Assembly: GCF_024399335.1 (NCBI RefSeq)
Contig: NZ_CP075339.1
Location: 2,170,001 to 2,234,000, forward strand
DNA from: Leucobacter aridicollis
Lineage (GTDB): Bacteria; Actinomycetota; Actinomycetes; Actinomycetales; Microbacteriaceae
Reading direction: 5' to 3'
Length of the DNA: 64,000 nt
Shown: piece after piece, positions 1-64,000 of the stretch
How positions within the stretch are numbered: the stretch's first letter is position 1
Layout: each line of letters starts with the position of its first letter
Program-made: the position numbers and the translations under genes
Notes under the pieces: generated by a model
What the model saw: only the letters and a program-made list of their open reading frames with translations
The model's database searches: none
What the model was told of the DNA's origin: nothing

Positions 1-162
1 CAGCCGCTCGTTGAGCGCGGCCGGAATCACATCGGCGTTCGCGTCAGTCAGAGTCATCGGCGCAACAGCGGCGCCGCCGAGGAGTACAGCGACGGCAGCG
101 ACCGCAAGCGGCGCTCGCATGCGCATCCAGGGACGGGTGGGACGTGTTGTCTGAGTACTCAC
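1..162 (-). CDS. N-terminus of a secreted or membrane-anchored protein (partial)
   Basis: Reading the complement from a GTG at 162 gives 54 codons that run off the window edge. The start is basic (arginines and an RMR motif). A hydrophobic stretch of alanine, valine and leucine follows and ends near an Ala-x-Ala-like site, which is the layout of a signal peptide or anchor. ATG codons about 12 and 14 codons further in are alternative starts. It lies downstream of the DivIVA-like gene on the same strand. The visible part is too short to name a family. Confidence 0.5.
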   Translation of the reverse strand, partial: MSTQTTRPTRPWMRMRAPLAVAAVAVLLGGAAVAPMTLTDANADVIPAALNERL

Positions 163-218
163 AATGTAACGATCTTATATCAGGGCCGCTGGGAAGCCAA
201 GGGCGAACAAATCAGGGA

Positions 219-785
219 TCAGCGTGTGGACAGAATGATGTCGACAAGCGAGTCGAGCAACGCGTCAACCTGCGCCTCGTCGTACCCGCGCCACTCGGGG
301 TGGAACACGACCTCGCGCACCTCGCCAGGGGTCACCGAGATCTCGCGGTTCGCGAACATCGCACCGATCCGATCGAGGAAGGCGTCGACCTGCGAGCGCC
401 GGTAGCCGAGAGCGAATACTCCACGCCGCCTGAACCGCTTGCCACGCGGCCGACCGATTCGACCACGAACGTCAGAGAGCAAGCCACGAGCTTCGCGCCA
501 CCACTCGTCCTCGCCCTGCTCTCGAACCACGGCCCGCCGTTCGCGCTCGAAGAAAACATCCTCGAGGCGGTCCAGAGCCGCGTCGACATGCCTGGGCGAA
601 TACCCCTTGCGCTGCATCTTAAACGCGAGGCTGCGCACGTCATCTGCGGTGAGACTCGGCGCACCCCCCTCCTCGTACGCAGACCGCGCGCGATCGAGGA
701 ACTCGTCGACCTGCTGCGGCTTGTAGCCGCGCTCGCGGCCAGAGGTCAGCGGGAACGGGCTTTCGTTTTCTGCACCGTGACTCAC
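219..785 (-). CDS. DivIVA-repeat protein
   Basis: 188 residues with four copies of a GYxxxxVDxxLDx motif (about residues 20, 61, 126 and 167). This is the short motif used to define DivIVA-domain repeats in actinobacterial proteins. There is no long coiled coil like that of true DivIVA/Wag31, so it is not the polar growth determinant itself. A role near membrane or envelope assembly is inferred from its neighbour: its ATG overlaps the cdsA stop by four bases, so the two are translationally coupled. Confidence 0.75.
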   Translation of the reverse strand: MSHGAENESPFPLTSGRERGYKPQQVDEFLDRARSAYEEGGAPSLTADDVRSLAFKMQRKGYSPRHVDAALDRLEDVFFERERRAVVREQGEDEWWREARGLLSDVRGRIGRPRGKRFRRRGVFALGYRRSQVDAFLDRIGAMFANREISVTPGEVREVVFHPEWRGYDEAQVDALLDSLVDIILSTR

Positions 786-1726
786 GACAAAACTCCCAAC
801 GCCAGTGCAAGGCCAAAGGCAACGACAGTGGATGGAAGCAACGAATCCAGCCTGTCAAGCAATCCGCCGTGGCCCGGGATCCAGTTGCTCATATCTTTCA
901 CGTTCAGGTCACGCTTGATGAGGGACTCAGTGAGGTCTCCCCCGGTCGCGGTCAGGAGCACGAGCGCGCCGAAGATCAACCCAACCCACCAGGGTTGGTC
1001 AAGCGCCGCAACAGTTATTCCGACGCCTGCAACCATGGCGGCGACTGCTGCTCCGGCAAAGCCCTCCCATGTCTTGTTGGGGCTGATGCGCGGCGTCATC
1101 TTGTGCTTGCCGAGTGTGACACCAGCAGCGTATGCGCCGATGTCGACCGAAACCGCGACGAGTACGAGCGCGAAGACCCACCACTGCCCGTTCGGCACTG
1201 CAAGCAAGAGCACCGCAAAGCTTCCGAGGAATGGCACGTAAACGAGTGTGAACAGCCCCGAGAAGATGTCGCGGATGAGTGTCTTCGGCTCGACAGGCGT
1301 GCGGGCTGCAAGGCCTTCAACGACACGCCAGATTGTGAGGAGAGCGGATGCGGCGAACAAGCTCAGCAAGAGCCCCTCAGCGCCGTAGAAGTACGCCGAG
1401 GCAACCATGCTGAGGCCGCTGACAACAACGCCAATTCGCGGAACGCGACGACCGGCTACGCGGAACGCAGTCGCGAGCTCGACGACGGCGACGCCAACGA
1501 GCAGCGCGATGAACCACACGAACAGGATGCCGTCAAAGAACAGCAGGCTCCCCAGGAACACCCCGGCGAGCAAGAGGCCGACGCCGATGGCGAGAAAGAG
1601 ATTCCTGCCGGCTTTCTTCTCGATTCTCGCGTTCGTCGCCTCGAGCTGGGCCCGTGTCGCCTCGAGCTGGGCGCGAGTCGAGTCGAGATGTGCTCGAATC
1701 TCCTCGCGCCGCCCTCCCCCTGACAT
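782..1726 (-). CDS. cdsA: Phosphatidate cytidylyltransferase
   Basis: CdsA makes CDP-diacylglycerol from phosphatidate and CTP in the membrane, the branch point for phospholipids. The 314-residue protein has a charged N-terminal part with two near-identical copies of a RAQLEAT-like heptad. Multiple membrane segments follow, and the CDP-tase signature lies near residues 264-292 (S-x-x-K-R, K-D, the PGHGG-x-x-D-R-x-D end). Family length is about 270-300, and the extra length is the N-terminal charged segment. The start lies 5 bases from the frr stop, in the standard frr-cdsA order. Confidence 0.96.
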   Translation of the reverse strand: MSGGGRREEIRAHLDSTRAQLEATRAQLEATNARIEKKAGRNLFLAIGVGLLLAGVFLGSLLFFDGILFVWFIALLVGVAVVELATAFRVAGRRVPRIGVVVSGLSMVASAYFYGAEGLLLSLFAASALLTIWRVVEGLAARTPVEPKTLIRDIFSGLFTLVYVPFLGSFAVLLLAVPNGQWWVFALVLVAVSVDIGAYAAGVTLGKHKMTPRISPNKTWEGFAGAAVAAMVAGVGITVAALDQPWWVGLIFGALVLLTATGGDLTESLIKRDLNVKDMSNWIPGHGGLLDRLDSLLPSTVVAFGLALALGVLS

Positions 1727-1731
1727 ACGGA

Positions 1732-2286
1732 TCAGACTTCCAGAAGCTCAGCTTCTTTACGCTTGAAGGCCTCATCCACCTGATCGGTGAACTGCTTGGT
1801 GAGCACTTCAAGCTCCTTTTCCGCGCGTGCGACGTCGTCCTCGCCGATCTCGCTCTTCAGGGCGTCGAGGTCATCCTTGGCGCTGCGGCGCACGTTGCGA
1901 ACTGCCACGCGTGCGTCCTCTGCGCGGGTCTTCACGATCTTCACGAACTCCTTGCGGCGCTCCTGTGTCAGCTCGGGAAGCGTCACGCGGATCACGTTGC
2001 CGTCGTTCGTTGGGTTCGCTCCGAGGTTGTGCATGTCGCGGATACCCTGCTCGATCGCTTTCATCGCGCCCTTGTCGTAGGGCGTGATGATGAGGCTGCG
2101 CGCATCCTGGTTGGCGACAGACGCCAACTGCGGCAGCGGCGTTGGCGTCCCGTAGTAGTCGACCATCAGGTTCTGGAGCAGCGCGGGATTTGCACGCCCA
2201 GTACGCACGGTCGCGAACGACTCCTTTGCGGCTTCAACCGCCTTGGTCATTCGTTCCTTTGCGTCTGCAAAGACTTCTTCAATCAC
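1732..2286 (-). CDS. frr: Ribosome recycling factor
   Basis: RRF splits post-termination ribosomes with EF-G. The 184-residue product has the usual family length and the conserved [11 protein letters not shown] segment near the N-terminus and [16 protein letters not shown] helix near the end. I place the start at the GTG at 2286 because GGAGGAG sits 8 bases upstream. A longer reading from 2331 would add 15 residues that no RRF has. It sits between pyrH and cdsA, as in most bacteria. Confidence 0.96.
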
Positions 2287-2355
2287 GCTGCATCTCCTCC
2301 ACGACTCCTCACTGACCCGTACGGCCAGCAATCGGTTTTCTGCAATAGTTCGAGT

Positions 2356-3075
2356 TTAGCGGTGTACCAGCGTGCCGAGCTTCTCGCCACGGAGAGCGGC
2401 GGTGACATTCCCCGCTGGCTCCATGCCAAAAACGCGCATCGGCATGCCGTTATCCATGCACAGGCTAAAGGCTGTCGAGTCGACGACCTTGAGGCCCTTC
2501 ACGAGCGCCTCGTTGTACGTAATGTCGGTGATGAGCGTCGCCTCGGGGTCCACTGCAGGATCCGCCGTGTAGACGCCGTCGACACCATTCTTCGCGACGA
2601 GTACCTCGTCCGCTTCAATTTCGAGCGCGCGCTGTGCCGAGACAGTGTCGGTGGAGAAGTATGGAAGGCCGGCGCCGGCGCCGAAGATCACGACGCGCCC
2701 CTTCTCCATGTGACGGATCGCGCGAAGCGGAATGTAGGTCTCTGCGACCTGCGTCATCGTGATCGCCGACTGCACTCGGGTCTCAACGCCTGCCTGCTCG
2801 AGGAAGTCCTGGAGCGCGAGCGCGTTCATGACGGTGCCAAGCATGCCCATGTAGTCGGCGCGGGCGCGATCCATACCGCGCTGCGACAGCTCCGCACCGC
2901 GGAAGAAGTTGCCTCCGCCGACGACAATCGCGACCTCGGTCTGGTCCATCGACGCAGCGATCTCGCGCGCGATCTGGCTGACGACGTCAGGATTCACGCC
3001 AAGCGTTCCCCCACCGAACGCCTCGCCCGACAGCTTCAGCAGTACCCTGCGCTTACGATTGCTCTGATCGGACAT
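2356..3075 (-). CDS. pyrH: Uridylate kinase
   Basis: PyrH phosphorylates UMP to UDP in pyrimidine nucleotide synthesis. It is an amino-acid-kinase fold enzyme of 239 residues (usual size). Visible motifs are KLSGEAFGG at the N-terminus, the GGGNFFRG phosphate loop, the conserved [17 protein letters not shown] segment, and the [13 protein letters not shown] region. It is separated from tsf by a terminator hairpin, so it may have its own promoter in the 3,076-3,228 gap while lying in the same order as elsewhere. Confidence 0.96.
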
Positions 3076-3186
3076 GCGTCTCCTTCATTAAATCTCTCGC
3101 CGGTCTCCCGGCACTCTCTTCCGGATCCATGATCCAGATTCGCGGCGCCAGCCTGCTCAACTCAACAGCCTACCGTCCGCACAGCA

Positions 3187-3217
3187 CAAAACCCGGGCCT
3201 AAACGGCCCGGGTTTTG
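3187..3217 (-). terminator. Intrinsic terminator downstream of tsf
   Basis: A 13-bp arm (CAAAACCCGGGCC) pairs with its exact complement around a five-base loop. The A-run of the left arm becomes a U-run in minus-strand RNA. It lies 12 bases past the tsf stop. Confidence 0.85.
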
Positions 3218-3228
3218 TGTTGATGATG

Positions 3229-4059
3229 CTAGGCGCCTACCTTGCAGCGGCTGAAGCCTGTCACCTTGATGCCGGCTGCCTCAGCAACCTTTGCGACGTC
3301 GCGCTTCTCAGCGTCGAGTGCGTGCACCTGCTCGTTGAGAACGACCTGCTTGAAGAACGCGTTCAGGCGGCCTTCAATGATCTTCGGGAGCGCGGCCTCG
3401 GGCTTGCCCTCGTTCTTCGAGATCTCAGTGACGATGTCGCGCTCCTTGTCGACGTCGGCCGCGGGGACCTCGTCACGGTTCACGAACAGCGGCTCTGCGA
3501 ACGAGATGTGCTGAGCAATGCTGAGCGCAGCCTTCTCGTCGTCACCCTCGAAACCGACGACAACGCCAATCTGCGGGGGCAGATCCTTCGAGGTGCGGTG
3601 GAGGTACACGGCGGTGCCGGGAGCCTCGATACGCTCGACACGGCGAAGCTCGATGCGCTCGCCGATGATTGCGGCCTCATCGGTGATGAGGTCAGCAACG
3701 GTCTTGTCGCCTGCGGGGGCTGCGAGGCCCTCCTCGGCGTTCTTCGCGCCTGCGGCGACGAGCGCGTCAAGCACCTGCTCCGAGAGTGCGAGGAACTTCT
3801 CGTTCTTCGCGACGAAGTCGGTCTCGCAGACGAGCTCGATCATCGTTGCAGCGCCTTCGCTCTGCTTTGCAGCAACGAGGCCTTCGCTCGCCTCACGGTC
3901 GCCGCGCTTCGCGACGCCCTTGAGGCCCTTGAGACGAAGAATCTCGATCGCCTTCTCGATGTCGCCCTCGGCTTCAACGAGAGCGTTCTTGCTGTCGACC
4001 ATGCCAGCGCCGAGGCGCTCGCGCAGCTCCTTCACAGCGGCCATGCTTACTGCAGCCAT
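3229..4059 (-). CDS. tsf: Translation elongation factor Ts
   Basis: EF-Ts is the nucleotide exchange factor for EF-Tu. The 276-residue protein starts with the helical UBA-like N-domain (LRERLGAGMVDSKNAL, then GDIEKAIEILR) and carries the ETDFVAKN motif of the dimerisation core near residue 80. Two ATGs compete (residues 1 and 6). The upstream one is kept because actinobacterial EF-Ts proteins usually have four to five residues before the conserved MAxLK. It follows rpsB by 73 bases. Confidence 0.95.
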   Translation of the reverse strand: MAAVSMAAVKELRERLGAGMVDSKNALVEAEGDIEKAIEILRLKGLKGVAKRGDREASEGLVAAKQSEGAATMIELVCETDFVAKNEKFLALSEQVLDALVAAGAKNAEEGLAAPAGDKTVADLITDEAAIIGERIELRRVERIEAPGTAVYLHRTSKDLPPQIGVVVGFEGDDEKAALSIAQHISFAEPLFVNRDEVPAADVDKERDIVTEISKNEGKPEAALPKIIEGRLNAFFKQVVLNEQVHALDAEKRDVAKVAEAAGIKVTGFSRCKVGA

Positions 4060-4132
4060 GTGTGACTCCTTGGGGTTTGGATCCGGGCCGGTGCTTCAGG
4101 CCCGACCCAGATCAATGACTATGAGAGAAAAA

Positions 4133-4999
4133 TTACTCGGCTGCGGGAGCCTCAGCTGCGTCAGCAGCCGGGGTCTCGGTTGCCTCAGCTGCGGGAGCCT
4201 CGGTCGCCTCGGTCGCCTCGGCTGCGGGAGCCTCTGCCTTGTCAGCGTTGAGGAGCTCAACTTCCCACTCAGCGAGCGGCTCAGCAGCAGCCTCGCCCTC
4301 AGCTGGCTTCTGGTGGCGCTCCATGAGGCCCTCAGCAGCTGCGTCAGCGATCACGCGGGTGAGCAGTGCTACCGAGCGGATTGCGTCGTCGTTACCCGGG
4401 ATCGGGTAGGTAACCTCGTCGGGGTCGCAGTTGGTGTCGAGGATGCCGATGACGGGGATGCCCAGCTTCTTCGCCTCGTCGATCGCGAGGTGCTCCTTCT
4501 TGGTGTCAACAACCCAGAGCGCCGACGGCGTCTTGGTCATGTTGCGGATACCACCGAGAGTCTTCTGCAGCTTCTCGAGCTCGCGCTTCTTGAGGAGGAG
4601 CTCCTTCTTGGTGAAACCGCTGGTGCCACCCTCGAAGTCGAGCTGCTCGAGCTCCTTCATGCGCTCCAGACGACCGGTGACGGTCTGGAAGTTAGTGAGG
4701 AGGCCACCGAGCCAGCGCTGGTTCACGTACGGCTGGTTCACGCGAGTCGACTGCTCAGCAATCGCCTCCTGTGCCTGCTTCTTGGTGCCAACGAAGAGGA
4801 TGGTGCCGCCACGAGCAACAGTGTTCTTCACGAACTCGTACGCCGAGTCGATGTAGGTCAGCGACTGCTGGAGGTCGATGATGTAGATGCCCGAGCGCTC
4901 GGTGAAGATGAAGCGCTTCATCTTCGGGTTCCAGCGGCGGGTCTGGTGTCCGAAGTGGACGCCGCTGTCGAGCAGCTGGCGCATGGTTACAACGGCCAT
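4133..4999 (-). CDS. rpsB: 30S ribosomal protein S2
   Basis: The 288-residue protein has the S2 hallmarks [13 protein letters not shown] near residue 16 and [20 protein letters not shown]. The last ~40 residues are a low-complexity Ala-Glu-Thr-Pro tail built of repeated [10 protein letters not shown] units, common in actinobacterial S2. The ATG at 4999 has AGGAG a few bases upstream. It heads the rpsB-tsf pair that ends at the terminator near 3,200. Confidence 0.96.
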
Positions 5000-5339
5000 T
5001 GCCGTCTCCTGTTCTCGCGCGTAGCGCGCGATTGTTTGGTTTGTTCGGCCGCGGCTGCGACCTAGTCCTAGTGCCCCCGAGTTTCACCACCCCTTGCGGG
5101 GACCAATGGCAAACCTCCGGTGAGTGGGCACGCGAAGTCACCTCTTGCGAGGCGCAATAGAAGAGTCTAGCACTGGATCGGGTCCCATGTACGCCATCGC
5201 CAGCGTGTTTTCTGCTTCGCCCACACCCGGCGATTCGCCCGCCTCACGTGGGGTTCTTTCCACAGTTCCTGCCGGGGTCACCTCCCCCACGTTCCGACCA
5301 AGAAGACTGGAGCCCCAGCGACACGAACGGAGCAGCCAA
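5000..5339. promoter_or_regulatory. Divergent region between rpsB and yraN
   Basis: This 340-bp gap separates two outward-facing genes and must hold both promoters. On the rpsB side I see an AGGAG and a GC-rich hairpin (CGCGCG...CGCGCG type) just upstream of the start, and a CCCC/GGGG hairpin near 5,083-5,100. S2 leaders are often autoregulated, so this leader is a reasonable candidate, but I cannot match it to a known leader family. No gene is supported here. Confidence 0.4.
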
Positions 5340-5774
5340 ATGGCACGCCAGCACTCCCCGAAACCCTTGCCAGACCCCTCTGACAGCGAACATGACCGCG
5401 CTACTACAATCGCGACCACCACCAGGCGCGATCTCGGTGCACGCGGCGAACTCATCGCAGCCGACTATCTTGTTTCCCGCGGCTTCACCCTCATCGCGCG
5501 CAACTGGCGATGCCGCTATGGCGAGCTTGATCTTGTGATGAGCGACGGCGACGTGTTCGTCGCCGTCGAGGTGAAGACGCGAAGCGGAACCGGCTACGGT
5601 GCACCGCTCGAGTCAATCACCGCGCGCAAGGCAGCGCGGCTTCGAAGGTTACTACTCGAATGGGGCCTCGCCACCGGAAACCGCGGCGCCCGCCTGCGCG
5701 TCGACGCTGTCGGGATCACACTCAGGCCTGGCGACGCTGCACCACAGATTGAGCACCTGCGGGCCGTCGCATGA
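5340..5774 (+). CDS. YraN / UPF0102 family endonuclease-fold protein
   Basis: About 144 residues with the UPF0102 core: GARGELIAADYL, ARNWRCRYGELDLV, and FVAVEVKTR. The ELD...EVK pattern is the PD-(D/E)xK-like active-site layout typical of the family. The biological role is still poorly defined. The ATG at 5340 follows a GGAGC; the open frame continues upstream without family similarity. The gene overlaps comM by ATGA, as the first gene of the yraN-comM-dprA-xerC operon. Confidence 0.88.
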   Translation: MARQHSPKPLPDPSDSEHDRATTIATTTRRDLGARGELIAADYLVSRGFTLIARNWRCRYGELDLVMSDGDVFVAVEVKTRSGTGYGAPLESITARKAARLRRLLLEWGLATGNRGARLRVDAVGITLRPGDAAPQIEHLRAVA

Positions 5775-7246
5775 GCCGCGGGGTGCGCCGGGCGGCCGCG
5801 ATCGCGCTCACCGGCCTCGAAGGGACGCCGGTGATGGTTGAAGCTGCGGTCTCGCACCAGCTTCCAGGGATGACGATCATTGGTCTCCCCGATACTGCGC
5901 TCGCCGAGTCTAAGCAGCGCGTCCGCACGGCGTCGGCGCAGGTGGGGTTACCAATCTCTGACCGATTCGTCACAGTCAACCTTGCGCCCGCTTCCCTCCC
6001 CAAACAGGGTTCCGGGTTCGACCTCGCGATCGCCCTCGCAGTGCTCTCGGCGTCCAAGCACGTTCCGACGGCGAAGCTCGCAGAGACCGCGCACATTGGT
6101 GAACTCGGACTCGACGGAAGCCTGCGCCGCCCGGTGGGTCTACTCAGTGCTGTGATCGCCGCGCGCGAGCTCGGTTTTTCACGCGTCATGGTGCCGTTCG
6201 AAGCAGGCGCAGAGGCGAGGCTTGTGCCGGGCATCGAGGTGGTGACGGCCGACACGCTTCTCGACGCGATTGCTTGGCACAAGGGCGAAGCACCCGCACC
6301 AGATATTGATCGGGATGCCTCACGGCCCGCGCGACCGCCGACTCTGCAGCCACTCGAAACCGCAGACATGTCAGACGTGTTGGGACAGGAGGAGGCGGTC
6401 GAGGCAATGGTTGTCGCCGCCGCCGGGAGGCATCACGTGTCGCTCACGGGTCCGCCCGGTTCAGGCAAGACACTCCTCGCGACGCGACTCGCGGGCATCC
6501 TCCCGGACCTTTCGCCGCCTGAGTCGCTCGTCGCCAGCAGCATCGCCTCGCTGAGCGGCGTCTCACTTGACACGCTCGTCACCCGGCCGCCATTCGAGAG
6601 CCCGCACCACACTGCCTCGTCCGCTGCAATCATCGGCACGGGAGACTCGCGCGGCATCCGCCCCGGTTCCATCTCGCGGGCGAGCTACGGGGTGCTGTTC
6701 ATGGACGAGGCCCCAGAGTTTGGGCGAGTCATTCTCGATGATCTCCGAGAACCGCTCGAGTCTGGAACCGTCACAATCTCACGAGCGCGCATCCACGCGA
6801 GCCTCCCCGCCAAACTCCAGCTCGTCCTCGCCGCGAATCCATGCCCCTGCGGCAACGCCGGTTCCCCCGAGACGGCGCTCTCATGTACGTGCACACCAAA
6901 CACGCGCATGCGCTATCTTGGCAGGTTATCTGGGCCCCTTATCGATCGCATCGATCTCCGCCTCAACGTGCGCCGGGTGAGCAGCCTGAGCTCACCGCTT
7001 TCCGGAAGGGCACCGACAAGCAACGACATCCGCGGGCGGGTCATCGCGGCTCGAGCGCGAGCACAACGACGGCTCCGTGGCACCCCCTGGACTCTCAACG
7101 GAGAGGTGCCAGGCGAATGGCTACGTGGTGAGTCGATGCGACTCCCCAGCGCTGCCACCACGACAATCGACCGAGCGCTCGCCCTCGGCGCGCTCACAGT
7201 GCGAGGCTACGACCGAATCCTTCGGGTTCACAGGACAACGAAATAG
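5771..7246 (+). pseudogene. comM: comM (YifB family AAA+), 5' part, cut by element insertion
   Basis: ComM is a Mg-chelatase-like AAA+ helicase that drives branch migration in natural transformation. These 491 residues hold the N-terminal ChlI-like domain, the Walker A GPPGSGKT (about residues 228-235), the FMDEAPEF Walker B and the CPCGN...CTC cysteine pair. The frame matches the family up to GYDRIL near the end. It then runs into element DNA and adds a short unrelated tail before TAG. The missing end is at 47,837-47,935. Loss of the C-terminal helical part probably inactivates it, but that is inference. Confidence 0.93.
7215..7230 (+). other. attL: left junction of the element in comM
   Basis: comM coding sense stops matching the family at about 7,219-7,222. 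Comparison with the right junction leaves only a short common core, CCTnCG (7,219-7,224). That fits a large serine integrase, which needs only about 2 bp of identity at the crossover. Joining left and right sequence restores GYDRIL-RLAWSISDLAG in frame. The exact crossover base pair is not determined. Confidence 0.7.
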
Positions 7247-7255
7247 CATAGGTGC

Positions 7256-8719
7256 ATGAGCGGAGCACTGAAGGCGGGAGCGAAGGCCGGCCTGTACTGG
7301 CGGCAGAGCGTCGACGAGAAGGACGGCATCGAGCGCCAGCGAAAGAAGACCCGCATGATGGCGAAGGCCCGCGAGTACGTCGTCGTGGCGACTTACGAGG
7401 ACAACGCGACCAGCGCGAGCAAGGGCCGCGGCACCGCGAAGTGGGCGCAGCTGCTCGACGACGCGGCCGCGAATCGGATCGACGTGGTGATCGCCGTGGA
7501 CGTGGATCGGCTGCTGCGCTCGATCACCGACCTCGCCGACCTGATGCGCACCGGCGTGCGCGTGCTCACCGTCGACGGCGAGATCGACCTGACCAGCGCC
7601 GACGGCGAGCTGCGGGCGACGATGCTGGCGGCCGTGGCCCGGTTCGAGGTGCGCCGGAAGTCCGAACGCCAGAAGCGCGCGAATGAGCAGCGCGCGGCGA
7701 AGGGGCTGCGCGTCGGGGGCCGCAGGCCCTTCGGCTACGAGAAGGACGGTGTGACGGTGCGCCAGGCCGAGGCCGACGCGATCGTGCTGGGGTACCGCAT
7801 GATCGCCAGGGGCGAGTCCCTCGGCGCCGTGGCACGGGCTTGGAACGACGCGGGCTTCACGACCGGCCAGAGCAAGCGCCTGAGCAAGACCGAGAAGGAG
7901 GCCGGGAAGACTCCCTCGCCCTCCGCTTGGACCCGCAGCGGCGTCCGCGACGTGATGCTGAACCGCCGCAACATCGGGCAGCTCGTCTACCTCGGCGAGG
8001 TGCAGAGCGCGCCGGCCCAGTGGGAGCCGATCCTGCAGGGCGACGACGCCGACCTCTTCGAGCAGGTGCAGTCGATACTGCTGGACCCGGGGCGGCGCAG
8101 GCCTGGTCGCAACCCTGTGGGGCTTCTCACCGGGGTCGCGCTGTGCGGCGTCTGCGGCGCGACGGCGCACGCCGGCGGCAGCGCGCGCAGGGGCGTGCGC
8201 GGGTACCGGTGTTCTGGGAGCACGGGGCACTTCTCTCGCATGGCCGAGCCCGTCGAGGACTTCGTGTCGCGCATCGTGGTGCGGCGCCTGGCCAGGAAGG
8301 ACGCCATCCGCCTGCTGAGCCCCTCGAAGTCCATCGACGCCCGCAAGCTGCGTGCCGAGGAGCGCCGCCTGCGGGAGCGGCTCGACGCGCTCGCCGCCGA
8401 GTTCGCGAAGCCCGATTCGGCCCTGACCGCGTCGCAGCTCGGCATCGCGTCGAAGGGCATCAAGGACCAGCTCGCCGCCATCCAGGCGGAGCTGTCGGAC
8501 GCGGGCCGGGTCGAGCTGCTCGGCGAGCTGGTCGGGCTCGGTGGGGACTCGGAGCAGTCGCGCGAGGCGGCCGTGCGCGCCGTGTGGGAGGCCCTCAGCG
8601 TCGAGCGCCAGCGCGAGGTCGTGCGGGAGCTGCTCACGGTGACCCTCCACCCGGTGGGCCGCGGCGTGCGCACGTTCAGGCCGGACACGGTCGGCATCGA
8701 GTGGGTCGAGGCGAAATAG
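7256..8719 (+). CDS. Large serine recombinase (integrase)
   Basis: A 487-residue site-specific integrase. It has an N-terminal resolvase domain with the nucleophile serine in YWRQSVDE (about residue 18), a catalytic-region arginine in VDVDRLLRS, and the RRKSERQKRANEQ linker helix. A recombinase domain follows (GRRPFGYEKDG, NRRNIGQLVY), then a zinc ribbon CGVCG...YRCSG (about residues 296-320) and a coiled-coil C-terminal part. It starts 9 bases after the truncated comM frame, the usual position of an LSR beside attL. It should catalyse integration into comM; excision would need a directionality factor. Confidence 0.95.
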   Translation: MSGALKAGAKAGLYWRQSVDEKDGIERQRKKTRMMAKAREYVVVATYEDNATSASKGRGTAKWAQLLDDAAANRIDVVIAVDVDRLLRSITDLADLMRTGVRVLTVDGEIDLTSADGELRATMLAAVARFEVRRKSERQKRANEQRAAKGLRVGGRRPFGYEKDGVTVRQAEADAIVLGYRMIARGESLGAVARAWNDAGFTTGQSKRLSKTEKEAGKTPSPSAWTRSGVRDVMLNRRNIGQLVYLGEVQSAPAQWEPILQGDDADLFEQVQSILLDPGRRRPGRNPVGLLTGVALCGVCGATAHAGGSARRGVRGYRCSGSTGHFSRMAEPVEDFVSRIVVRRLARKDAIRLLSPSKSIDARKLRAEERRLRERLDALAAEFAKPDSALTASQLGIASKGIKDQLAAIQAELSDAGRVELLGELVGLGGDSEQSREAAVRAVWEALSVERQREVVRELLTVTLHPVGRGVRTFRPDTVGIEWVEAK

Positions 8720-9050
8720 CCTGCGCGCCGATTTGCGATCATATGATATAGTTGTAAGTGCGTAAGATATGCGCACCGACAATTCAATAGTGGCTGAAAG
8801 AACATGCACCACGTGCTGCCCAGGCAGGCGTGCGGTCGGGAGAGAGTGACGCGGGCTCCCGGCTGAACGAAGCGTCCCACAGACTCAACCTCAGCATCTC
8901 TCCATATCTCGGCACAAGCACGAAGCAGAACCACAACCCCTTGTCGGTGACAGCGACACGGGCAGCCCCGTCCGTCGGCAGACGGCCGAACCAGGCAGCA
9001 CCAACTACGCCGGTGCCCTGGTTCGTCGTGTTCTCCGAAGGAGAGCTGCC
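8720..9050. promoter_or_regulatory. Promoter-type gap between integrase and HTH gene
   Basis: The 331-bp gap has a short AT-rich island (about 8,735-8,775, containing CATATGATATAG), out of place in the GC-rich surroundings. It is probably a promoter for the downstream genes. An open frame on the opposite strand overlaps the next gene's start and has no recognisable content, so I do not call it. Confidence 0.3.
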
Positions 9051-9386
9051 GTGGGGAACCCCGCAATCATCGCTGAGCGATACAGCCACTATCTCGACAT
9101 CCACCAGGCGATCGCCCTGGGCTACGGCACGGTGGCGACGATCCGTCGCCGCATCGCCTCAGGCGAGCTGCCGCGCGTCAAGATCATCCGTGACGGGAAG
9201 CGCAAGAACGTCTTCGACCCCGCCGACCTCGACCGCGTCCTCGGGGCGCGGCCGGAGCCCGTCGGCCCGGCCGCCGCGGAGGCGGCGCTCGACGCCGCCG
9301 TCGACGAGGTCGTCGCCAAGGCCCCCCGGCTGAGCGCCGCGCAGCTGGCGCGCCTCGGCTCGATCCTGGACGGGGGTGCTCGCTGA
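9051..9386 (+). CDS. Small helix-turn-helix DNA-binding protein, possible excisionase
   Basis: 111 residues, GTG start with GAAGGAG upstream. The first half reads like a MerR/AlpA-type HTH (YLDIHQAIALGYGTVATIRRRI, then RVKIIRDGKRKNVFDPADLDRVL). The rest is an alanine-rich helix. Such small HTH proteins beside an integrase are often excisionases or directionality factors, but the family alone does not prove it. The stop overlaps the next ATG (TGATG), so it is coupled to the helicase gene. Confidence 0.7.
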   Translation: MGNPAIIAERYSHYLDIHQAIALGYGTVATIRRRIASGELPRVKIIRDGKRKNVFDPADLDRVLGARPEPVGPAAAEAALDAAVDEVVAKAPRLSAAQLARLGSILDGGAR

Positions 9387-11263
9387 TGGCATCCGAGACG
9401 GATCAGGCCCCGCCGCCAAATGAAGAAGCCCCCGACCGGGATCGAGGGGCTACCGAAGCGTTTGGCGGCGCTGAGATCAATACTACAGGAACCGAGGCGT
9501 TCCTGCCAGTGGAAGCTTCCGAGAATGACTCGTCTACGAGCGCATCCGGCGGCGCCCCCGCGAAGCTCAAGCCGAAGAGGGTCCATGACCCGAGCTTCAA
9601 GGCGACCTCCAAGGAGACGATCGTCGCGGAGCGGACCGCGACCTACCTCACGATGATCGCGGCCAACCCGGTGCTGACTCCCACTGCGATCCGCGACGGG
9701 CTGCTGCGCTTCATCAACGACGGTCTCTCGGCCGAGGCGCGCCTCCGGCACAAGGCCGTGGCGAAGGCCCCGGCCATCGGCAACATCGACACGCTCGACG
9801 AGGCGACGGTCGCGACCGTGGTGCTCGCGCGGAACCGCATTGTGCGCCTCGACTTCACCCGGGGCAGCGACAGCAAGGCCGCCCAGGTCGTCGCCATGTA
9901 CCACGAGGCCGGCGACCACGCGGGGCTCTACGTGGAGGACGACAAGGCGATCGGGCTGCTTATCGGCGCGCTCGCGCCTTCGATGAGGCATCATGCGATC
10001 GAGTCCGCGTTCAAGCGGCTCGCGGACATGGCACCCGTGGTGCTGCCGACGCAGGAGAAGCACCTGGTGCCCGTGCGCAACGGGGTCTTCGACACCGCGC
10101 GCATGGAGCTGCGGCCCTTCTCCCCGGAGTGGGTGTTCCTCTCCAAGTGCGCGGTCGATTACGACCCGAATGCCGAGAGCCCTGTCATCACTCATCCTGT
10201 CGACGGTAGCGTCTGGGAGATCGAGCAGTGGATGACCGAGCTGAGCGACGACGAGGGTGTATCTGAGCTTCTCTGGGAGATCATCGGCGCCTCGCTCAGG
10301 CCGCACGAGAACTGGGACCGGGTGCCCTACCTCGTGGGGCCGAACGGCAACGGCGGTAAGGGCTCTGTCCTGGAGCTCATGCACAACATGGTCGGCCGCG
10401 AGGCGTACGTGTCGATCCCGCTCGCGCGGTTCGGCAAGCCCTTCGCCCTCACGGGCCTCCTGAGGTCGTCTCGCGTGCTGACCGACGAGAACGCCGTCGG
10501 CGCTCTCGCCCAGGACCTCGACGACTTCAAGGCTGTTGTCACCGGTGACCCCGTGATGGTCGACCGCAAGTACAAGGACCCCGTCATGCTGCATTGGAGC
10601 GGCTTCATGGTCCAGTGCATGAACACGATGGCGCCCAAGGTCAAGGACAAGTCGGCGTCGTTCATGAGGCGAGCACTCGTCGTCCCGATGACGAAGCGCT
10701 TCACCGGGATCGAGCGCAAGTACATCAAGAAGCAGTACCTCGCCCGCGAGGATGTGCTGCGGTATGCGCTCAAGCGCGCCCTCCACATGGACCACGTCGA
10801 GCTCTCGGAGCCCCTGGTGTGCCGTGTGGCGTGGGGGTCGTGGTTCAGCGCCAACAACTCCGTGCGCGGCTTCTGGGAGGAGTTCGAGCAGCAGTTCGCG
10901 TGGGACCTGCTTCCCTTGTCGTTCCTGTACGACCTCTACAAGGCGTGGTTCGCCGAGGTCGAGCCTGGCGGGCGGGCCGAGAGCTACAAGGACTTCCTGG
11001 AGGCGATCAGGTCGCATCTCGACGGCTCCGCCGATTGGCAGTGCCCGGCGGGTCCGGAGCGCATCAAGAAGCTGATGGCCGCGCCGGAGCCGCTGATCGC
11101 CGAGTACGACCTCGTCAAGTGGAAGAACTCGCTGGCCAATAGCTACGACCCGATCTCCGTCGGCTCGTTCGACAAGCCGAAGGCGAGCTACCGCTGCGTC
11201 TTGCGCACGGTTCCTGCTGTTGCTCAGGCTGCGTCCACGGATGACGAGGGCGCCGACGGCTGA
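9386..11263 (+). CDS. D5/P4-type phage or plasmid replicative helicase
   Basis: 625 residues. After ~80 residues of low-complexity sequence comes the D5-like region, with Walker A GPNGNGGKG (about 318-326), the TDENAV and VTGDPVMVDRKYKDP segments, and MNTMAPKVKDKSASFMRRALVVPM. These are typical of P4/D5 superfamily-3 helicases on phages and integrative elements. I see no clear primase zinc or TOPRIM motif at the N-terminus, so it may be helicase-only. It is the element's main replication candidate. Confidence 0.85.
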   Translation: MASETDQAPPPNEEAPDRDRGATEAFGGAEINTTGTEAFLPVEASENDSSTSASGGAPAKLKPKRVHDPSFKATSKETIVAERTATYLTMIAANPVLTPTAIRDGLLRFINDGLSAEARLRHKAVAKAPAIGNIDTLDEATVATVVLARNRIVRLDFTRGSDSKAAQVVAMYHEAGDHAGLYVEDDKAIGLLIGALAPSMRHHAIESAFKRLADMAPVVLPTQEKHLVPVRNGVFDTARMELRPFSPEWVFLSKCAVDYDPNAESPVITHPVDGSVWEIEQWMTELSDDEGVSELLWEIIGASLRPHENWDRVPYLVGPNGNGGKGSVLELMHNMVGREAYVSIPLARFGKPFALTGLLRSSRVLTDENAVGALAQDLDDFKAVVTGDPVMVDRKYKDPVMLHWSGFMVQCMNTMAPKVKDKSASFMRRALVVPMTKRFTGIERKYIKKQYLAREDVLRYALKRALHMDHVELSEPLVCRVAWGSWFSANNSVRGFWEEFEQQFAWDLLPLSFLYDLYKAWFAEVEPGGRAESYKDFLEAIRSHLDGSADWQCPAGPERIKKLMAAPEPLIAEYDLVKWKNSLANSYDPISVGSFDKPKASYRCVLRTVPAVAQAASTDDEGADG

Positions 11264-11313
11264 GCGCCGGCACAGATCACGAGATCAGAGAGCAAGCGAA
11301 AGAGAGAAACACC

Positions 11314-11439
11314 ATGAGTAACGCCTACAGCAACTTTGACGTCGTCGAGGCCGTCAACTCCCTCGAGAGCTACGCGGAGGACGCGCTTGAGACTTTGCCT
11401 TCTGAGGCGCAGCTCATGATGCAGCACGCGCAGTTCTGA
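11314..11439 (+). CDS. 41-residue acidic protein
   Basis: ATG at 11314 preceded by an AGAGAG purine run. The product is acidic, with an SLESYAEDALETL amphipathic stretch and no cysteines. It sits between the helicase and the next gene on the same strand. The length and start context make it credible, but no family is recognised. Confidence 0.5.
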   Translation: MSNAYSNFDVVEAVNSLESYAEDALETLPSEAQLMMQHAQF

Positions 11440-11561
11440 GCATTGGGGTGACTGACCCCCGCATTCCAAGTCTTGATGAGCACCCGGGCTGCCCGTGAGT
11501 GGCGGCTATTGCGAATGTCCGACCGGCCGTTCGCAAGCAGAATATAGAAAAGGAGTTCCTT

Positions 11562-12029
11562 ATGTTTAGGGACAACAAGTACAGCATCCCGCAGGCGTAC
11601 CGCGACGGTGCTGCTGCCGTTCGTAAGCGCATTAACAGCGCTCGTCGTCGTCTTGAGCGGATCACGGTGTCTGATGGCCATAAGGAGCTGGCTGACGCCG
11701 CCATTGCTCATGCGGCCATCGCTCAGGCGGAGGCTACCTTGCTGCTCGCTGAGCAGCAGCAGGAGGCGAACGACCTCACTCGGGTCATCAATATGATCCG
11801 CATCTCTGTGTGGGTTACTGAGTACCAGGACAGCTTGAGGCTGCTGCTTGGTGACGCCACGATCATGAATCTGGTCCCGGAGGGTGATCTCACTCTCGAG
11901 CGCTGGGTCAGCGGGCTGCGGCCTGGTGTTCGTGAGCTGTTTGAGCGCACGCTCTTTCCCGAGGCGGGGTCTCCTGGCACCATGAACGTCCAGGATCCGC
12001 CTTCCCCCTGGGACGTTGAGCCGAAGTAG
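11562..12029 (+). CDS. Unknown helical protein
   Basis: 155 residues. The ATG at 11562 is chosen because AAGGAG stands 6 bases upstream; the open frame extends 63 bases further without a ribosome site. The first 90 residues are helical, with alternating basic and acidic residues and an alanine/glutamine-rich stretch (AEATLLLAEQQQEA), likely a coiled coil. No catalytic motif is visible. A strong terminator follows at 12,048, ending the integrase-helicase transcript. Confidence 0.65.
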   Translation: MFRDNKYSIPQAYRDGAAAVRKRINSARRRLERITVSDGHKELADAAIAHAAIAQAEATLLLAEQQQEANDLTRVINMIRISVWVTEYQDSLRLLLGDATIMNLVPEGDLTLERWVSGLRPGVRELFERTLFPEAGSPGTMNVQDPPSPWDVEPK

Positions 12030-12047
12030 GGCTCACGCTTGAAGTTG

Positions 12048-12080
12048 AGGCCCTGCACGTCCGTGTGACGTGCAGGGCCT
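12048..12080 (+). terminator. Intrinsic terminator
   Basis: Perfect 14-bp stem (AGGCCCTGCACGTC) with a CGTGT loop followed by TTAC, 18 bases after the stop at 12,029. Confidence 0.85.
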
Positions 12081-12148
12081 TTACTATGGTCAGTGCCAGA
12101 GAAGCAACACAGCTTTAGCTGTGGATAACCTCGCACTGTCTGTTACAC

Positions 12149-12386
12149 GAGCGTAGCGAGAGTACGGCAGTGTGAGCACGGCTGCGCGGAGGGCAGGAGC
12201 ACCCCCAGACAGCCCAGTGGGCTGTCGCAGGGGCGAGGGAGCGCAGCGACCGAAGTAAGGGCCCGGCGAGCGCAGCGAGACCGGGTGAGGAGACGGGGAG
12301 GGAGGAGCGAAGCGAGTCCCGAGACGTCGACGAAGGCGTGTTGGCTATGCCAACTCCGAAGCAAGTTTAGACAGGAGCGCAGCGAA
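12149..12386. repeat. Five GAGCGnAGCGA repeats
   Basis: 12-bp copies at 12,149, 12,239, 12,268, 12,305 and 12,375, differing mainly at the sixth base (T, C, C, A, C) and at the end. Spacing is irregular (90, 29, 37 and 70 bp), so they are not classic iterons. Each copy is a near-direct duplication of AGCG. Confidence 0.6.
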
Positions 12387-12488
12387 TGGATAAACGCAGC
12401 GAAGGACCACGCCCCCTTATGCTCTTTTCGTTACTTACCTCGTTTCGCCGCCTTAGCGGTGAAACAGGTATGGAATCTGCTGGAGAAT

Positions 12489-12583
12489 CAACGAAGTTGC
12501 GGGGGGCCTCGGCCCTAGGCGCCTAGGGTAGCCCCGGAGGGGCCTCGGTAGAGCCTAGGCGCCTGACCCCCGCTACTTCGTTG
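12489..12583. repeat. Nested palindrome / cruciform-type structure
   Basis: Outer arms of 17 bp (12,489-12,505 and 12,567-12,583) pair with one mismatch. Inside is a perfect 16-bp palindrome, CCCTAGGCGCCTAGGG, at 12,513-12,528. A second partial copy, CCTAGGCGCCT, lies at 12,554-12,564. Each is preceded by GGCCTCGG (12,505 and 12,541), so the inner part is also a direct repeat. No coding sense is visible. It is suited to a protein-bound origin or nick site. Confidence 0.7.
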
Positions 12584-12999
12584 GAAAGACGCGGAAGCAC
12601 GGGCGCCTCACTTTTCGGGACCTCTGGTCCCGGGGCGCCTGTGTAGCGCGGAGCGCTGAGAAGCGGTGGTGCCCCCGGGGCGCCTCCGCTCATTCTTCCG
12701 TGTCGACCGCAGCCCCGAAGGCTGCGGCCATCGCTTCTCTCCAGCGCGAGACCGGGCTCTGCACGGTCTCCTCGTCGCACGCTTCATCGTCGCAACGCAC
12801 CCGTCGCAGACGGGTCTCCTGGCACGCAACAGGCCTGCCTCCGGGGACGTCGCCGCCTCTGTCGCGGGGATGTCCCCGGGCCTGCAGCGGGACTGTCGCA
12901 CGGCCTCTGCGACCCTGTCGCTGAGCCTGTGGATAACTCGGTGACGCATTGGCAATGTCTTGGACGTGTGTTGTGTTGGTACTGACCGGCGCGGTGAAA

Positions 13000-13037
13000 A
13001 CGAATACCCCCGAGGCGTTAGCCTCGGGGGTATTCGT
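13000..13037. terminator. Bidirectional terminator hairpin
   Basis: Perfect 17-bp stem (ACGAATACCCCCGAGGC) with loop GTTA. It shares the CCCCGAGGC core with other terminators in the element. Confidence 0.8.
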
Positions 13038-13050
13038 GTGGTGAAAAGAT

Positions 13051-13081
13051 GAGCCCCTGCAGCGCTGTGCTGCAGGGGCTC
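13051..13081 (-). terminator. Terminator after the Clp-like gene
   Basis: 13-bp stem GAGCCCCTGCAGC with a GCTGT loop, 13 bases past the stop of the minus-strand Clp-like gene. Confidence 0.7.
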
Positions 13082-13094
13082 TCTCGATGGGTAA

Positions 13095-14870
13095 TTAGTA
13101 GTGATCCAGAATCGGTTGCGTGTGCATCTTTCCGTCGCGGATGGTGACCATCAGCTCTCGTGTTGCTTCTCGTGCGAGTGCGGGAAGCAGTTCACGCTCG
13201 ATGTTGCTCTGGAGGTGGCGTGCACCGAGTGCGGGGTTTCTGCGGTGGCTGGCGAGCCACGGCGGGACCTCTGGCGCGTACTCGAGTCGCCATCCGCTGC
13301 CGGTGAGGCGGCCGCTCAGGCGTGCGAGCTCATCGTGCGCGAGTTGCTGCATAGCGTTCTCGTCGAGGGGGTCGAAGCAGATCGTCTCGGTGACCCTTCC
13401 GAGCAGCTCCGGTGGGAACACTCGTTCGATTTCTTGGAGTTGTCGGCTGCTGTCGAACGTGTGCGTGGAGCCGAACCCGGTGCCCGGTTTTGCTCCTTCC
13501 CTGACGCCGAGGTTTGACGTCATGATGATGATGGTCTCGGCGAACGAGGCGGTGTTTCCCCAGCCGTCGGTGAGGCGGCCTTCATCGAAGATCTGAAGGA
13601 ATAGTGGCCAGATCATGGGGTTGGATTTCTCGAACTCGTCGAGCAGGAGGACGGTGCGGGGTTGCTGGATGATCCTCGTGGTGAGGAGCCCTTCAGTGCT
13701 GCTCTTCTTCCAGATCCGGTGCCCACCGATGAGTTTCATGACCGAGTCTTCGTGCGTACTGTACTCGCTCATGTCGAGGCGGATGAGGGCCTCGTCGGTG
13801 CCGTACACGGTTCGTGCGAGCTGTTTCGCAGCCTCGGTCTTGCCGACTCCGGATGGGCCAGCGAACAGGAACACCCCGTGGGGGCGCTCTGGCCGTAGAG
13901 TGAGACCGGACAGTGCGGGGGCGAGCCTATCGGCGACAGTGTGGATTGCTGCATCTTGCCCTCTGACGACTCCGGTGAGCCTGTCACGCAGCTCGGTCGC
14001 GGTTTTCGCGGCGGGGAGAGCCGCGAGCGCGAGGTGGTCTGGTGTCAGCTGCACTCGGGTGGTTCGCTGCTCGATCTGTGCGCGTGCGATCGCGGTGTCA
14101 ATCCGCTCTAACGCGAGCCGCGGGTGCACGTAGGCATCTGTCGGCGTTGGCGGTGTGAGCGCGTGCTCGATGACGGCGGGGGTGATGTCCGTGTTGACGT
14201 GGGCGAGCTGTGGCAGCGCGAGTGATTCGGTGGCAACGATCCTTTTCAGCGCCTCGCTTGGGAGGGGCTCGAGTTGTACGCGATGCAGTTTGGAGATGCG
14301 CACGGGTTCAGCTTCGGCCAGTTCGGCGTATTTGCGTTCGTCGTACACCAGGATGCTGCGGAGGCCGTACTCTTTCGCGTAGCTGGTGAGTAGGCTGATG
14401 ACCCCTAAATGTTTCGCGTCCGTGTGCATGTCGGGACGGAGGTCGATGTTATCGACCACGAGCACCGTCGAGTCGGAGAGGCCTTCCGCATGCAACACGT
14501 CGATCATGTCGGCGAGCTCGGTCCCAGAATCACCACCGGGCAGTTCCGCGACGCGCAAGCGAAGGGTGGAGTGTGCTGCGTGCACGACTGCAGCGACTTC
14601 AGCAAGAAATGCGGTGCGCCCAACACCGGGTCTTCCAGTGACTGCGACGATCTGGGGTTTTGTGCGGAGCAGTTGAGCAGCGGTTTCGTGAGCGAGGTCT
14701 GGGCGATGGAGCTGGTAGCTGGGTGCGAGCAGACGTGCGTTCGATGCTGACTCCACGGCACGCTCGTTGCGCACGGCTTCGTAGCCGATAGGCCGGGCGT
14801 GTGTGGTGTTGTCAAAGAGTTCGAACTCTTCGACGCTCGTGTTCATTGCATTAGTTATTGTGGTGGGCAT
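13095..14870 (-). CDS. Clp/Hsp100-like double AAA+ ATPase
   Basis: 591 residues from the ATG at 14870, chosen because GGAGG lies 5 bases upstream. It has two AAA+ modules. The first carries a Walker A-like TGRPGVGRT near residue 80. The second carries FAGPSGVGKT (about 335-344), VLLLDEFEKSNP (about 405) and the MTSNLG sensor region of ClpA/ClpB. The N-terminal substrate domain and ClpB middle coil are absent, and no ClpP-binding loop is evident. The substrate is unknown; remodelling of a replication or defence complex on the element is a guess. Confidence 0.85.
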   Translation of the reverse strand: MPTTITNAMNTSVEEFELFDNTTHARPIGYEAVRNERAVESASNARLLAPSYQLHRPDLAHETAAQLLRTKPQIVAVTGRPGVGRTAFLAEVAAVVHAAHSTLRLRVAELPGGDSGTELADMIDVLHAEGLSDSTVLVVDNIDLRPDMHTDAKHLGVISLLTSYAKEYGLRSILVYDERKYAELAEAEPVRISKLHRVQLEPLPSEALKRIVATESLALPQLAHVNTDITPAVIEHALTPPTPTDAYVHPRLALERIDTAIARAQIEQRTTRVQLTPDHLALAALPAAKTATELRDRLTGVVRGQDAAIHTVADRLAPALSGLTLRPERPHGVFLFAGPSGVGKTEAAKQLARTVYGTDEALIRLDMSEYSTHEDSVMKLIGGHRIWKKSSTEGLLTTRIIQQPRTVLLLDEFEKSNPMIWPLFLQIFDEGRLTDGWGNTASFAETIIIMTSNLGVREGAKPGTGFGSTHTFDSSRQLQEIERVFPPELLGRVTETICFDPLDENAMQQLAHDELARLSGRLTGSGWRLEYAPEVPPWLASHRRNPALGARHLQSNIERELLPALAREATRELMVTIRDGKMHTQPILDHY

Positions 14871-15266
14871 GAGACCTCCAGAAACGGTGTATCCCGAACC
14901 ACGCATGCAGCCTCACGTCCAGAGAGCTACAGGGAAGGCACTGATATCGAGGGTGGTCAGAATACAGGCGGAAGACGGGCCGAGAGCTACAGATAACGAG
15001 ATACCTGCCAAGTGCGCGGGAAGCTAGGGTCCCAAGCAAAATCACATCGTGGAGCCGGATGTGAAGTCGGTGCGCGGGAGCCCAACAACCGTGTCAAATC
15101 AGCGCAATTCGTTTCCGGGCTATCGACGTGTCTCGGTAAGGGAAGATACCGGTTGGCATCCTCATGTTCCTCCCGTGACGCCTGTGGCGTCACAGTCTTT
15201 CGCGACTGTTTGTCGCGTGAGACAGCGCCGGCAGCGCGCGAAGCGACTTCTCGCACCGGGTGCAAC
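14871..15266. promoter_or_regulatory. Upstream region of the Clp-like gene
   Basis: About 400 bases without a supported gene. It has two copies of GAGAGCTACAG (about 14,923 and 14,980) and a GTGACGCC-TGT-GGCGTCAC inverted repeat at 15,175-15,193, a plausible operator. The promoter of the minus-strand Clp-like gene must be here. Confidence 0.35.
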
Positions 15267-15301
15267 GACGACCCCGAGGGATCTCTCCCTCGGGGGTCGT
15301 C
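15267..15301 (-). terminator. Terminator after the surface-protein gene
   Basis: 15-16 bp stem GACGACCCCGAGGGA with one bulge and a TCTC loop, 25 bases downstream of the minus-strand gene. Confidence 0.75.
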
Positions 15302-15326
15302 ATCGCTGTTGCGGGATGTTCTGGGT

Positions 15327-16163
15327 TTAGGAGCAGCCTTGTCCGTTCGGAGACTGGGACATGCCCGGAGGGCATCCGCCGCCACCGTTCGGGGGCACGA
15401 TGATGGTCCCGCCCCCACCGCCGCCTCCGACTCCGCCACCGCCGGAGTTTCCGCCGCCGCCACCGTAGTAGTCCTCGTCGTAGCTGTTGTCCCAGCTGCT
15501 CTGCTCGGCTTCGCGAGCGGCTTCTTCCGCCGCCGCTTGCTCTGCCGCGATGCGTGCGGCTTCCGCTGCTGCAGCCTCTTCGGCAGCCTTCTTCTCCGCG
15601 GCGAGGCGAGCAGCCTCGTCAGCCTGGAAGAGGGCGAAGTCCTCGGTGAGCGCAGTGGACGCAGCGTCGAGCGTCTTCACGGCGTCGGCCACGGCCTTAG
15701 CCTGAGCGGTGACCTGCTCAGCGTCCTCGCGGGTGTCGCAGGTGTCTGCGAGGGCCTTCTCGGCCTTGGCGAGCTCCGCCTTGGCGTCGGTGACGTCCTT
15801 CACGAAGTCCGCGCCGCTCTGGCGAGCGGGCACCGCCTTGACCTCTTCGACGGCCTTGCGGTCGGCGTACTTGGTGCTGGTGCCAGCGCTCTCGGGGAGC
15901 GTGGTGCCCTCGGACGCGGCGAGCGCCGCGTCCGCGCCCTGCTGAGCGGTCTGTGCCGTCTTACGGGCTTGAGCCGCGCCCTCGGCAGCCGCCACGCAGA
16001 GAGCCTGCGTCTCGGTGTTGTAGTTGCTCAATGCAACGGCGGATGCGACTCCACCGCCGAGCACGAGCGCAATTGCTGCGGCGATCGCGATGATTGCTTT
16101 CTTATTCTTCTTTGCACCGGCACTCTTTTGTGTGTCGACTGCATTGATGTTCTTCTCAGACAT
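15327..16163 (-). CDS. Membrane-anchored coiled-coil protein with Gly-rich tail
   Basis: 278 residues from the ATG at 16163, with AAGGAGG 9 bases upstream. A short basic cytosolic tail leads into one hydrophobic anchor (about residues 24-46). Then come ~150 residues of Ala/Lys/Glu-rich helix, including an EAARIAAEQAAAEEAAREAE coiled coil. The end is a glycine-rich segment containing a Tyr/Asp patch and two cysteines near the C-terminus (GGCPPGMS...GQGCS). The likely topology is extracellular. The adjacent minus-strand lipoprotein suggests a shared surface role such as exclusion or adhesion; no direct evidence. Confidence 0.7.
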   Translation of the reverse strand: MSEKNINAVDTQKSAGAKKNKKAIIAIAAAIALVLGGGVASAVALSNYNTETQALCVAAAEGAAQARKTAQTAQQGADAALAASEGTTLPESAGTSTKYADRKAVEEVKAVPARQSGADFVKDVTDAKAELAKAEKALADTCDTREDAEQVTAQAKAVADAVKTLDAASTALTEDFALFQADEAARLAAEKKAAEEAAAAEAARIAAEQAAAEEAAREAEQSSWDNSYDEDYYGGGGGNSGGGGVGGGGGGGTIIVPPNGGGGCPPGMSQSPNGQGCS

Positions 16164-16210
16164 GGCTGCCACCTCCTTCTTTGTCTGTGATGTTCTTGTG
16201 TCTTGCCGGG

Positions 16211-16819
16211 CTACTCAGCCCAGCAAGTCGCCCAGAGTCCGGAACCGGCCTGCTGAGCAATGGTCTGGTCTTCGGCGTACTGGCCGCCGGTGTCCTTGGC
16301 CCAGCCCGCGCGCACGAGCACGGGGCCGTAGCCCCAGTCACCCATCGCGATCTTCGCGACGTGCTGGCCCTCGGCGTTGACGGTGTCGGCGCCCTCCACG
16401 TAGGAGACGCGCCACTCGTCGACCTGCGGGGCGAGCTCCCGGATCTTCGCGGCCGCGCCTGCGCGGGCCTCGTCGAAGCCACACTCACCGGCCGCGGGGC
16501 CCTCGACGCCCCAGGGGACGACGACGACGCCGTCGTTGGCGGGGTGACCGCCAGCCCATGCGATGAGGTTCAGTCCGATGGACGTGCCTTCGGCGATCGG
16601 GTCGGCGGGGTCGGTCAGCTCCGCGGTCCAGTCGTCTGCAGGACCCTCGGGGATCCACGCCTCGGGGGCGGGCTCCTGGGTCTGCGTCTGCGTCTGCTCG
16701 GGCGCGACGGTCTCGTTGGGGGTCTTGGTGTTCTCGGTGGCGCAGCCGGTGAGCGCTGCGATCAGGGCGATCGCCGCGGCGACGGGCGCGATGGTCTTTT
16801 TCTTCGTTGGCACCAACAT
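16211..16819 (-). CDS. Lipoprotein with thermonuclease (SNase)-like domain
   Basis: 202 residues with a lysine-rich start, hydrophobic stretch and lipobox LTGC (Cys about residue 26), then a Thr/Gln/Glu linker. The C-terminal ~100 residues follow the SNase pattern: VSYVEGADTVNAEGQHVAKI, GPVLVRAGWAK, and an end with Y...AQQAGSGLWATCW. The catalytic arginines of true staphylococcal-type nuclease are not clearly present, so it may be non-catalytic. It is upstream of the coiled-coil surface protein and divergent from an XRE regulator. Confidence 0.6.
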   Translation of the reverse strand: MLVPTKKKTIAPVAAAIALIAALTGCATENTKTPNETVAPEQTQTQTQEPAPEAWIPEGPADDWTAELTDPADPIAEGTSIGLNLIAWAGGHPANDGVVVVPWGVEGPAAGECGFDEARAGAAAKIRELAPQVDEWRVSYVEGADTVNAEGQHVAKIAMGDWGYGPVLVRAGWAKDTGGQYAEDQTIAQQAGSGLWATCWAE

Positions 16820-16973
16820 GGTGTGGCCTCTTTTCTGTTCTTGTGTGAAGTCGCCTGCAGTGCGGGCCGTTCGGGGCTGGAGTCTTCCGGCGCGGGCGAG
16901 ACGCTCGGGCGGGGGCTCCCGTCTCTGCTGACGGGCGTCGTTCCCGCTCGTCTATCAGCAGATCCTATTGGAA

Positions 16974-17012
16974 ACAGGAACGTATCCGTACCTGGCACGG
17001 TCACGTTCCTGT
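16974..17012. promoter_or_regulatory. Operator-like inverted repeat before the XRE gene
   Basis: ACAGGAACGT (16,974-16,983) is the exact reverse complement of ACGTTCCTGT (17,003-17,012), with a 19-bp spacer. It lies between the divergent lipoprotein and XRE genes, so it is a likely binding site of the XRE protein. Confidence 0.6.
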
Positions 17013-17027
17013 CGAAAATGTTGAAGG

Positions 17028-17318
17028 GTGGGAAAAACACTGAGGGGCCGGCTTGGCGAGGGGCTCCGTGCGCAACGGAACCATTGGGGCCTTACGCAGG
17101 AGCAGCTTGCCGAAAGGATCGGCGTGACCCCCCGTTATCTCGCGGCACTTGAGCGGGGCGAGCGGAATGTGACGCTAGACACCTTCGACGAGTACGCCGG
17201 CTTCTTGGGGCTCGACGCGGGCGCTCTGCTCTCTGGAGAGGTCCATGACGAGCTACCCGCTGTGCGAGTCAGGCCTGACGATGCAAACCCGAAGGGCCGG
17301 CGCGGCAGTAGACAGTAG
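17028..17318 (+). CDS. XRE-family helix-turn-helix regulator
   Basis: 96 residues, with a Cro/C1-type HTH over about residues 8-62 (LRAQRNHWGLTQEQLAERIGVTPRYLAALERGERN). The start is a GTG with a weak ribosome site. A perfect 10-bp inverted repeat just upstream fits autoregulation and control of the divergent lipoprotein gene. The C-terminal tail is basic and probably disordered. Confidence 0.85.
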   Translation: MGKTLRGRLGEGLRAQRNHWGLTQEQLAERIGVTPRYLAALERGERNVTLDTFDEYAGFLGLDAGALLSGEVHDELPAVRVRPDDANPKGRRGSRQ

Positions 17319-17351
17319 AGGTTGCAGCCATCGCACCTGCTGTGATGACTG

Positions 17352-17392
17352 CAAGCAGAGCCCCCTGTGGCTAGCCTCGGGGTCTCTGCTTG
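17352..17392. terminator. Imperfect terminator hairpin between convergent genes
   Basis: CAAGCAGAG...CCCC and GGGG...CTCTGCTTG arms pair with some mismatches, lying between the end of the XRE gene and the end of the minus-strand gene at 17,400. Confidence 0.6.
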
Positions 17393-17399
17393 TCTGCTT

Positions 17400-17681
17400 C
17401 TATGCCGCGGGGAACCGCGACACGAAGTCATTGACGTGGATCTTCAACATCCGCGCTACCTCCCTGTCGCTGTGACCCGTCGCGCGGGCTTCGCTCACTA
17501 CCGCCTTTCTACAGGCGTGCACCTGGGCCTGGACGGCCCCCAGGAGGCGCAGCAGGTCCTCGACGGACACAGACAGCAGCGCAGCCCTCTCGGCCGCGGA
17601 GAGGAGCTCCTGGAGCTCGTGCTGCCTTTGGGAGGCGCACCTCTCCTGCACGATGAGCTCGTGTTCAAGCAGCGCGGTCAT
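17400..17681 (-). CDS. 93-residue helical protein
   Basis: Starts at the ATG at 17681, overlapping the upstream stop by ATGA; the longer open frame beyond that is a shadow. The protein is helical with long leucine/glutamate stretches. It ends in a compact segment (ATGHSDREVARMLKIHVNDFVSRF) that resembles a sigma-like or HTH recognition helix. A DNA-binding role is possible but unproven. It is last of the ardA-led minus-strand operon. Confidence 0.6.
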   Translation of the reverse strand: MTALLEHELIVQERCASQRQHELQELLSAAERAALLSVSVEDLLRLLGAVQAQVHACRKAVVSEARATGHSDREVARMLKIHVNDFVSRFPAA

Positions 17682-17866
17682 CGTTGCGCTGCCTCTGAGG
17701 TGCTGACCACGGTCTCCATGGCGCAGGCGCCGTGCTCGGGGCAGACCCTCACCCTGTACGCGCCGAGGTCCGGGAAGAACAGCAGTTCCCTCGCGCAGAG
17801 CCGGGGCGGGTGGCAGTCGAGGCAGAAGCGCTGCCACTTCTCATCGGCGATCTCACTGGCAGACAT
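17678..17866 (-). CDS. 62-residue small zinc-ribbon-like protein
   Basis: Contains FCLDCH, a further cysteine, and VRVCPEHGAC, enough to bind a zinc ion. The CPEHG motif recurs in the element's 39,086 gene and its degenerate paralog at 47,404. It lies 3 bases downstream of ardA and overlaps the next gene, so the three are co-expressed. Function unknown. Confidence 0.6.
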   Translation of the reverse strand: MSASEIADEKWQRFCLDCHPPRLCARELLFFPDLGAYRVRVCPEHGACAMETVVSTSEAAQR

Positions 17867-17869
17867 GGC

Positions 17870-18466
17870 TCAGCAGCTCCTGAACACGTACACGCCGGAG
17901 GCCGGAGCCTGAGCATCGAGCACAGCGTAGTCGTGCGCCAGCTCGCGGGCGTGGCTCCTCCAGTCGAAGTGCTGCGCCACCTCCTCAGGAACCCCGTTCA
18001 GCATCCCCGTACTGTCTACGAGATCAGCCGCGTACTCCTCGAAAGAGTCCCAGTGACCGCGGTATCGGTCCTCGAAGTCAGACAGCGACGGCACGTCGCT
18101 CCTGCCGTCGCCCTCGGCGACGTAGTCGCCGCTCGCGACCCAGGCCCGCAGGGCCGGGCGCAGGTGCTCGTCCACCGACAGCAGAGCCTCGGCCTGCTGC
18201 TGGGCCTCGTGAGGGCTCATCTCGCGGTCGACGAGCATGTATTCAGTGTCGTACGCCCAGATCTCCTCGCAGCCGGCAGGGCTCAGGCCCGTACCGCGGT
18301 GCAGCTCGGCGACGGTGACTGTGCCGGCCTCCGCAGCGTCGTACCAGTCGCCGACCAGGTAGCCGGCGTTGAAATGGGAGACACAGCCCAGCCAGACGCT
18401 CGGAGTCTGCGCTGTGTTGCTGGGTGTAGCGGCAGTAGGGGTAGAAGAAGAAACAGTAGTAACCAT
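17870..18466 (-). CDS. ardA: Antirestriction protein ArdA
   Basis: ArdA is a DNA-mimic dimer that blocks type I restriction-modification enzymes, letting an incoming element escape cutting. The 198-residue acidic protein has the family pattern: CVSHFNAGYLVGDWYDA near the start, EEIWAYDTEY, the FEDRYRGHWDSFEEYAADLV core, and an end FDW...ARELAHDY with GVYVF. About 20 extra Thr/Ser residues stand at the N-terminus. The ATG has GGAGG 7 bases upstream. Early expression on entry is expected from the family's role. Confidence 0.88.
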   Translation of the reverse strand: MVTTVSSSTPTAATPSNTAQTPSVWLGCVSHFNAGYLVGDWYDAAEAGTVTVAELHRGTGLSPAGCEEIWAYDTEYMLVDREMSPHEAQQQAEALLSVDEHLRPALRAWVASGDYVAEGDGRSDVPSLSDFEDRYRGHWDSFEEYAADLVDSTGMLNGVPEEVAQHFDWRSHARELAHDYAVLDAQAPASGVYVFRSC

Positions 18467-18654
18467 GGGAGCGTCCTCCGGTCTCGTGCGCGAGCAGCGG
18501 CGGAAGTGCCCTGCTCATCAGCAGAGAACCCGGCCCCGCGTTAGCGGGGCGGCCCCGCGTGATGTGCTGCTCCGCAGAGGAACAGAAGCGGTAACGATCC
18601 AGTAACGATAGAGGTCAGCTACGGAGTGTTCACATCTCTGTCACATTTTTGCTT
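18467..18654. promoter_or_regulatory. ardA leader and promoter region
   Basis: Contains a GCCCCGC-GTTA-GCGGGGC hairpin (18,533-18,550) in the ardA leader, and a tandem pair of GTAACGAT (18,591-18,598 and 18,602-18,609) upstream. The GTAACG core is the same as in the iteron-like array at 42.4 kb. Confidence 0.35.
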
Positions 18655-18817
18655 ACTAGACTTTAGCTTCACTATTCGATACCCGGGACGGGCATCATGA
18701 CGATTCACGAGCTGTTTTTGCAGAGGTTACTCCGGCTCGTGTGTGGCAGTGCAGAGCACTGCCCGGGGGAAAATCTGAGAAGGGAATCCCGCTGAGGCAG
18801 AGGAGCTAAAGTCTAGT
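18655..18817. repeat. 14-bp perfect inverted repeats bracketing 163 bp
   Basis: ACTAGACTTTAGCT (18,655-18,668) and its exact reverse complement (18,804-18,817). Between them are a GGCAGTGC-AGA-GCACTGCC hairpin (about 18,746-18,764) and a 32-codon open frame without support. They could be paired operators for divergent promoters (ardA to the left, the 19,307 gene to the right) or the ends of a miniature element. Confidence 0.6.
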
Positions 18818-18931
18818 TCCTTCAGAAGCTGTCATTGGTGGTCGCCGGAAGCGGCCAGCTGAAGCCCTACCCCGACGCCGCAAGCGTCGGATCGGGTGGA
18901 CGAGTCGCCGCGCAGTATGCGCGAGCGCGAG

Positions 18932-19242
18932 GAGCGCGGCCCGGGTGCCGCGCGAGATGCACAGAGCGCGGCACGGATGCCGCGCGGGAGGTACAGCACG
19001 CGCACACGCGTGCGACAGGCCCCTGACTGTGGTGATCGCAGCCAGGTAGCAGCGCAGAGAGCGTGGGTCGGCAACACTGCCGCCCCGAGAAGCTGGTGAG
19101 ACAGGTGAGAAGCGCCTGCCTCTGCGAGCCCGGCGCCCCTGGCGGAGCCTGCGAAGCGAGCGCTGTGACGAACACAGCGGCCAGCAGAGCTTGGCGCGGC
19201 ATGACGCCGCGCCCGGAAAAGCATGTGAGACGGGTGATACGC
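18932..19242. repeat. Hairpin-bearing diverged tandem repeats
   Basis: Two 31-bp units (18,932-18,962 and 18,964-18,994) share GAGCGCGGC-n-CGG-n-TGCCGCGCG. Two ~55-bp units (19,059-19,113 and 19,187-19,242) share a GC hairpin followed by GTGAGAC(A/G)GGTGA. Between the latter lies a CGCTGTG...CACAGCG hairpin. All lie in the gene-free leader of the 19,307 gene, so an RNA-level or protein-binding role is likely. Confidence 0.5.
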
Positions 19243-19306
19243 ACTCGTCCAGACGAGCGCGCTGCGATGAGTGCTGCGCGCGGCAAATCGAGAAGAGGAA
19301 ATGAAC

Positions 19307-19663
19307 ATGACTATTACGAACAAGCAGCTGAACCTCGCATTCGACAAGATGAAGATTCGCAAGGATCCGACGGGCAAGATGCCGCTGATCGTTGTCGTGC
19401 CTCGCGACGCGATCCCGATGGACACGCCCGGAACGATCACGATCGCGGAGGGCGGGACAAAGGCCATGCGCCTCGGCATGGAGGACCACTTCGCCGAGTT
19501 AGCGGCGGCCGAGGCCGGTGGCGACGCCCACGAGATCGACGAAGCGATGCGTGCTGCCTCCGAGATGCTGGAGATGTGGCTGGCGATCGAGCTCTCCTTT
19601 GCCGGAGTGCTGCTGAAGCACGGCAAGAAACTCAAGGGCCGCTCCATGATCGCGGTGAAGTAG
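19307..19663 (+). CDS. Unknown 118-residue protein
   Basis: The ATG at 19307 is preferred over one six bases upstream because AGAGGAA is better spaced. The N-terminal half is compact (MTITNKQLNLAFDKMKI, MPLIVVVPRDAIPMDTPG) and the second half helical and acidic. No known motif. It follows an unusually structured leader and precedes another unknown gene on the same strand. Confidence 0.6.
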   Translation: MTITNKQLNLAFDKMKIRKDPTGKMPLIVVVPRDAIPMDTPGTITIAEGGTKAMRLGMEDHFAELAAAEAGGDAHEIDEAMRAASEMLEMWLAIELSFAGVLLKHGKKLKGRSMIAVK

Positions 19664-19792
19664 CCCTCGCGTCGGAGAGCAAAGACAACCGGGGGCGGCA
19701 CAGGACGCCGCCCTCGGTGAGAGAACACAGCCTCGGCGAAAGTCGCCGAGGCCCTCGCGCAAGAGCGCAAAGAACCAGAACGGAGCAAGACC

Positions 19793-20500
19793 ATGACGAA
19801 GACAGCAGCGATGACACAGGCCGAGCAGATGCAGCTCGACGCAGTATTGCGCGCAATCCAGACGATGAGCGACAAGCACCGCGAGTTCGAGGCGGCGATG
19901 CACGCCGGCGACGAGCAGGCAGTGCGCGCAGCGCTGCAGGCCTGCTCCGAGGCGTCGCACGCCTGGATACGGACCCCGTCCTACTTCGAGGACGGCTCAC
20001 CCGCTGATGTGGCGAGGTACGCAGCTCTTGACGAGCTCGACGCACTTCTGAGCACGCCGATCCCGTGGAACCCCGAGGACCGCGGCGCGACGGTGCTGGC
20101 GGCCGAGGTCGCCGAGATCGCTGCCGCGAGCGATGCCATGGGGGCAGCGTACGGGCTGGTCGCGGAAATTGATGAAGAACTGGAGTATCTGGACGGCGAG
20201 ATCGAGTTGCTTCAAGACATGCTCGGACTCCTCGCAGATGAGGACGAGGACTGCGAGGACTACATGCGCGAACCCTACGAGCTGGACGAGGAAACGCGTG
20301 CCGAGTACGAGGAACGACTCTCTCGCGACAAGCGCCGGTTCGTGGAGCTGAACATGGAACGCGCAACGAAGCTAGGAGCAGGAGGCGAGGATCCGCTGAA
20401 CTACTGGGGTGTGCTCGCGAAGCACGGGCTGATGATCCCTGAGTGGCACGCGATCCACAGCTACCAGCAGCGGATGCAGCAGGCGCCGGCATCGGTCTGA
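19793..20500 (+). CDS. Unknown acidic helical protein
   Basis: 235 residues, strongly acidic, with GGAG upstream of the ATG. Helical segments include a DEELEYLDGEIELLQDML heptad stretch followed by DEDEDCEDY. The charge suggests a partner-binding or DNA-mimic type protein, but there is no family match I can name. It ends before a terminator at 20,521. Confidence 0.6.
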   Translation: MTKTAAMTQAEQMQLDAVLRAIQTMSDKHREFEAAMHAGDEQAVRAALQACSEASHAWIRTPSYFEDGSPADVARYAALDELDALLSTPIPWNPEDRGATVLAAEVAEIAAASDAMGAAYGLVAEIDEELEYLDGEIELLQDMLGLLADEDEDCEDYMREPYELDEETRAEYEERLSRDKRRFVELNMERATKLGAGGEDPLNYWGVLAKHGLMIPEWHAIHSYQQRMQQAPASV

Positions 20501-20520
20501 GCGACGACGGGCAAGTTGGC

Positions 20521-20550
20521 GGTGTCTGGCAACGCAGGTAGCCAGACACC
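20521..20550 (+). terminator. Hairpin terminator
   Basis: 10-bp perfect stem GGTGTCTGGC / GCCAGACACC with a 10-base loop, 20 bases after the stop at 20,500. No U-run follows. Confidence 0.6.
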
Positions 20551-20815
20551 ACTGCTCCGGTTTGGTCGTCGTTGGTCACGCAAGTGCTAAGCCTGAGGAG
20601 CATTAGCCACCTCTGAGAGTTCTCCTATACACCTGGGGCCGGCGCGAGAGCTCGCCCCATCGTAAATCCTCGTGCTGGCGCCGTCGTGACGTGCCCTAAC
20701 ATGCCCGGAGCGGAATGCCCTTCGCGCTCTTGCTCGTGAATCAGTAGGATCGGAAAGAGTCCGTGTTGCGCACGCGCAATGTTGGGCTTCTTTGTTTTGC
20801 CAGAAAGGGGTGCCG

Positions 20816-22921
20816 ATGTCGCGCTTGTCGGACCTGCTGCGCACGTTGGAACAGCTCGATCCAAAACTCGCGAAGGATCTCGATGAGGAGATCCGGCCGC
20901 TTCAGAAGCGGCTGCCGTTCGGTCTGAACTTCGAGCGCCATGCGCCCGAGGCCGTCGAGCTGGCGGGCCACCGCATCCGCAAGGGCAACAAGGTCCGGGT
21001 GCTCCCTGCCAGGGGCTCGACGGAACGGGGCGACCAGCGCCTCTGGCACGTCGACTCGATCAGCGGCGGCACCGCCGAGGTCTCGACGCCGAACGGCGAG
21101 GAACGTGAGACGCAGTCCGTGCCAGTTGAGGATCTGGTGCTCGTCGCGGAGTTCCGCGACCGCATCTACCCTGGCCTCAGGCCCGACGGCACTGTGGAAC
21201 GAGGCGGCGACAAGCCGTTCCACACGGTGATCAACGGTGAGAACTTCCACGTGCTTGAGCTGCTCACGTTCACGCACGAGCACTCCGTCGACGCGATCTA
21301 CATCGACCCGCCATACAACACGGGCTCCCGAGACTGGAAGTACAACAACGACTACGTCGAGGGGGACGACCTCTACCGGCACTCGAAGTGGCTGGCATTC
21401 ATGGAGCGTCGCCTGAAGCTTGCGAAGCGGCTGCTGAAGCCCGAGGACTCCGTCCTGATCGTCACGATCGACGAGAAGGAGTATCTGCGGCTCGGTCTGC
21501 TGCTGGAGCAGACGTTTCCGGAGGCCCGCATCCAGATGGTATCCGCGGTCATCAATCCCGCAGGGGTTACTCGCCCCGGTAGCTTTTCAAGAACTGACGA
21601 GTACATCTACTTCGTGCAGCTTGGTGGATCCCGGGCGTCATCGCTTCCCTTAGCCGATGAATGGCGACTCAACCCCGACGATAAACGAACGACGAGAATG
21701 CTTTGGTCGATGCTCATACGCACCGGAACAAACGCTCGCCGGGTGGACAGGCCGAACCTCTTCTATCCAATCTTTGTTTCGACAGACGGAATGCAGTTGG
21801 TTGATACCGGTGCAGCACCCGCTGTCGAGGTAGACCGACACGCCGTGGCAGCCCCGCCTGGCACAGTCGCGGTGTGGCCAGTCCGTCGCGACGGCACTGA
21901 AGGCAATTGGCAGGTCTCTCAAGCCTCATTACTTGAGGCGTACTCGAAAGGGTATGTCCGTCTCGGCAAGTTTACGGAGCGCGGTATGACTCTGTCGTAC
22001 TTGAAATCTGGAGAACAGCGGAAGGTGGAGAACGGAACGTACGAGGTTTCGGGACGGCGTGAAGACGGATCAATCATCTCTGAGACCGAGTTCCGGTCGT
22101 TTCTTCCTGGTTCGGCATGGAGAATCCCCGCACACGACTCGTCAAGGAATGGGTCGAATCTTTTGAAGTCCATGATGCCGGACCGCAAGTTCCCGTTCCC
22201 CAAGTCCCTCTATGCAGTGGAAGATGCGCTCCGCTTCTTTGTGTCGGACAAGCCAAACGCGGTCGTGCTCGATTTCTTCTCTGGTTCAGGCACTACAGCT
22301 CACGCGGTGATGCGCCTGAACAAGCAGGACGGCGGCAACCGCCAGTGCATCTCAGTGACGAACAACGAGGTCTCGGCAGAGGAACAGACGAAGCTGCGCA
22401 AGCAGGGACACCGTCCCGGCGACCCCGAGTGGGAGCAGTGGGGCATTTGCGACTACATCACGAAGCCGCGCATCCGCGCGGCACTCACGGGTCTCACGCC
22501 CGGCGGCGAGCCGATCAAGGGCGACTACAAGTTCGTCGACGAGTTCCCGATGGCCGACGGCTTCGATGAGAACGCTGCGTTCTTCACCCTGAGCTACGAG
22601 TCGCCGTGGATGATCGAGGCCGACAAGGCGTTCGCCGCCATCGCGCCGATGCTCTGGCTACGAGCCGGCGCCGTCGGAGAGCGGATCGACTCGATCGAGG
22701 GCGGCTGGGCCGTTGCCGACAGCTACGGCATACTCAAAGACCTCGATCTCGCCAGCGAGTTCGTCGCCGAGATCCAGCGCCGCGAGGGCATCCGTATCGC
22801 CTACGTTGTGACCGACGACGAAGGGCGTTACCAACAGGTCGCGAGCGAGATCCCCGGCATCGAGACCGTACGCCTCTACGAGGACTACCTGCGCAACTGC
22901 GAGAGCACAGGTGACATCTGA
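20816..22921 (+). CDS. Type III-like DNA methyltransferase (Mod)
   Basis: A 701-residue N6-adenine/N4-cytosine methyltransferase of the beta arrangement. The catalytic IDPPYNTG (about residues 162-169) comes before the SAM-binding FFSGSGTTAH (about 485-494). The ~300 residues between form the target-recognition region, and its DNA is visibly less GC-rich than the flanks, as expected for a swapped domain. The ATG at 20816 follows AAAGGGG. The stop overlaps the res ATG (TGATG), so methylase and helicase-nuclease are made together. Confidence 0.9.
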   Translation: MSRLSDLLRTLEQLDPKLAKDLDEEIRPLQKRLPFGLNFERHAPEAVELAGHRIRKGNKVRVLPARGSTERGDQRLWHVDSISGGTAEVSTPNGEERETQSVPVEDLVLVAEFRDRIYPGLRPDGTVERGGDKPFHTVINGENFHVLELLTFTHEHSVDAIYIDPPYNTGSRDWKYNNDYVEGDDLYRHSKWLAFMERRLKLAKRLLKPEDSVLIVTIDEKEYLRLGLLLEQTFPEARIQMVSAVINPAGVTRPGSFSRTDEYIYFVQLGGSRASSLPLADEWRLNPDDKRTTRMLWSMLIRTGTNARRVDRPNLFYPIFVSTDGMQLVDTGAAPAVEVDRHAVAAPPGTVAVWPVRRDGTEGNWQVSQASLLEAYSKGYVRLGKFTERGMTLSYLKSGEQRKVENGTYEVSGRREDGSIISETEFRSFLPGSAWRIPAHDSSRNGSNLLKSMMPDRKFPFPKSLYAVEDALRFFVSDKPNAVVLDFFSGSGTTAHAVMRLNKQDGGNRQCISVTNNEVSAEEQTKLRKQGHRPGDPEWEQWGICDYITKPRIRAALTGLTPGGEPIKGDYKFVDEFPMADGFDENAAFFTLSYESPWMIEADKAFAAIAPMLWLRAGAVGERIDSIEGGWAVADSYGILKDLDLASEFVAEIQRREGIRIAYVVTDDEGRYQQVASEIPGIETVRLYEDYLRNCESTGDI

Positions 22922-25473
22922 TGCGCTTCACTCTGAAGGATTACCAGGCCGACGCCGTCGGCGACACCCTGCGCGAGCTGTCCGATGCGAGAGACATCTA
23001 TCGAAGCGCGAGCAAGCGCGTCTCTTCCGTGGCCCTGACCGCGACGACCGGCGCGGGCAAGACCGTCATGGCCGCCGCCGTGATCGAGGCGATGTTCTGG
23101 GGCAGCGACGATTTCGACGTCGTGCCCGACGAGGGCGCCGTGGTGCTGTGGTTCAGCGACGACCCCGCGCTGAACCAGCAGACGCGCCACCGTCTTGAGC
23201 AGGCGTCGGACCGCCTGCGGAACAAGCTCGTGACCGTGGAGCACCCGTTCCGCTACCCGAAGCTGCTGCCGGGGCACGTGTACTTCCTGAACACGTCGAA
23301 GCTCTCGCGCAACAGCCTCCTGGTGCGCGGTCACGATGACTCGAACACGCTCGACGGCATACAGTCGCACCCCGACACTGTGCCGTTCACGTTCTGGGAC
23401 ACGCTGCGGAGCACGATCGAGGACGACGACCTCACGCTCTACATGGTCCTGGACGAGGCGCACCGGGGCATGGGCAAGCGCCCGTCGGACACGCCGACCA
23501 TTGTGAAGCGCCTCATCAACGGCCACAGCGGCGTGCCGCCGGTGCCGATTGTGTGGGGCATCTCGGCGACGGTGCAGCGCTTCGAGGCGGCGATGACAGA
23601 GGCCGAGGTCCAGTCGAACCGCGTGCACCTCGGCACGGTCCAGGTCGACCCCGTGCGCATACAGGAGTCGGGCCTCCTGAAGGACGACATCGTTCTCGAC
23701 TTCCCGGCGGAGACCGGCGACTTCAACACAGTGTTGCTGCGCCGCGGCGTGCGCAAAGTGAAGGCTCTCTCCGACGCATGGGCCGCCTATGCAGCCGAGC
23801 AGGGCACGGAGCCGATCAAGCCGCTGATGGTTCTCCAAGTGCCGAACAAGCCCGCTGCCGACGAGGTGGCCTCGGCCATCGACGTGATCCGCGACGAGTG
23901 GCCGGAGCTTGAGTCTGACGCGATCGCCCATGTGTTCGGCGATCACACTGCTCAGACGTTCGGCATGCACAGCGTGCCCTACATCTCGCCGGAGCGGGTG
24001 CAGGACGCCTCTTACATCCGCGTGCTGCTCGCCAAGGACGCGATCAGCACGGGCTGGGACTGCCCGCGCGCGGAGGTCATGGTGTCGTTCCGTCCTGCCA
24101 AGGACGAGACGCACATCACTCAGCTGCTCGGCCGCATGATCCGCACGCCCCTGGCGAGACGCGTCGAGGGCGACGACCTGCTCAACAGCGTCGAGTGCAT
24201 ACTGCCGAAGTTCAGCAAGGCCACGGCCAGCCTCGTGCTGGAGAAGATCATGGGCAACGACCTCACGGGAGGCGGCGACACGGGCCAGCGCGTGCTCGTC
24301 GACCCGCAGCTCATGACGCCGAACGACGCCGTGCCCGACGAGGTCTGGGAGCTGTTCCAGTCGCTGCCCGCAGAGACGCTGCCGCGCAAGCACGCGAACC
24401 CCATCAAGCGGGTCACGTCGCTCGCCCACGCCCTCGCCGCGGACGGGCTCGTGCAGGACGCCGGCAAGATCGCCCACGAGCGCCTGCATGGGGTGCTCAA
24501 TGGGCTTGCGGCCCAGTACGCGAAGGACCTCGCGAAGGCGCGTGAGGACGTGCTCACGGTCGCTGGCGGAACCATGAGGGGTCAGGCCCGCCATGGCATG
24601 CGGCGCGACGACTCTTGGACCGAGGCCGCGGATGACCGCGCGATCCAGGACTCTTACCGCAGCGGCGCACGAACGATCACACCCGATGTGGCGCGCAGCT
24701 ACATCGAGCACCTCACGGCGGACGCCGACGACGAGGACGATTATCGCGACGCGTACGTCCGGGTCGCCGCCCTCGCGATGCTGACGCAGACGCGCGCGAA
24801 GCTCGACGAGGAGGCGGACGCGATCTCGAAGGAGTGGCTCGACGAGCACCGCGTCGCGATCAAGGGCCTGCCCGAGTCGCGGCAGAGCCTCTACGCGGAG
24901 ATCACCGCCATGAGCACTGACCCGCAGCTGATCTCGATGGCGTTGCCGAAGAACCGCCAGGAGGAGACCAAGCGCGCCGTCGGCGACAGCGAGCAGCTCC
25001 TCGAACGGCGATCCCTTCATCTGCTCTCCGACGAGGAGGGCATGTTCCCGGTCGGCAAGCTGAACCCCGACGAGATCGAGGTGCTCGACGCCGAGATGGC
25101 GCGCCCCGGGGCCCTCGCCTGGTACAGGAACCCGACGGGCGGGCGAGATTCGATGAGTATCGCCTACCGCGACTCGCACGGCGAGTGGCGCACCCTGCGG
25201 CCGGACTTCCTGTTCTTCGTCGACACCGAGGACGGCGTGCGCGCGAGCATCGTGGACCCGCACGGGCACTGGCTCCCGGATGCGGCCTGGAAGCTGCACG
25301 GCATGGCCCGGTTCGCCGAGGTCTACGGCGATCGGTTCCACAGGATCGAGGCGATCAGCCGGATCGACGGGAAGCTGCGAGTGCTCGACTTCAAGCTCGC
25401 CGAGGTGCGCGCGAAGGTGCTGGATCACTCGGACGCGCGGTTCGCGTATGACGATGCTGCTGTGGGGTATTAA
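22921..25473 (+). CDS. Type III-like restriction subunit (Res), SF2 helicase
   Basis: 850 residues. Helicase motif I is TATTGAGKT (about 39-47), motif II DEAH (about 178-181), and motifs V-VI are STGWDCPRAEV and QLLGRMIRTP. The C-terminal part contains RPDFLFF...ASIVDPHG (about 760-782), which aligns with the PD...(D/E)xK position of Res nucleases but has histidine where lysine is expected. Cleavage activity is therefore uncertain, or a variant site is used. It is coupled to mod and followed 2 bases later by a metallopeptidase gene. Confidence 0.85.
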   Translation: MRFTLKDYQADAVGDTLRELSDARDIYRSASKRVSSVALTATTGAGKTVMAAAVIEAMFWGSDDFDVVPDEGAVVLWFSDDPALNQQTRHRLEQASDRLRNKLVTVEHPFRYPKLLPGHVYFLNTSKLSRNSLLVRGHDDSNTLDGIQSHPDTVPFTFWDTLRSTIEDDDLTLYMVLDEAHRGMGKRPSDTPTIVKRLINGHSGVPPVPIVWGISATVQRFEAAMTEAEVQSNRVHLGTVQVDPVRIQESGLLKDDIVLDFPAETGDFNTVLLRRGVRKVKALSDAWAAYAAEQGTEPIKPLMVLQVPNKPAADEVASAIDVIRDEWPELESDAIAHVFGDHTAQTFGMHSVPYISPERVQDASYIRVLLAKDAISTGWDCPRAEVMVSFRPAKDETHITQLLGRMIRTPLARRVEGDDLLNSVECILPKFSKATASLVLEKIMGNDLTGGGDTGQRVLVDPQLMTPNDAVPDEVWELFQSLPAETLPRKHANPIKRVTSLAHALAADGLVQDAGKIAHERLHGVLNGLAAQYAKDLAKAREDVLTVAGGTMRGQARHGMRRDDSWTEAADDRAIQDSYRSGARTITPDVARSYIEHLTADADDEDDYRDAYVRVAALAMLTQTRAKLDEEADAISKEWLDEHRVAIKGLPESRQSLYAEITAMSTDPQLISMALPKNRQEETKRAVGDSEQLLERRSLHLLSDEEGMFPVGKLNPDEIEVLDAEMARPGALAWYRNPTGGRDSMSIAYRDSHGEWRTLRPDFLFFVDTEDGVRASIVDPHGHWLPDAAWKLHGMARFAEVYGDRFHRIEAISRIDGKLRVLDFKLAEVRAKVLDHSDARFAYDDAAVGY

Positions 25474-25475
25474 CC

Positions 25476-26723
25476 ATGGGTAAGGCGAGAAGACTGAAAG
25501 CCGAACGGTTCGCTGCCCTTAAAGGGCATCGCGCAAACCAGCCAGTGCTCGCCCCAGAGTACCCCTCGCTGACAGCGGCAGAGACCACGGAGAGCGCATC
25601 AATGCGATTGGCGAAATCGAAGCGACGATTTGATAACTCTTCAGCTTGCACCCCCATACTCACGGACGACCTAGCCCATGTTCTGGGCGATCTAGACGGG
25701 CACGCGCACTCCTCATCGTCAGCCCTCAACCAATGGTTGCGCGGCTGGCGTATGCCGACGGACGCGTCTCGGCCAGAAATCGAAACGTCGAAGAGTATCT
25801 ACGTGGGCATCGCAGAATCAGCTGAGATGCCTCACGTGAGCCCGTTGCACAAAGGCGCACCGTTTGTAACTTTGACGTCTAGCTTTATTGACCTCTGCTG
25901 GCGTCTAAGTGAGGTCTTCCCCGCGTTCTCGGTCATGGCAAAAGGAAACACTAATGAGCATGTTGGTGACGCTTCGCGGGCATGGCTCTTCGATCACTTG
26001 GGGTTTAGCGAGTCGCCGAGCCCTCTCTCAGCAGAGATGATTCAGACGACTAGAGACCGGGTTTTTTCGGAGCGCTCGACTGCCGCAGCCATTCGGTGGG
26101 CTCTAGGTCACGAGATGGCTCACGCCGTAGGGACGAAACAACAACGCACAGATGCATTCAAGCGAGCTGAACTTCTACTCCCAGATATTGTGGACACGCA
26201 GTGGTTGCCGAAGAATCGTCGAGGTGAAATTAAGGACCTTCGCGCCTCAGTACATCGTTACAAGGATGAGATCGCTTGCGATCTTCTTGCGAGCCAGTAT
26301 GTCCTCGAATCTTCCTTCGCTACCGACGACCTTGTTACACAGATTTCCGGTTCTCTGCTGGCCCTGGAAGCGTTAATCTTCGATGGCTTCCGGCAGGACG
26401 GGTCCGCTGTCTCCCAGACACATCCATCACCGTCTCTTCGATTTCAGATTGTATTTATGGACTGGATGGAGACTATCCTCAACCAGTCGACATGGCATGA
26501 CCGCGAACATCCGGGACTGTTTGGTCTGCAGGACATTGCATACTGGATGGCTTTTGAACGCTGGGCTGCCGGTCACTATCGCCCACATCGCTCCGGAGCA
26601 CGTTGGCAACACGACATCGACCTAGCGATGGATGTAATGCTCGGGAAGATCCCGATTAGCGGTGTGGAACAAATTTATGTGCGCCAGTGTGGAGGCTTAG
26701 CGCGCGCACCACGACCCTCTTGA
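25476..26723 (+). CDS. HExxH zinc metallopeptidase-like protein in the mod-res operon
   Basis: 415 residues. GHEMAHAVG (about residues 211-219) is an HExxH zinc site. A downstream KDEIACDLLASQYV helix supplies a plausible glutamate third ligand, as in gluzincins. The N-terminal 100 residues are basic then Ser-rich. It starts 2 bases after the res stop, so it is part of the same transcript. Its codon use is less GC-biased than mod and res, hinting at a separate origin. Classical type III systems lack a peptidase. No secretion signal, so it acts in the cytosol. Confidence 0.75.
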   Translation: MGKARRLKAERFAALKGHRANQPVLAPEYPSLTAAETTESASMRLAKSKRRFDNSSACTPILTDDLAHVLGDLDGHAHSSSSALNQWLRGWRMPTDASRPEIETSKSIYVGIAESAEMPHVSPLHKGAPFVTLTSSFIDLCWRLSEVFPAFSVMAKGNTNEHVGDASRAWLFDHLGFSESPSPLSAEMIQTTRDRVFSERSTAAAIRWALGHEMAHAVGTKQQRTDAFKRAELLLPDIVDTQWLPKNRRGEIKDLRASVHRYKDEIACDLLASQYVLESSFATDDLVTQISGSLLALEALIFDGFRQDGSAVSQTHPSPSLRFQIVFMDWMETILNQSTWHDREHPGLFGLQDIAYWMAFERWAAGHYRPHRSGARWQHDIDLAMDVMLGKIPISGVEQIYVRQCGGLARAPRPS

Positions 26724-26772
26724 TTTGAGCCGCCGTCCATCAGGGTCTACCTGGACAGACGTCGCAAAGCAC

Positions 26773-26804
26773 GGGTCTCCGTGCGTCCAACGGACGCAGA
26801 CCCC
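26773..26804. terminator. Terminator between convergent metallopeptidase and mrr genes
   Basis: GGTCT-ccg-TGCGTCC pairs with GGACGCAGACC around an AAC loop (one internal bulge), midway in the 150-bp convergent gap. Confidence 0.6.
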
Positions 26805-26873
26805 GCCTCAACGGACACAACTGTCGGATGGTCTTAGGTCAGGCCACCATGAAGTCGCGCGAACGCTAACCGC

Positions 26874-27800
26874 TTACTCGAAGTAGTCCTCGTCGACCTC
26901 GACAGCGCTGAACCGCTGCTTCTCCTGCACACCGACGCGGTAGGCGATCATCAGGTCCACGAGCTTCGCGCCGTCGATGAGGATGATGCGCGACTGCACC
27001 TTCTTGGCGTAGTCGATCGCGCCTGAGGTGAACGCGCTCGTCGTGAGGAAGACGCCGCGCGAGGCTCCGAAGCCGTGCAGTGCCCCGACGAAGGCCTGGA
27101 TCGGCTCGCGGCCGACGTTGTTGCCTTCCTTGTAGCGCTTGGCCTGGATGTAGACCTGGTCGAGCCCGAGGGCGTCCTGGTCGATGAGCCCGTCGATGCC
27201 CTCGTCATTTGAGCCGCCGATGCGTCGGCCTCGCTGTGCTGCGCCACCGTATCCCATCTTGAGGAGCAGATCAACGACCGCCTGCTCGAAGAAGTCGGGG
27301 TGGCTGTTGCGAAGCCGGTCAAGCAGATCCTCACCGACGCTCGCCTCAATACGGGAGACGGCGTCCTCGATGACCTCGATCGGGTCGGAGATCTCATCGG
27401 ATGGTGGCACAGGCACCGAAGCCGGCACGGCGCTCTTGGTTTTCTCCGGCCAGAACGGGGCGAAGACCTCGCGAGCGAGCGCGTAGTCGAAGCCCTGAGG
27501 ATACTGCGCGAGGGCAGCCCTACCTGCGTCGGTGATCACGTAGTAGCCGCGCTCCGGCCGGTCGACCCACTTCGCCTTTCCGAGGTGGCTCAGCACCCAG
27601 CCCATGCGCTGCTCGTAGCGGGTGCCACCGGACTTGAGTGTCTCGGCACGTGCATCGTCGCTGACACCTGCGCGGTCGGCTACGGCGTCGAAGACTTCGC
27701 GCCGCTGGCGGCTTTGTCCGTCAGCGAGTACTTGGAGCGTGGGGATGACGTACTCGGGCCAGATTAAGACGAGTGAGGCTTCTTCGGGCATGGAGATCAT
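26874..27800 (-). CDS. mrr: Mrr-family restriction endonuclease
   Basis: 308 residues. The N-terminal ~110 form the Mrr winged-helix domain (WPEYVIPTLQVLADG, RYEQRMGWVLSHL, GYYVITDAGRAAL). The C-terminal catalytic domain has GSNDEGIDGLI and QVYIQAKRY, the D and QxK of the Mrr PD-(D/E)xK site, and FLTTSAFTSGAIDYA. Mrr enzymes cut methylated DNA, so it must tolerate the neighbouring methylase's mark or that mark must differ. An ATG nine bases in is an alternative start. Confidence 0.92.
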   Translation of the reverse strand: MISMPEEASLVLIWPEYVIPTLQVLADGQSRQRREVFDAVADRAGVSDDARAETLKSGGTRYEQRMGWVLSHLGKAKWVDRPERGYYVITDAGRAALAQYPQGFDYALAREVFAPFWPEKTKSAVPASVPVPPSDEISDPIEVIEDAVSRIEASVGEDLLDRLRNSHPDFFEQAVVDLLLKMGYGGAAQRGRRIGGSNDEGIDGLIDQDALGLDQVYIQAKRYKEGNNVGREPIQAFVGALHGFGASRGVFLTTSAFTSGAIDYAKKVQSRIILIDGAKLVDLMIAYRVGVQEKQRFSAVEVDEDYFE

Positions 27801-27841
27801 TATCTCAGGTCACCTAGTACCTCTTCGATAGCGTTGGGGAC

Positions 27842-28456
27842 ATGGTCAGAACCGTGATTACACAGCTGGCTCTGCTCGGCGCGCTCATCCTGGGTGTAAT
27901 TTTGGCGGGAGATCTTGATGAGATCTTTTCGTCAGCGCTGAATACAGGGCTGATACTTGGAACCCTTGCGCTCGCGATTGTCGCAGCTATATGGGAAATT
28001 GTGGGTGCGACACGAGGGCGTCCGCACAAGTACAAGGGCCGACGACGTGATGAGAAGATTCTCAAGTACATGACACGGCTACTGAGCTCGGAGGAACAAT
28101 GTGTCATGTCGTCGAATGACCTGAGCTGGGTAAAGGGCAAAGCGCGTACTGCACTCTTCACCAAAGCGAAAAAAGAGTCACTAACGCTCCTTATGCCGAA
28201 GCCGACCCAGCTAAGCCAGGAACTGGAAAAGCAAGGGGCGACGGCCTTTTATTATGGCGACGATGACTATAAGTTCCGAAGTAGGTTCACCTTGGTGAAT
28301 CCCGATAGATCAGACGCCCGCGTCGCAATTGGATACGGGACCTCCGACGCGCATGTAATTCGGGTCATCCAGACGAAAGACGATCCTGCCATACATCTCG
28401 TCGAAGACCTCTTCAGTCTCCTGAAGCGGTCTTCGCGATCAGAGGCCGCAAAATGA
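27842..28456 (+). CDS. Two-membrane-helix protein paired with a methyltransferase
   Basis: 204 residues. Two hydrophobic helices lie at about residues 5-23 and 33-54. A basic loop (RGRPHKYKGRRRDEK) and a ~145-residue cytosolic domain follow, with RFTLVNPDRSDARVAIGYG near its middle. No nuclease or NTPase motif is obvious. Its stop overlaps the methyltransferase start (ATGA). The 2TM-plus-sensor-domain shape resembles membrane effectors of phage-defence systems, but that is an analogy. The gene is lower in GC than its neighbours. Confidence 0.65.
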   Translation: MVRTVITQLALLGALILGVILAGDLDEIFSSALNTGLILGTLALAIVAAIWEIVGATRGRPHKYKGRRRDEKILKYMTRLLSSEEQCVMSSNDLSWVKGKARTALFTKAKKESLTLLMPKPTQLSQELEKQGATAFYYGDDDYKFRSRFTLVNPDRSDARVAIGYGTSDAHVIRVIQTKDDPAIHLVEDLFSLLKRSSRSEAAK

Positions 28457-29190
28457 GCAATACAATCAGATTCCTCGCGCAGAAGAGCCAGAGCGAGATC
28501 ACCCGTGAGTGGGATCAGATAGCTCCTATCCGAGACTCGCAGATAGGAGCCCATGCGGACCCTTCTTTCAGTGAGGTGCTCGAACCTTGGATCTTGAGGC
28601 ATCTCGGGTCGGCTAGGTCAATTCTCGATGTTGGTTGCGGCACCGGTCGACTCACTGCGAGGCTTCGCGAAAGAGCATCGACAGTTGTGGGTATCGACCC
28701 AAGCTCTGCGAGTGTGGAGATCGCTCGGCGACACGATTCGTCTGGCAGCTATGAAGTATCGACAGTAGAGGAATGGGCGGCTTCCAAATCGGATTCACGC
28801 TTTGACATAGTGGTCGCGAACATGGTCCTGATGGACACTCTTCACCTTGACGACGTGTGTGCGTCAATTGCTAGGATCGCGCAGAAAGGACGCGTAGTTG
28901 CAACGATCACACACCCGGCGTTTTGGCCGATCTACTGGGGATACTCACAGGCTGCCGGCTTCAACTATTCGGAGGAGCTTGTAGTGGAGGCCCCGTTCAA
29001 GACGAGCGCGTTGGAGTACACACTGAACGCCACCCACATTCACAGACCGTTGGATATGTATCTCGAAACCTTCAGGCGGAACGGAATCCGAATCACACGA
29101 CTTGAGGAACTCCGTGGACCAGAGCCAGCAGCTTCATTTCCATTCCCCCGTTTCATTGGGATAGTGGCAGAAGTGGATGAGGCTCAGTAG
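28453..29190 (+). CDS. Class I SAM-dependent methyltransferase
   Basis: 245 residues. Motif I ILDVGCGTGRL (about residues 56-66), an acidic end of beta 2 in VVGIDPSSASVEIA, and motif IV-like FDIVVANMVLMDTLHLDD identify a small-molecule or protein type methyltransferase of the UbiE/Methyltransf_11 group. There is no NPPY, so DNA adenine methylation is unlikely. It is coupled to the 2TM protein, and low GC suggests the two arrived together. Confidence 0.82.
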   Translation: MSNTIRFLAQKSQSEITREWDQIAPIRDSQIGAHADPSFSEVLEPWILRHLGSARSILDVGCGTGRLTARLRERASTVVGIDPSSASVEIARRHDSSGSYEVSTVEEWAASKSDSRFDIVVANMVLMDTLHLDDVCASIARIAQKGRVVATITHPAFWPIYWGYSQAAGFNYSEELVVEAPFKTSALEYTLNATHIHRPLDMYLETFRRNGIRITRLEELRGPEPAASFPFPRFIGIVAEVDEAQ

Positions 29191-29196
29191 CTATAT

Positions 29197-29332
29197 CCGT
29201 TCAATAAACGGCCGTTAGTCGAATCTGAACAGGAGTTGCGACGAGCTTCGCGACACGAGCAAGATTCGTTCAGAAACCCGTTCAAATACCTGTAGCGTGG
29301 AGTGCGGAGACTGAACAGGTTTGTTGAACGGA
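29197..29332. promoter_or_regulatory. res-like array of six half-sites before the resolvase
   Basis: Six related 10-mers of the form (C/T)(C/T)(G/T)GTTCA(A/G) lie in 136 bp. Three or so face right (about 29,197, 29,265 and 29,278) and three left (about 29,224-29,233, 29,310-29,319 and 29,323-29,332). This is the size and mixed orientation of a serine-resolvase recombination site with internal subsites, and it overlaps the gene's ribosome site. Confidence 0.6.
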
Positions 29333-29342
29333 AGGAGTCGTC

Positions 29343-29906
29343 ATGGCGCTCGTCGGGCTCGTGCGGGTCAGCACGAAGGGCCAGGAGACCGCGCGACAGC
29401 ACGACGTGCTCGACCCGATCTGCGTGAAGGTATTCGAGGAGAAGGTCAGCGGCAAGCTCGCGGTGAAGGACCGCCCCGGGCTCACGGCGGCGCTGGACTA
29501 CCTGCGCGACGGCGACATGCTCACCGTCCAGGAGGTCGACCGACTCGGCCGGAACCTGCTTGAAGGGCTGATCGTGCTCAACGACCTCTTCGAGCGCAGC
29601 ATCGCGGTGAAAGTACTCGATGGCATCGCCGCGGGCGAGCACACCGAGCGGTCGCTGATCCTCGACCTGGCGCTCGCACTGGCGGAGGATCGCCGGCGCG
29701 ACATCAGCCGCAAGACCAAGAACGGACTCGAAGCCGCGCGCAAGCGTGGCAAGGTCGGCGGGCGGCCTCGGGTGATCGACGACGACAAGCGCGCGATCAT
29801 CCTCGCCAGACGCGCGAAGGGCGAGTCGATTAGGGTCATCGCCCGGGTGCTCGACGTCTCCGTGGGCAGCGTGCACGCCGTGCTCGCTGAGGAGTCCGCT
29901 GACTAG
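29343..29906 (+). CDS. Serine resolvase/invertase
   Basis: 187 residues of the small resolvase type. The catalytic serine is in GLVRVSTKGQ (about residue 10), a DRLGRNLLEGL helix follows (arginine of the active site), then the SRKTKNGLEAARKRGKVGGRP linker into a C-terminal HTH (GESIRVIARVLDVSVGSVHAVL). ATG at 29343 with GGAAGGAG upstream. With the half-site array it probably resolves multimers of the element or autoregulates. It is distinct from the large integrase at the left end. Confidence 0.92.
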   Translation: MALVGLVRVSTKGQETARQHDVLDPICVKVFEEKVSGKLAVKDRPGLTAALDYLRDGDMLTVQEVDRLGRNLLEGLIVLNDLFERSIAVKVLDGIAAGEHTERSLILDLALALAEDRRRDISRKTKNGLEAARKRGKVGGRPRVIDDDKRAIILARRAKGESIRVIARVLDVSVGSVHAVLAEESAD

Positions 29907-30050
29907 CACTACTGCAAATTGCTACTCCGAGCACCGGCCGGTGTTCGGTCGGAGATTTCGATGTCGTCGGGCTCTACTAAAGTGAAGGTAATTGGTGCAT
30001 CTCGGCGTTCCTGGATGGGCCTATGAGTACACAGGAATCGAGGGTGATCA

Positions 30051-33000
30051 GTGGCGGGGAAGCGAGCGACGCTGGATGCGTTGAAAGTGTGGCGAGAGAG
30101 TCTGGTGGGTCTCGATCGCCGTAGTCGGTTGATCAGGTTCAATCCCCCGAAGAGGTCGTCACTCACCTTCGACACTCCGGGCCTGGACGAGCTGCAGGGC
30201 CTCGTTGCCTCCGGAAAACCGCTCGTGTTACAGGGCGACCAACTCGAAGTTGACGAGGACGGAGAGGAGCGACTCGTCAGACCTCCGCTCGGTCGCAATG
30301 CGCTCCATATCCCCAGACCGGACAGCGACATCGGAACTATTGCGCGCACTCTGATGCGCAAGGCGAATCAGGAGTTCCTCGACCGCGGACTTTCGGTTCT
30401 CTACATCGCATTCGGTATGCTCCGCTGGAAGGACGTCGACGGCTCGGACATGGCGAGCCCACTGTACCTGGTCCCTGTTGAGCTCATACCCGAGGGTCCG
30501 CGTGCGACTCCGAAGCTCGTGGGCAGCGATGACGATGCCGTTCTCAACTCGGCGCTGCCGTTGAGGCTAGCCGAGTTCGGGGTGGTCTGGCCTTTGCTCG
30601 AGGAAGTAGAGGATCTTCGAGTTTCGGAGATCCTCGAGTTGTTCAGGAAGCGTCTGTCAGCGGCTCCGGATCTCAAAGGCTGGGAGCTCCGTCCAGAGGC
30701 TCACCTCGCAACCTTTTCTTTCACTAAGGAGGCGATGTACAAAGACCTGCTTGACAATCAGGATGTCATCTCAGACCACCCGGTCGTGCAGGCACTCGCC
30801 AATGGTGACCCAACAAGCCAGACTGACGAGTTCCAGTTCGATCCGATCGATCCCGCGGACATCGACGAGAGCGCTCCACCGGAGAAGACGCCGTTCGTGC
30901 TCGACGCGGACTCTTCGCAGCGCGCAGCGGTGGCCGCGGCTCTCGCCGGGCGCAGCTTCGTCATGGACGGTCCTCCGGGCACGGGAAAGTCACAGACGAT
31001 CGCGAACATGATCGGCGCGCTGATGCACTCGGGGAAGTCCGTGCTGTTCGTATCGGAGAAGATCGCCGCGCTCGACGTCGTGCGGAACAGGTTGAAAGAT
31101 GCCGGGCTCGGAAGCTACCTTCTGGAGCTACACTCGCACAAGGCCAACAGGCGCGAGGTCGCGGTCGAACTGCTTCAGACGCTGGAGAACGTGGCGCAGC
31201 CGCCGAGCGGGATGTCGGCGCCGTCGCGGGCCTCGCTGGTCGACAAGCGAAAGCGGCTGAACGCTTACGCGTCAGCGATGAACGAGAACCGGTCGCCACT
31301 TGAACTGTCGTTGCACGACGTCCTTGGGCTACTTGCGGGTCTCGTCGATGTGCCTGCTGCTCCGGTCCCGGAGCGCTCGCCGCTGGGGCTCGACCAGGCC
31401 GGGCTTTCTGACCTCTACGATGCGCTCCGCAGGTTAGAACGAAACTGGAGGCCCGCAGCCCAGGGCAGGTCGTTCCTTTGGAGAGATATCGTCGACGAGA
31501 CCTCGCTCGAGGCACGCCTGTGGGCCGCCGAACGGGCGCTACAGGAGCTCCGCGGCACGATGCAGGTCAACTTCGGGCTGGTTAGGTCCTTTGATCTGGA
31601 CCGGCCGGACCGGGCTAGACAGCTGATTGAGTTGCTGGATTTGCAGCATTCCGAGCGCCCGGCATCGGCCGATGACCGTTGGCTGATTGCCGCCGACCTC
31701 GCCCCCATTGAGGCGAGCCGAGCCGAGCTTGGTTCCCTGCTCGACGATTACCGGGCAAAAACCACCGCGGTGAAGGCACTGAGTGGGGTTCCATACAGCT
31801 CTTTTCCTCAGAACGCGCCCTCCGAGGTTGTCCAGCCCGCTGTTGCAGGCAGCATCGTGCTCGGATCCCAGAATGCTGAGCAGCTACGTGCCTTCGGCAA
31901 ATACTTGTCACACCATGCTGCGGGTCTGGCCTCGGCCATAACGTCGCTACGAGGGCTCGCACAGATAGCTGGCCTCCCTGAGCCGAGCTCGTACTCCGAG
32001 GCAGACCGCGTGGTGCGGATGATCGATCTGAGGGCTAATGGAGCTTTGCTGGAGACTACCTGGCTGACGCCTGCAGGCCTCCAAGCCGCGAGAAGCGCCG
32101 CTGCAGAGATTCGACTGAAGGCGATGGAGCTCGACAGGGCCGAAGGGCGCGCGCATTCGTTGTACAGGGCTGAGGCACTTGGTGCCCCGCTGCGGGAGCT
32201 TCAGGACAGATTCAGCAATCTGCATACTGGGCTGCGGAAGCTCTCAGGGGCATATCGCACCGACAAGAAGGCTGTGGCAGCTCTCCTGGCGGATGCTTCC
32301 CAAGTGAAGTCGGGTATCTCACGGCTCTCCGAGGCCATCGCGTGGTCGGAAGCGACTGAAGCATTTGAGAGCGTTGGCGTAGTGCACTCGCAGGCACTTG
32401 GCAGACACTGGCAAGGCCGCGACACCGATTGGGAAGGCCTGGACCGGTTGTTTGGTGTCGCCGACGAGGTGATCGCGTTGTCGGGCGGTACCGTGCAGCC
32501 GCAGACCGTGGAGTACTTCACTGCTGGGGTTCCTGAGCCCGCTCACCAGCAGATGGCCGCGACCGCTTCCGCGGCGCTCGGTTCCTGGCGGAGCTCTCTC
32601 GGACCTGCTCCGGCTCTCACGGGTCGGCAGGAGCTGCTTATGTTGCCGATGCAGGCATCGCTGGACTGGATCGAGGCGCACCAGGAACCCATCGCGGACG
32701 CGCTCTCGGTGGTCGAAGCGGTGAACGCGGTGACCGGCCGCGACCACACAGTCGACCACTCGGTCACGATCCTCCGCTCTTGCGAGGACGCCCGCGACGT
32801 CGCGGCGGGCCTGGACGCCTCCAGATTGGAGTACGAAGAACGCTTCGGGGCGCTGTTCCAGGGATCCGCGACGGACCTTGACCGCATCGATTCGGTGATC
32901 TCGTGGGCCAAGCGCATCCGGAGCGCGGCTCCGACGGGTGCACTGACGCCGGAGCAGCTGACCGCTTTAGTCTCGTCCACCCCTGTCTCAGCTCTGCCTG

Positions 33001-35456
33001 GGTCACTCGCGAAGTGGGAAGGCGATCGCGACGCAGTGATCGGAGCTTTCGCGCCCTCGCGCAGGGAGGAACTTCTCGAAGAGTTCGCTGAGTTCGACGG
33101 CGCCGCGGGTCTCATAGAGGAGCTCGGCTCTGACACGGTCGGGCAGCAGGAATGGTTCGACTACATGGAGATCCGCGAGTACCTGAGGATGCACGACCTG
33201 GACTCGACCATCGAGTTCTGCATCGAGATGCGGGTCCCGGCATCGGACGTGCCGCGGGTTGTGGAGCGGGCGCTCCTCAGGGCATGGGCCGACGCACAGA
33301 TCCGGGACGACGAGCGGCTGCACCCGCTCCTGGCGACGGACAGGGAGGCGCTCGTCGACGAGTTCAAGGCACTGGACCTCGAGGTCATAGCTGCCGCCAC
33401 CGGCGACATTGTCCGGGCGGCGAATGCGCGCCGTCCATCGAACACGTCGCTGGGAGAACCAGCTCTCCTCCGGAGGGAAGGGATGAAGCAGCGTCGGCAC
33501 ATGTCAGTGAAGTCCCTGATCTCGCAGGCCAGAAACGCTGTCCAGGCGATAAAGCCCGTATTCATGATGTCGCCGCTCGCTGTGTCTCAGTATCTGCCGT
33601 CCGACATGAAGTTTGACGTGGTGATCTTCGACGAAGCCTCGCAGGTTACCCCCGGGGACTCGATCAACTGCATCTACCGTGGACGCGCATTCATACTTGC
33701 AGGCGACGACAAGCAGCTGCCTCCGACGTCGTTCTTTGATCGTGCAACGGAGACAGACGAGGATGTGGAGCTCGACTCCGACGTGCAGGACTTCCAGTCC
33801 ATCCTGGAGCTGGCGAAGTCGGCCGGTGCGTTCCGCAACCTCGGTCTGCGATGGCACTACAGGTCCCGCCACGAGGCGCTGATCGCATTCTCGAACTACC
33901 GTTTCTACGAGGGTAAGCTGGTAACTTACCCCTCGGCGCAAGAGGATGGCCCGGACCTCGGTGTGGAGTTCTTCCTGGCGGACGGCCTGTACAGGCGAGG
34001 CGGCGGCGCAGACAACCCGCGTGAGGCCAAAGTCGTCGCCGAGCGAGTAATCCATCACTATCGGACGAGGCCCGGAGCCTCGCTCGGGGTGGTCACGTTC
34101 TCTGTGGCGCAGGCCTCGGCGGTGACCGCGGCCGTCGACGAGCTCAGGGAGTCGCACCGCGACCTCGACGAGCACTTCGACAAGAGCGACCGCCTCGACG
34201 GCTTCTTCGTCCGGTCGCTTGAGTCAGTGCAAGGCGACGAGCGTGACGTGATCATTTTCTCGGTGGGCTACGGCCCCGACGAGGCAGGAAAGGTCTCGAC
34301 AAACTTCGGCGTACTCAACAAGGAGAAAGGATGGCGGCGACTGAACGTCGGCATCACGCGAGCGAGGCAGCGCATCGAGGTCGTGTCTTCGATGGAGGCG
34401 CACGACATCCCCGCCTCGCAGAACGAGAACGTCGAGGCGCTGCGGGCCTACCTCGACTTTGCGAAGCGCGGCATCGAGGTGCTTGGGACCCAGTCCTCAG
34501 CGACGGGGCTCATGCCGGAGTCGCCGTTCGAAGAGTCGGTGATCCGCACGATCGAATCGTGGGGGTACAAAGTGGAGCCCCAGGTCGGCGCTGCGGGCTT
34601 CCGTATCGACCTCGCCGTTCGGCACCCCGCGAAGTCCGGCGTATTCGCGATCGGGGTCGAGTGCGACGGCTACCAGTACCACTCTTCGCCCACAGCGCGC
34701 GACCGTGACCGCCTGCGCGACCAAGTACTCGAGGGGCTCGGATGGACCTTACACCGGATCTGGGGCACATCCTGGTATCGGGATAGGGCCTCGGAGGAGC
34801 AGCGTCTCCGGACCGCGATCGAGGACGCCATCGTAGGCAGGACCTCAGCAATGAGGCGGAGCCGTCCCGAGCTGGTGCGCCCGGACGTCGAGACTGTGCC
34901 CGCGCAGTCGGAGGCGTCCCAGGACTGGGCCGTGAGTTACAAGAAGGTTGCGGAACAGGACCTGCCGCTATGGGCCGACGCGGGCGAGCCCGGCAGCCAC
35001 GTGTACCTGATCGAGCCGCTGTCCAACCTCGCGAGGACCGAAGGGCCGGTCCACATGGCGCTGGTCCTTGAGCGGATCAGAGATTGGTGGTACATCGGCA
35101 GGATCTCCCAGAGGATGAAGGAGAACATCGACCTGGCGATCGAGATGGCCGATGTCGTACGCGAGGGCGACTTCATCGACCTCCCGGGCCGACCGGTCAC
35201 GAAGGTCCGGAGCAACGGCAATCAGCGCAAGCCGGAGCAAGTCCATATCGACGAGTTCGCGAGGGCCGTCGAGCTCCTCGTCCAAGACGTCGGCGGGGCC
35301 TCCCGCTCGGAGGTCGCGGTGCAGATCGCGAGGCTTTACGGCTGGAACAGGAACGGCTCGATTCTCGATGCGCGCCTGAACCAGGCGATCGACCGAGCTG
35401 TCAAGAATGGTCGGGTGGTAGACCAGGACGGGAGGCTCACTCGGCACTTGGGTTAG
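30051..35456 (+). CDS. Giant DUF4011-helicase-Vsr-like nuclease-DUF3320 protein (Hhe-like)
   Basis: 1,801 residues. A DUF4011-like N-terminus spans about 10-250. SF1 helicase Walker A is GPPGTGKSQT (about 305-314), followed by a long ~850-residue insert. Then come the second helicase half with IFDEASQV (about 1192), DDKQLPP, and NVGITRARQR (about 1430). A Vsr/MTES_1575-type nuclease has D in FRIDLAV (about 1518) and ECDGYQYH (about 1535), and the end (about 1640-1797) is DUF3320. The order matches, as I recall, a single-gene phage-defence system named Hhe. The start is a GTG with AGGGTGA upstream. Confidence 0.85.
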   Translation: MAGKRATLDALKVWRESLVGLDRRSRLIRFNPPKRSSLTFDTPGLDELQGLVASGKPLVLQGDQLEVDEDGEERLVRPPLGRNALHIPRPDSDIGTIARTLMRKANQEFLDRGLSVLYIAFGMLRWKDVDGSDMASPLYLVPVELIPEGPRATPKLVGSDDDAVLNSALPLRLAEFGVVWPLLEEVEDLRVSEILELFRKRLSAAPDLKGWELRPEAHLATFSFTKEAMYKDLLDNQDVISDHPVVQALANGDPTSQTDEFQFDPIDPADIDESAPPEKTPFVLDADSSQRAAVAAALAGRSFVMDGPPGTGKSQTIANMIGALMHSGKSVLFVSEKIAALDVVRNRLKDAGLGSYLLELHSHKANRREVAVELLQTLENVAQPPSGMSAPSRASLVDKRKRLNAYASAMNENRSPLELSLHDVLGLLAGLVDVPAAPVPERSPLGLDQAGLSDLYDALRRLERNWRPAAQGRSFLWRDIVDETSLEARLWAAERALQELRGTMQVNFGLVRSFDLDRPDRARQLIELLDLQHSERPASADDRWLIAADLAPIEASRAELGSLLDDYRAKTTAVKALSGVPYSSFPQNAPSEVVQPAVAGSIVLGSQNAEQLRAFGKYLSHHAAGLASAITSLRGLAQIAGLPEPSSYSEADRVVRMIDLRANGALLETTWLTPAGLQAARSAAAEIRLKAMELDRAEGRAHSLYRAEALGAPLRELQDRFSNLHTGLRKLSGAYRTDKKAVAALLADASQVKSGISRLSEAIAWSEATEAFESVGVVHSQALGRHWQGRDTDWEGLDRLFGVADEVIALSGGTVQPQTVEYFTAGVPEPAHQQMAATASAALGSWRSSLGPAPALTGRQELLMLPMQASLDWIEAHQEPIADALSVVEAVNAVTGRDHTVDHSVTILRSCEDARDVAAGLDASRLEYEERFGALFQGSATDLDRIDSVISWAKRIRSAAPTGALTPEQLTALVSSTPVSALPGSLAKWEGDRDAVIGAFAPSRREELLEEFAEFDGAAGLIEELGSDTVGQQEWFDYMEIREYLRMHDLDSTIEFCIEMRVPASDVPRVVERALLRAWADAQIRDDERLHPLLATDREALVDEFKALDLEVIAAATGDIVRAANARRPSNTSLGEPALLRREGMKQRRHMSVKSLISQARNAVQAIKPVFMMSPLAVSQYLPSDMKFDVVIFDEASQVTPGDSINCIYRGRAFILAGDDKQLPPTSFFDRATETDEDVELDSDVQDFQSILELAKSAGAFRNLGLRWHYRSRHEALIAFSNYRFYEGKLVTYPSAQEDGPDLGVEFFLADGLYRRGGGADNPREAKVVAERVIHHYRTRPGASLGVVTFSVAQASAVTAAVDELRESHRDLDEHFDKSDRLDGFFVRSLESVQGDERDVIIFSVGYGPDEAGKVSTNFGVLNKEKGWRRLNVGITRARQRIEVVSSMEAHDIPASQNENVEALRAYLDFAKRGIEVLGTQSSATGLMPESPFEESVIRTIESWGYKVEPQVGAAGFRIDLAVRHPAKSGVFAIGVECDGYQYHSSPTARDRDRLRDQVLEGLGWTLHRIWGTSWYRDRASEEQRLRTAIEDAIVGRTSAMRRSRPELVRPDVETVPAQSEASQDWAVSYKKVAEQDLPLWADAGEPGSHVYLIEPLSNLARTEGPVHMALVLERIRDWWYIGRISQRMKENIDLAIEMADVVREGDFIDLPGRPVTKVRSNGNQRKPEQVHIDEFARAVELLVQDVGGASRSEVAVQIARLYGWNRNGSILDARLNQAIDRAVKNGRVVDQDGRLTRHLG

Positions 35457-35764
35457 ACCGTGAGCCACTCGGATGCATCGGGCGTGGGCAGCTCCTGTCG
35501 GAAACGGCGAAGGTTTGCCGGCTTCGATGCGATGGTCGTGGCCTTCCTCGTGCTGGGGCGCGGTTCATACCTACGGATGCAGCACGCTCAGATGCTCGGT
35601 TGCCCACACCCGGGAGGAAGCAGCGCCATTCGTTTAGTGATTTCTCACCAGCGGGAGATACGAGTTTCCCGATGACCCGGTATCTTCCACCTGGGCAGCA
35701 TCACCGATGCAGCAGGTGATGCCCTCAGCGGAGGACACTCTCCGCGAGGTGTGGAACGATGCTT
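35457..35764. other. Gap downstream of the giant helicase
   Basis: About 300 bases where I see no convincing gene. A short plus-strand frame opens at once (35,460) but has no typical start signal or recognisable content. The region ends in a strong terminator. Confidence 0.4.
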
Positions 35765-35807
35765 AAAGCAAAGACCCCGAGGCGTCACGCCTTGGGGTCT
35801 TTGCTTT
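35765..35807. terminator. Bidirectional terminator between convergent units
   Basis: 19-bp stem AAAGCAAAGACCCCGAGGC with one wobble pair and a GTCAC loop. It has U-runs on both strands and serves both the helicase gene and the minus-strand ssb-dprA operon. Confidence 0.9.
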
Positions 35808-35828
35808 CGCGTGTGCGCCTGCTGGGGC

Positions 35829-36143
35829 TCAGACGATCACCCTCATCCTCACCACGCGCGAGCCGAATGGCCCGATGCTGATTTCCTCGACTTCCTCGCA
35901 GATGCCAGCGGCCACGAGAGCCGCCGGCAGGCCGAAGTGCTCGCTGTAGTCGCGGACGAATATCTCGCCGGGGAACGCGACATAGCCGTCCCGGAGCAAG
36001 CTCACTGTGAGGACTTCATCCTCGCCAGTTTCGGGGTCTACCAAACACAGGCTGCTCTTTACCGAGTCGTAGTGGAGCTCTCCCTCCAGCTCGATCTCGC
36101 TGAGCCGGAGAGATACCGCTTCGCGGTGCATTGCCCATGTCAT
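35829..36143 (-). CDS. Unknown 104-residue protein, end of the ssb-dprA operon
   Basis: A beta-rich small protein (LRLSEIELEGELHYDSV, VLTVSLLRDGYVAFPGEIFVRDYSEHFG). Overlaps the preceding gene by ATGA. No family recognised. Confidence 0.6.
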   Translation of the reverse strand: MTWAMHREAVSLRLSEIELEGELHYDSVKSSLCLVDPETGEDEVLTVSLLRDGYVAFPGEIFVRDYSEHFGLPAALVAAGICEEVEEISIGPFGSRVVRMRVIV

Positions 36144-36352
36144 CGTCGGTTCACTTCTTTCTCTAGTCGGTACACGGCGTGCCCAAGCTGGTTGAACCCG
36201 GCGAAGCGAACTGCGCCGCCGAGAGCGAGCTCAGCTGCCCTCGTCGCGAGGTCAGGAGCCGTGTGGAGCGGGATCACGACCAAGTTCCCACGGTCGATCA
36301 CCAGGCTGCGCGCCCTGACGTGGACGGCGAGGCTGTCATCCTGGGACCTCAT
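36140..36352 (-). CDS. Unknown 70-residue protein
   Basis: Small, mostly beta-like (VRARSLVIDRGNLVVIPL) with four-base overlaps to dprA upstream and the next gene downstream. The coupling on both sides is the main evidence that it is real. Confidence 0.55.
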   Translation of the reverse strand: MRSQDDSLAVHVRARSLVIDRGNLVVIPLHTAPDLATRAAELALGGAVRFAGFNQLGHAVYRLEKEVNRR

Positions 36353-37248
36353 GCTGTGTCCTGCTTCTTTGCGCCTCGTCCAAGTAACCCCAGTACGTCA
36401 GCACCGTCTGCCACGAGCCGCGCTGTGCCCTGCTGCACGAGCATGTGGCAGCCCGCACTCGCCGCGCTTGTGACAGGCCCCGGCACTGCACCAACAGGCC
36501 GAGCCATGCCGTGCGCGAGCTGCGCGACCGAGAGCGCGCCGGAGCGCACTCCGGCTTCAGGGATGACCACTGCGCTCGCGAGCGCGGCGATGATCCTGCC
36601 GCGCATGATGAAGCGCCATCGGGTCGGCGCCGTGCCCGGGAGCGTCTCGCTGACTACACAGCCGTCGACGGCGATCCGCTCGATGAGCTCTCGGTGGCCT
36701 GCGGGATAGGCTCTGTCCACTCCGCTCGCGAGCACCGCGACGGTCTTGCCGCCGGCCGTCAGGGCAGCCCTGTGGGCTGCCCCATCAACACCGTAGGAGG
36801 CGCCAGCGAGCACAGCGAACTCTTGGCCGGCCAGCTCTGCTGCGATCTCGGTGGTTATGCGCTCGCCATAGGCTGTGCTCGCTCGTGCGCCGGTGATAGC
36901 AACGCTCTGCGCGCTCAGCAGAGACACGTCCCCGCGCGCCCACAGCATGAGGGGCTGAGACGGCGCGAGCGGGTCTGCACTCTCGATGTCCGCGAGCTGT
37001 GCTGGCCAGGCTGTGTCACCGGGAATGATCGGGGTGATGCCCGCAGCGAGGGCCTGATCCAGCACACGAGAGGCGCTGCTTGCCGTCATGTAGCGGTGCA
37101 GCTCGTTCTCGAATAACCAGGTCTCCGGGCGCTCAATGAGCTCAGCAGCCGAGGTCTCCGCGAGGAGCGCCGCGAGCCGGCGATCGCCAGGCTCCACTGC
37201 CCGGGAGATCGCGATGCGGGCCAGGAGGTCTTCGTGTCTGACATTCAT
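36349..37248 (-). CDS. dprA: Element-borne DprA-like protein
   Basis: 299 residues with the DprA Rossmann-like core: SVAITGARASTAYGE, VLAGASYGVDGAAHRAAL, VAVLASGVDRAYPAGH, GTAPTRWRFIMRGRIIAAL, and GVRSGALSVAQLAHG. DprA binds incoming single-stranded DNA and loads RecA. This copy lacks the C-terminal winged helix that the host DprA at 47,932 has. Set in an operon with SSB, it probably protects or processes the element's own ssDNA. It overlaps its neighbours by four bases each. Confidence 0.9.
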   Translation of the reverse strand: MNVRHEDLLARIAISRAVEPGDRRLAALLAETSAAELIERPETWLFENELHRYMTASSASRVLDQALAAGITPIIPGDTAWPAQLADIESADPLAPSQPLMLWARGDVSLLSAQSVAITGARASTAYGERITTEIAAELAGQEFAVLAGASYGVDGAAHRAALTAGGKTVAVLASGVDRAYPAGHRELIERIAVDGCVVSETLPGTAPTRWRFIMRGRIIAALASAVVIPEAGVRSGALSVAQLAHGMARPVGAVPGPVTSAASAGCHMLVQQGTARLVADGADVLGLLGRGAKKQDTA

Positions 37249-37832
37249 GCTCTGTTCTCCTTACTGCCGGCGGCGCGCATCTGCGCAGTCATGCCGGCGA
37301 TTTCTTCGGGGTCCTCGGTGGTCCGTCCGGGGTGCTGAGCGCGCCACTCGTCGACCGTGAGCAGCTCGTGCTCTGGATCGTGCAGGGTGCTGCCGGTGAT
37401 CTCGTCGAGGCTGTGCAGCTCCGGGAAGCTCGTGCCGACGAAGCTCGCCCAGCCGTTCGAGGCAACGACGAGCGCGTCGCGCACAGAGCAGCCTGCTGCG
37501 CGTAGCGAGTTGGCCAGGGCGCCGGTGAGCGCTCCATAGGTGCTCGACATAGGGCTCTCCGGCAGCGCAACATCTGTCTGCACTACGACGGCTACCGCGT
37601 CGCTCTTTTGAGCGATCTCGATGACAGTGCGAACCCAAGCTGAGATCTCCGGGCCGGGGTCGACCATCTGCTCTGCTGGCGGTAGGTCGATGCGGGCTGA
37701 GCCCAGTGTCCTGGAGCCGTCGAACAGCACGAGGAACAGGCTCTCAGAGGCACGCATGCCCGCAAGCCGGGGCAGCGCGGCGAGGAAGTCGGCGCTGCTC
37801 TTGGCTTTGAGGACGGTGGGCTGTGCGTTCAT
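37245..37832 (-). CDS. DUF4192 family protein
   Basis: 195 residues. The N-terminal KSSADFLAALPRLAGMRASESLFLVLFDG with VAVVVQTDVA and the RDALVVASNGWASF segment matches DUF4192, an actinobacterial family of unknown function, in a short form. Its place between ssb and dprA hints at a DNA-related role, but nothing in the sequence shows one. Confidence 0.7.
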   Translation of the reverse strand: MNAQPTVLKAKSSADFLAALPRLAGMRASESLFLVLFDGSRTLGSARIDLPPAEQMVDPGPEISAWVRTVIEIAQKSDAVAVVVQTDVALPESPMSSTYGALTGALANSLRAAGCSVRDALVVASNGWASFVGTSFPELHSLDEITGSTLHDPEHELLTVDEWRAQHPGRTTEDPEEIAGMTAQMRAAGSKENRA

Positions 37833-38224
37833 GGTCGGGCTCCTTGAATCTTCTTGATGGTTCTTTGAACGAGGCGCCAGGCGTCGGCGTCGACGGCAGT
37901 ACCCTGCTCGGCGAGCTCGACGAGAGTGTTGAGGCCCGCGAGGGTGTCCTCGTCGAGAACGAGGACTCTGTCTCCGTCGATCTCGACGGCTGAATCGTCG
38001 CCGTAGGTGCTGATGCTCAGCAGGTACCCCGGCGAGCCGTCGGCTGTGTTGTCGGGGCGCTTGCCGACGATCGTGAACACAGTGGCGCTCTCATCGTTGT
38101 CGAGATCGACGTAGCCGTAGTGGTCGCGGTCGATTGCGCTGCCGCCGGGCTCGGTGTGGACGATTGGCCAGGGGTGCGGCTCCAGACGGTCGCCGGTGTC
38201 GTAGGGAGTGAGCCGGGTAGTCAT
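37829..38224 (-). CDS. Unknown 131-residue acidic protein
   Basis: Acidic, beta-strand-rich front (YGYVDLDNDESATVFTIVGK...GYLLSISTYGDDSAVEIDGDRVLVLD) and a helical end. Four-base overlaps on both sides in the ssb-dprA operon. No known motif. Confidence 0.6.
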   Translation of the reverse strand: MTTRLTPYDTGDRLEPHPWPIVHTEPGGSAIDRDHYGYVDLDNDESATVFTIVGKRPDNTADGSPGYLLSISTYGDDSAVEIDGDRVLVLDEDTLAGLNTLVELAEQGTAVDADAWRLVQRTIKKIQGARP

Positions 38225-38463
38225 GGTGTTGTCTTCTCTCTCTGCTCTCTTCTCTGGGCGTCCCGGACGCGGCCGATCGCCAGGAGCGCTGCGCCGATCG
38301 CGGCGAACAGACCAGCGCGCCCCACGAGGCTCGTGCCGTCGGCGATCACGAGGCCGTTGAAGGCGAGGCCGATGATGCTGCTCACGACGACGGTGACGCC
38401 GAGGATCGTGAGCGTGGACGTGGCGGGCTTTGAAGCAGTCATTTCGGGTCCCTTCGTGCTCAT
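38221..38463 (-). CDS. Small two-helix membrane protein
   Basis: 80 residues with two hydrophobic helices (about 17-36 and 45-64) and a charged tail (RVRDAQRREQREK). Overlaps ssb and the next gene by four bases. Unknown role; a membrane protein in an ssDNA operon is unusual. Confidence 0.6.
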   Translation of the reverse strand: MSTKGPEMTASKPATSTLTILGVTVVVSSIIGLAFNGLVIADGTSLVGRAGLFAAIGAALLAIGRVRDAQRREQREKTTP

Positions 38464-38864
38464 GCCTGAGCCTTGTCTGTGCTTTCCTCTGCGTTCTCCG
38501 TGCCGCGCGTGAACTCGCTGGTGCCCCAGAACAGGTCGTGTCCCATGCGCTCGGCGTTGATGGTGTGCTTCGCGATGGAGCCGCCCCGGTTCCAGAGCAG
38601 CACCTCCTTAGCGGTGCCGGTCACGAGCAGACGGTCGCCCGGCTTGATGCTCTGCGATGCGTTCACGGCGAGCTGCCGGAACGCGTTCACTGTGTAGTAC
38701 ACGGTGCGCTTCGCGCCGCGACGTGGCCCCTCCTGGACCGCCATCTCGAATGAGACGTAGGGCTGGCCCAGCTTCGTGGTGCTGTACTTGACCGTGTCCC
38801 CGACGACGCCGGACACTGTGATCTGCTTCTGTGCTTGCTTTTGCTCAGACATGGCTGTGCTCAT
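38460..38864 (-). CDS. ssb: Single-stranded DNA-binding protein, short form
   Basis: About 134 residues with an OB-fold SSB core (QITVSGVVGDTVKYSTTKLGQPYVSFEMAVQEG, FRQLAVNASQSIKPGDRLLVTGTAKEV). The tail is acidic but ends in Gln-Ala rather than the DDDIPF-type tip of host SSB, so it may not recruit host SSB partners. The ATG at 38864 is preferred; another at 38852 is possible. It heads a seven-gene overlapping operon running to 35,829. Confidence 0.82.
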   Translation of the reverse strand: MSTAMSEQKQAQKQITVSGVVGDTVKYSTTKLGQPYVSFEMAVQEGPRRGAKRTVYYTVNAFRQLAVNASQSIKPGDRLLVTGTAKEVLLWNRGGSIAKHTINAERMGHDLFWGTSEFTRGTENAEESTDKAQA

Positions 38865-38991
38865 TTCTGTTGTTCCGTGATGCCAACAGAGCCACAGCCC
38901 GCAGGGCTGCACCTCTCAAAGTTCTTCCCGGGACGGGCTATGCCCGGCCCCAACACTCGCTTCCTCGCTCGCGCAGGCGAGCGGAATAGAC

Positions 38992-39028
38992 GCAAGAACC
39001 CCGAGGCATCACGCCTCGGGGTTCTTGC
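38992..39028. terminator. Intrinsic terminator hairpin
   Basis: 16-bp perfect stem GCAAGAACCCCGAGGC with an ATCAC loop, followed by TTTTC. Same CCCCGAGGC core as terminators at 13,000 and 35,765. Confidence 0.85.
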
Positions 39029-39085
39029 TTTTCACGCAGTGTCCGCCATTGACAGCAGATAGCTCAGTGCGCGTAGAGTCGCAGG

Positions 39086-39298
39086 ATGAGCGACGACGGT
39101 GTTGAAGTCCCCGACGACCTGGAGATCCGTGTCGGTGACGGCACGGGTAACGAGCAGTACCGCATGTGCCAGGAGTGCGGCCGCGACTGCGTGCCGGAGC
39201 CCTTCGACGCCGGCACGGGCGACGGCATTAGGGTGGCGTTCTCGTGCCCTGAGCACGGCGTGCACGCTGTGGTTGACCCGTTCGAGCACTTGCGTTAA
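39086..39298 (+). CDS. 70-residue zinc-ribbon-like protein
   Basis: CQECGRDC and CPEHGVH supply two pairs of metal ligands. ATG at 39086. A diverged copy with a stop codon at the third of these cysteines lies at 47,404. The 62-residue protein at 17,678 shares CPEHG. Function unknown. Confidence 0.65.
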   Translation: MSDDGVEVPDDLEIRVGDGTGNEQYRMCQECGRDCVPEPFDAGTGDGIRVAFSCPEHGVHAVVDPFEHLR

Positions 39299-39309
39299 CG
39301 GGGACATGA

Positions 39310-39535
39310 AAAGCAAGAACCGCCACGGTCGCCCGTGACGGCTCCAGGTGCGGTCTGTGCGCGTGGCACAGCCGCTATTGTCGTGCCTCAGCCGGAATCC
39401 AACCGGCCTCGTCTGCAGACTGTCCACTCGTCCTCGTGGGCGCACGCGCTCACTGCGAGGAATCGAACCTCGCGTCCCTTAGGGCGACTCAGAGTACCGA
39501 GCCACGACTCGCAGCAGAGTGCTCCCGCTCTATAG
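39310..39535 (-). ncRNA. Candidate tRNA-like RNA locus
   Basis: On the minus strand two hairpins have the exact 5-7-5 form of a tRNA T-arm: CGAGG-TTCGATT-CCTCG (39,456-39,472) and GCCGG-TTGGATT-CCGGC (39,391-39,407). Each is preceded by a D-arm-like hairpin (CGAG/CTCG; CCAC/GTGG). Neither has a proper anticodon arm or a well-paired acceptor stem. A 9-bp hairpin at 39,320-39,341 with a U-rich tail on this strand would end the transcript. So degenerate tRNAs or tRNA mimics; not functional tRNAs by my reading. Confidence 0.3.
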
Positions 39536-39621
39536 CGGAAGAGAACTCCTGTCACTCACTCACCCGGGCGCGGCTGTGCCGCGCCCCAGCGCCTGACGTC
39601 GTCAGGCGCATCATGACTTGT

Positions 39622-40446
39622 TCAGACCCGTCCGCCGCTCATCTGGCGGTCGTACGTGCTCAGCATGAGCTCGGCGACGTGGACGGCCTCCCGGACGACG
39701 TAGATCGCCGTCTCCTCGCGCAGCGCGGTCGGCAGCGTCCTTCCGTGGCCGGTGCCGTGGTCGTTGCGGAGATCGTTCACGGACTCGATGACCGTCTTGG
39801 CCGACTGGTAGATCGCCCTCACGGCCGTCGCTCCGGGGACCGAGTCGTCGACGACCTTGAACTCGAAGTTGAGGCGGTCGAACGACAGGTGGATGAGCAT
39901 CGGCCACTTGGGGTTCTTGGGCAGCGGCATCCCGCTGCCCTCGATCACGAACTTCATGACCGCTTCGAGGAGTTCCTTGGCGAAGCCGAGCGCCGCGGCA
40001 GGATCGTCGATGTTCCTGCGCAGCCGTGCGAGCTGCTCGTCGAGTGCGGCGCGACCGCCAGTCTCCAGGTCGATCGCGCCGAGCCGCTCCAGTCGACCCT
40101 CCTCGGTGAGCGACCAGCCGACGTGAGCGAAAGCCGACCGGAGAGTCGCGATGTCAGCCGCGTTGTCGTCGTCGTTGAACGAGCCTTTGCGGCGAAGCGC
40201 GTCGAGGATGCCGTCTGCGAGCTTCTTCGCATTATCAGGCTTCTTCTCAGCCACCCGGCAGATCGTGATGACGCGCTGCTGCTTGCTCGGGCCCTGTACG
40301 TTCGGGTCGTACTTGTAGTCGTCGAAGGAGCCGAGGCCGGCGGCGCCGAACGCGCGTGAAAGCTCTCCGTGCGAGGGGCCGGCCCCGCCGAAGAAGAACT
40401 GCGCGAGCGCGGCGCCGGTCTCGCCGTTGATCGGGTTGTTGCTCAT
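39622..40446 (-). CDS. Abortive infection C-terminal (Abi_C) family protein
   Basis: 274 residues. The C-terminal ~80 match Abi_C: ATAVRAIYQSAKTVIESVNDLRNDHGTGHGR with the conserved RN-x-x-G-x-GHG, then TLPTALREETAIYVVREAVHVAELML. The N-terminal part is helical with a CRVAEKKPDNAKKLADGILDAL segment. Family members occur in phage-exclusion loci and as single genes. It stands alone, 175 bp from the origin-side unknown gene on the same strand. Confidence 0.78.
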   Translation of the reverse strand: MSNNPINGETGAALAQFFFGGAGPSHGELSRAFGAAGLGSFDDYKYDPNVQGPSKQQRVITICRVAEKKPDNAKKLADGILDALRRKGSFNDDDNAADIATLRSAFAHVGWSLTEEGRLERLGAIDLETGGRAALDEQLARLRRNIDDPAAALGFAKELLEAVMKFVIEGSGMPLPKNPKWPMLIHLSFDRLNFEFKVVDDSVPGATAVRAIYQSAKTVIESVNDLRNDHGTGHGRTLPTALREETAIYVVREAVHVAELMLSTYDRQMSGGRV

Positions 40447-40519
40447 GCCTCACCATTCTGCCGCAACCTGGGAGACGCGAGTGCTCGCCCTGCCGAAGCG
40501 AGCAAGATGAGCAGTGGGC

Positions 40520-41953
40520 TCAGCCCCTGTACGTCGACTCCGGCCCGTACGCGCTCCACCCGCCCATGAACGGCTGCAGTGCTTTCTCCGTGGCTTTCGG
40601 CGTCTCCGGCAGGCGCAGCCGCTGCCGGAGCGGGTCGACGCGGTCGGCGTATTCGCGGGCCCACTGGGCCCATTCGAGGGCCTCGCGGCGCGCGTCGTCG
40701 TCAGGCTCGGCGAGGGCGCGCTGCTCGACAGCGTCGGCGTACTCGCGGATGTCGGCTGCCCTCTTCCACCTCTTCGCCTGCTCGGCGAGCTCCTTGGCCC
40801 GGTGGCTGTCCGTGAGCTCCTGCACGGCCTGCTCGCGGGCGATCTCCCACCTACGCTGGCGCTCGATGCGGGCGCGCTCCGCAGCCTCCCTGCTGCGCTC
40901 TTCGGCCTCGTGCCGGAGCTCCAGCTCCTGCAGCACCTGCGCGAGGGAGTCCTCAAGGGGGCGGTCGGCGGTGTCCTTCCACTCCGAGCCCCAGAAGCTG
41001 ACGCCGTGGGTCTCGACGCGGATGCCCAGCCTCTCTGTCGGCACGACGTCCCACTTCTGGACCCAGTGACCCTGCTCGGCGCGCTTGGCCTCGGTCTTCG
41101 AGAGGACGTGCTCGACGTTCTTGCTGATCTGGAAGAGGCTCAGCCGGTATTCATCGGGCCCGAGCACAAGCATGAGGTGCCCCTGATTCCGGTCGTGCTT
41201 CTGCACGTAACCCCAGCGATCCTTCGGCGGAGGCTTGATGAACTTCGCCTTGTGGCCTCGCAGCTCCGCCTCGGCGACGAGCGCCTGCGCGAGGCGAAGG
41301 GCACGGTTCTTCTCACTGGCGCTGATCTCGAAGTCCTCCCGGTCGCGGAGATTCTTGACCACTTCGGAGGCCCCGCGAAGGGACGCCGGCACGGGCACCG
41401 GGTCGAGCACGCGCATGCGCCACTCGGGCAGCGGGTGCAGCCGCACGCAGACGGTCCTCTTGCGCCAGTCACTCTCAACCGTGACCTGCATGCCCTCCGG
41501 GACCTTCTTGAAGCGCTCGGCGGTCTTCGCGAGCTGCTCGTACCGGTGATGCTCGTCGTAGTCGATCTCGATCCGGTTGTCCGGGGCCGCGAGCAGCGCT
41601 GTCATCATTGCTGCGGTGGGGCCCTGCTTGCGGACTGCCGGCTTGCGGGGAGCCGGAGCAGGGGCCGAGTCGCGGCTGGGTCGTTCCGCCGGTGACGGGG
41701 CCTTCTCGTCTGCGGCGGGTCGCTCGCTGTCTTCTTGGGGCGGGTAGTCGCCATGATCGGCGTAGTAGGCGCCGTCTTCCGTGATGGACGCCTGCCATTG
41801 CTTGCCGTGCCCCTTCACCTCGACCAGGCCGCGGTTGTGCAGCGCGCGGGCGACGATCCGGTGCTCGTAGCCCTCGTACACCCCGTCCGGCGCGCCGTCC
41901 CGCACCCAGGTCAGGACTTCGAGCTGCGCGGTGTTGAGCGGGAGGCGAGGCAT
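40520..41953 (-). CDS. Winged-helix plus coiled-coil protein facing the iteron region
   Basis: 477 residues from the ATG at 41953, which has AGGAGGAG upstream; the longer frame is discarded. Residues 1-65 look like a winged helix (LNTAQLEVLTWVRDG, VARALHNRGLVEVKGHGKQWQASITEDG). The centre is an unrecognised alpha/beta part with PPPKDRWGYVQKHDRNQGHLMLVLG. Residues about 320-430 are a long charged coiled coil. Its start faces the repeat array at 42.4 kb, so it is a candidate initiator, partition or regulatory protein, by position only. Confidence 0.6.
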   Translation of the reverse strand: MPRLPLNTAQLEVLTWVRDGAPDGVYEGYEHRIVARALHNRGLVEVKGHGKQWQASITEDGAYYADHGDYPPQEDSERPAADEKAPSPAERPSRDSAPAPAPRKPAVRKQGPTAAMMTALLAAPDNRIEIDYDEHHRYEQLAKTAERFKKVPEGMQVTVESDWRKRTVCVRLHPLPEWRMRVLDPVPVPASLRGASEVVKNLRDREDFEISASEKNRALRLAQALVAEAELRGHKAKFIKPPPKDRWGYVQKHDRNQGHLMLVLGPDEYRLSLFQISKNVEHVLSKTEAKRAEQGHWVQKWDVVPTERLGIRVETHGVSFWGSEWKDTADRPLEDSLAQVLQELELRHEAEERSREAAERARIERQRRWEIAREQAVQELTDSHRAKELAEQAKRWKRAADIREYADAVEQRALAEPDDDARREALEWAQWAREYADRVDPLRQRLRLPETPKATEKALQPFMGGWSAYGPESTYRG

Positions 41954-42015
41954 GCTGCCATTCTCCTCCTGGGTCAGGCTGGGCCCAGGGAACTGCCGGA
42001 GGCGGAAGAAAAGGC

Positions 42016-42056
42016 GAAGGCCGCTCCGTGGAGTCCGAGTTCTTGGAGCGGCCTTC
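42016..42056. terminator. Hairpin upstream of the winged-helix gene
   Basis: 12-bp stem GAAGGCCGCTCC / GGAGCGGCCTTC with a 17-base loop. It could terminate plus-directed reading or structure the leader. Confidence 0.4.
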
Positions 42057-42193
42057 TGAAAAGGTAGTCGCAGTATGAGTCCCAACGACTGCCCCTCACG
42101 TTAGACGAGTCGATCTACATCGCGAAGCGACGGCCGGCACGGCGTGTCGCGCATCGTGCCGAGCGCCCGGAGGGGCCTCGGGTCGCAGCCATT

Positions 42194-42313
42194 CCGCTCC
42201 CGCTGCGTGGCCGCTGCGTCTCAGGGGGCCTCGGCTCCGCTCCCGCTGCGCCCCGGAGAGGCCGTCGAGGGGGTCTGCAACGCCTCGTGGCCCGCGGCTG
42301 CGCTCCCGCTGCG
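42194..42313. repeat. Three CGCTCCCGCTGCG repeats
   Basis: Copies at 42,194-42,207, 42,237-42,250 and 42,301-42,313; a variant with CCCACTGCG occurs near 47,660. They lie just before the GTAACGC array. Confidence 0.55.
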
Positions 42314-42400
42314 CCTCGGCCGGGCTGGGGAGGGAGAGCCCCTCGGGCATGAGGTTGCTCGGGCAGACGGGCTGCATTGGGCGTGCTGCCGGGCGGCTGC

Positions 42401-42887
42401 GTAACGCTGCTTCCGGCCGTGTAACGCTGGCCCCGCGGCTCGTGAGGTGTGCGTTTCTGCTCGTTTACCAGGGGTTTCTTCGTGCAGGGAGTCTGCTCGC
42501 CGGGGCGGGGAAGCCGGTTTTGTAACGCCGGGCCTCCTGGCGTTACAGCAGAGTTACAATAGAACCCGTCTCTGACCAGGGTTTTCTCTTGAGTGTAACG
42601 GTGTAACGCTCTTTCTGAGGAATTGGTATAGAGAAGAAGTTAAATATCAAGACCAACCACCATGCCATGTGTGTACTTACGTGCTCTGTATATAATAGGT
42701 TTCGCCTTTTCAGCGTTACAGCGTTACGCACCCCGTTCTGCCGCATGATTCCGCGGATCTCGCCGTTTCGCGGCCGTGACGCTACTATCCGGCCGCACCG
42801 CCGCTCGCGTGCTCCGACGCCCTGTTTTGCCGCATGATTCCGCGGTTTCTCGACGCGTCGGGAAGCGTAACGCTCGTTCCGTTACGC
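42401..42887. repeat. Iteron-like GTAACGC array with AT-rich core (candidate origin)
   Basis: Ten GTAACG copies, most of them GTAACGC, in 490 bp. Forward copies are at 42,401, 42,421, 42,522, 42,595 (GTAACGg), 42,603 and 42,867. Reverse copies are at 42,540, 42,713, 42,721 and about 42,880. An AT-rich stretch (about 42,612-42,712, with TATAATAGG) lies between the left and right groups. Two copies of TGCCGCATGATTCCGCGG (42,739 and 42,828) lie to the right. This is the layout of an iteron origin or a multi-site operator. No coding sense is visible. Confidence 0.65.
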
Positions 42888-43196
42888 TCGGCGGCTTCCG
42901 CCCGCTCCGCCGAGCGCAGCCGCGGACGCCTTCCCGCTCACGCCGAGCACCTCCTGGAGGAGGGGAGCCCTCCCTGCCCGGCAGTAGCCGAGCATCTGCG
43001 AGCGGCAGGAACCACGCGCTGAACTGGGGTTTCCCCGCCGTTGCTCACATACGCAAAAATGTCGTATTGTGCCTGGTGTGCTGGTGGTCATGCCGGGGCT
43101 CGCTGTCCTCTGGGCGCGGGCAGGCCGGATCGCCTGTCCTGTCAGAGGAACCCCCGCACCGGCTGTGCCGGTGCTATGCGCGCTTCAGCACCCGAG
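42888..43196. other. Gap right of the iteron array
   Basis: About 300 GC-rich bases. A plus-strand frame from 43,059 (starting MSYCAWCAGG) has CxxC-like character but no ribosome site and runs into the opposite-strand hydrolase gene, so I do not call it. Confidence 0.35.
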
Positions 43197-44873
43197 CTAC
43201 TCCTCGTGCCTTGGTATCGTCGAGTAGTTTTCGAGCGCCGCCTGCACCCGCTCCAGTGCGAGATCGTCGATGCCGTCCGATGGAGCCACCTGCTGCCATG
43301 CGGTGAGCACGACGTCTCCGTAGTTGTGGCCATAGGAGGCGGGTACGGCTTCACCGACCAGCATGTCCACCGTCACCTGTAGTCCGGTGACGATCGGGAT
43401 CCAGCGCATCGCCGTGCTGATGTCCGGGCTGCGCTGCCCTGCGTCGAGCCACTCCGGTGAACTCCACAGCAGTTCTGATGAGAGCCAGGTGACGGGATCG
43501 GTCGCGTGCTGCAGATACAAGACCCGTGGATTCTCCCACGGACCGGAAAGCTGCTCCTCGTCACCGGCGCGTGAGATCCAGCGCACTTCGCGCCCGTCAT
43601 CGAGTACCGGCTGCCATTCTGGGCTGCCGTCATCACGTGCCGCTTGCAGGGTACGCCACAAGGAGGATCCGTTCGGGCTCCCCACGAATAGTGCGCCGTC
43701 GGTGCGCTCCCGAAGGTCGGTGATGTCCGCGAACACAGCTTGGCTGCCGTGCGCGCCGAGGCTGAGGCCATATGAGATGAGCTGTGGCCTCTTGTCAGCG
43801 GGGAGAGTGTCCACCTTGGCCTCGATCGCATCGAAGAGGGCTCGCGCAGCCTCGACGGGGGCATCCGGGTCGAAGATGAACGACACCCAGCTTGGGGTGT
43901 ATGCGTACTGCATCGCGGCGATGGCAGTGTCACCGCCGTGGAGGTACTCGACGGCGTCCACGGTCTGTGGTTCCAGCCAACCGGAACCTGTGGTCGTCGC
44001 AACAACCAATACCTCGCGGTCGAACGCGCCGGTGCGTTCAAGTTCGTCGACGACGAGCGCCGTGCGCTCTGCGAGCGTGGGTGCGGATTTGAGTCCGGCA
44101 TAAACGCGGATCGGTTCGATCGCCTCAACACCGGTGACCTCAGTGATCTCAGCCGCGCTCGGGCCGCCACCGACGAACTCCGCCCCATGCCTGCCGAGCG
44201 ATTCCCAGGCGATGGCTGATTCGGGTCCGGCGGAGCGGAACTCTGAGTCGGGCTCTTCCACACTCTCTTCTGGCAGATGGTTGCGATCAAAGTAGATGCG
44301 ATCCACGGTCGCGAGTGCAGCGAACACTAGTCCGGCCGCGACACCACCGACGATGATCGCCGTCGCGGCGGTCGCGAGCACCGTGTGCATGCGTCGACGG
44401 AGGCGCGTGCGCATCAAGCGAACTGTTTTCCCGAGCAGAAGAAGCAGAACCGCCACAGGGATGAATGCGATCGCGAAACCTGCAATGTCTGCTCTGTCGA
44501 GGGGCGGCATGCTCACGAGGCTTCGCACTTCGTTCTGCCACACCGTCGACAGCACTGAAAGCGCGACCACCGCCAGGATCCAGGCTCCCGCATATACGAA
44601 CCACCAGATCCTCCGGAAGTGCGGAACCGCACCGTCCTTCCATAGAAGCTTCCGGATGATCGCCCAGATCACGGCACCTAACAGGTACCCGATACCGAAG
44701 GCAAGGGCCGCGAGAACGCCCTGCAGGATCGCGGGACGCGGCAGTAGCGATGGGGTGACGGAGAGGATCGCGAACACGAACCCGACCACAGACCCGATCG
44801 AGTCAAGCGTCCACCATGCCGTCCGGCGCGTGGTGCGGCGAGCATGATCGTCTCCGGAGTTCTGATGGTACAT
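43197..44873 (-). CDS. Membrane alpha/beta-hydrolase (Abhydrolase_9 family)
   Basis: 558 residues from the ATG at 44873. Four to five hydrophobic helices occupy about 20-190. An extracytoplasmic-type hydrolase domain follows, with the nucleophile elbow YGLSLGAHGSQ, plus TTTGSGWLEP and the LYLQHATDPVTW segment common to PF10081. These actinobacterial proteins are predicted lipases/esterases acting at the membrane. It ends a three-gene minus-strand group with a membrane protein and a lipoprotein. More host-like than mobile-element-like, so probably cargo. Confidence 0.82.
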   Translation of the reverse strand: MYHQNSGDDHARRTTRRTAWWTLDSIGSVVGFVFAILSVTPSLLPRPAILQGVLAALAFGIGYLLGAVIWAIIRKLLWKDGAVPHFRRIWWFVYAGAWILAVVALSVLSTVWQNEVRSLVSMPPLDRADIAGFAIAFIPVAVLLLLLGKTVRLMRTRLRRRMHTVLATAATAIIVGGVAAGLVFAALATVDRIYFDRNHLPEESVEEPDSEFRSAGPESAIAWESLGRHGAEFVGGGPSAAEITEVTGVEAIEPIRVYAGLKSAPTLAERTALVVDELERTGAFDREVLVVATTTGSGWLEPQTVDAVEYLHGGDTAIAAMQYAYTPSWVSFIFDPDAPVEAARALFDAIEAKVDTLPADKRPQLISYGLSLGAHGSQAVFADITDLRERTDGALFVGSPNGSSLWRTLQAARDDGSPEWQPVLDDGREVRWISRAGDEEQLSGPWENPRVLYLQHATDPVTWLSSELLWSSPEWLDAGQRSPDISTAMRWIPIVTGLQVTVDMLVGEAVPASYGHNYGDVVLTAWQQVAPSDGIDDLALERVQAALENYSTIPRHEE

Positions 44874-44914
44874 GGGCAGGTGCGTCTCTTCTTTCAGTAT
44901 CGGGTGCGGTCCGG

Positions 44915-45433
44915 TCAGTGGATGAGGGCTTTGAGAGCGATGATAAGACCACCGAACCCGGCAGTGATCAGCGCTCCGCCAAGCCTTGCCCAGGTGCTGT
45001 GGATGCGGGCCGCAGTGATGGCCCATCCGAGGAAGCCGAGCAGGAGCACGTCGATCAGGAGCGCCAACCAGACAGCATCGGCGGGCCGCAACAAGCCGGT
45101 CACGCCGAGGAGCAGCACGAGCACCGGGATGAGACCGATCAACAGCATGCCGAGCGACTCAGCGATACCAGCGCGCAGTGCCGCGGCGAAGGCGATCCGG
45201 TTGTGGCTCATCTCCGCCAATGTCGCCGCGTAGGCGTGCGCGGCGAAGAACACGAGCAGAGTACCCACGACTGCGAGCAGCGCCTCCCAGGAGCTGCCGG
45301 TGAGGTTGCGGGTCACGACGATGACGCCGGACACCACGATCAGCCCGTAGATCCCGCCAGCGGAGGAGACGAGTTCGAGGAAGCGCGAGCCTGCGCGAGG
45401 CCCAGAAGACTCCGTAAGGTCGGGTGTCGTCAC
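44915..45433 (-). CDS. Integral membrane protein
   Basis: 172 residues with five likely membrane helices. The GTG at 45433 overlaps the lipoprotein stop by four bases, so initiation is probably by coupling. A longer frame lacks support. The segment AHAYAATLAEMSHNRI between helices 2 and 3 is conserved-looking, but I cannot name the family. Confidence 0.65.
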   Translation of the reverse strand: MTTPDLTESSGPRAGSRFLELVSSAGGIYGLIVVSGVIVVTRNLTGSSWEALLAVVGTLLVFFAAHAYAATLAEMSHNRIAFAAALRAGIAESLGMLLIGLIPVLVLLLGVTGLLRPADAVWLALLIDVLLLGFLGWAITAARIHSTWARLGGALITAGFGGLIIALKALIH

Positions 45434-45804
45434 TGCCGGGCGGTCTTTGCGAGCGACCCGATCTCCGCGCCGGACGCATCGCTGACGAGCAGCGCGTCGC
45501 CGTCGATGCGTGCAGTGTCGAGATCCATCAGCCAGGTGTCGACGTCGGGGCACGCCATCAGGGTCATCGCGACCTCCCCGAAGATGATCACCTCGCCGTC
45601 CTGCTCCCATCCGCCGCTGAGCCGGTTGCACCCGTCCGTGCCGGAGAGCTTGCCGCCCTCTTCCAGCACGAGGTGGGGCTGCCCGTCGGCTTCCTCGCCC
45701 CAAGTTCCGGTCGCGTCCGCGGATGACGCCGAGCACGAGGTCAGTGCGAAGAGGGCGATGCCCGCAACGACCAAGGCCTTGATTCGGTGGTTCGTGAAGA
45801 TCAT
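45430..45804 (-). CDS. META-domain-like lipoprotein
   Basis: 124 residues with a lipobox ALTSC (Cys about residue 24). The rest resembles META/HslJ proteins: GTWGEEADGQPHLVLEEGGKLSGTDGCNRLSGGW, then GEVAMTLMACPD. Such proteins are linked to envelope or heat stress resistance; the exact role is unclear. AGGAG lies upstream of the ATG. It is divergent from the HdeD operon across a 167-bp gap. Confidence 0.75.
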   Translation of the reverse strand: MIFTNHRIKALVVAGIALFALTSCSASSADATGTWGEEADGQPHLVLEEGGKLSGTDGCNRLSGGWEQDGEVIIFGEVAMTLMACPDVDTWLMDLDTARIDGDALLVSDASGAEIGSLAKTARQ

Positions 45805-45971
45805 GTCGGCACTCCTGCGTGTTCGGCGTTCGAGATCTGCTGCCCATCTTATCGGCGCCCGTTTCTTGTCATATAAGGCGACCGAGCTCATGATCCACGA
45901 CACGCCGCCGATATGATCGCTCATAGACGAACCTGTCGCATGCGAATACGAGCGAGAACACGAGGAACCCG

Positions 45972-46520
45972 ATGACCACAACAACCACCACAGCACCTGC
46001 GAAGGGGGCACGCCTCGCGCTCCTGATCGGCGGCCTTGCCGCCGTCGGCTTCGGCATCGCCGTGCTCGCCTGGCCCACCAAGGCCGCTGTCGCGCTGACC
46101 GGCGTCATCGCGCTCTATGCGATCATTGCGGGCATCGTCTACGCAGCGCTCGGCATCTTCTCCAAGGGCCTCGGCGCAGGTGGCAGGATCGGGCATGTGC
46201 TCCTCGGCGTGCTCTACGTCGTCGCAGGCGTGTACGCGTTCTCGTCGCTGCAGCAGTCCGCTGCGTTCCTGGCACTGTTCCTGACGATCATGGTCGGCGT
46301 CATGTGGGTCATCGAGGGTTTCACCGCGCTGTTCACGCTCGGCCAGTCCGGTTCCAAGGTCCTCACGATCGTGTTCGCGATCCTCTCCGTCATTGCCGGG
46401 TTCACGCTCTTGAGCAGCCCGCTCTGGGGGGCCATGTTCCTGTGGTGGTTCCTCGCCATCGCCCTCATCGTGCTCGGCGGTCTGAACGTGATCCGCGCGA
46501 TCGCGGGGAAGAAGGCCTGA
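45972..46520 (+). CDS. HdeD-family (DUF308) membrane protein
   Basis: 182 residues with six predicted membrane helices and the repeated LAWPTKAAVALTGVIALYAIIAG pattern of HdeD. In enterics HdeD is linked to acid resistance; the actinobacterial role is not established. It begins a three-gene plus-strand operon, with the next ATG 3 bases after its stop. Confidence 0.85.
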   Translation: MTTTTTTAPAKGARLALLIGGLAAVGFGIAVLAWPTKAAVALTGVIALYAIIAGIVYAALGIFSKGLGAGGRIGHVLLGVLYVVAGVYAFSSLQQSAAFLALFLTIMVGVMWVIEGFTALFTLGQSGSKVLTIVFAILSVIAGFTLLSSPLWGAMFLWWFLAIALIVLGGLNVIRAIAGKKA

Positions 46521-46522
46521 CC

Positions 46523-46960
46523 ATGGCGACTGAGCAGTTCGCAGGCCCCGTTGACTACCTCGTGTTCGCCTTCGACGAGCACGCCGACCTCGGCCCCGGC
46601 CTCTCCGCGGTGCTGGACCGCGTCGAGCAGGGCATCGTCGAGATCCTCGACATAGAGCTTATCGGCCGCGACGAGACGGGTGCGCCCGTCAAGCGCGTCC
46701 TCGCCGACCTCGACGGCGTGACCGGCATCGACCTCGCAGCGTTCGACGGAGCGGAGAGCGCCATCCTCGATGCCGATGACCTCACCGGCATCGCCGCAGA
46801 GCTCGGCGAGGGCCAGATGGCGCTCGCCGTCGTCTACGAGGACCGCTCGTTCGCGGCCGCTGCAGGCGCTTGGTCGACAGCAGGCGGCGTGGAGCTGTTC
46901 TCCGGCGGAGTCGACATCGCAGAGCTTGATCAGATGCTCAACGAAGGGAACCAGTCATGA
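46523..46960 (+). CDS. DUF1269/DUF6325-like soluble protein
   Basis: 145 residues. The pattern GPVDYLVFAFDE..., ILDIELIGRDETG, and ALAVVYEDRSFAAAAGAW is that of the family found next to SHOCT and HdeD genes. No catalytic residues are visible. The ATG at 46523 lies 3 bases after the HdeD stop, and the stop overlaps the SHOCT gene. Confidence 0.75.
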   Translation: MATEQFAGPVDYLVFAFDEHADLGPGLSAVLDRVEQGIVEILDIELIGRDETGAPVKRVLADLDGVTGIDLAAFDGAESAILDADDLTGIAAELGEGQMALAVVYEDRSFAAAAGAWSTAGGVELFSGGVDIAELDQMLNEGNQS

Positions 46961-47226
46961 GCCTCCTCCGCACCGCCGTACGGGCATCAGTCGCGACCCG
47001 CGTGATCGGGAGCACCCACCGCCGCCAGCAGCAGCGCTGGGCCACGCAGGACGCGGCTGCTGCTCCCGCAGCTCCCGTCGCACCGCCTGTGCCCGAGGCC
47101 GCACCCGCCGCGGGCGGAGCCTCGGTCCTCGATCAGCTCGCGCAGCTCGGGCAGCTCCGAGACGCGGGCGTGCTCACGGAAGCCGAGTTCGAGGCGCAGA
47201 AGCAGCGCATCCTCTCCGGTTCCTAG
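46957..47226 (+). CDS. SHOCT-domain protein
   Basis: 89 residues. A basic N-terminus and an Ala/Pro linker lead to a C-terminal SHOCT helix pair (LDQLAQLGQLRDAGVLTEAEFEAQKQRIL). SHOCT is a short oligomerisation or localisation module. Coupled by ATGA to the DUF6325-like gene, and followed by a terminator. Confidence 0.88.
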   Translation: MSLLRTAVRASVATRVIGSTHRRQQQRWATQDAAAAPAAPVAPPVPEAAPAAGGASVLDQLAQLGQLRDAGVLTEAEFEAQKQRILSGS

Positions 47227-47242
47227 GCGGGTCGTCGCGTCC

Positions 47243-47278
47243 GACAGGGTGCTCGATCTATCGATCGGGCACCCTGTC
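47243..47278 (+). terminator. Terminator of the HdeD-SHOCT operon
   Basis: 10-bp stem GACAGGGTGC / GCACCCTGTC with an inner TCGAT/ATCGA extension, 17 bases past the SHOCT stop. Confidence 0.7.
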
Positions 47279-47403
47279 CGCGTTCGTGAGCAACTCATGG
47301 CGGGACTGCAAAGCACCCGCCCGCAAGCCGACGGGCCGGTGGGAGCAGTGGTCGCGGAGGGGTGCTTGACAGCGTTCAGTGCGGTGCGCGTAGGGTCGTC
47401 AGG

Positions 47404-47643
47404 ATGAGCGACGAGGACGTGCCCGAGTCCAGCTGGGAAGACGCAGAGATCCCCGGCGACGTGCCGGTGCGCTTCGGCGACGGGTCCGGGGACGAGCAGT
47501 ACCGCACGTGCAGCGAGTGAGGCGGCGACTGCGCGTCGGAGCCGGTGGTCGGGGGCAGCGCCGAGGGGCTCGGTATTAGGATCGTGTTCGTCTGCCCGGA
47601 GCGCGGCGTGCACTCCGTCGTCGACCTCTTCGAGGGCTCGCGC
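47404..47643 (+). pseudogene. Degenerate copy of the 39,086 zinc-ribbon gene
   Basis: Same start pattern (MSDED...), the same GDGSG-x-EQYRTC, then TGA where the paralog has TGC (cysteine), then GGDC, VFVCPERGVHSVVD and TAG. A single nonsense change in an otherwise conserved frame. Its position near the right end of the element suggests duplication within the element. Confidence 0.65.
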
Positions 47644-47829
47644 TAGAGCGCTGCGGCTCCGCTCCCACTGCGCCTCGCGGCGGGGTCCGCGGGCTGCGTC
47701 CAGACTGATCATCAGCCCCGGCAGTGCAGCACAGCCCCGGCGGCGCGCCGACGCGGTCAGGACGGCCAGAACGAGCAAGAAGCGACGTCTGACCAGGGGT
47801 TCTTCCGAAGCCGATCAGGTACGAGAAAA

Positions 47830-47845
47830 TGTAGCCCTGCGCCTG
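47830..47845 (+). other. attR: right junction of the element in comM
   Basis: comM sense resumes at about 47,837 (CTG CGC CTG GCA TGG, reading LRLAW). The core shared with the left junction is CCTnCG (47,836-47,841). Excision between the two would rebuild comM in frame. Confidence 0.7.
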
Positions 47846-47935
47846 GCATGGTCGATCTCCGACCTCGCCGGCGAGTCGCGGCCGGGACGTAGCGAGGTTG
47901 CGCAGGCGCTCGCGCTGCGAGGCGGTTCGACATGA
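47837..47935 (+). pseudogene. comM: comM 3' remnant
   Basis: 32 codons plus stop encode LRLAWSISDLAGESRP followed by SEVAQALALRGG, the conserved C-terminal helix of ComM/YifB. The stop overlaps the dprA ATG (ATGA), the normal comM-dprA junction, which proves the remnant belongs to the gene cut at 7.2 kb. Confidence 0.92.
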
Positions 47936-49377
47936 GTGACTCTGACGACTGGTTGGCTGCGAGAGAACCGCGACCGCGCAGGGGCAGCACCAGTTCGCAC
48001 CAGCAAGGCATCATCCGTCCCGACGCAGAGACAGCTCCGCTGCTCGCTGCGGTCTGCACCCTCGACTCAGGCTCGGAAACCGACGCAGAGGATCTTCTCG
48101 CGCGCGTTGTGTGGTCCCGGGTCACGGAGCCAGGCGATGCCACCGCCGGAGCGCTGATCGCTGCGCTCGGTCCCCTCGCCGCTCTCGATCTGCTCACAGA
48201 TCGCGACCCCGCCCGTGCATGTGCCCGAATGCTGCGAGATGCACGCCAGAGCGACATGTTAGGCGGAGGCGGCGCCCACTGGAGTGACACCGATGCCGTC
48301 TCTTCACGACGCCTTCGAGCCGGCGTGAAAAGATGGCTGCCACGGCTCAGCCGGGCCGACTCCCTCAGAGACTTGTCCACTGCCGTCGCACTGCATATGA
48401 AGGTTGTCACACCCGAATCGCGCGCATGGCCATCACAACTCAACGACCTCGGCGTACACACTCCGCACGCGCTCTGGGTACGTGGCGATCCCGCTGTGCT
48501 CGCTGCACCGTCGTTGGCAGTGGTGGGTGCCCGAGCGAGCACAACCTACGGCAGCCAGGCAACAGTAGATCTCGCCGGTGAGGCCTGCGAGGCCGGCTAC
48601 TCAATCGTCTCCGGCGCAGCGTACGGGATCGACGCGGTCGCCCATCGCACCGCCCTCGCTGCGGGAACCCCCACGGTGGCAGTGCTCGCGGGCGGTGCCG
48701 ACCGCCCCTATCCCGCAGCCCATGACAGGTTATTGAGCCGCATCGCAGACAACGGCGCCATCTGTGCAGAGCTACCCCCGGGAGCTGCCCCCACGCGGTG
48801 GCGGTTCTTACAGCGCAACCGAATCATTGCTGCGCTCTCACAAGGCGTCCTTGTTACAGAGGCCGGGGTGCGGTCGGGCACTCTCAACACTGCGGGCCAC
48901 GCTGCCGAGCTCGGGCGCGCGCTCGGCGCAGTTCCAGGCCCAATCACTTCCCCGGCCTCTGCTGGGTGCCACAGACTGGTTCGCGAATACGGCGCGCTGC
49001 TCGTCACCACCCGAGCCGAGGTGCGAGAGCTACTCGGAACACCGGAGGCTGCGGCGAGCGCCGACCGCGATACGGCCTCCGTTTCGCCGTCGCCCGCTGA
49101 AACTGTCGGGGATCAGGCAGACCACGACGGTCCGCCCTCGGGTGCCGGAGGAAGTTGGCGGGAGCCCCCGCTTCACAGGCGAGTCCTCGACGCGCTGCCC
49201 CTCTCAGGGGGTCGGTCGGCTGCAGACGCTGCACGGGCAGCCGGGCTGAGCTTTGAAGAAGCCCGTGATGCGCTTGCCGAGCTCGAACTGCTTGGCAGGG
49301 TCTCAACCGTTCCCAGCTCCGACGGCAGTCAACGACTCTGGCGGCTCGTGAGAAGCGGCCGCCAGGCAACGCGGTGA
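47932..49377 (+). CDS. dprA: Chromosomal DNA-processing protein DprA
   Basis: 481 residues. The N-terminal ~190 form the SAM-like extension, then the Rossmann core with AVVGARASTTYGSQ, VSGAAYGIDAVAHRTAL, GGADRPYPAAHD and RNRIIAAL. After an Ala/Ser linker comes a C-terminal winged helix (HRRVLDALPLSGGRSAADAARAAGLSFEEARDAL...). DprA loads RecA on transforming ssDNA. The gene is intact, but the element now lies between it and the old yraN-comM promoter, so transcription probably starts inside the element's right end. Confidence 0.95.
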   Translation: MSDSDDWLAAREPRPRRGSTSSHQQGIIRPDAETAPLLAAVCTLDSGSETDAEDLLARVVWSRVTEPGDATAGALIAALGPLAALDLLTDRDPARACARMLRDARQSDMLGGGGAHWSDTDAVSSRRLRAGVKRWLPRLSRADSLRDLSTAVALHMKVVTPESRAWPSQLNDLGVHTPHALWVRGDPAVLAAPSLAVVGARASTTYGSQATVDLAGEACEAGYSIVSGAAYGIDAVAHRTALAAGTPTVAVLAGGADRPYPAAHDRLLSRIADNGAICAELPPGAAPTRWRFLQRNRIIAALSQGVLVTEAGVRSGTLNTAGHAAELGRALGAVPGPITSPASAGCHRLVREYGALLVTTRAEVRELLGTPEAAASADRDTASVSPSPAETVGDQADHDGPPSGAGGSWREPPLHRRVLDALPLSGGRSAADAARAAGLSFEEARDALAELELLGRVSTVPSSDGSQRLWRLVRSGRQATR

Positions 49378-49456
49378 AAGCACTTCATCACAGACATTTG
49401 CGCGAATCACCGCCGAACACATCTCTCTTCGGGCCTACTCGGCCAAGATAGGTGTC

Positions 49457-50401
49457 ATGAAGCTCGAGGCCGCCACATCAGCATTCCTCGATGCGGCGCG
49501 CCTCGAATTCGGCTATTCCGAGCACACGATCCGGTCGTACAAACGGGACCTGTTGAGCTTCACCGAGTTCGCGGCAGAGCAGGGCGTGACGGCTCTCATC
49601 GATGCTGACCTCGAGCTCATGCGTTCGTGGTTGTGGGAGCGGCAACAGGCCGGTCTTGCCGCGTCAACAATCGCGCGAAACGTCGCCACGCTCAAGTCGT
49701 TCGGTTCTTGGCTTGAGACCCGCAACTTACTTCCGGGCAACCCTGCTTCTCGCCTGAGAACGCCGCGCGCTCCGAAGGCGCTCCCGAGAGTGCTCACGCA
49801 GGAGCAGATGGCCCGAGTGCTCGCGCGGGCCGAGGACAGGGCTGCGAGCGGTGATCCCGAAGCGGTGCGCAATAGCGCGATCCTAGAACTTCTGTACTCC
49901 TCCGCTTTGCGAGTCTCCGAACTCGTGTCGCTCTCAGTTGACGGATTCGATAGACGAGAGCGCAGCGTCCGAGTCATCGGCAAGGGCGACAAAGAACGCG
50001 TTGTTCCGCTTGGCGTCCCGGCCGCCCGCGCGCTCGAACGCTACCTCGCCACCGCTCGACATGCGTTGCTGGCGCGCGGCGCCGACGGTCACCCCAACGG
50101 AGTACCGGCGCGGCTCGCTGAGCACGCACTGTTTATCGGCAACCGGCGCGGCGAGCCGATCAACACAGGGGCCATCTACAGGCTGGTCTCGCGAGAGCTT
50201 GAACAGGAGCCGGGCGGTGGCCCAAGCGGTCCGCACACCTTCAGGCACACTGCCGCGACCCATCTACTGGATGGCGGTGCTGATCTCCGAGTGGTGCAGG
50301 AGATGCTTGGCCATTCAAGCCTGTCGAGCACGCAGGTCTACACTCACGTGTCGATGGAGCGGCTAGCTGCAACGTACAGGCAGGCCCACCCGCGAGCGTA
50401 G
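49457..50401 (+). CDS. xerC: Tyrosine recombinase XerC
   Basis: 314 residues (family about 300). N-terminal SAM-like core-binding domain (YSEHTIRSYKRDLLSF). The catalytic domain has the full set: R in ALRVSEL, K in GKGDKER, HTFRH, H in LGHSS, and the nucleophile Y in VYTHV. With XerD it resolves chromosome dimers at dif. The position after dprA is standard for actinobacteria. It is host, not part of the element. Confidence 0.93.
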   Translation: MKLEAATSAFLDAARLEFGYSEHTIRSYKRDLLSFTEFAAEQGVTALIDADLELMRSWLWERQQAGLAASTIARNVATLKSFGSWLETRNLLPGNPASRLRTPRAPKALPRVLTQEQMARVLARAEDRAASGDPEAVRNSAILELLYSSALRVSELVSLSVDGFDRRERSVRVIGKGDKERVVPLGVPAARALERYLATARHALLARGADGHPNGVPARLAEHALFIGNRRGEPINTGAIYRLVSRELEQEPGGGPSGPHTFRHTAATHLLDGGADLRVVQEMLGHSSLSSTQVYTHVSMERLAATYRQAHPRA

Positions 50402-50407
50402 TGCAAC

Positions 50408-51046
50408 TTACCAGGGCAACAGCACTGGTTTGGCGAGAAAGTACTGCAACGGATTCACGTATTCGTCGTGCACTCGCACACCAATGTGCAGGCACTCGTC
50501 TAGACAGTGTCCCCCGTCGGCGACGACCCCAATCTGCTGCTTCGGGAGCACCTGCGCGCCTTCGGTGAGCCCTTCCCCGGCTTGCTCGATGGGCTCGAAC
50601 GACACCACCGTACTATCATCGACGCGCACGGAGAGTACGTGCCTGTCGGCGACCTTTCCGACGAAACTCACGACCCCACCGACTGGTGCATACACGTTCG
50701 CCCCAGGCCGGGCTGGCAAGTCGATACCTCGGTGTCCTGAAGCGTATGGCGTGGGCGGCGGCCGGTACGGGCCCGAGACCTGGAGCGTATCTCCGAGCGG
50801 CGGCAACCAGTACTGGGAGTTCAGGGCAGCGCTGGGCGCGTGCGCCACAGACGCCCCGAACGCCCCTGAAGACTCGAACGCCGCAGACGGCGGGTGTATC
50901 ATCTGAGCGGTTCGGCTCCCAGGAAGCCAACTGCTAGCTGGGCTGCAGAGAAGTGCTCCCCAGAGCACGACACTGACAGCTTGCAGGCGTCGGGCTCGAC
51001 GGGCACAAAAGATCACGATTGTCGACTGCGCTGAGCAAAGGGTCAT
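50408..51046 (-). CDS. M23-family peptidoglycan peptidase
   Basis: 212 residues with an N-terminal hydrophobic signal or anchor (about 20-40). The M23/LytM core has SGHRGIDLPARPGANVYAP (first H and D ligands) and a late CLHIGVRVHDEYVNP holding the HxG-type histidine. The middle catalytic histidine is less clear, since ADRHVLSVRV occupies the place, so activity is uncertain. It converges with xerC with only a 6-bp gap. Confidence 0.82.
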   Translation of the reverse strand: MTLCSAQSTIVIFCARRARRLQAVSVVLWGALLCSPASSWLPGSRTAQMIHPPSAAFESSGAFGASVAHAPSAALNSQYWLPPLGDTLQVSGPYRPPPTPYASGHRGIDLPARPGANVYAPVGGVVSFVGKVADRHVLSVRVDDSTVVSFEPIEQAGEGLTEGAQVLPKQQIGVVADGGHCLDECLHIGVRVHDEYVNPLQYFLAKPVLLPW

Positions 51047-51167
51047 GCCTCCAGCTTCTGCGACCTCAGAGCTGGCCGGAACAGCATCGCGATGCGTAGT
51101 GGATAAGCTCCTCAGTTCAGAGCAGGATCAGCGTGTGGGGACAACGCGAGCTGTGACAGGCACGACT

Positions 51168-51953
51168 CTACGTTCCGATCAAGTCAAGATCTGCTTCAAT
51201 ATCGCGAGCGGTCTGCAGCAAGTGCGGCAGGTGGTGGTCAATGAGCGCCTCGACGGGACCGGCGCTCGCGCTCGTCGACACATTCACAGCGGCCGCGACC
51301 CGGCCGTCCCGGCCGCGAACGCGGGCTGCGATCGAGCGTAACCCGATTTCGAGCTCCCCATCGACAAGGGCCCAGCCTTGATCGCGCACTCTGTCGAGTT
51401 CAGCGTTCAGCTCAGTCGGTGAAGTAAGCGTTCGTTCTGTGAGGCGTGCAAGGTCTGCGCCCGCGAGCAGCCGGTCCCTCTCGGCGGACGACAAGTCGCT
51501 GAGGAGGACACGCCCCATACTCGTCGCGTGAGCCGGGAAACGTGTGCCGATCGTAATACCAACTGTCATGATCCGTCGCGTCGGGACGCGGGCAACGTAG
51601 ACAATATCGGCATCGGCCAGCACCGCAGCAGACACTGATTCTTCGAGTGCGTGCGACAGTTTCTCAAGGTGTGGCTGCATCATTTCGGGCAGCGAGAGCG
51701 CAGACAGGTAGCTGAAGCCGAGTTCGAGCACGCGTGGAGTGAGCGCGAACAGCCGCCCGTCTGTGCGGACGTAGCCGAGGGTCTGCAGTGTTCTGAGGAA
51801 ACGCCGAGATGCAGCCGCTGGGATTCCGACTCTCTTCGAGACCTCGGTGAGCGTCAGCTCGGGGTTCTCGGCATCGAACGCGCGAATGACGGCCAGGCCA
51901 CGCGCAAAGGACTGAACGTAGTCGCTGCCCTCGGCCGAGTCTTCGTTACTCAT
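51168..51953 (-). CDS. IclR-family regulator (PcaR-like)
   Basis: 261 residues from the ATG at 51953. The N-terminal winged helix (YVQSFARGLAVIRAFDAENPELTLTEVSKRVGIPAAASRRFLRTLQTLGYV) matches the PcaR/PobR branch of IclR. The C-terminal effector domain has IVYVARVPTRRIMTVGITIGTRFPAHATSMGRVLL. It lies 31 bases downstream of pcaF on the same strand and likely controls the beta-ketoadipate genes beside it. Confidence 0.9.
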   Translation of the reverse strand: MSNEDSAEGSDYVQSFARGLAVIRAFDAENPELTLTEVSKRVGIPAAASRRFLRTLQTLGYVRTDGRLFALTPRVLELGFSYLSALSLPEMMQPHLEKLSHALEESVSAAVLADADIVYVARVPTRRIMTVGITIGTRFPAHATSMGRVLLSDLSSAERDRLLAGADLARLTERTLTSPTELNAELDRVRDQGWALVDGELEIGLRSIAARVRGRDGRVAAAVNVSTSASAGPVEALIDHHLPHLLQTARDIEADLDLIGT

Positions 51954-51984
51954 ACCCCCATTCTGCCGGTCTGCCGCGAAGATG

Positions 51985-53154
51985 TCAGCGTTCGAGCACA
52001 ACAGCGAGTCCTTGACCAACCCCGATGCAGATCGCCACAACTGCAACCCCGCTGCCACGGCGCGCGAGTTCGTGTGCCGCACGTGCAACGATACGGCCAC
52101 CTGACGCGCCAAGCGGGTGTCCGATTGCGAGCGCACCGCCGTGTACGTTGAGGCGCGCCGGATCGAGGTCAGGCCAGCCCACGAGACACGCGAGTGCTTG
52201 TGATGCAAACGCCTCATTGAGCTCAACGAAGTCGACATCTGCCCACGACCGGCCCGCGCGGGCGAGCGCCCGGTTCGCCGCTTCGATGGGGGCGGTCGGG
52301 AATTCCTGCGGGTCGACACCGTGCACCGCCCTCGCAGCAATCCGCGCGAGTGGTTCAGCCTCGAGCGCGCCCTCGCGTCCGAGCAGCACGGCAGCGGCAC
52401 CGTCGTTGATCGACGACGAATTCCCAGCGGTCACGCTGCCGTCGGATGCGAAGAGCGGGCGGAGCGCCGCAAGCTTCTCGACTGAGGTGTCGTCGCGGAT
52501 CCCCTCATCACGAATGAGCTCGTGGCCCGGCACCTGGACGATCTCGCGTTCGAACGCACCGCTGGCCCAGCCCACCGCGGCAAGGGCGTGCGACCGGGCG
52601 GCGAACGCATCTTGCGCTTCCCTGCTGATCCCCCACTCCCGCGCTGTCCGTTCTGCGGCTTCACCGTTCGAGATCGTCCACTCGTGAGGGAGCTTCGGGT
52701 TCACCATCCGCCAGCCGATGCTCGTGTTCCAAACCGTCTGGTTCCCAACGGCGGGCCAGGCCTTCGCTGACTTCTCAATGACGAATGGTGCCCGACTCAT
52801 CGATTCGACTCCGCCGGTGAGCACGAGTTCAGCGTCGCCGCATTCGATTGCGCGCGATCCTTGAATCACGGCTTCAAGCGAGGATGCGCAGAGCCTGTTC
52901 ACGGTGACGCCGGCGACAGACGTTGGAAACCCCGCGAGCAGCGCGCCGAAGCGCGCGACATTGCGGTTGTCCTCCCCCGCCTGATTCGCGTCGCCGAAGA
53001 CGACGTCAGCGATACGGGCGGGGTCGACACCAGCTCTGTCAACGGACGCACGCATCACGACCGCAGCGAGGTCATCGGGCCGGACCCCAGAGAGGCCGCC
53101 GCCTGCGCGACCAAACGGGGTGCGTACGGCGTCAAAAATGTGAGTCGTTTCCAT
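51985..53154 (-). CDS. pcaF: Beta-ketoadipyl-CoA thiolase
   Basis: 389 residues with thiolase motifs: the acyl-enzyme cysteine in NRLCASSLEAV (about 90), NEAFASQALA, GHPLGASGGR and CIGVGQG near the end. It cleaves 3-oxoadipyl-CoA to succinyl-CoA and acetyl-CoA. Assignment to PcaF rather than a general acetyl-CoA acetyltransferase rests on pcaI/pcaJ and a PcaR-like regulator being adjacent. Confidence 0.85.
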   Translation of the reverse strand: METTHIFDAVRTPFGRAGGGLSGVRPDDLAAVVMRASVDRAGVDPARIADVVFGDANQAGEDNRNVARFGALLAGFPTSVAGVTVNRLCASSLEAVIQGSRAIECGDAELVLTGGVESMSRAPFVIEKSAKAWPAVGNQTVWNTSIGWRMVNPKLPHEWTISNGEAAERTAREWGISREAQDAFAARSHALAAVGWASGAFEREIVQVPGHELIRDEGIRDDTSVEKLAALRPLFASDGSVTAGNSSSINDGAAAVLLGREGALEAEPLARIAARAVHGVDPQEFPTAPIEAANRALARAGRSWADVDFVELNEAFASQALACLVGWPDLDPARLNVHGGALAIGHPLGASGGRIVARAAHELARRGSGVAVVAICIGVGQGLAVVLER

Positions 53155-53211
53155 CTTGCTGCGTTCCTGTCAGTGGTGGGAGGGTGAGTCACTGCGTGGC
53201 GGGTGGTGCGG

Positions 53212-53853
53212 CTACGCTTCAGTAAGCGTCAGCCCGGTGAGCTCAGCGAGCCCGTCAACGGTGTTGTTGCCGAACAACTCACGCACAGCGAAACCGGTCT
53301 CGGTCACATCGAACACGGCATGGTCGGTGTAGACACGCGTGACGCACCCGACCCCGGTCAGAGGGTAATCGCAACTCTCAACCAGTTTCGGCGCGCCCTG
53401 CTTCGTCAGCAGGTCAGTCATCACGTAGACGGACTTCGCTCCGATCGCGAGATCCATCGCGCCGCCTATTGCAGGGATTGCGTCGGGCGCCCCCGTCGAC
53501 CAGTTTGCGAGGTCACCGTTCTCGGCAACCTGAAACGCGCCGAGCACACACACGTCTAGGTGGCCGCCCCGCATCATCGCGAATGAGTCGGCGTGATGGA
53601 AGTACGAGGCACCCGGCACCGCGGTAACGGGCTGCTTGCCCGCGTTGATGAGGTCAGGATCGATACGTGCGGGCTCTGGCGCCCCACCCATCCCGAGCAT
53701 CCCGTTCTCAGTGTGCAGGATGATCTCGCGGTCCTTCGGGAGGTAGTTCGCAACGAGCGTTGGTGCGCCGATCCCGAGGTTCACGTATGCGCCGTCGGGA
53801 ATGTCAAGGGCAATCTTTGCGGCGAGGTCTTGCCGACTAATTCGCGAGTACAT
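53212..53853 (-). CDS. pcaJ: 3-oxoadipate CoA-transferase subunit B
   Basis: 213 residues from the ATG at 53853. Family I CoA-transferase beta subunit: NLGIGAPTLVANYL, the catalytic glutamate in HTENGMLGMG, and GGAMDLAIGAKSVYVMTDLL. It overlaps the pcaI end by 17 bases. The longer frame seen upstream is not used. Together with pcaI it moves CoA from succinyl-CoA to 3-oxoadipate. Confidence 0.88.
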   Translation of the reverse strand: MYSRISRQDLAAKIALDIPDGAYVNLGIGAPTLVANYLPKDREIILHTENGMLGMGGAPEPARIDPDLINAGKQPVTAVPGASYFHHADSFAMMRGGHLDVCVLGAFQVAENGDLANWSTGAPDAIPAIGGAMDLAIGAKSVYVMTDLLTKQGAPKLVESCDYPLTGVGCVTRVYTDHAVFDVTETGFAVRELFGNNTVDGLAELTGLTLTEA

Positions 53854-54610
53854 TTGCGAACTCCTTCGTGTCGTGTCCGGGCGCTCGAAGCGGGACCCCG
53901 TCGATGTCAACACCGCCAGCGAACTCGCCGCCGCGCAGCCACTCGCGTTCGCCGAGTGCGACGACCCTGTCGACGAAGATCCCCGGCGTCACAATCGCTT
54001 CCGGGTCGAGCGCACCCAGGGGCACAATCTCATCAACCTGAGCGATCGACACGGTCGCAGCAGCAGCCATGATAGGGCCGAAGTTTCGTGCGGTCTCACG
54101 GTAGACAACATTGCCCCAGCGGTCAGCCGAAAGGCCACTGATGAGCGCGAAATCAGCCCGGATCGGGTACTCAAGCAGGTACGTTCGCCCTCCGATCTCA
54201 CGGGTTTCTCGCCCCTCTGCGAGCTCGGTCCCAACCGCCGTTGGGGTGTAGAACGCTCCCACCCCCGCGCCAGCCGCACGGATGCGCTCAGCAAGATTGC
54301 CCTGCGGCACGAGTTCGAGCTCGAGCTCACCTGACCGGTAGAGCCTGTCAAAGACCCACGAGTCGTGCTGCCGCGGGAACGAGCAGACGATCTTCCGTAC
54401 CCGCCCCGTTGCGAGAAGCGCGGCGAGCCCGACATCGCCGTTCCCGGCGTTGTTGTTCACAACGGTGAGGTCTTTCGCCCCCTGTTCAATGAGGGCGTCG
54501 ATAAGCTCCACAGGCTGCCCAGCGCGTCCGAAGCCGCCGATCATCACCGTTGCACCGTCAAAGATGCCCGCGACCGCGTCGGCAATCGTAGGTACTGTCT
54601 TGTTAATCAT
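53837..54610 (-). CDS. pcaI: 3-oxoadipate CoA-transferase subunit A
   Basis: 257 residues with the alpha-subunit pattern GGFGRAGQPVELIDALIEQGAKDLTVVNNNAGNGDVGLAALL, CSFPRQHDSWVFD and VPQGNLAERIRAAGAGVGAFYTPT, closest in style to PcaI. An acetoacetate CoA-transferase is the alternative. Its start overlaps the M81-GNAT gene stop by four bases. Confidence 0.88.
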   Translation of the reverse strand: MINKTVPTIADAVAGIFDGATVMIGGFGRAGQPVELIDALIEQGAKDLTVVNNNAGNGDVGLAALLATGRVRKIVCSFPRQHDSWVFDRLYRSGELELELVPQGNLAERIRAAGAGVGAFYTPTAVGTELAEGRETREIGGRTYLLEYPIRADFALISGLSADRWGNVVYRETARNFGPIMAAAATVSIAQVDEIVPLGALDPEAIVTPGIFVDRVVALGEREWLRGGEFAGGVDIDGVPLRAPGHDTKEFANVLAN

Positions 54611-56703
54611 CGCGCACCCCTCACCACTCGAATGTCATCAACCCGACTCTCATCGTCGGGGCGGCGGTCGTCAGTCGGTTCGAAGCCGACCTTCCTGTAG
54701 AACTCAAACGCCCGCGCGTTTCCGTCGACGACCCAGGCAAACGCGGGCTCATCACCGAGCAACCGGTCGATGAGTGCTGCCGCGAGCCCGGTGCCGCGCG
54801 CCTCCGGAGTGAGGTTGAGCGTGTGCAGCTCGAGGCCGAGGGGCCCCGCGTCGTCGTGCCGGTGTGCCGACCCGAATCCAAGAAACACTCCTGATGCGGA
54901 GTGCGCGACCAGGATTTGGTAGCCGGGTGCTCGCTCAAGCGCGTTTTCCCACTCCGGGAGCCGCCGTTCGGGGGTGAGAGCCCGCAGGAAGTCAGAGTCC
55001 ATGAGCCCCGCGTACGCTTCTTGCCAGACCGCGACGTGAAACTCGGCAATGTCTGGCAGGTCTTCGTGAGTCGCCGGGCGAATCGTAAACGGCCGCACGG
55101 CTCCGATGCAGGGCTCGTGACAAGTGAGGGTGCCGAGTACACGGTCGTCTTCAAACGGCCAGGCCGCGGTGTCGGTGTGACGAAACCTCAGCGCGGTGAA
55201 GTCGGTTTGCGCGGGCCCGGGAGCATCAACAGGAATGATACGTCCAACGATAGGCTCGAAGGCCGCACGGAAGTGGTTCTTCACCTTCCATGCGAGCACG
55301 TCGTACGCCGTCGGATCGACACCAAGGTGACGGTACAGCGCCGGGTCGTTCGCGGTGATCGGGCGGCCCGTGACAACAACGTCGGCAGTAGCCGAGACAG
55401 GGTGGCCGTCGACGCTGCGCAGCCGCAGCCACGCAGCGCCACCTGTGTCGACAGAGAGCCCCGCGTTGAACGGCCCATCGTTCACGTAGACGCCATCGGT
55501 CGCCGCAAGCACCTCCGCCGTGACTGTGAGCGACGCGCCAAACTCCGTGGAGGCTTTCCCGGCGAGTTGCGTCTCGAGCACAGCCCCGATACCCGCCGAA
55601 CGAGCAGCTCGAACCACGTCATCGTCGCAGATCGCCGACATGAGCACGGTGCCGAGATCTGCGGCGAACACCTCACGGAGGAGCCCCGTTGTGTCTGCGC
55701 TGCCGCCCGACTGGGGGTTGTCGGCGACATCGGCAAGCACGACGGGGGTTTCACCCGAGGCGATCGCGTCGCGCGCCGCCGCGAGCGCCTGAGGGATCGC
55801 CGCGACGTCGACCTGGTAGCGATCGCGCTGCGCCCAGAAGTACTCGGCCACTTCTTGGGCAACTCGCTCTGCCTCGGATGGGTCAGCCGCAACGACGCTC
55901 ACAGCAGCGCCCGAGCAGCGTGTGTCTGCGTAGGGAAAGCCTGCGTGCGGGCTGACCGCACGCACGCCGCCGGTCTCACGAGCCTGTGCGAACCGTACGA
56001 CGTCGGCCATGGGCCCTTCGTCCGTTCGCATGTTGATGCTCCGCAGCAGCATCGGAAGTCGCACGGTGCGCACTGTGAGCGGCTCCCCTGCAAGCGCGTC
56101 AAGCAGGGCACTCGCGGCCCGCACGCCCTGATCGTACATGTCGATGTGTGGGTAGGTGTGGTACCCGAAGATGAGCGCCCCGCACTCCGCCGGCGTGCCG
56201 CTGACGTTCGCGTGAAGATCAAAGGTGACCGCGATCTGTGCGTCAGCGCCGACGATAGCGCGGGCGAGTTCGACGATCGCGCCCTCTGGATCTTGCTCAG
56301 TCTCAGACACCATGGAGCCGTGCAGCGCGAGCAACAGGCCATCGAGCGGGCTGTCGGCGACCGCTCGCCGAAGTGCGAGTTCAAACTCTCGCAGCAGCGT
56401 CGCGTATGCCCCAGCCGTGACGGTGCCAGCGGGCATCGCTGCTGCTGCAATGAGCGGCACCGGAGTCGCCCCGTGGGCGCCGAGCACGTCGAGGAATCCG
56501 CCGAGTTCTGTCTGCGTCCCCGAGTAGACGTCGATGAGGCGGTCGCCCTCGTGATGATCCTCAGCTTCGAACGCCGCGAGGTCAGTCGTGATCGGGCTAA
56601 ACGAGTGTGACTCGTGATAGAAGAAGGCGACCCCAATGCGCGGGGCGCTCGCGGGCTGCTGCCCACTGCCTGGTGCTGTCATCTGTTCCATGATCTGCGT
56701 CAC
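54607..56703 (-). CDS. M81 (MlrC-like) metallopeptidase fused to a GNAT acetyltransferase
   Basis: 698 residues. Residues about 20-530 are an MlrC/M81 protein: GVAFFYHESHSFSPI, LLALHGSMVSE, VTFDLHANVS, GYHTYPHIDMYD, and later LADVADNPQSGGSADTTGLL. Residues about 545-698 form a GNAT domain (RPATHEDLPDIAEFHV, LHTLNLTPEARGTGLAAALIDRLL, ARAFEFYRKVGFEPT). MlrC proteins normally stop near 500. The fusion is in one open frame without a stop, so it looks genuine. It may process an unusual amide substrate; substrate unknown. Confidence 0.85.
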   Translation of the reverse strand: MTQIMEQMTAPGSGQQPASAPRIGVAFFYHESHSFSPITTDLAAFEAEDHHEGDRLIDVYSGTQTELGGFLDVLGAHGATPVPLIAAAAMPAGTVTAGAYATLLREFELALRRAVADSPLDGLLLALHGSMVSETEQDPEGAIVELARAIVGADAQIAVTFDLHANVSGTPAECGALIFGYHTYPHIDMYDQGVRAASALLDALAGEPLTVRTVRLPMLLRSINMRTDEGPMADVVRFAQARETGGVRAVSPHAGFPYADTRCSGAAVSVVAADPSEAERVAQEVAEYFWAQRDRYQVDVAAIPQALAAARDAIASGETPVVLADVADNPQSGGSADTTGLLREVFAADLGTVLMSAICDDDVVRAARSAGIGAVLETQLAGKASTEFGASLTVTAEVLAATDGVYVNDGPFNAGLSVDTGGAAWLRLRSVDGHPVSATADVVVTGRPITANDPALYRHLGVDPTAYDVLAWKVKNHFRAAFEPIVGRIIPVDAPGPAQTDFTALRFRHTDTAAWPFEDDRVLGTLTCHEPCIGAVRPFTIRPATHEDLPDIAEFHVAVWQEAYAGLMDSDFLRALTPERRLPEWENALERAPGYQILVAHSASGVFLGFGSAHRHDDAGPLGLELHTLNLTPEARGTGLAAALIDRLLGDEPAFAWVVDGNARAFEFYRKVGFEPTDDRRPDDESRVDDIRVVRGAR

Positions 56704-56726
56704 TCTGCCGGTTCAGCGAAGCGCTG

Positions 56727-57965
56727 TTACGGCAGAGGTGCCTCCTGTCGCTGGGTGAAAAGGGCCGCAATCTCGTCGTGGCCCTGCTGGATAGCGGGCT
56801 CGAAGGTGAATTCACTCTCGGCGCGCAGCTGGCGCAGTTCGCCGAGCTCCGTTTCCCGCGTCTCGAACGGGGAATTCCCGAGGGTTGCGAGAATCTCACC
56901 CGCAACGATCTCTCCCTGCTTCAGTGAGACTTTCGCGCTTTCGACGCCGACCGTGTTTCCCGCCAGGAAGAGGCCCGGCAGCGCGGTTGCGCCCGTCGCC
57001 GAGTGCACAGCGACCTTCGCCCCAACGGAGTCGCTCGTGACGAATTCGAGGCCCAGGGAGGCGCTGAGGTCATTGAGTGGCACGAGTCCGTTTGAGAGGC
57101 AAACCGAGTCCGTGCTGATGATGCGCCGACTCCCGGGCACAGCATCGCCGTTTGCGCGCACCGTCTCCACCTCAGCACCGGTGACCCTGTCGTCGCCGAC
57201 GATACGGACAAGTCGGGTGGTGAGGCGCAACGGGATCCCCCATAACGAAAGCGAGCGCGGGAGCACCCTCGCGGCGATAGCGGCGAGGCCGGGGATCGCC
57301 ATGAGCGCGCCGCCGAGGCGCATGTAGAAGTACGGCGCGAGTTTACTCAGCCCGCCGAGCCGCTTCAGGGTGCTCTGCGGGTCACTATCGGGCACCTCCA
57401 CGGGTGGGAGGACGATTGAGTCGACATCGACCCCGCCAAGCTTCATTGCGCGCGCAATCGTGAGGGAGAGCGGGTCGACTCCGACGACGACGCTTCGCGC
57501 GCCGGGCCGCACTCTGTGCGTGTTGGTCAGGATCTGCGCGCCGCCGATCGTGAACACACCGGGCAGCGTCCACCCCTCGACTGGCATCGGCTTCTCGACC
57601 GCACCGGTCGCGATCAGCACCGCGCGGGTGCGAATCTCGGCGGCGTCGCCGCCGCGTGACGAGGTCGCGCGAACCACCCACCCGGGTTCAATGGCCCAGG
57701 CAACGGTGTCGGTGAGGATCCGCACACCTGCGCGCTCGACGCGAGCGAGTAGGTCGTTCGCGAGGGTCCAGCCGATCCACCACTCGCCGTCGTTCTCCTG
57801 GTGAAGCTGGCCGCGCAGCTTGCCACCGGTCTGGTGGTTCTCTTCGATAAGAACGACAGCCAGCCCTCCTTCGGCAGCGCGCGCTGCCGCGGAGAGCCCC
57901 GCGGGACCACCACCGACAACAACGAGGTCGACGCTGTCAAAGTTTTCGATGACTCCCCCATTCAC
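56727..57965 (-). CDS. FAD oxidoreductase, large subunit of a three-part amino-acid/opine-type dehydrogenase
   Basis: 412 residues. FAD/NAD-binding VVVGGGPAGLSAAARAAEGGLAVVLIEE with GGKLRGQ at the N-terminus; ATGAVEKPMPVEGWTLPGVFTIGGAQIL and the late GLFLAGNTVG are typical of the HcnB/opine oxidase A group. Coupled by four-base overlap to a 2Fe-2S protein, itself coupled to a BFD-type protein. It probably passes electrons from a C-N bond oxidation. Substrate not known. Confidence 0.85.
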   Translation of the reverse strand: MNGGVIENFDSVDLVVVGGGPAGLSAAARAAEGGLAVVLIEENHQTGGKLRGQLHQENDGEWWIGWTLANDLLARVERAGVRILTDTVAWAIEPGWVVRATSSRGGDAAEIRTRAVLIATGAVEKPMPVEGWTLPGVFTIGGAQILTNTHRVRPGARSVVVGVDPLSLTIARAMKLGGVDVDSIVLPPVEVPDSDPQSTLKRLGGLSKLAPYFYMRLGGALMAIPGLAAIAARVLPRSLSLWGIPLRLTTRLVRIVGDDRVTGAEVETVRANGDAVPGSRRIISTDSVCLSNGLVPLNDLSASLGLEFVTSDSVGAKVAVHSATGATALPGLFLAGNTVGVESAKVSLKQGEIVAGEILATLGNSPFETRETELGELRQLRAESEFTFEPAIQQGHDEIAALFTQRQEAPLP

Positions 57966-58282
57966 GAGTCGTACCCCCGCGTCGAACGGTAGGTGTCACC
58001 GTCGCTGAGCGGCGCCTGGCACCCACGCACTCGCTCCGCCGTCTCCTCGTCAGGTCCGAGCCAGAGACGGCATTCGTAGCAGTGCCCAATCCCGCAATAG
58101 AGCCCTCGAGGCTCACCCGCGACGGGTGACGTACGCAGCTCGCGCACGCCCGCTGCGAGCAATGCCGCTGCGACCGGTTCGCCTGTGCGCCCCACGTATG
58201 ACTCGCCGTTGAAGGTAAATTTCGCGTCGTCCGCCGCGGGCGGCTCTGGGAGTACGGGATGATTCTCAATCCGTTCGGTCAT
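57962..58282 (-). CDS. Small (2Fe-2S)-binding subunit
   Basis: 106 residues; a short ferredoxin-like (Fer2_4) domain with TFNGESYVGRTGEPVAAALLAAG and the cysteine cluster LYCGIGHCYEC...RGC that binds one 2Fe-2S centre. This is the form found as HcnA/opine oxidase small subunit. Overlaps both neighbours by four bases. Confidence 0.87.
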   Translation of the reverse strand: MTERIENHPVLPEPPAADDAKFTFNGESYVGRTGEPVAAALLAAGVRELRTSPVAGEPRGLYCGIGHCYECRLWLGPDEETAERVRGCQAPLSDGDTYRSTRGYDS

Positions 58283-58575
58283 GCTGCACCCTCTTCCCGG
58301 GCCGCCGACTCCGCCAGGTCCCCGAGCGCGGTAGGGCGCACTGGCAGGCGGACCGTCATCGAACTGCCTCCGACCTCGGGCGCGATGCCTGCCTGGCCGA
58401 GAAGCTCCTCGACCGCGGTGCGGCAGACGCGGCCCTGACAGAACCCCATGCCCGCGCGGGTCTGAAACTTCACTTCCTGAGCGGTGCAGACGCCCGACTC
58501 CACAGCGTCAGCGATGTCTTGCGCGGTGACGTCTTCGCACCGGCACACAGTGTGGTTCATGCTGCTCTCCTTCAA
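58279..58575 (-). CDS. BFD-like (2Fe-2S) protein
   Basis: 98 residues with CRCEDVTAQDIADAVESG and GFCQGRVCRTAV: the four cysteines (CxC and CxxxxC) of the bacterioferritin-associated ferredoxin domain. As a separate polypeptide it completes the three-part oxidase. Confidence 0.87.
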   Translation of the reverse strand: MKESSMNHTVCRCEDVTAQDIADAVESGVCTAQEVKFQTRAGMGFCQGRVCRTAVEELLGQAGIAPEVGGSSMTVRLPVRPTALGDLAESAAREEGAA

Positions 58576-59828
58576 TTCTTCGCAAAGCGCCCAGGCGCGT
58601 AGTCAGTGAGGGCGTCCAGTAGGGCCGCCGGAGTTTCGGTGCCGCGCACCTCGTGTTTGAGGAGCTCGGCAAACATGCGGCCAGCGGCAGCTGACAGACC
58701 GAAGCCGTGGCCGTTGTAGCCGGCGCTCACCCAGAGACCGGGCACCCCTGGGACTTTGCCGAGGAGCGGGTAGTGGTCGGGGGTGAGCTCAACAGTCCCG
58801 GCGAAAGCACGGATGATCGGAACGCGCGAAAGCCCCGGGAACATCTCTGTCATATACGTGCCATAGACGTCGAGCGCCTGCCTGGTTGTGGTCGTGTGGT
58901 ATCCGTTCTCTTCCCAAGGCCCGCCACCCCCGATCAGGATGTTGTCTGCGTGGGTCTGCCTGGCATACACCCGGTTTCCAGAGACGAATGGGAAATCACC
59001 CTTCACCGGCAGTCGTTCAGTCGCGGTGAGTTGTGAGCGGCGCGGCCGCACAGGCAGCTCGGCCCCGACCTGCCACCCAAGCTCTGTCGTCCACGGGCCC
59101 GCGGCGATGAGCACGACATCCGCTTCGTATGAGGCGTTCGCGGTCGACACACCAGTGACCCTCCCCTGACGCTCGATGAGCCGCTCCACGGGCGCGAACG
59201 TCTCGACCGTTCCGCCTCGGCTGACGACAGCCTCGCGCAGCGACGTGGTCGCGGTGAACGGGTATCCCTGCCCGTCGTACGGGGAGAACAGAGCGCCCGC
59301 GATACCGGGGTTGACGAGTGGCAGCTCTGCGACGGCTTCACTCCCCTCGCGCAGCTCGATCGGCACGCCCGCTCGCTCGTAGATGTCGCGCGCTCGCTGC
59401 AACAGAGACAGCTCGGTGCCGTTCATCGCGACGATCGTGTGACCCTTTCGCCGGAACTTCACATCGAGTCCGCGCTCACCGAGTTCCTCCCAGAGGTCCA
59501 TCGAGACCCTGGCGAGGGCGACCTCGCCGATGTCGCGGCCGTTGGCGTAGATGCCGCCAGCGTTACGGCCCGAGGCGGCGCCCCCGAGGGCGCGTGATTC
59601 GAGCACAGTGACATCGGCTCCGGCCTCGCTCGCGTAGTACGCGGACATGAGGCCGACGATCCCCCCGCCAATAATCAAGACGCGGAGCCCGTCGAGCCCC
59701 TCAATCGGGGCACCGCGAAGGGCCTCGCTCACGGCTTCGTAATCGTGTAGCGCGCGGTCACCTTGCTCGAGGTCGGCGTTCAGAGGGTCGAGGGTGAGCA
59801 GCGTCATGCGGTTTTCTTCAGTCATCAC
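58572..59828 (-). CDS. DAO-type FAD-dependent oxidoreductase
   Basis: 418 residues. Dinucleotide-binding VLIIGGGIVGLMSAYYASEAGADVTVLES (about 49-77), the GGAASGRNAGGI FAD contact, and the end WVSAGYNGHGFGLSAAAGRMFAELL. This is the catalytic subunit type for oxidising secondary amines such as D-hydroxyproline, sarcosine-like compounds or opines. Four-base overlaps on both sides. Confidence 0.87.
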   Translation of the reverse strand: MMTEENRMTLLTLDPLNADLEQGDRALHDYEAVSEALRGAPIEGLDGLRVLIIGGGIVGLMSAYYASEAGADVTVLESRALGGAASGRNAGGIYANGRDIGEVALARVSMDLWEELGERGLDVKFRRKGHTIVAMNGTELSLLQRARDIYERAGVPIELREGSEAVAELPLVNPGIAGALFSPYDGQGYPFTATTSLREAVVSRGGTVETFAPVERLIERQGRVTGVSTANASYEADVVLIAAGPWTTELGWQVGAELPVRPRRSQLTATERLPVKGDFPFVSGNRVYARQTHADNILIGGGGPWEENGYHTTTTRQALDVYGTYMTEMFPGLSRVPIIRAFAGTVELTPDHYPLLGKVPGVPGLWVSAGYNGHGFGLSAAAGRMFAELLKHEVRGTETPAALLDALTDYAPGRFAKN

Positions 59829-61288
59829 TGCTCCATGGTCTGCGGGTCGATGTAGACGGACACGAGCTCGGTCATGAATTCAAAGCCGTGCTCAGAGACC
59901 TCGCGGTGCCCGTTGCCCGACATCCCGGTGCCACCGAAGGGCACGCCGAGCTCGGCCGAGCTCGTGCCGCGATTCACATAGATAAGGCCGCTATCAATGT
60001 CGTCGAGCGCGGTAAAAGTCGCACCAAGGCTGCGCGTGAACACCGATGTCGAGAGACCGTAGTCGGTGTCGTTCGCAACGGCGAAAGCCTCTGTGGCATC
60101 AGCGACCCTGATCACCGCGATCACCGGGCCGAAGACTTCCCTTCGCGCGATCGCGTGCTCGCGGGTTACGCCGTCGAGCAGCGTCGGCAGGTAGAAGAAA
60201 CCTTCTGCGGGCAGGCCGTCAGGCCTTGCGCCTCCGACGACGACGCTCGCCCCGTCCGAGACAGCGCCCCTCACGGCGCTCTCCACGCCCGCGAGTTGCG
60301 CGGCAGTGGCAACGGGGCCCATATCGACGTCCGCGTCGGCGCCGTCGCCCAGGGTGAGCGCACGGATTCCGTCGGCAACGCGCGCAATCAGCTCGTCAGC
60401 GACCTCAGCGACGACAACGATCCTGCTCGTCGCGGTGCAGCGCTGGCCGCTCGTAAGGAACCCGCTGCGCACGATCTCGCGCGCTGCGAGGTCTAGATCC
60501 GCGTCTGCAAGCACCACGGCCGCGTTCTTCCCGCCGAGTTCGAGTGAGCACGGGGTGAGCGTCGATGCGACGCGCTGCGAAATCTGCGTGCCAACCTCGG
60601 TGGAACCGGTGAAGGAGACCGCATCAACGCGCTCGTCCCCAATCGCCTCCGAGGCGAGCTCCCCGGTGCAGGCGCCGAGCAGCGCGAAGGCGTCCCCGAT
60701 GCCGGCCCGCTCGAAAGCCTCGGTCACGAGTACCGCCGTGCCGTTCACCTGCTGCGCGGGTTTCCAGAGCACAACGTTACCGACGGCGAGCGCCGCGAAG
60801 ATCTTGTAGCCTGCGAGCGCGATCGGGAAGTTCCAGGGGGTGATACACGCGACAACGCCGACAGGCTTTCTCCTCGTGTGGATGAAGCGCGTACCATCGG
60901 CCGACGGGAGCACTTGCCCGAGCGCACGGCCAGCCTCGTGCGCGAACCACCTGCAGGTGCTCGCGAACACTCCGACCTCACCGCGGGACTCAGCGAGTGT
61001 TTTCCCCATCTCGAGTGTCATCTGCCGCGCGATCCGCTCGCCGTCGCGCTCGATCTCAGCTGCGACCTGCTCCAGGACCCGTTGGCGCTCCGTGAGCGGA
61101 AGGCGCTGCCACGGGGCCACCGCGTCACGGAGGGCGTCGAGCGCGAGCCCAAGATCCTCCCTGCCCGCTTGTTTGTACACCGCGAGCTGCATGCCCGTCG
61201 CAGGGTTTACGGTCTCGGTCGTGCCCTCACCGGTTCCCGGATGCCAGGCGCCGCCTCTGAACTGGGTGTTCACGATGCCCCCGCTCAT
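59825..61288 (-). CDS. Aldehyde dehydrogenase (NAD(P)-dependent)
   Basis: 487 residues, standard ALDH size. [23 protein letters not shown], the catalytic glutamate in [18 protein letters not shown], and the catalytic cysteine in [11 protein letters not shown] are all present. Context suggests oxidation of a semialdehyde made by the neighbouring oxidase or aminotransferase (for example 2-oxoglutarate or succinate semialdehyde); this is inference. Confidence 0.92.
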
Positions 61289-62034
61289 GCGACGTGCCTG
61301 AGGAAGGACTGCAGCTTGCTACTCTTCGGGCGATCGAAGAGCTCGGAGGGAACGCCCTCTTCCTCGACAACTCCATCGGCCATGAAGACCACACGGTCGG
61401 CGACGTCGCGGGCAAACGACATCTCGTGCGTGACGATGAGCATCGTCATCCCCGCGCTCGCGAGGTCCTTCATGACCTTCAACACCTCGCCGCGCAGCTC
61501 GGGGTCGAGCGCGCTCGTGGGCTCGTCGAACAGCATCGCCTGCGGGTTCATCGCGAGCGCCCGCGCGATCGCGACGCGCTGCTGCTGCCCGCCTGAGAGC
61601 TTGTGCGGATAGACGCCCGCCTTCTCGGCAAGCCCGACACGTTCCAGGAGCACAAGTGCCTGCTCCGTTGCCGCTGCCTTCTTAACGCCGAGCACCTGCA
61701 TCGGCGCTTCAATGACATTTTCAAGCACCGTCTTGTGGGGAAACAGGTTGAACTGCTGGAACACCATGCCGACGGTGCGGCGCACCCTGAGAATGTTCTC
61801 GTTCTTCCCGTCAACGGGCTGGCCGAGCACCGAGATGACTCCGGATGTGGGCTCCTCGAGGTGGTTGGTGCACCGCAGGAGCGTGCTCTTGCCCGAGCCG
61901 GATGCCCCAATGAGCGCGACGACCTCTCCGCGCCGTACCTGCAGGCTCACGCCCTTCAGCACTTCGAGATCGCCAAAGCACTTGTGAATATCTTGCATGT
62001 CGATCATGCAGTCGGTTGTTGCTGTCGTGGTCAT
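61285..62034 (-). CDS. Polar amino acid ABC transporter ATPase
   Basis: 249 residues: Walker [11 protein letters not shown]-loop [12 protein letters not shown], signature LSGGQQQR, Walker [12 protein letters not shown] and the switch histidine in VTHEM. This is the HisP/GlnQ group. Coupled by four-base overlaps to the permease and the aldehyde dehydrogenase gene. Confidence 0.95.
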
Positions 62035-62684
62035 CGGTCTGACACCGCCATTCGCTTCTCGAGCCGGGTGAGGAACATTGACATCACTGTCGTGAGAATC
62101 AGGTAGATCGCAGCCACAGTGAGATAGAACTCCATGAACGCGAAGTTCGATGCTGCGAAGCGCTGCGCAACCATCATGAGCTCGCTCACGGTCACGAGTG
62201 AGGCGAGTGACGAGTCCTTAATCATCGACACCGCCTGGTTGCCGAGCGCGGGTACACTGATGCGGAACGCTTGCGGGAGCACGATCCGCCAGAGCACCTT
62301 TCGCCGTGTCATTCCGAGCGACGATGCCGCCTCAAGCTGCCCCTTCGGCACGGCCTGCAGGCCACCGCGGAGGATCTCGGCAATGTAGGCACCAGCGTTG
62401 ATACCAAGGCCAAGGATCGAGGAGAGGAACGCCCCAAGCTCAATGCCGAGCTGAGGCAGACCAAAGTAGATCAGGAAGAGCTGCACCAGCACCGGTGTGC
62501 CCCGGAACACCCAGACGTACAGGTCGACAAGCCAGACAAGCGGTTTGATACCGCTGAGTTTCATCACCGCAGCCACGAGGCCGAGGATCAAGCCAAGCGC
62601 GAGCGACAGGATCGAGATAAGGATCGTGATCCATGCTGCCTGCGCGAGGAACCCCAGGTACGGGGCGACAAGCGTGAAGTCCAT
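62031..62684 (-). CDS. Polar amino acid ABC transporter permease
   Basis: 217 residues with about five membrane helices and the conserved HisM/GlnP EAA-type loop ([32 protein letters not shown]). Overlaps the ATPase gene. A single permease probably works as a homodimer. Confidence 0.94.
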
Positions 62685-62722
62685 TCTTCGTTTGCTCTCT
62701 GTTCGTGACTAGCGTGATGGGG

Positions 62723-63508
62723 TTAGCGAATGTCCGCGCCGAACCACTTCGTGCTGATCTCCTCGTAGGTACCGTCTTGCTGCATGTCAGCGAGCGCATC
62801 GTTGACTGCCTTGAGCAGATTCTCTTGGTTCTTGTCGACAGCGATACCAGCGGCGGGGTTGCTGATTCGATCACCGACAGTGACGATGTTGTAGCCGCGA
62901 GCTGAGACGATTGCGAGCCCGACCGGACCATCGGTGATGACGCCGTCGATACGACCGTTCGACAGATCCTCCATCGCGAGCTGATCAGACTTGTAGGTCG
63001 TGACCTGTGCGCCACGCTCGAGCGCCATGTCTTCGAACGTAGTGCCGAGGGTCACTCCGATATTGAGCCCGGCGAGGTCGTCGGTACTCGCGATAGTGTT
63101 CCCCTCTGGCGCGAAGACCTGCGTGCCCGTGTGGTAGTACGGGTCGCTGAAGTCGACCTTCTGTGCGCGCTCGTCCGTAATGGTGAGACTTGAAATCACG
63201 ATCTCGTACTTGCCAGCGTTGAGGCCGCCGATGATGCTGTCCCATGGGGTCGGCACGAACTCGGCTTTCGCGTCAAGCCGCCCAGCGATCGCGTTGCTGA
63301 TGTCAACATCGAATCCAACGAGTTCGTTACTTGAATCGAACGAGTTAAACGGTGGGTAGGCGCCTTCAATGCCGACCCGCAGCGTGCCACTGGATTCGAC
63401 CCGGTCAAGGGCATCTTTGCTGCCGCCGGAGCTGCAGCCCGCGAGCAGTGCCGCAGCAGAGATCATGCCGACGAGGCCGAGGATCTTGGTTTTCTTGTTC
63501 AGGAACAT
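62723..63508 (-). CDS. Amino acid ABC transporter substrate-binding lipoprotein
   Basis: 261 residues from the ATG at 63508. Signal sequence with lipobox LLAGC, then the family-3 solute-binding pattern (LRVGIEGAYPPFNSFD, LVGFDVDISNAIAGRL, WDSIIGGLNAGKYEIVISSLTITDERA). The region around 63,509-63,540 holds its promoter or leader. It feeds the adjacent permease; the ligand may be the substrate of the catabolic operon. Confidence 0.93.
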   Translation of the reverse strand: MFLNKKTKILGLVGMISAAALLAGCSSGGSKDALDRVESSGTLRVGIEGAYPPFNSFDSSNELVGFDVDISNAIAGRLDAKAEFVPTPWDSIIGGLNAGKYEIVISSLTITDERAQKVDFSDPYYHTGTQVFAPEGNTIASTDDLAGLNIGVTLGTTFEDMALERGAQVTTYKSDQLAMEDLSNGRIDGVITDGPVGLAIVSARGYNIVTVGDRISNPAAGIAVDKNQENLLKAVNDALADMQQDGTYEEISTKWFGADIR

Positions 63509-63621
63509 ACTTCGTTTCTCCTTTGATGCGTCTGTAGGTTCAGGCGGTGTGCGGTAAAAGTGGCGCGCCACATGACCGGGCACGGGTAGCCCCGCGCACG
63601 AATGGCGGCTGGTTGTGATGG

Positions 63622-64000
63622 CTAGTCGGTGTGAGCTCGCAGCGCTCTGTCGAGCCGAGAGAGCAGCTCTGCGATCTCCTCGGGTGTGGCAGTGAGCGGC
63701 GGGGCAACGAGCAGGTGCGGCACGACGGTAGTGTTTCCTTTACTGTCCGCACGCGTTGAAGCACCGGGGTAGAGCACGAGCCCCCGCGCCATCGCTTCTC
63801 GGTTGAGTGCGTTCGCCCCGCCACAGGAGGTGAGTGCGGGCGAGAGTTCGAGCGCGAGCAATAGCCCCGCTCCTCGGACCTCGGTAACAACCTCTGGGTA
63901 ACGCGCCGCGGTTTCCTCGAGCCCCGAACGCAGCTCCGCACCCCGCAGGGCGACGTTTGCGAGCACGTCATGTTCCGAGTAGAACCGCAGTGCGGCTGCG
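63622..64000 (-). CDS. Class III aminotransferase, C-terminal part (partial)
   Basis: About 126 residues that continue past the window edge. VRGAGLLLALELSP, GLVLYPG, HLLVAPPLTATPEEIAELLSRLDRAL match the end of pyridoxal-phosphate class III (omega-amino acid) aminotransferases. The lysine-bearing core is outside the window. It stands just upstream of the transporter genes and probably belongs to the same catabolic unit. Confidence 0.85.
   Translation of the reverse strand, partial: AAALRFYSEHDVLANVALRGAELRSGLEETAARYPEVVTEVRGAGLLLALELSPALTSCGGANALNREAMARGLVLYPGASTRADSKGNTTVVPHLLVAPPLTATPEEIAELLSRLDRALRAHTD

Follow-up and report, generated by a model that had tools for sequence, protein, structure and literature searches.

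A probable iteron-type replication origin at the end of a Leucobacter comM island, paired with a SaPI-Rep-like D5 helicase encoded at the opposite end

A 64,000-nucleotide stretch of the Leucobacter aridicollis chromosome (contig NZ_CP075339.1, positions 2,170,001 to 2,234,000; hereafter, the window) carries an array of short repeats in both orientations around an AT-rich core. Based on sequence comparisons, this array very probably functions as the origin of replication of a ~ 35.8-kb integrative island, namely as the iteron origin for the SaPI-Rep-like D5 initiator that the island encodes; the gene at 40520–41953 is judged to be cargo. An orphan-looking repeat array would in this way be assigned a likely function and a likely protein partner. 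The features are collected in Table 1; G000 is the host genome of the window, assembled as a single contig, and all other G numbers are genomes of the same genus.

Table 1. Features of the window bearing on the candidate origin
Feature	Coordinates	Strand	Basis or remark
comM 5' part, interrupted by the island close to its end	5771..7246	+	ORF open to 7246
Integrase-end junction with comM (approximate)	7218..7245	.
Large serine recombinase, island integrase	7256..8719	+	Pfam, PHROGs scans
D5/P4-family helicase, proposed initiator, related to SaPI5 primase-helicase	9386..11263	+	Pfam, PDB sequence, fold
DprA-like protein, conserved right module	36349..37248	-
SSB-family protein, conserved right module	38460..38912	-
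Earlier candidate initiator, here judged cargo	40520..41953	-
Conserved flank of array, also beside arrays of G012, G050 and G019	42350..42377	+
Candidate origin, iteron array of GTAACGCT and one-mismatch variants	42401..42887	.	counts, scans
AT-rich core of candidate origin, lowest-GC 100 bp of the window	42602..42720	.	GC scan
18-bp box TGCCGCATGATTCCGCGG, first copy	42739..42756	+	exact
18-bp box TGCCGCATGATTCCGCGG, second copy	42828..42845	+	exact
Array-end junction of island (approximate)	43046..43075	.
comM displaced 3' end	47838..47936	+	read directly as LRLAWSISDLAGESRPGRSEV; precedes chromosomal dprA

The original prediction had described a GTAACG array in both orientations, an AT-rich 100-bp core and an 18-bp direct repeat that together resembled a plasmid origin, and each of these elements was recovered. 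Motif counts gave ten copies of GTAACG in the array, eight of them GTAACGC, in mixed orientation; the whole window contains 12 GTAACGC, compared with a mean of 4.39 and a largest value of 10 in 100 dinucleotide shuffles. When GTAACGCT was counted with up to one mismatch, the array held 13 sites, two of which overlap, with seven to the left and six to the right of the core. A GC content of 38% per 100 bp is reached in the window only within the core, and the 2-kb bins of the window range from 58 to 69% GC. Both copies of the 18-bp box are exact and the host genome contains no further exact copy of TGCCGCATGATTCCGCGG. The proposed check for genome-wide enrichment, run with GTAACGCT, was also positive: of 52 copies in the host genome (3,604,182 bp), six lie within 474 bp at the array, and the second-densest place listed has three in ~ 1.3 kb. 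When clustered 7- and 8-mers were scored with correction for composition, and again for two-orientation 8-mers, the array ranked first in the window. In its appearance, the region fits the proposed iteron-type origin of a mobile element. When the arrays of G000 and G056 were compared, 4 of 98 iteron columns and 40 of 389 other columns had changed; this difference in conservation is not significant (p = 0.07), which counts against the origin reading. A spaced-repeat pattern search returned no matches, and the DNA of 42050–43100 matched none of 72,556 plasmid records at an E-value of 1e-5. ARAGORN and Rfam (gathering threshold) returned no match in the window, and a tRNA-type site or known RNA was accordingly discarded as the identity of the array.

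The island occupies about 7228–43065 and is inserted in comM, with the array ~ 178 bp from one of its ends. Genomes G000, G044 and G056 have in common the left module (7228–20513) and the array end up to 43072, at the same place in comM; the homology of the island to both relatives starts at 7228 and stops at 43072, and the two ends are conserved in all three genomes around a variable interior. The islands of G044 and G056 lie in reverse orientation relative to G000: their array end abuts the 5' part of comM and their integrase end abuts the 3' side, whereas in G000 it is the integrase end that abuts the 5' part. In G005, comM is uninterrupted across the insertion site. From left to right, the island encodes the serine recombinase, the D5-type helicase, a Clp-like AAA protein, unknown genes, a type III methylase accompanied by a weaker type III restriction match, an Mrr-type enzyme, the 1801-aa MTES_1575 protein, the DprA-like protein, a DUF4192 protein, the SSB, an Abi_C protein and the 40520 gene. 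The 13095–40446 region includes cargo of the defense type, i.e., a DolB-like Clp ATPase, the type III methylase and the Mrr-type enzyme, together with the 1801-aa protein, which is PDC-S37/Hhe-like, and a weak AbiJ match. At the two island junctions, the central dinucleotides seem discordant in G000 and G056, which counts against the origin reading; read by eye, the one at the integrase end seems to be GT in G000 and AC in G044 and G056.

Beyond the array end, the stretch from ~ 43073 to ~ 47837 encodes an alpha/beta-hydrolase and other proteins, and ends in a second att-like sequence. No integrase was found among the scanned ORFs of 43073–47845, which is probably a second, tandem insertion. 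Its 47446–47645 segment is related to a gene region of the right module near 39100–39290. In five more genomes of the genus, comM is split into two pieces that lie far apart or on two contigs, with the cut near residue 314 (G019, G023, G060, G063) or 350 (G049), both different from the site in the window. Serine-integrase islands with a D5 gene were also seen in comEC, in G050 and, by eye, in G019 (L073 10743–12511; G050:C48:17284–18000; L133 3700–4120). Competence genes (comM, comEC) seem to be a favored target of D5 serine-integrase islands.

The original prediction found no known initiator gene next to the array. This does not hold for the island as a whole, since a D5/P4-family helicase is encoded at its other end, and relatives of this protein accompany such arrays elsewhere. 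The 9386–11263 protein has Pfam D5_N/DUF5906 matches, and the SaPI5 primase-helicase 7ola was its only PDB sequence match at E-values up to 1 (2.2e-46); a profile built from 12 relatives matched 7ola at 7.7e-83. The same structure was the best fold match of its model (E 2.2e-26; mean pLDDT 71). The match to 7ola covers the protein only from residue 170 (of 625) onward, so that no primase part is apparent. The nucleotide-binding residues G321, N322, G324, K325 and G326, together with D367, E368 and N369, are invariant in the 12 aligned sequences. The array is separated from the right end of the island by 178 bp, and the D5 gene from the left end by 2158 bp; array and D5 gene are therefore ~ 2.3 kb apart on the predicted circle, compared with more than 30 kb as inserted. 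The apparent remoteness of the proposed initiator gene would thus result only from viewing the integrated rather than the circular form. The position of the integrase and the att site between array and D5 gene, unlike in most relatives, counts against the origin reading.

To examine how regularly such arrays accompany D5 genes, we compared D5 loci within and outside the genus. Fourteen of 54 Leucobacter genomes (own included) have a D5 match, which is strong in 12; the weak matches of G005 and G062 were left out of the array comparison. A two-orientation array was present in 11 of the 12 strong loci, own included. Six of these arrays lie 0.5–0.9 kb upstream of D5, those of G018 and G001 lie downstream, and those of G000, G044 and G056 are located at the opposite end of the inserted island. 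Locus G004 has long one-orientation direct repeats in place of such an array, which counts against the origin reading. The repeat is GTAACGCT in G000, G044 and G056, ATAGACG in G012 and G016, CTGCTACA in G046, TCGGGACA in G060 and GGGTGACA in G050 and G019; G018 and G001 contain CGGACAG-type clusters.

A scan of one genome per species yielded 101 relatives, of which the best 80 were kept, including five Leucobacter loci (L144, L145, L160, L161, L164) that had also come up in the genus search. Only the best 8-mer cluster was scored per locus, with the end of the D5 match set to 9600 for most loci. Among these best 80 of 101, a two-orientation array exceeded the threshold in 55, and it lay within 2.5 kb of D5 in 48, upstream in 41 of them. 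None of 240 shuffles (first-order resamples, three per locus) passed the threshold, and neither did the controls apart from 2 of 63, which carry the G044 and G056 copies of the window array; the controls were loci retrieved for unrelated purposes, most of them short, and comprised 447,619 bases compared with 1,278,698 for the D5 loci. On the opposing side, 25 of the 80 loci lacked a two-orientation array at threshold, and for 7 of the 55 that had one the best cluster was more than 2.5 kb away. Loci L144 and L145 (G044 and G056) were scored as misses because array and D5 gene occupy opposite ends of their inserted islands, and the best cluster of L161 differs from its previously found array, so that this locus was scored as far and left out of the 57-locus set described below. 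A typical array has mostly 10–14 sites, which in most loci flank a low-GC stretch on both sides, with exceptions including L182, L189 and L206. Ten further records were scanned (six viral contigs, pGKT2, phage bIL310 and two other plasmids), and three of them passed, namely the viral contig L227 and two plasmids, L233 from Streptomyces and the 5.7-kb L232 from S. thermophilus. No array at threshold was found in five viral contigs (L224 just short), pGKT2 (L230) and phage bIL310 (L231), which likewise counts against the reading.

Our analysis of repeat sequence against D5 identity revealed similar iterons in 72% of locus pairs at 60–80% D5 identity and in 7% at 40–50%. The correlation was reached by none of 2000 permutations with 57 loci (no dereplication; two loci, L127/L164 and L129/L160, are counted twice in this set) or with 36 loci (80% dereplication), by 16 of 2000 with 26 loci (60%) and by 121 of 2000 with 17 loci (50%). 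The iteron thus appears to change with the lineage of the initiator in the sets of 57, 36 and 26 loci, the link being unclear at 17 loci. Among pairs below 60% identity, the iteron correlated about equally with the last 80 residues of D5 (rho 0.34) and with its AAA part (rho 0.32). As a raw count, uncorrected for chance, the trinucleotide ACA or its complement is present in the iterons of 18 of 26 dereplicated loci. The 57-entry list of iterons and D5 proteins allows predictions as to which helicase reads which repeat.

The original prediction had proposed the 40520–41953 protein as a new type of initiator. This gene is the nearest to the array in the inserted form (its start is ~ 450 bp away), its protein is explained by no Pfam, NCBIfam-independent or PADLOC family, and gene and array occur together in G000 and G044. 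Nevertheless, the two also occur apart. Some match to the gene was found in 11 of 54 genus genomes (own included), close only in G044 (99%) and G050 (82%); G056 keeps the array at 89% and has no match to the gene in its genome, and G050 has the homolog but lacks a neighboring array. In G050, the right module and the 40520 homolog on contig C15 end at a comEC-5'-like ORF beside a ComEA-like ORF, the former being a reading by eye to which Pfam gave no match, and on contig C48 a Pfam-confirmed 3' part of comEC adjoins a serine integrase, the GGGTGACA array and the D5 gene, so that we infer C15 and C48 to be two ends of one island. The D5 protein of G050 (36% identity) has this GGGTGACA array of its own, and this natural swap separates the 40520 gene from the array while linking arrays with D5. 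In addition, none of 15 loci with 40520 relatives (L020–L028 and six plasmids, most of which also served as controls) passed the array threshold, one of the plasmid relatives shares its plasmid with a separate annotated replication initiation protein, and the island itself already carries a SaPI-Rep-like protein. The proposal was rejected on these grounds and is barely credible as an account of initiation; we judge the 40520 gene, together with most of the island interior, to be cargo. The 40520 protein had no match in 50,697 phage records.

Two further explanations assign the repeats to other proteins. If the array were an operator or promoter region, a regulator bound to the repeats would control either the D5 gene or the right-module genes that are read leftward. 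The array does lie upstream of leftward genes, and in 41 of the 80 loci the array is upstream of D5, where repeats could also serve autoregulation; however, 8–14 and more sites spread over hundreds of bases around a low-GC core are much for an operator, and the neighbors of the array vary among loci while D5 stays, which makes an exclusively regulatory function unlikely. The array may have a double role as both origin and operator/promoter. A partition centromere or transfer site, read by a ParB-like or TraB-like protein, can likewise consist of a short repeat array. Pfam detected no ParA/ParB or FtsK/TraB families among 39 distinct window ORFs, and arrays track D5 genes; this explanation is very improbable.

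For the preferred reading, i.e., an origin read by the D5 protein, the following sequence of events can be proposed. The serine integrase would excise the island from comM, as suggested by its anatomy and by the two relatives in the same gene. The island ends would meet on the circle and bring the array to ~ 2.3 kb from the D5/SaPI-Rep-type helicase gene. By analogy with the SaPI/P4 kind, the D5 protein would bind the GTAACGCT repeats that flank the AT-rich core on either side, melt this core, load as a hexamer and start replication of the circle, possibly with the island SSB as a helper. The case illustrates how an origin may seem to lack a partner as long as only the integrated arrangement of an island is considered. 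The findings suggest that defense islands of Leucobacter are capable of excision from the chromosome and of replication, a point relevant to the spread of defense genes.

Known systems that come close include SaPI and phage P4 replicons. SaPI origins have short iterons on either side of an AT-rich core, and the P4 origin combines repeats in both orientations with an AT-rich part; the window array resembles both in this general plan. The island has a helicase related to the SaPI5 primase-helicase in sequence and fold, iterons flanking an AT-rich core, and the proposed initiator and candidate origin linked on one element, all of which are features of SaPI-Rep/P4-type replicons, and the iteron differs with the initiator lineage here too. 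Relatives of the D5 protein are annotated as 'phage/plasmid primase, P4 family', which likens them to the phage P4 alpha protein. The integrase of SaPIs and other PICIs is typically of the tyrosine type, whereas the window island uses a serine recombinase; it further differs in the lack of a visible N-terminal primase part, in having array and helicase on opposite sides of att, and in cargo that includes defense genes. Packaging or helper-hijack families were not detected by Pfam on 39 window ORFs (partly outside the island) or PHROGs on 10, many ORFs matching no family. The S. thermophilus plasmid pCNRZ1202B, a 5.7-kb circle, has a P4-family protein with a two-orientation array of nine AGTACACT, and its replication annotation names a primase-type gene along with a P4-family gene; however, it is a free plasmid from Firmicutes and its protein has ~ 25% identity to the window D5 over 58%. 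AICEs such as pSAM2 likewise integrate site-specifically in actinobacterial chromosomes and carry AICE Rep families and a TraB-type ATPase; in contrast, Pfam found no FtsK/TraB-type ATPase or AICE Rep family in the ORFs scanned, among which unnamed ORFs remain. Initiator families of classical iteron plasmids (Rep_3, TrfA or RepA type) were also absent from the ORFs scanned with Pfam.

Two points of the island appear less ordinary, namely the att site between origin and initiator, and a conserved box that persists as iterons change. Despite the differences among the iterons, the core of the 18-bp box, CCGCATGATTCCGCGG, variants counted, is present at the D5-linked origins of G050 (three copies), G019 (three) and G004 (two), as well as at single sites in other Leucobacter genomes; outside the genus, one copy with one mismatch was found (L147). 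It looks like a second, separate element of Leucobacter D5-linked origins. As a tentative extension, the D5/SaPI-Rep-type initiators of Actinobacteria and Firmicutes may constitute one large system with a readable iteron code, with an iteron of ~ 7–9 bp for each lineage, a CCGCATGATTCCGCGG box in Leucobacter that is constant while the iteron varies and whose reader is therefore probably not the part of D5 that recognizes the iteron, and a compact replicon that in the comM-island family, with integrase and att between origin and initiator, would be formed only by excision.

The box sites of L137–L143 share no protein with the island, except for relatives of the Clp-AAA protein and of another protein at L143 and a small one at L138. 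At L143 7970–8130 (G000:C1:2290070), in the same genome as the window, a small origin-like site combines a box variant, two GTCAGCACA repeats and the conserved flank; a relative of the island Clp-AAA protein lies ~ 3 kb away, and a second D5 match is absent from the genome. In G012, a dispersed repeat of ~ 100 bp or more surrounds the box variant CCGCGTGTTTCCGCGG and occurs in five copies (L052, L055, L057, L058 and L059).
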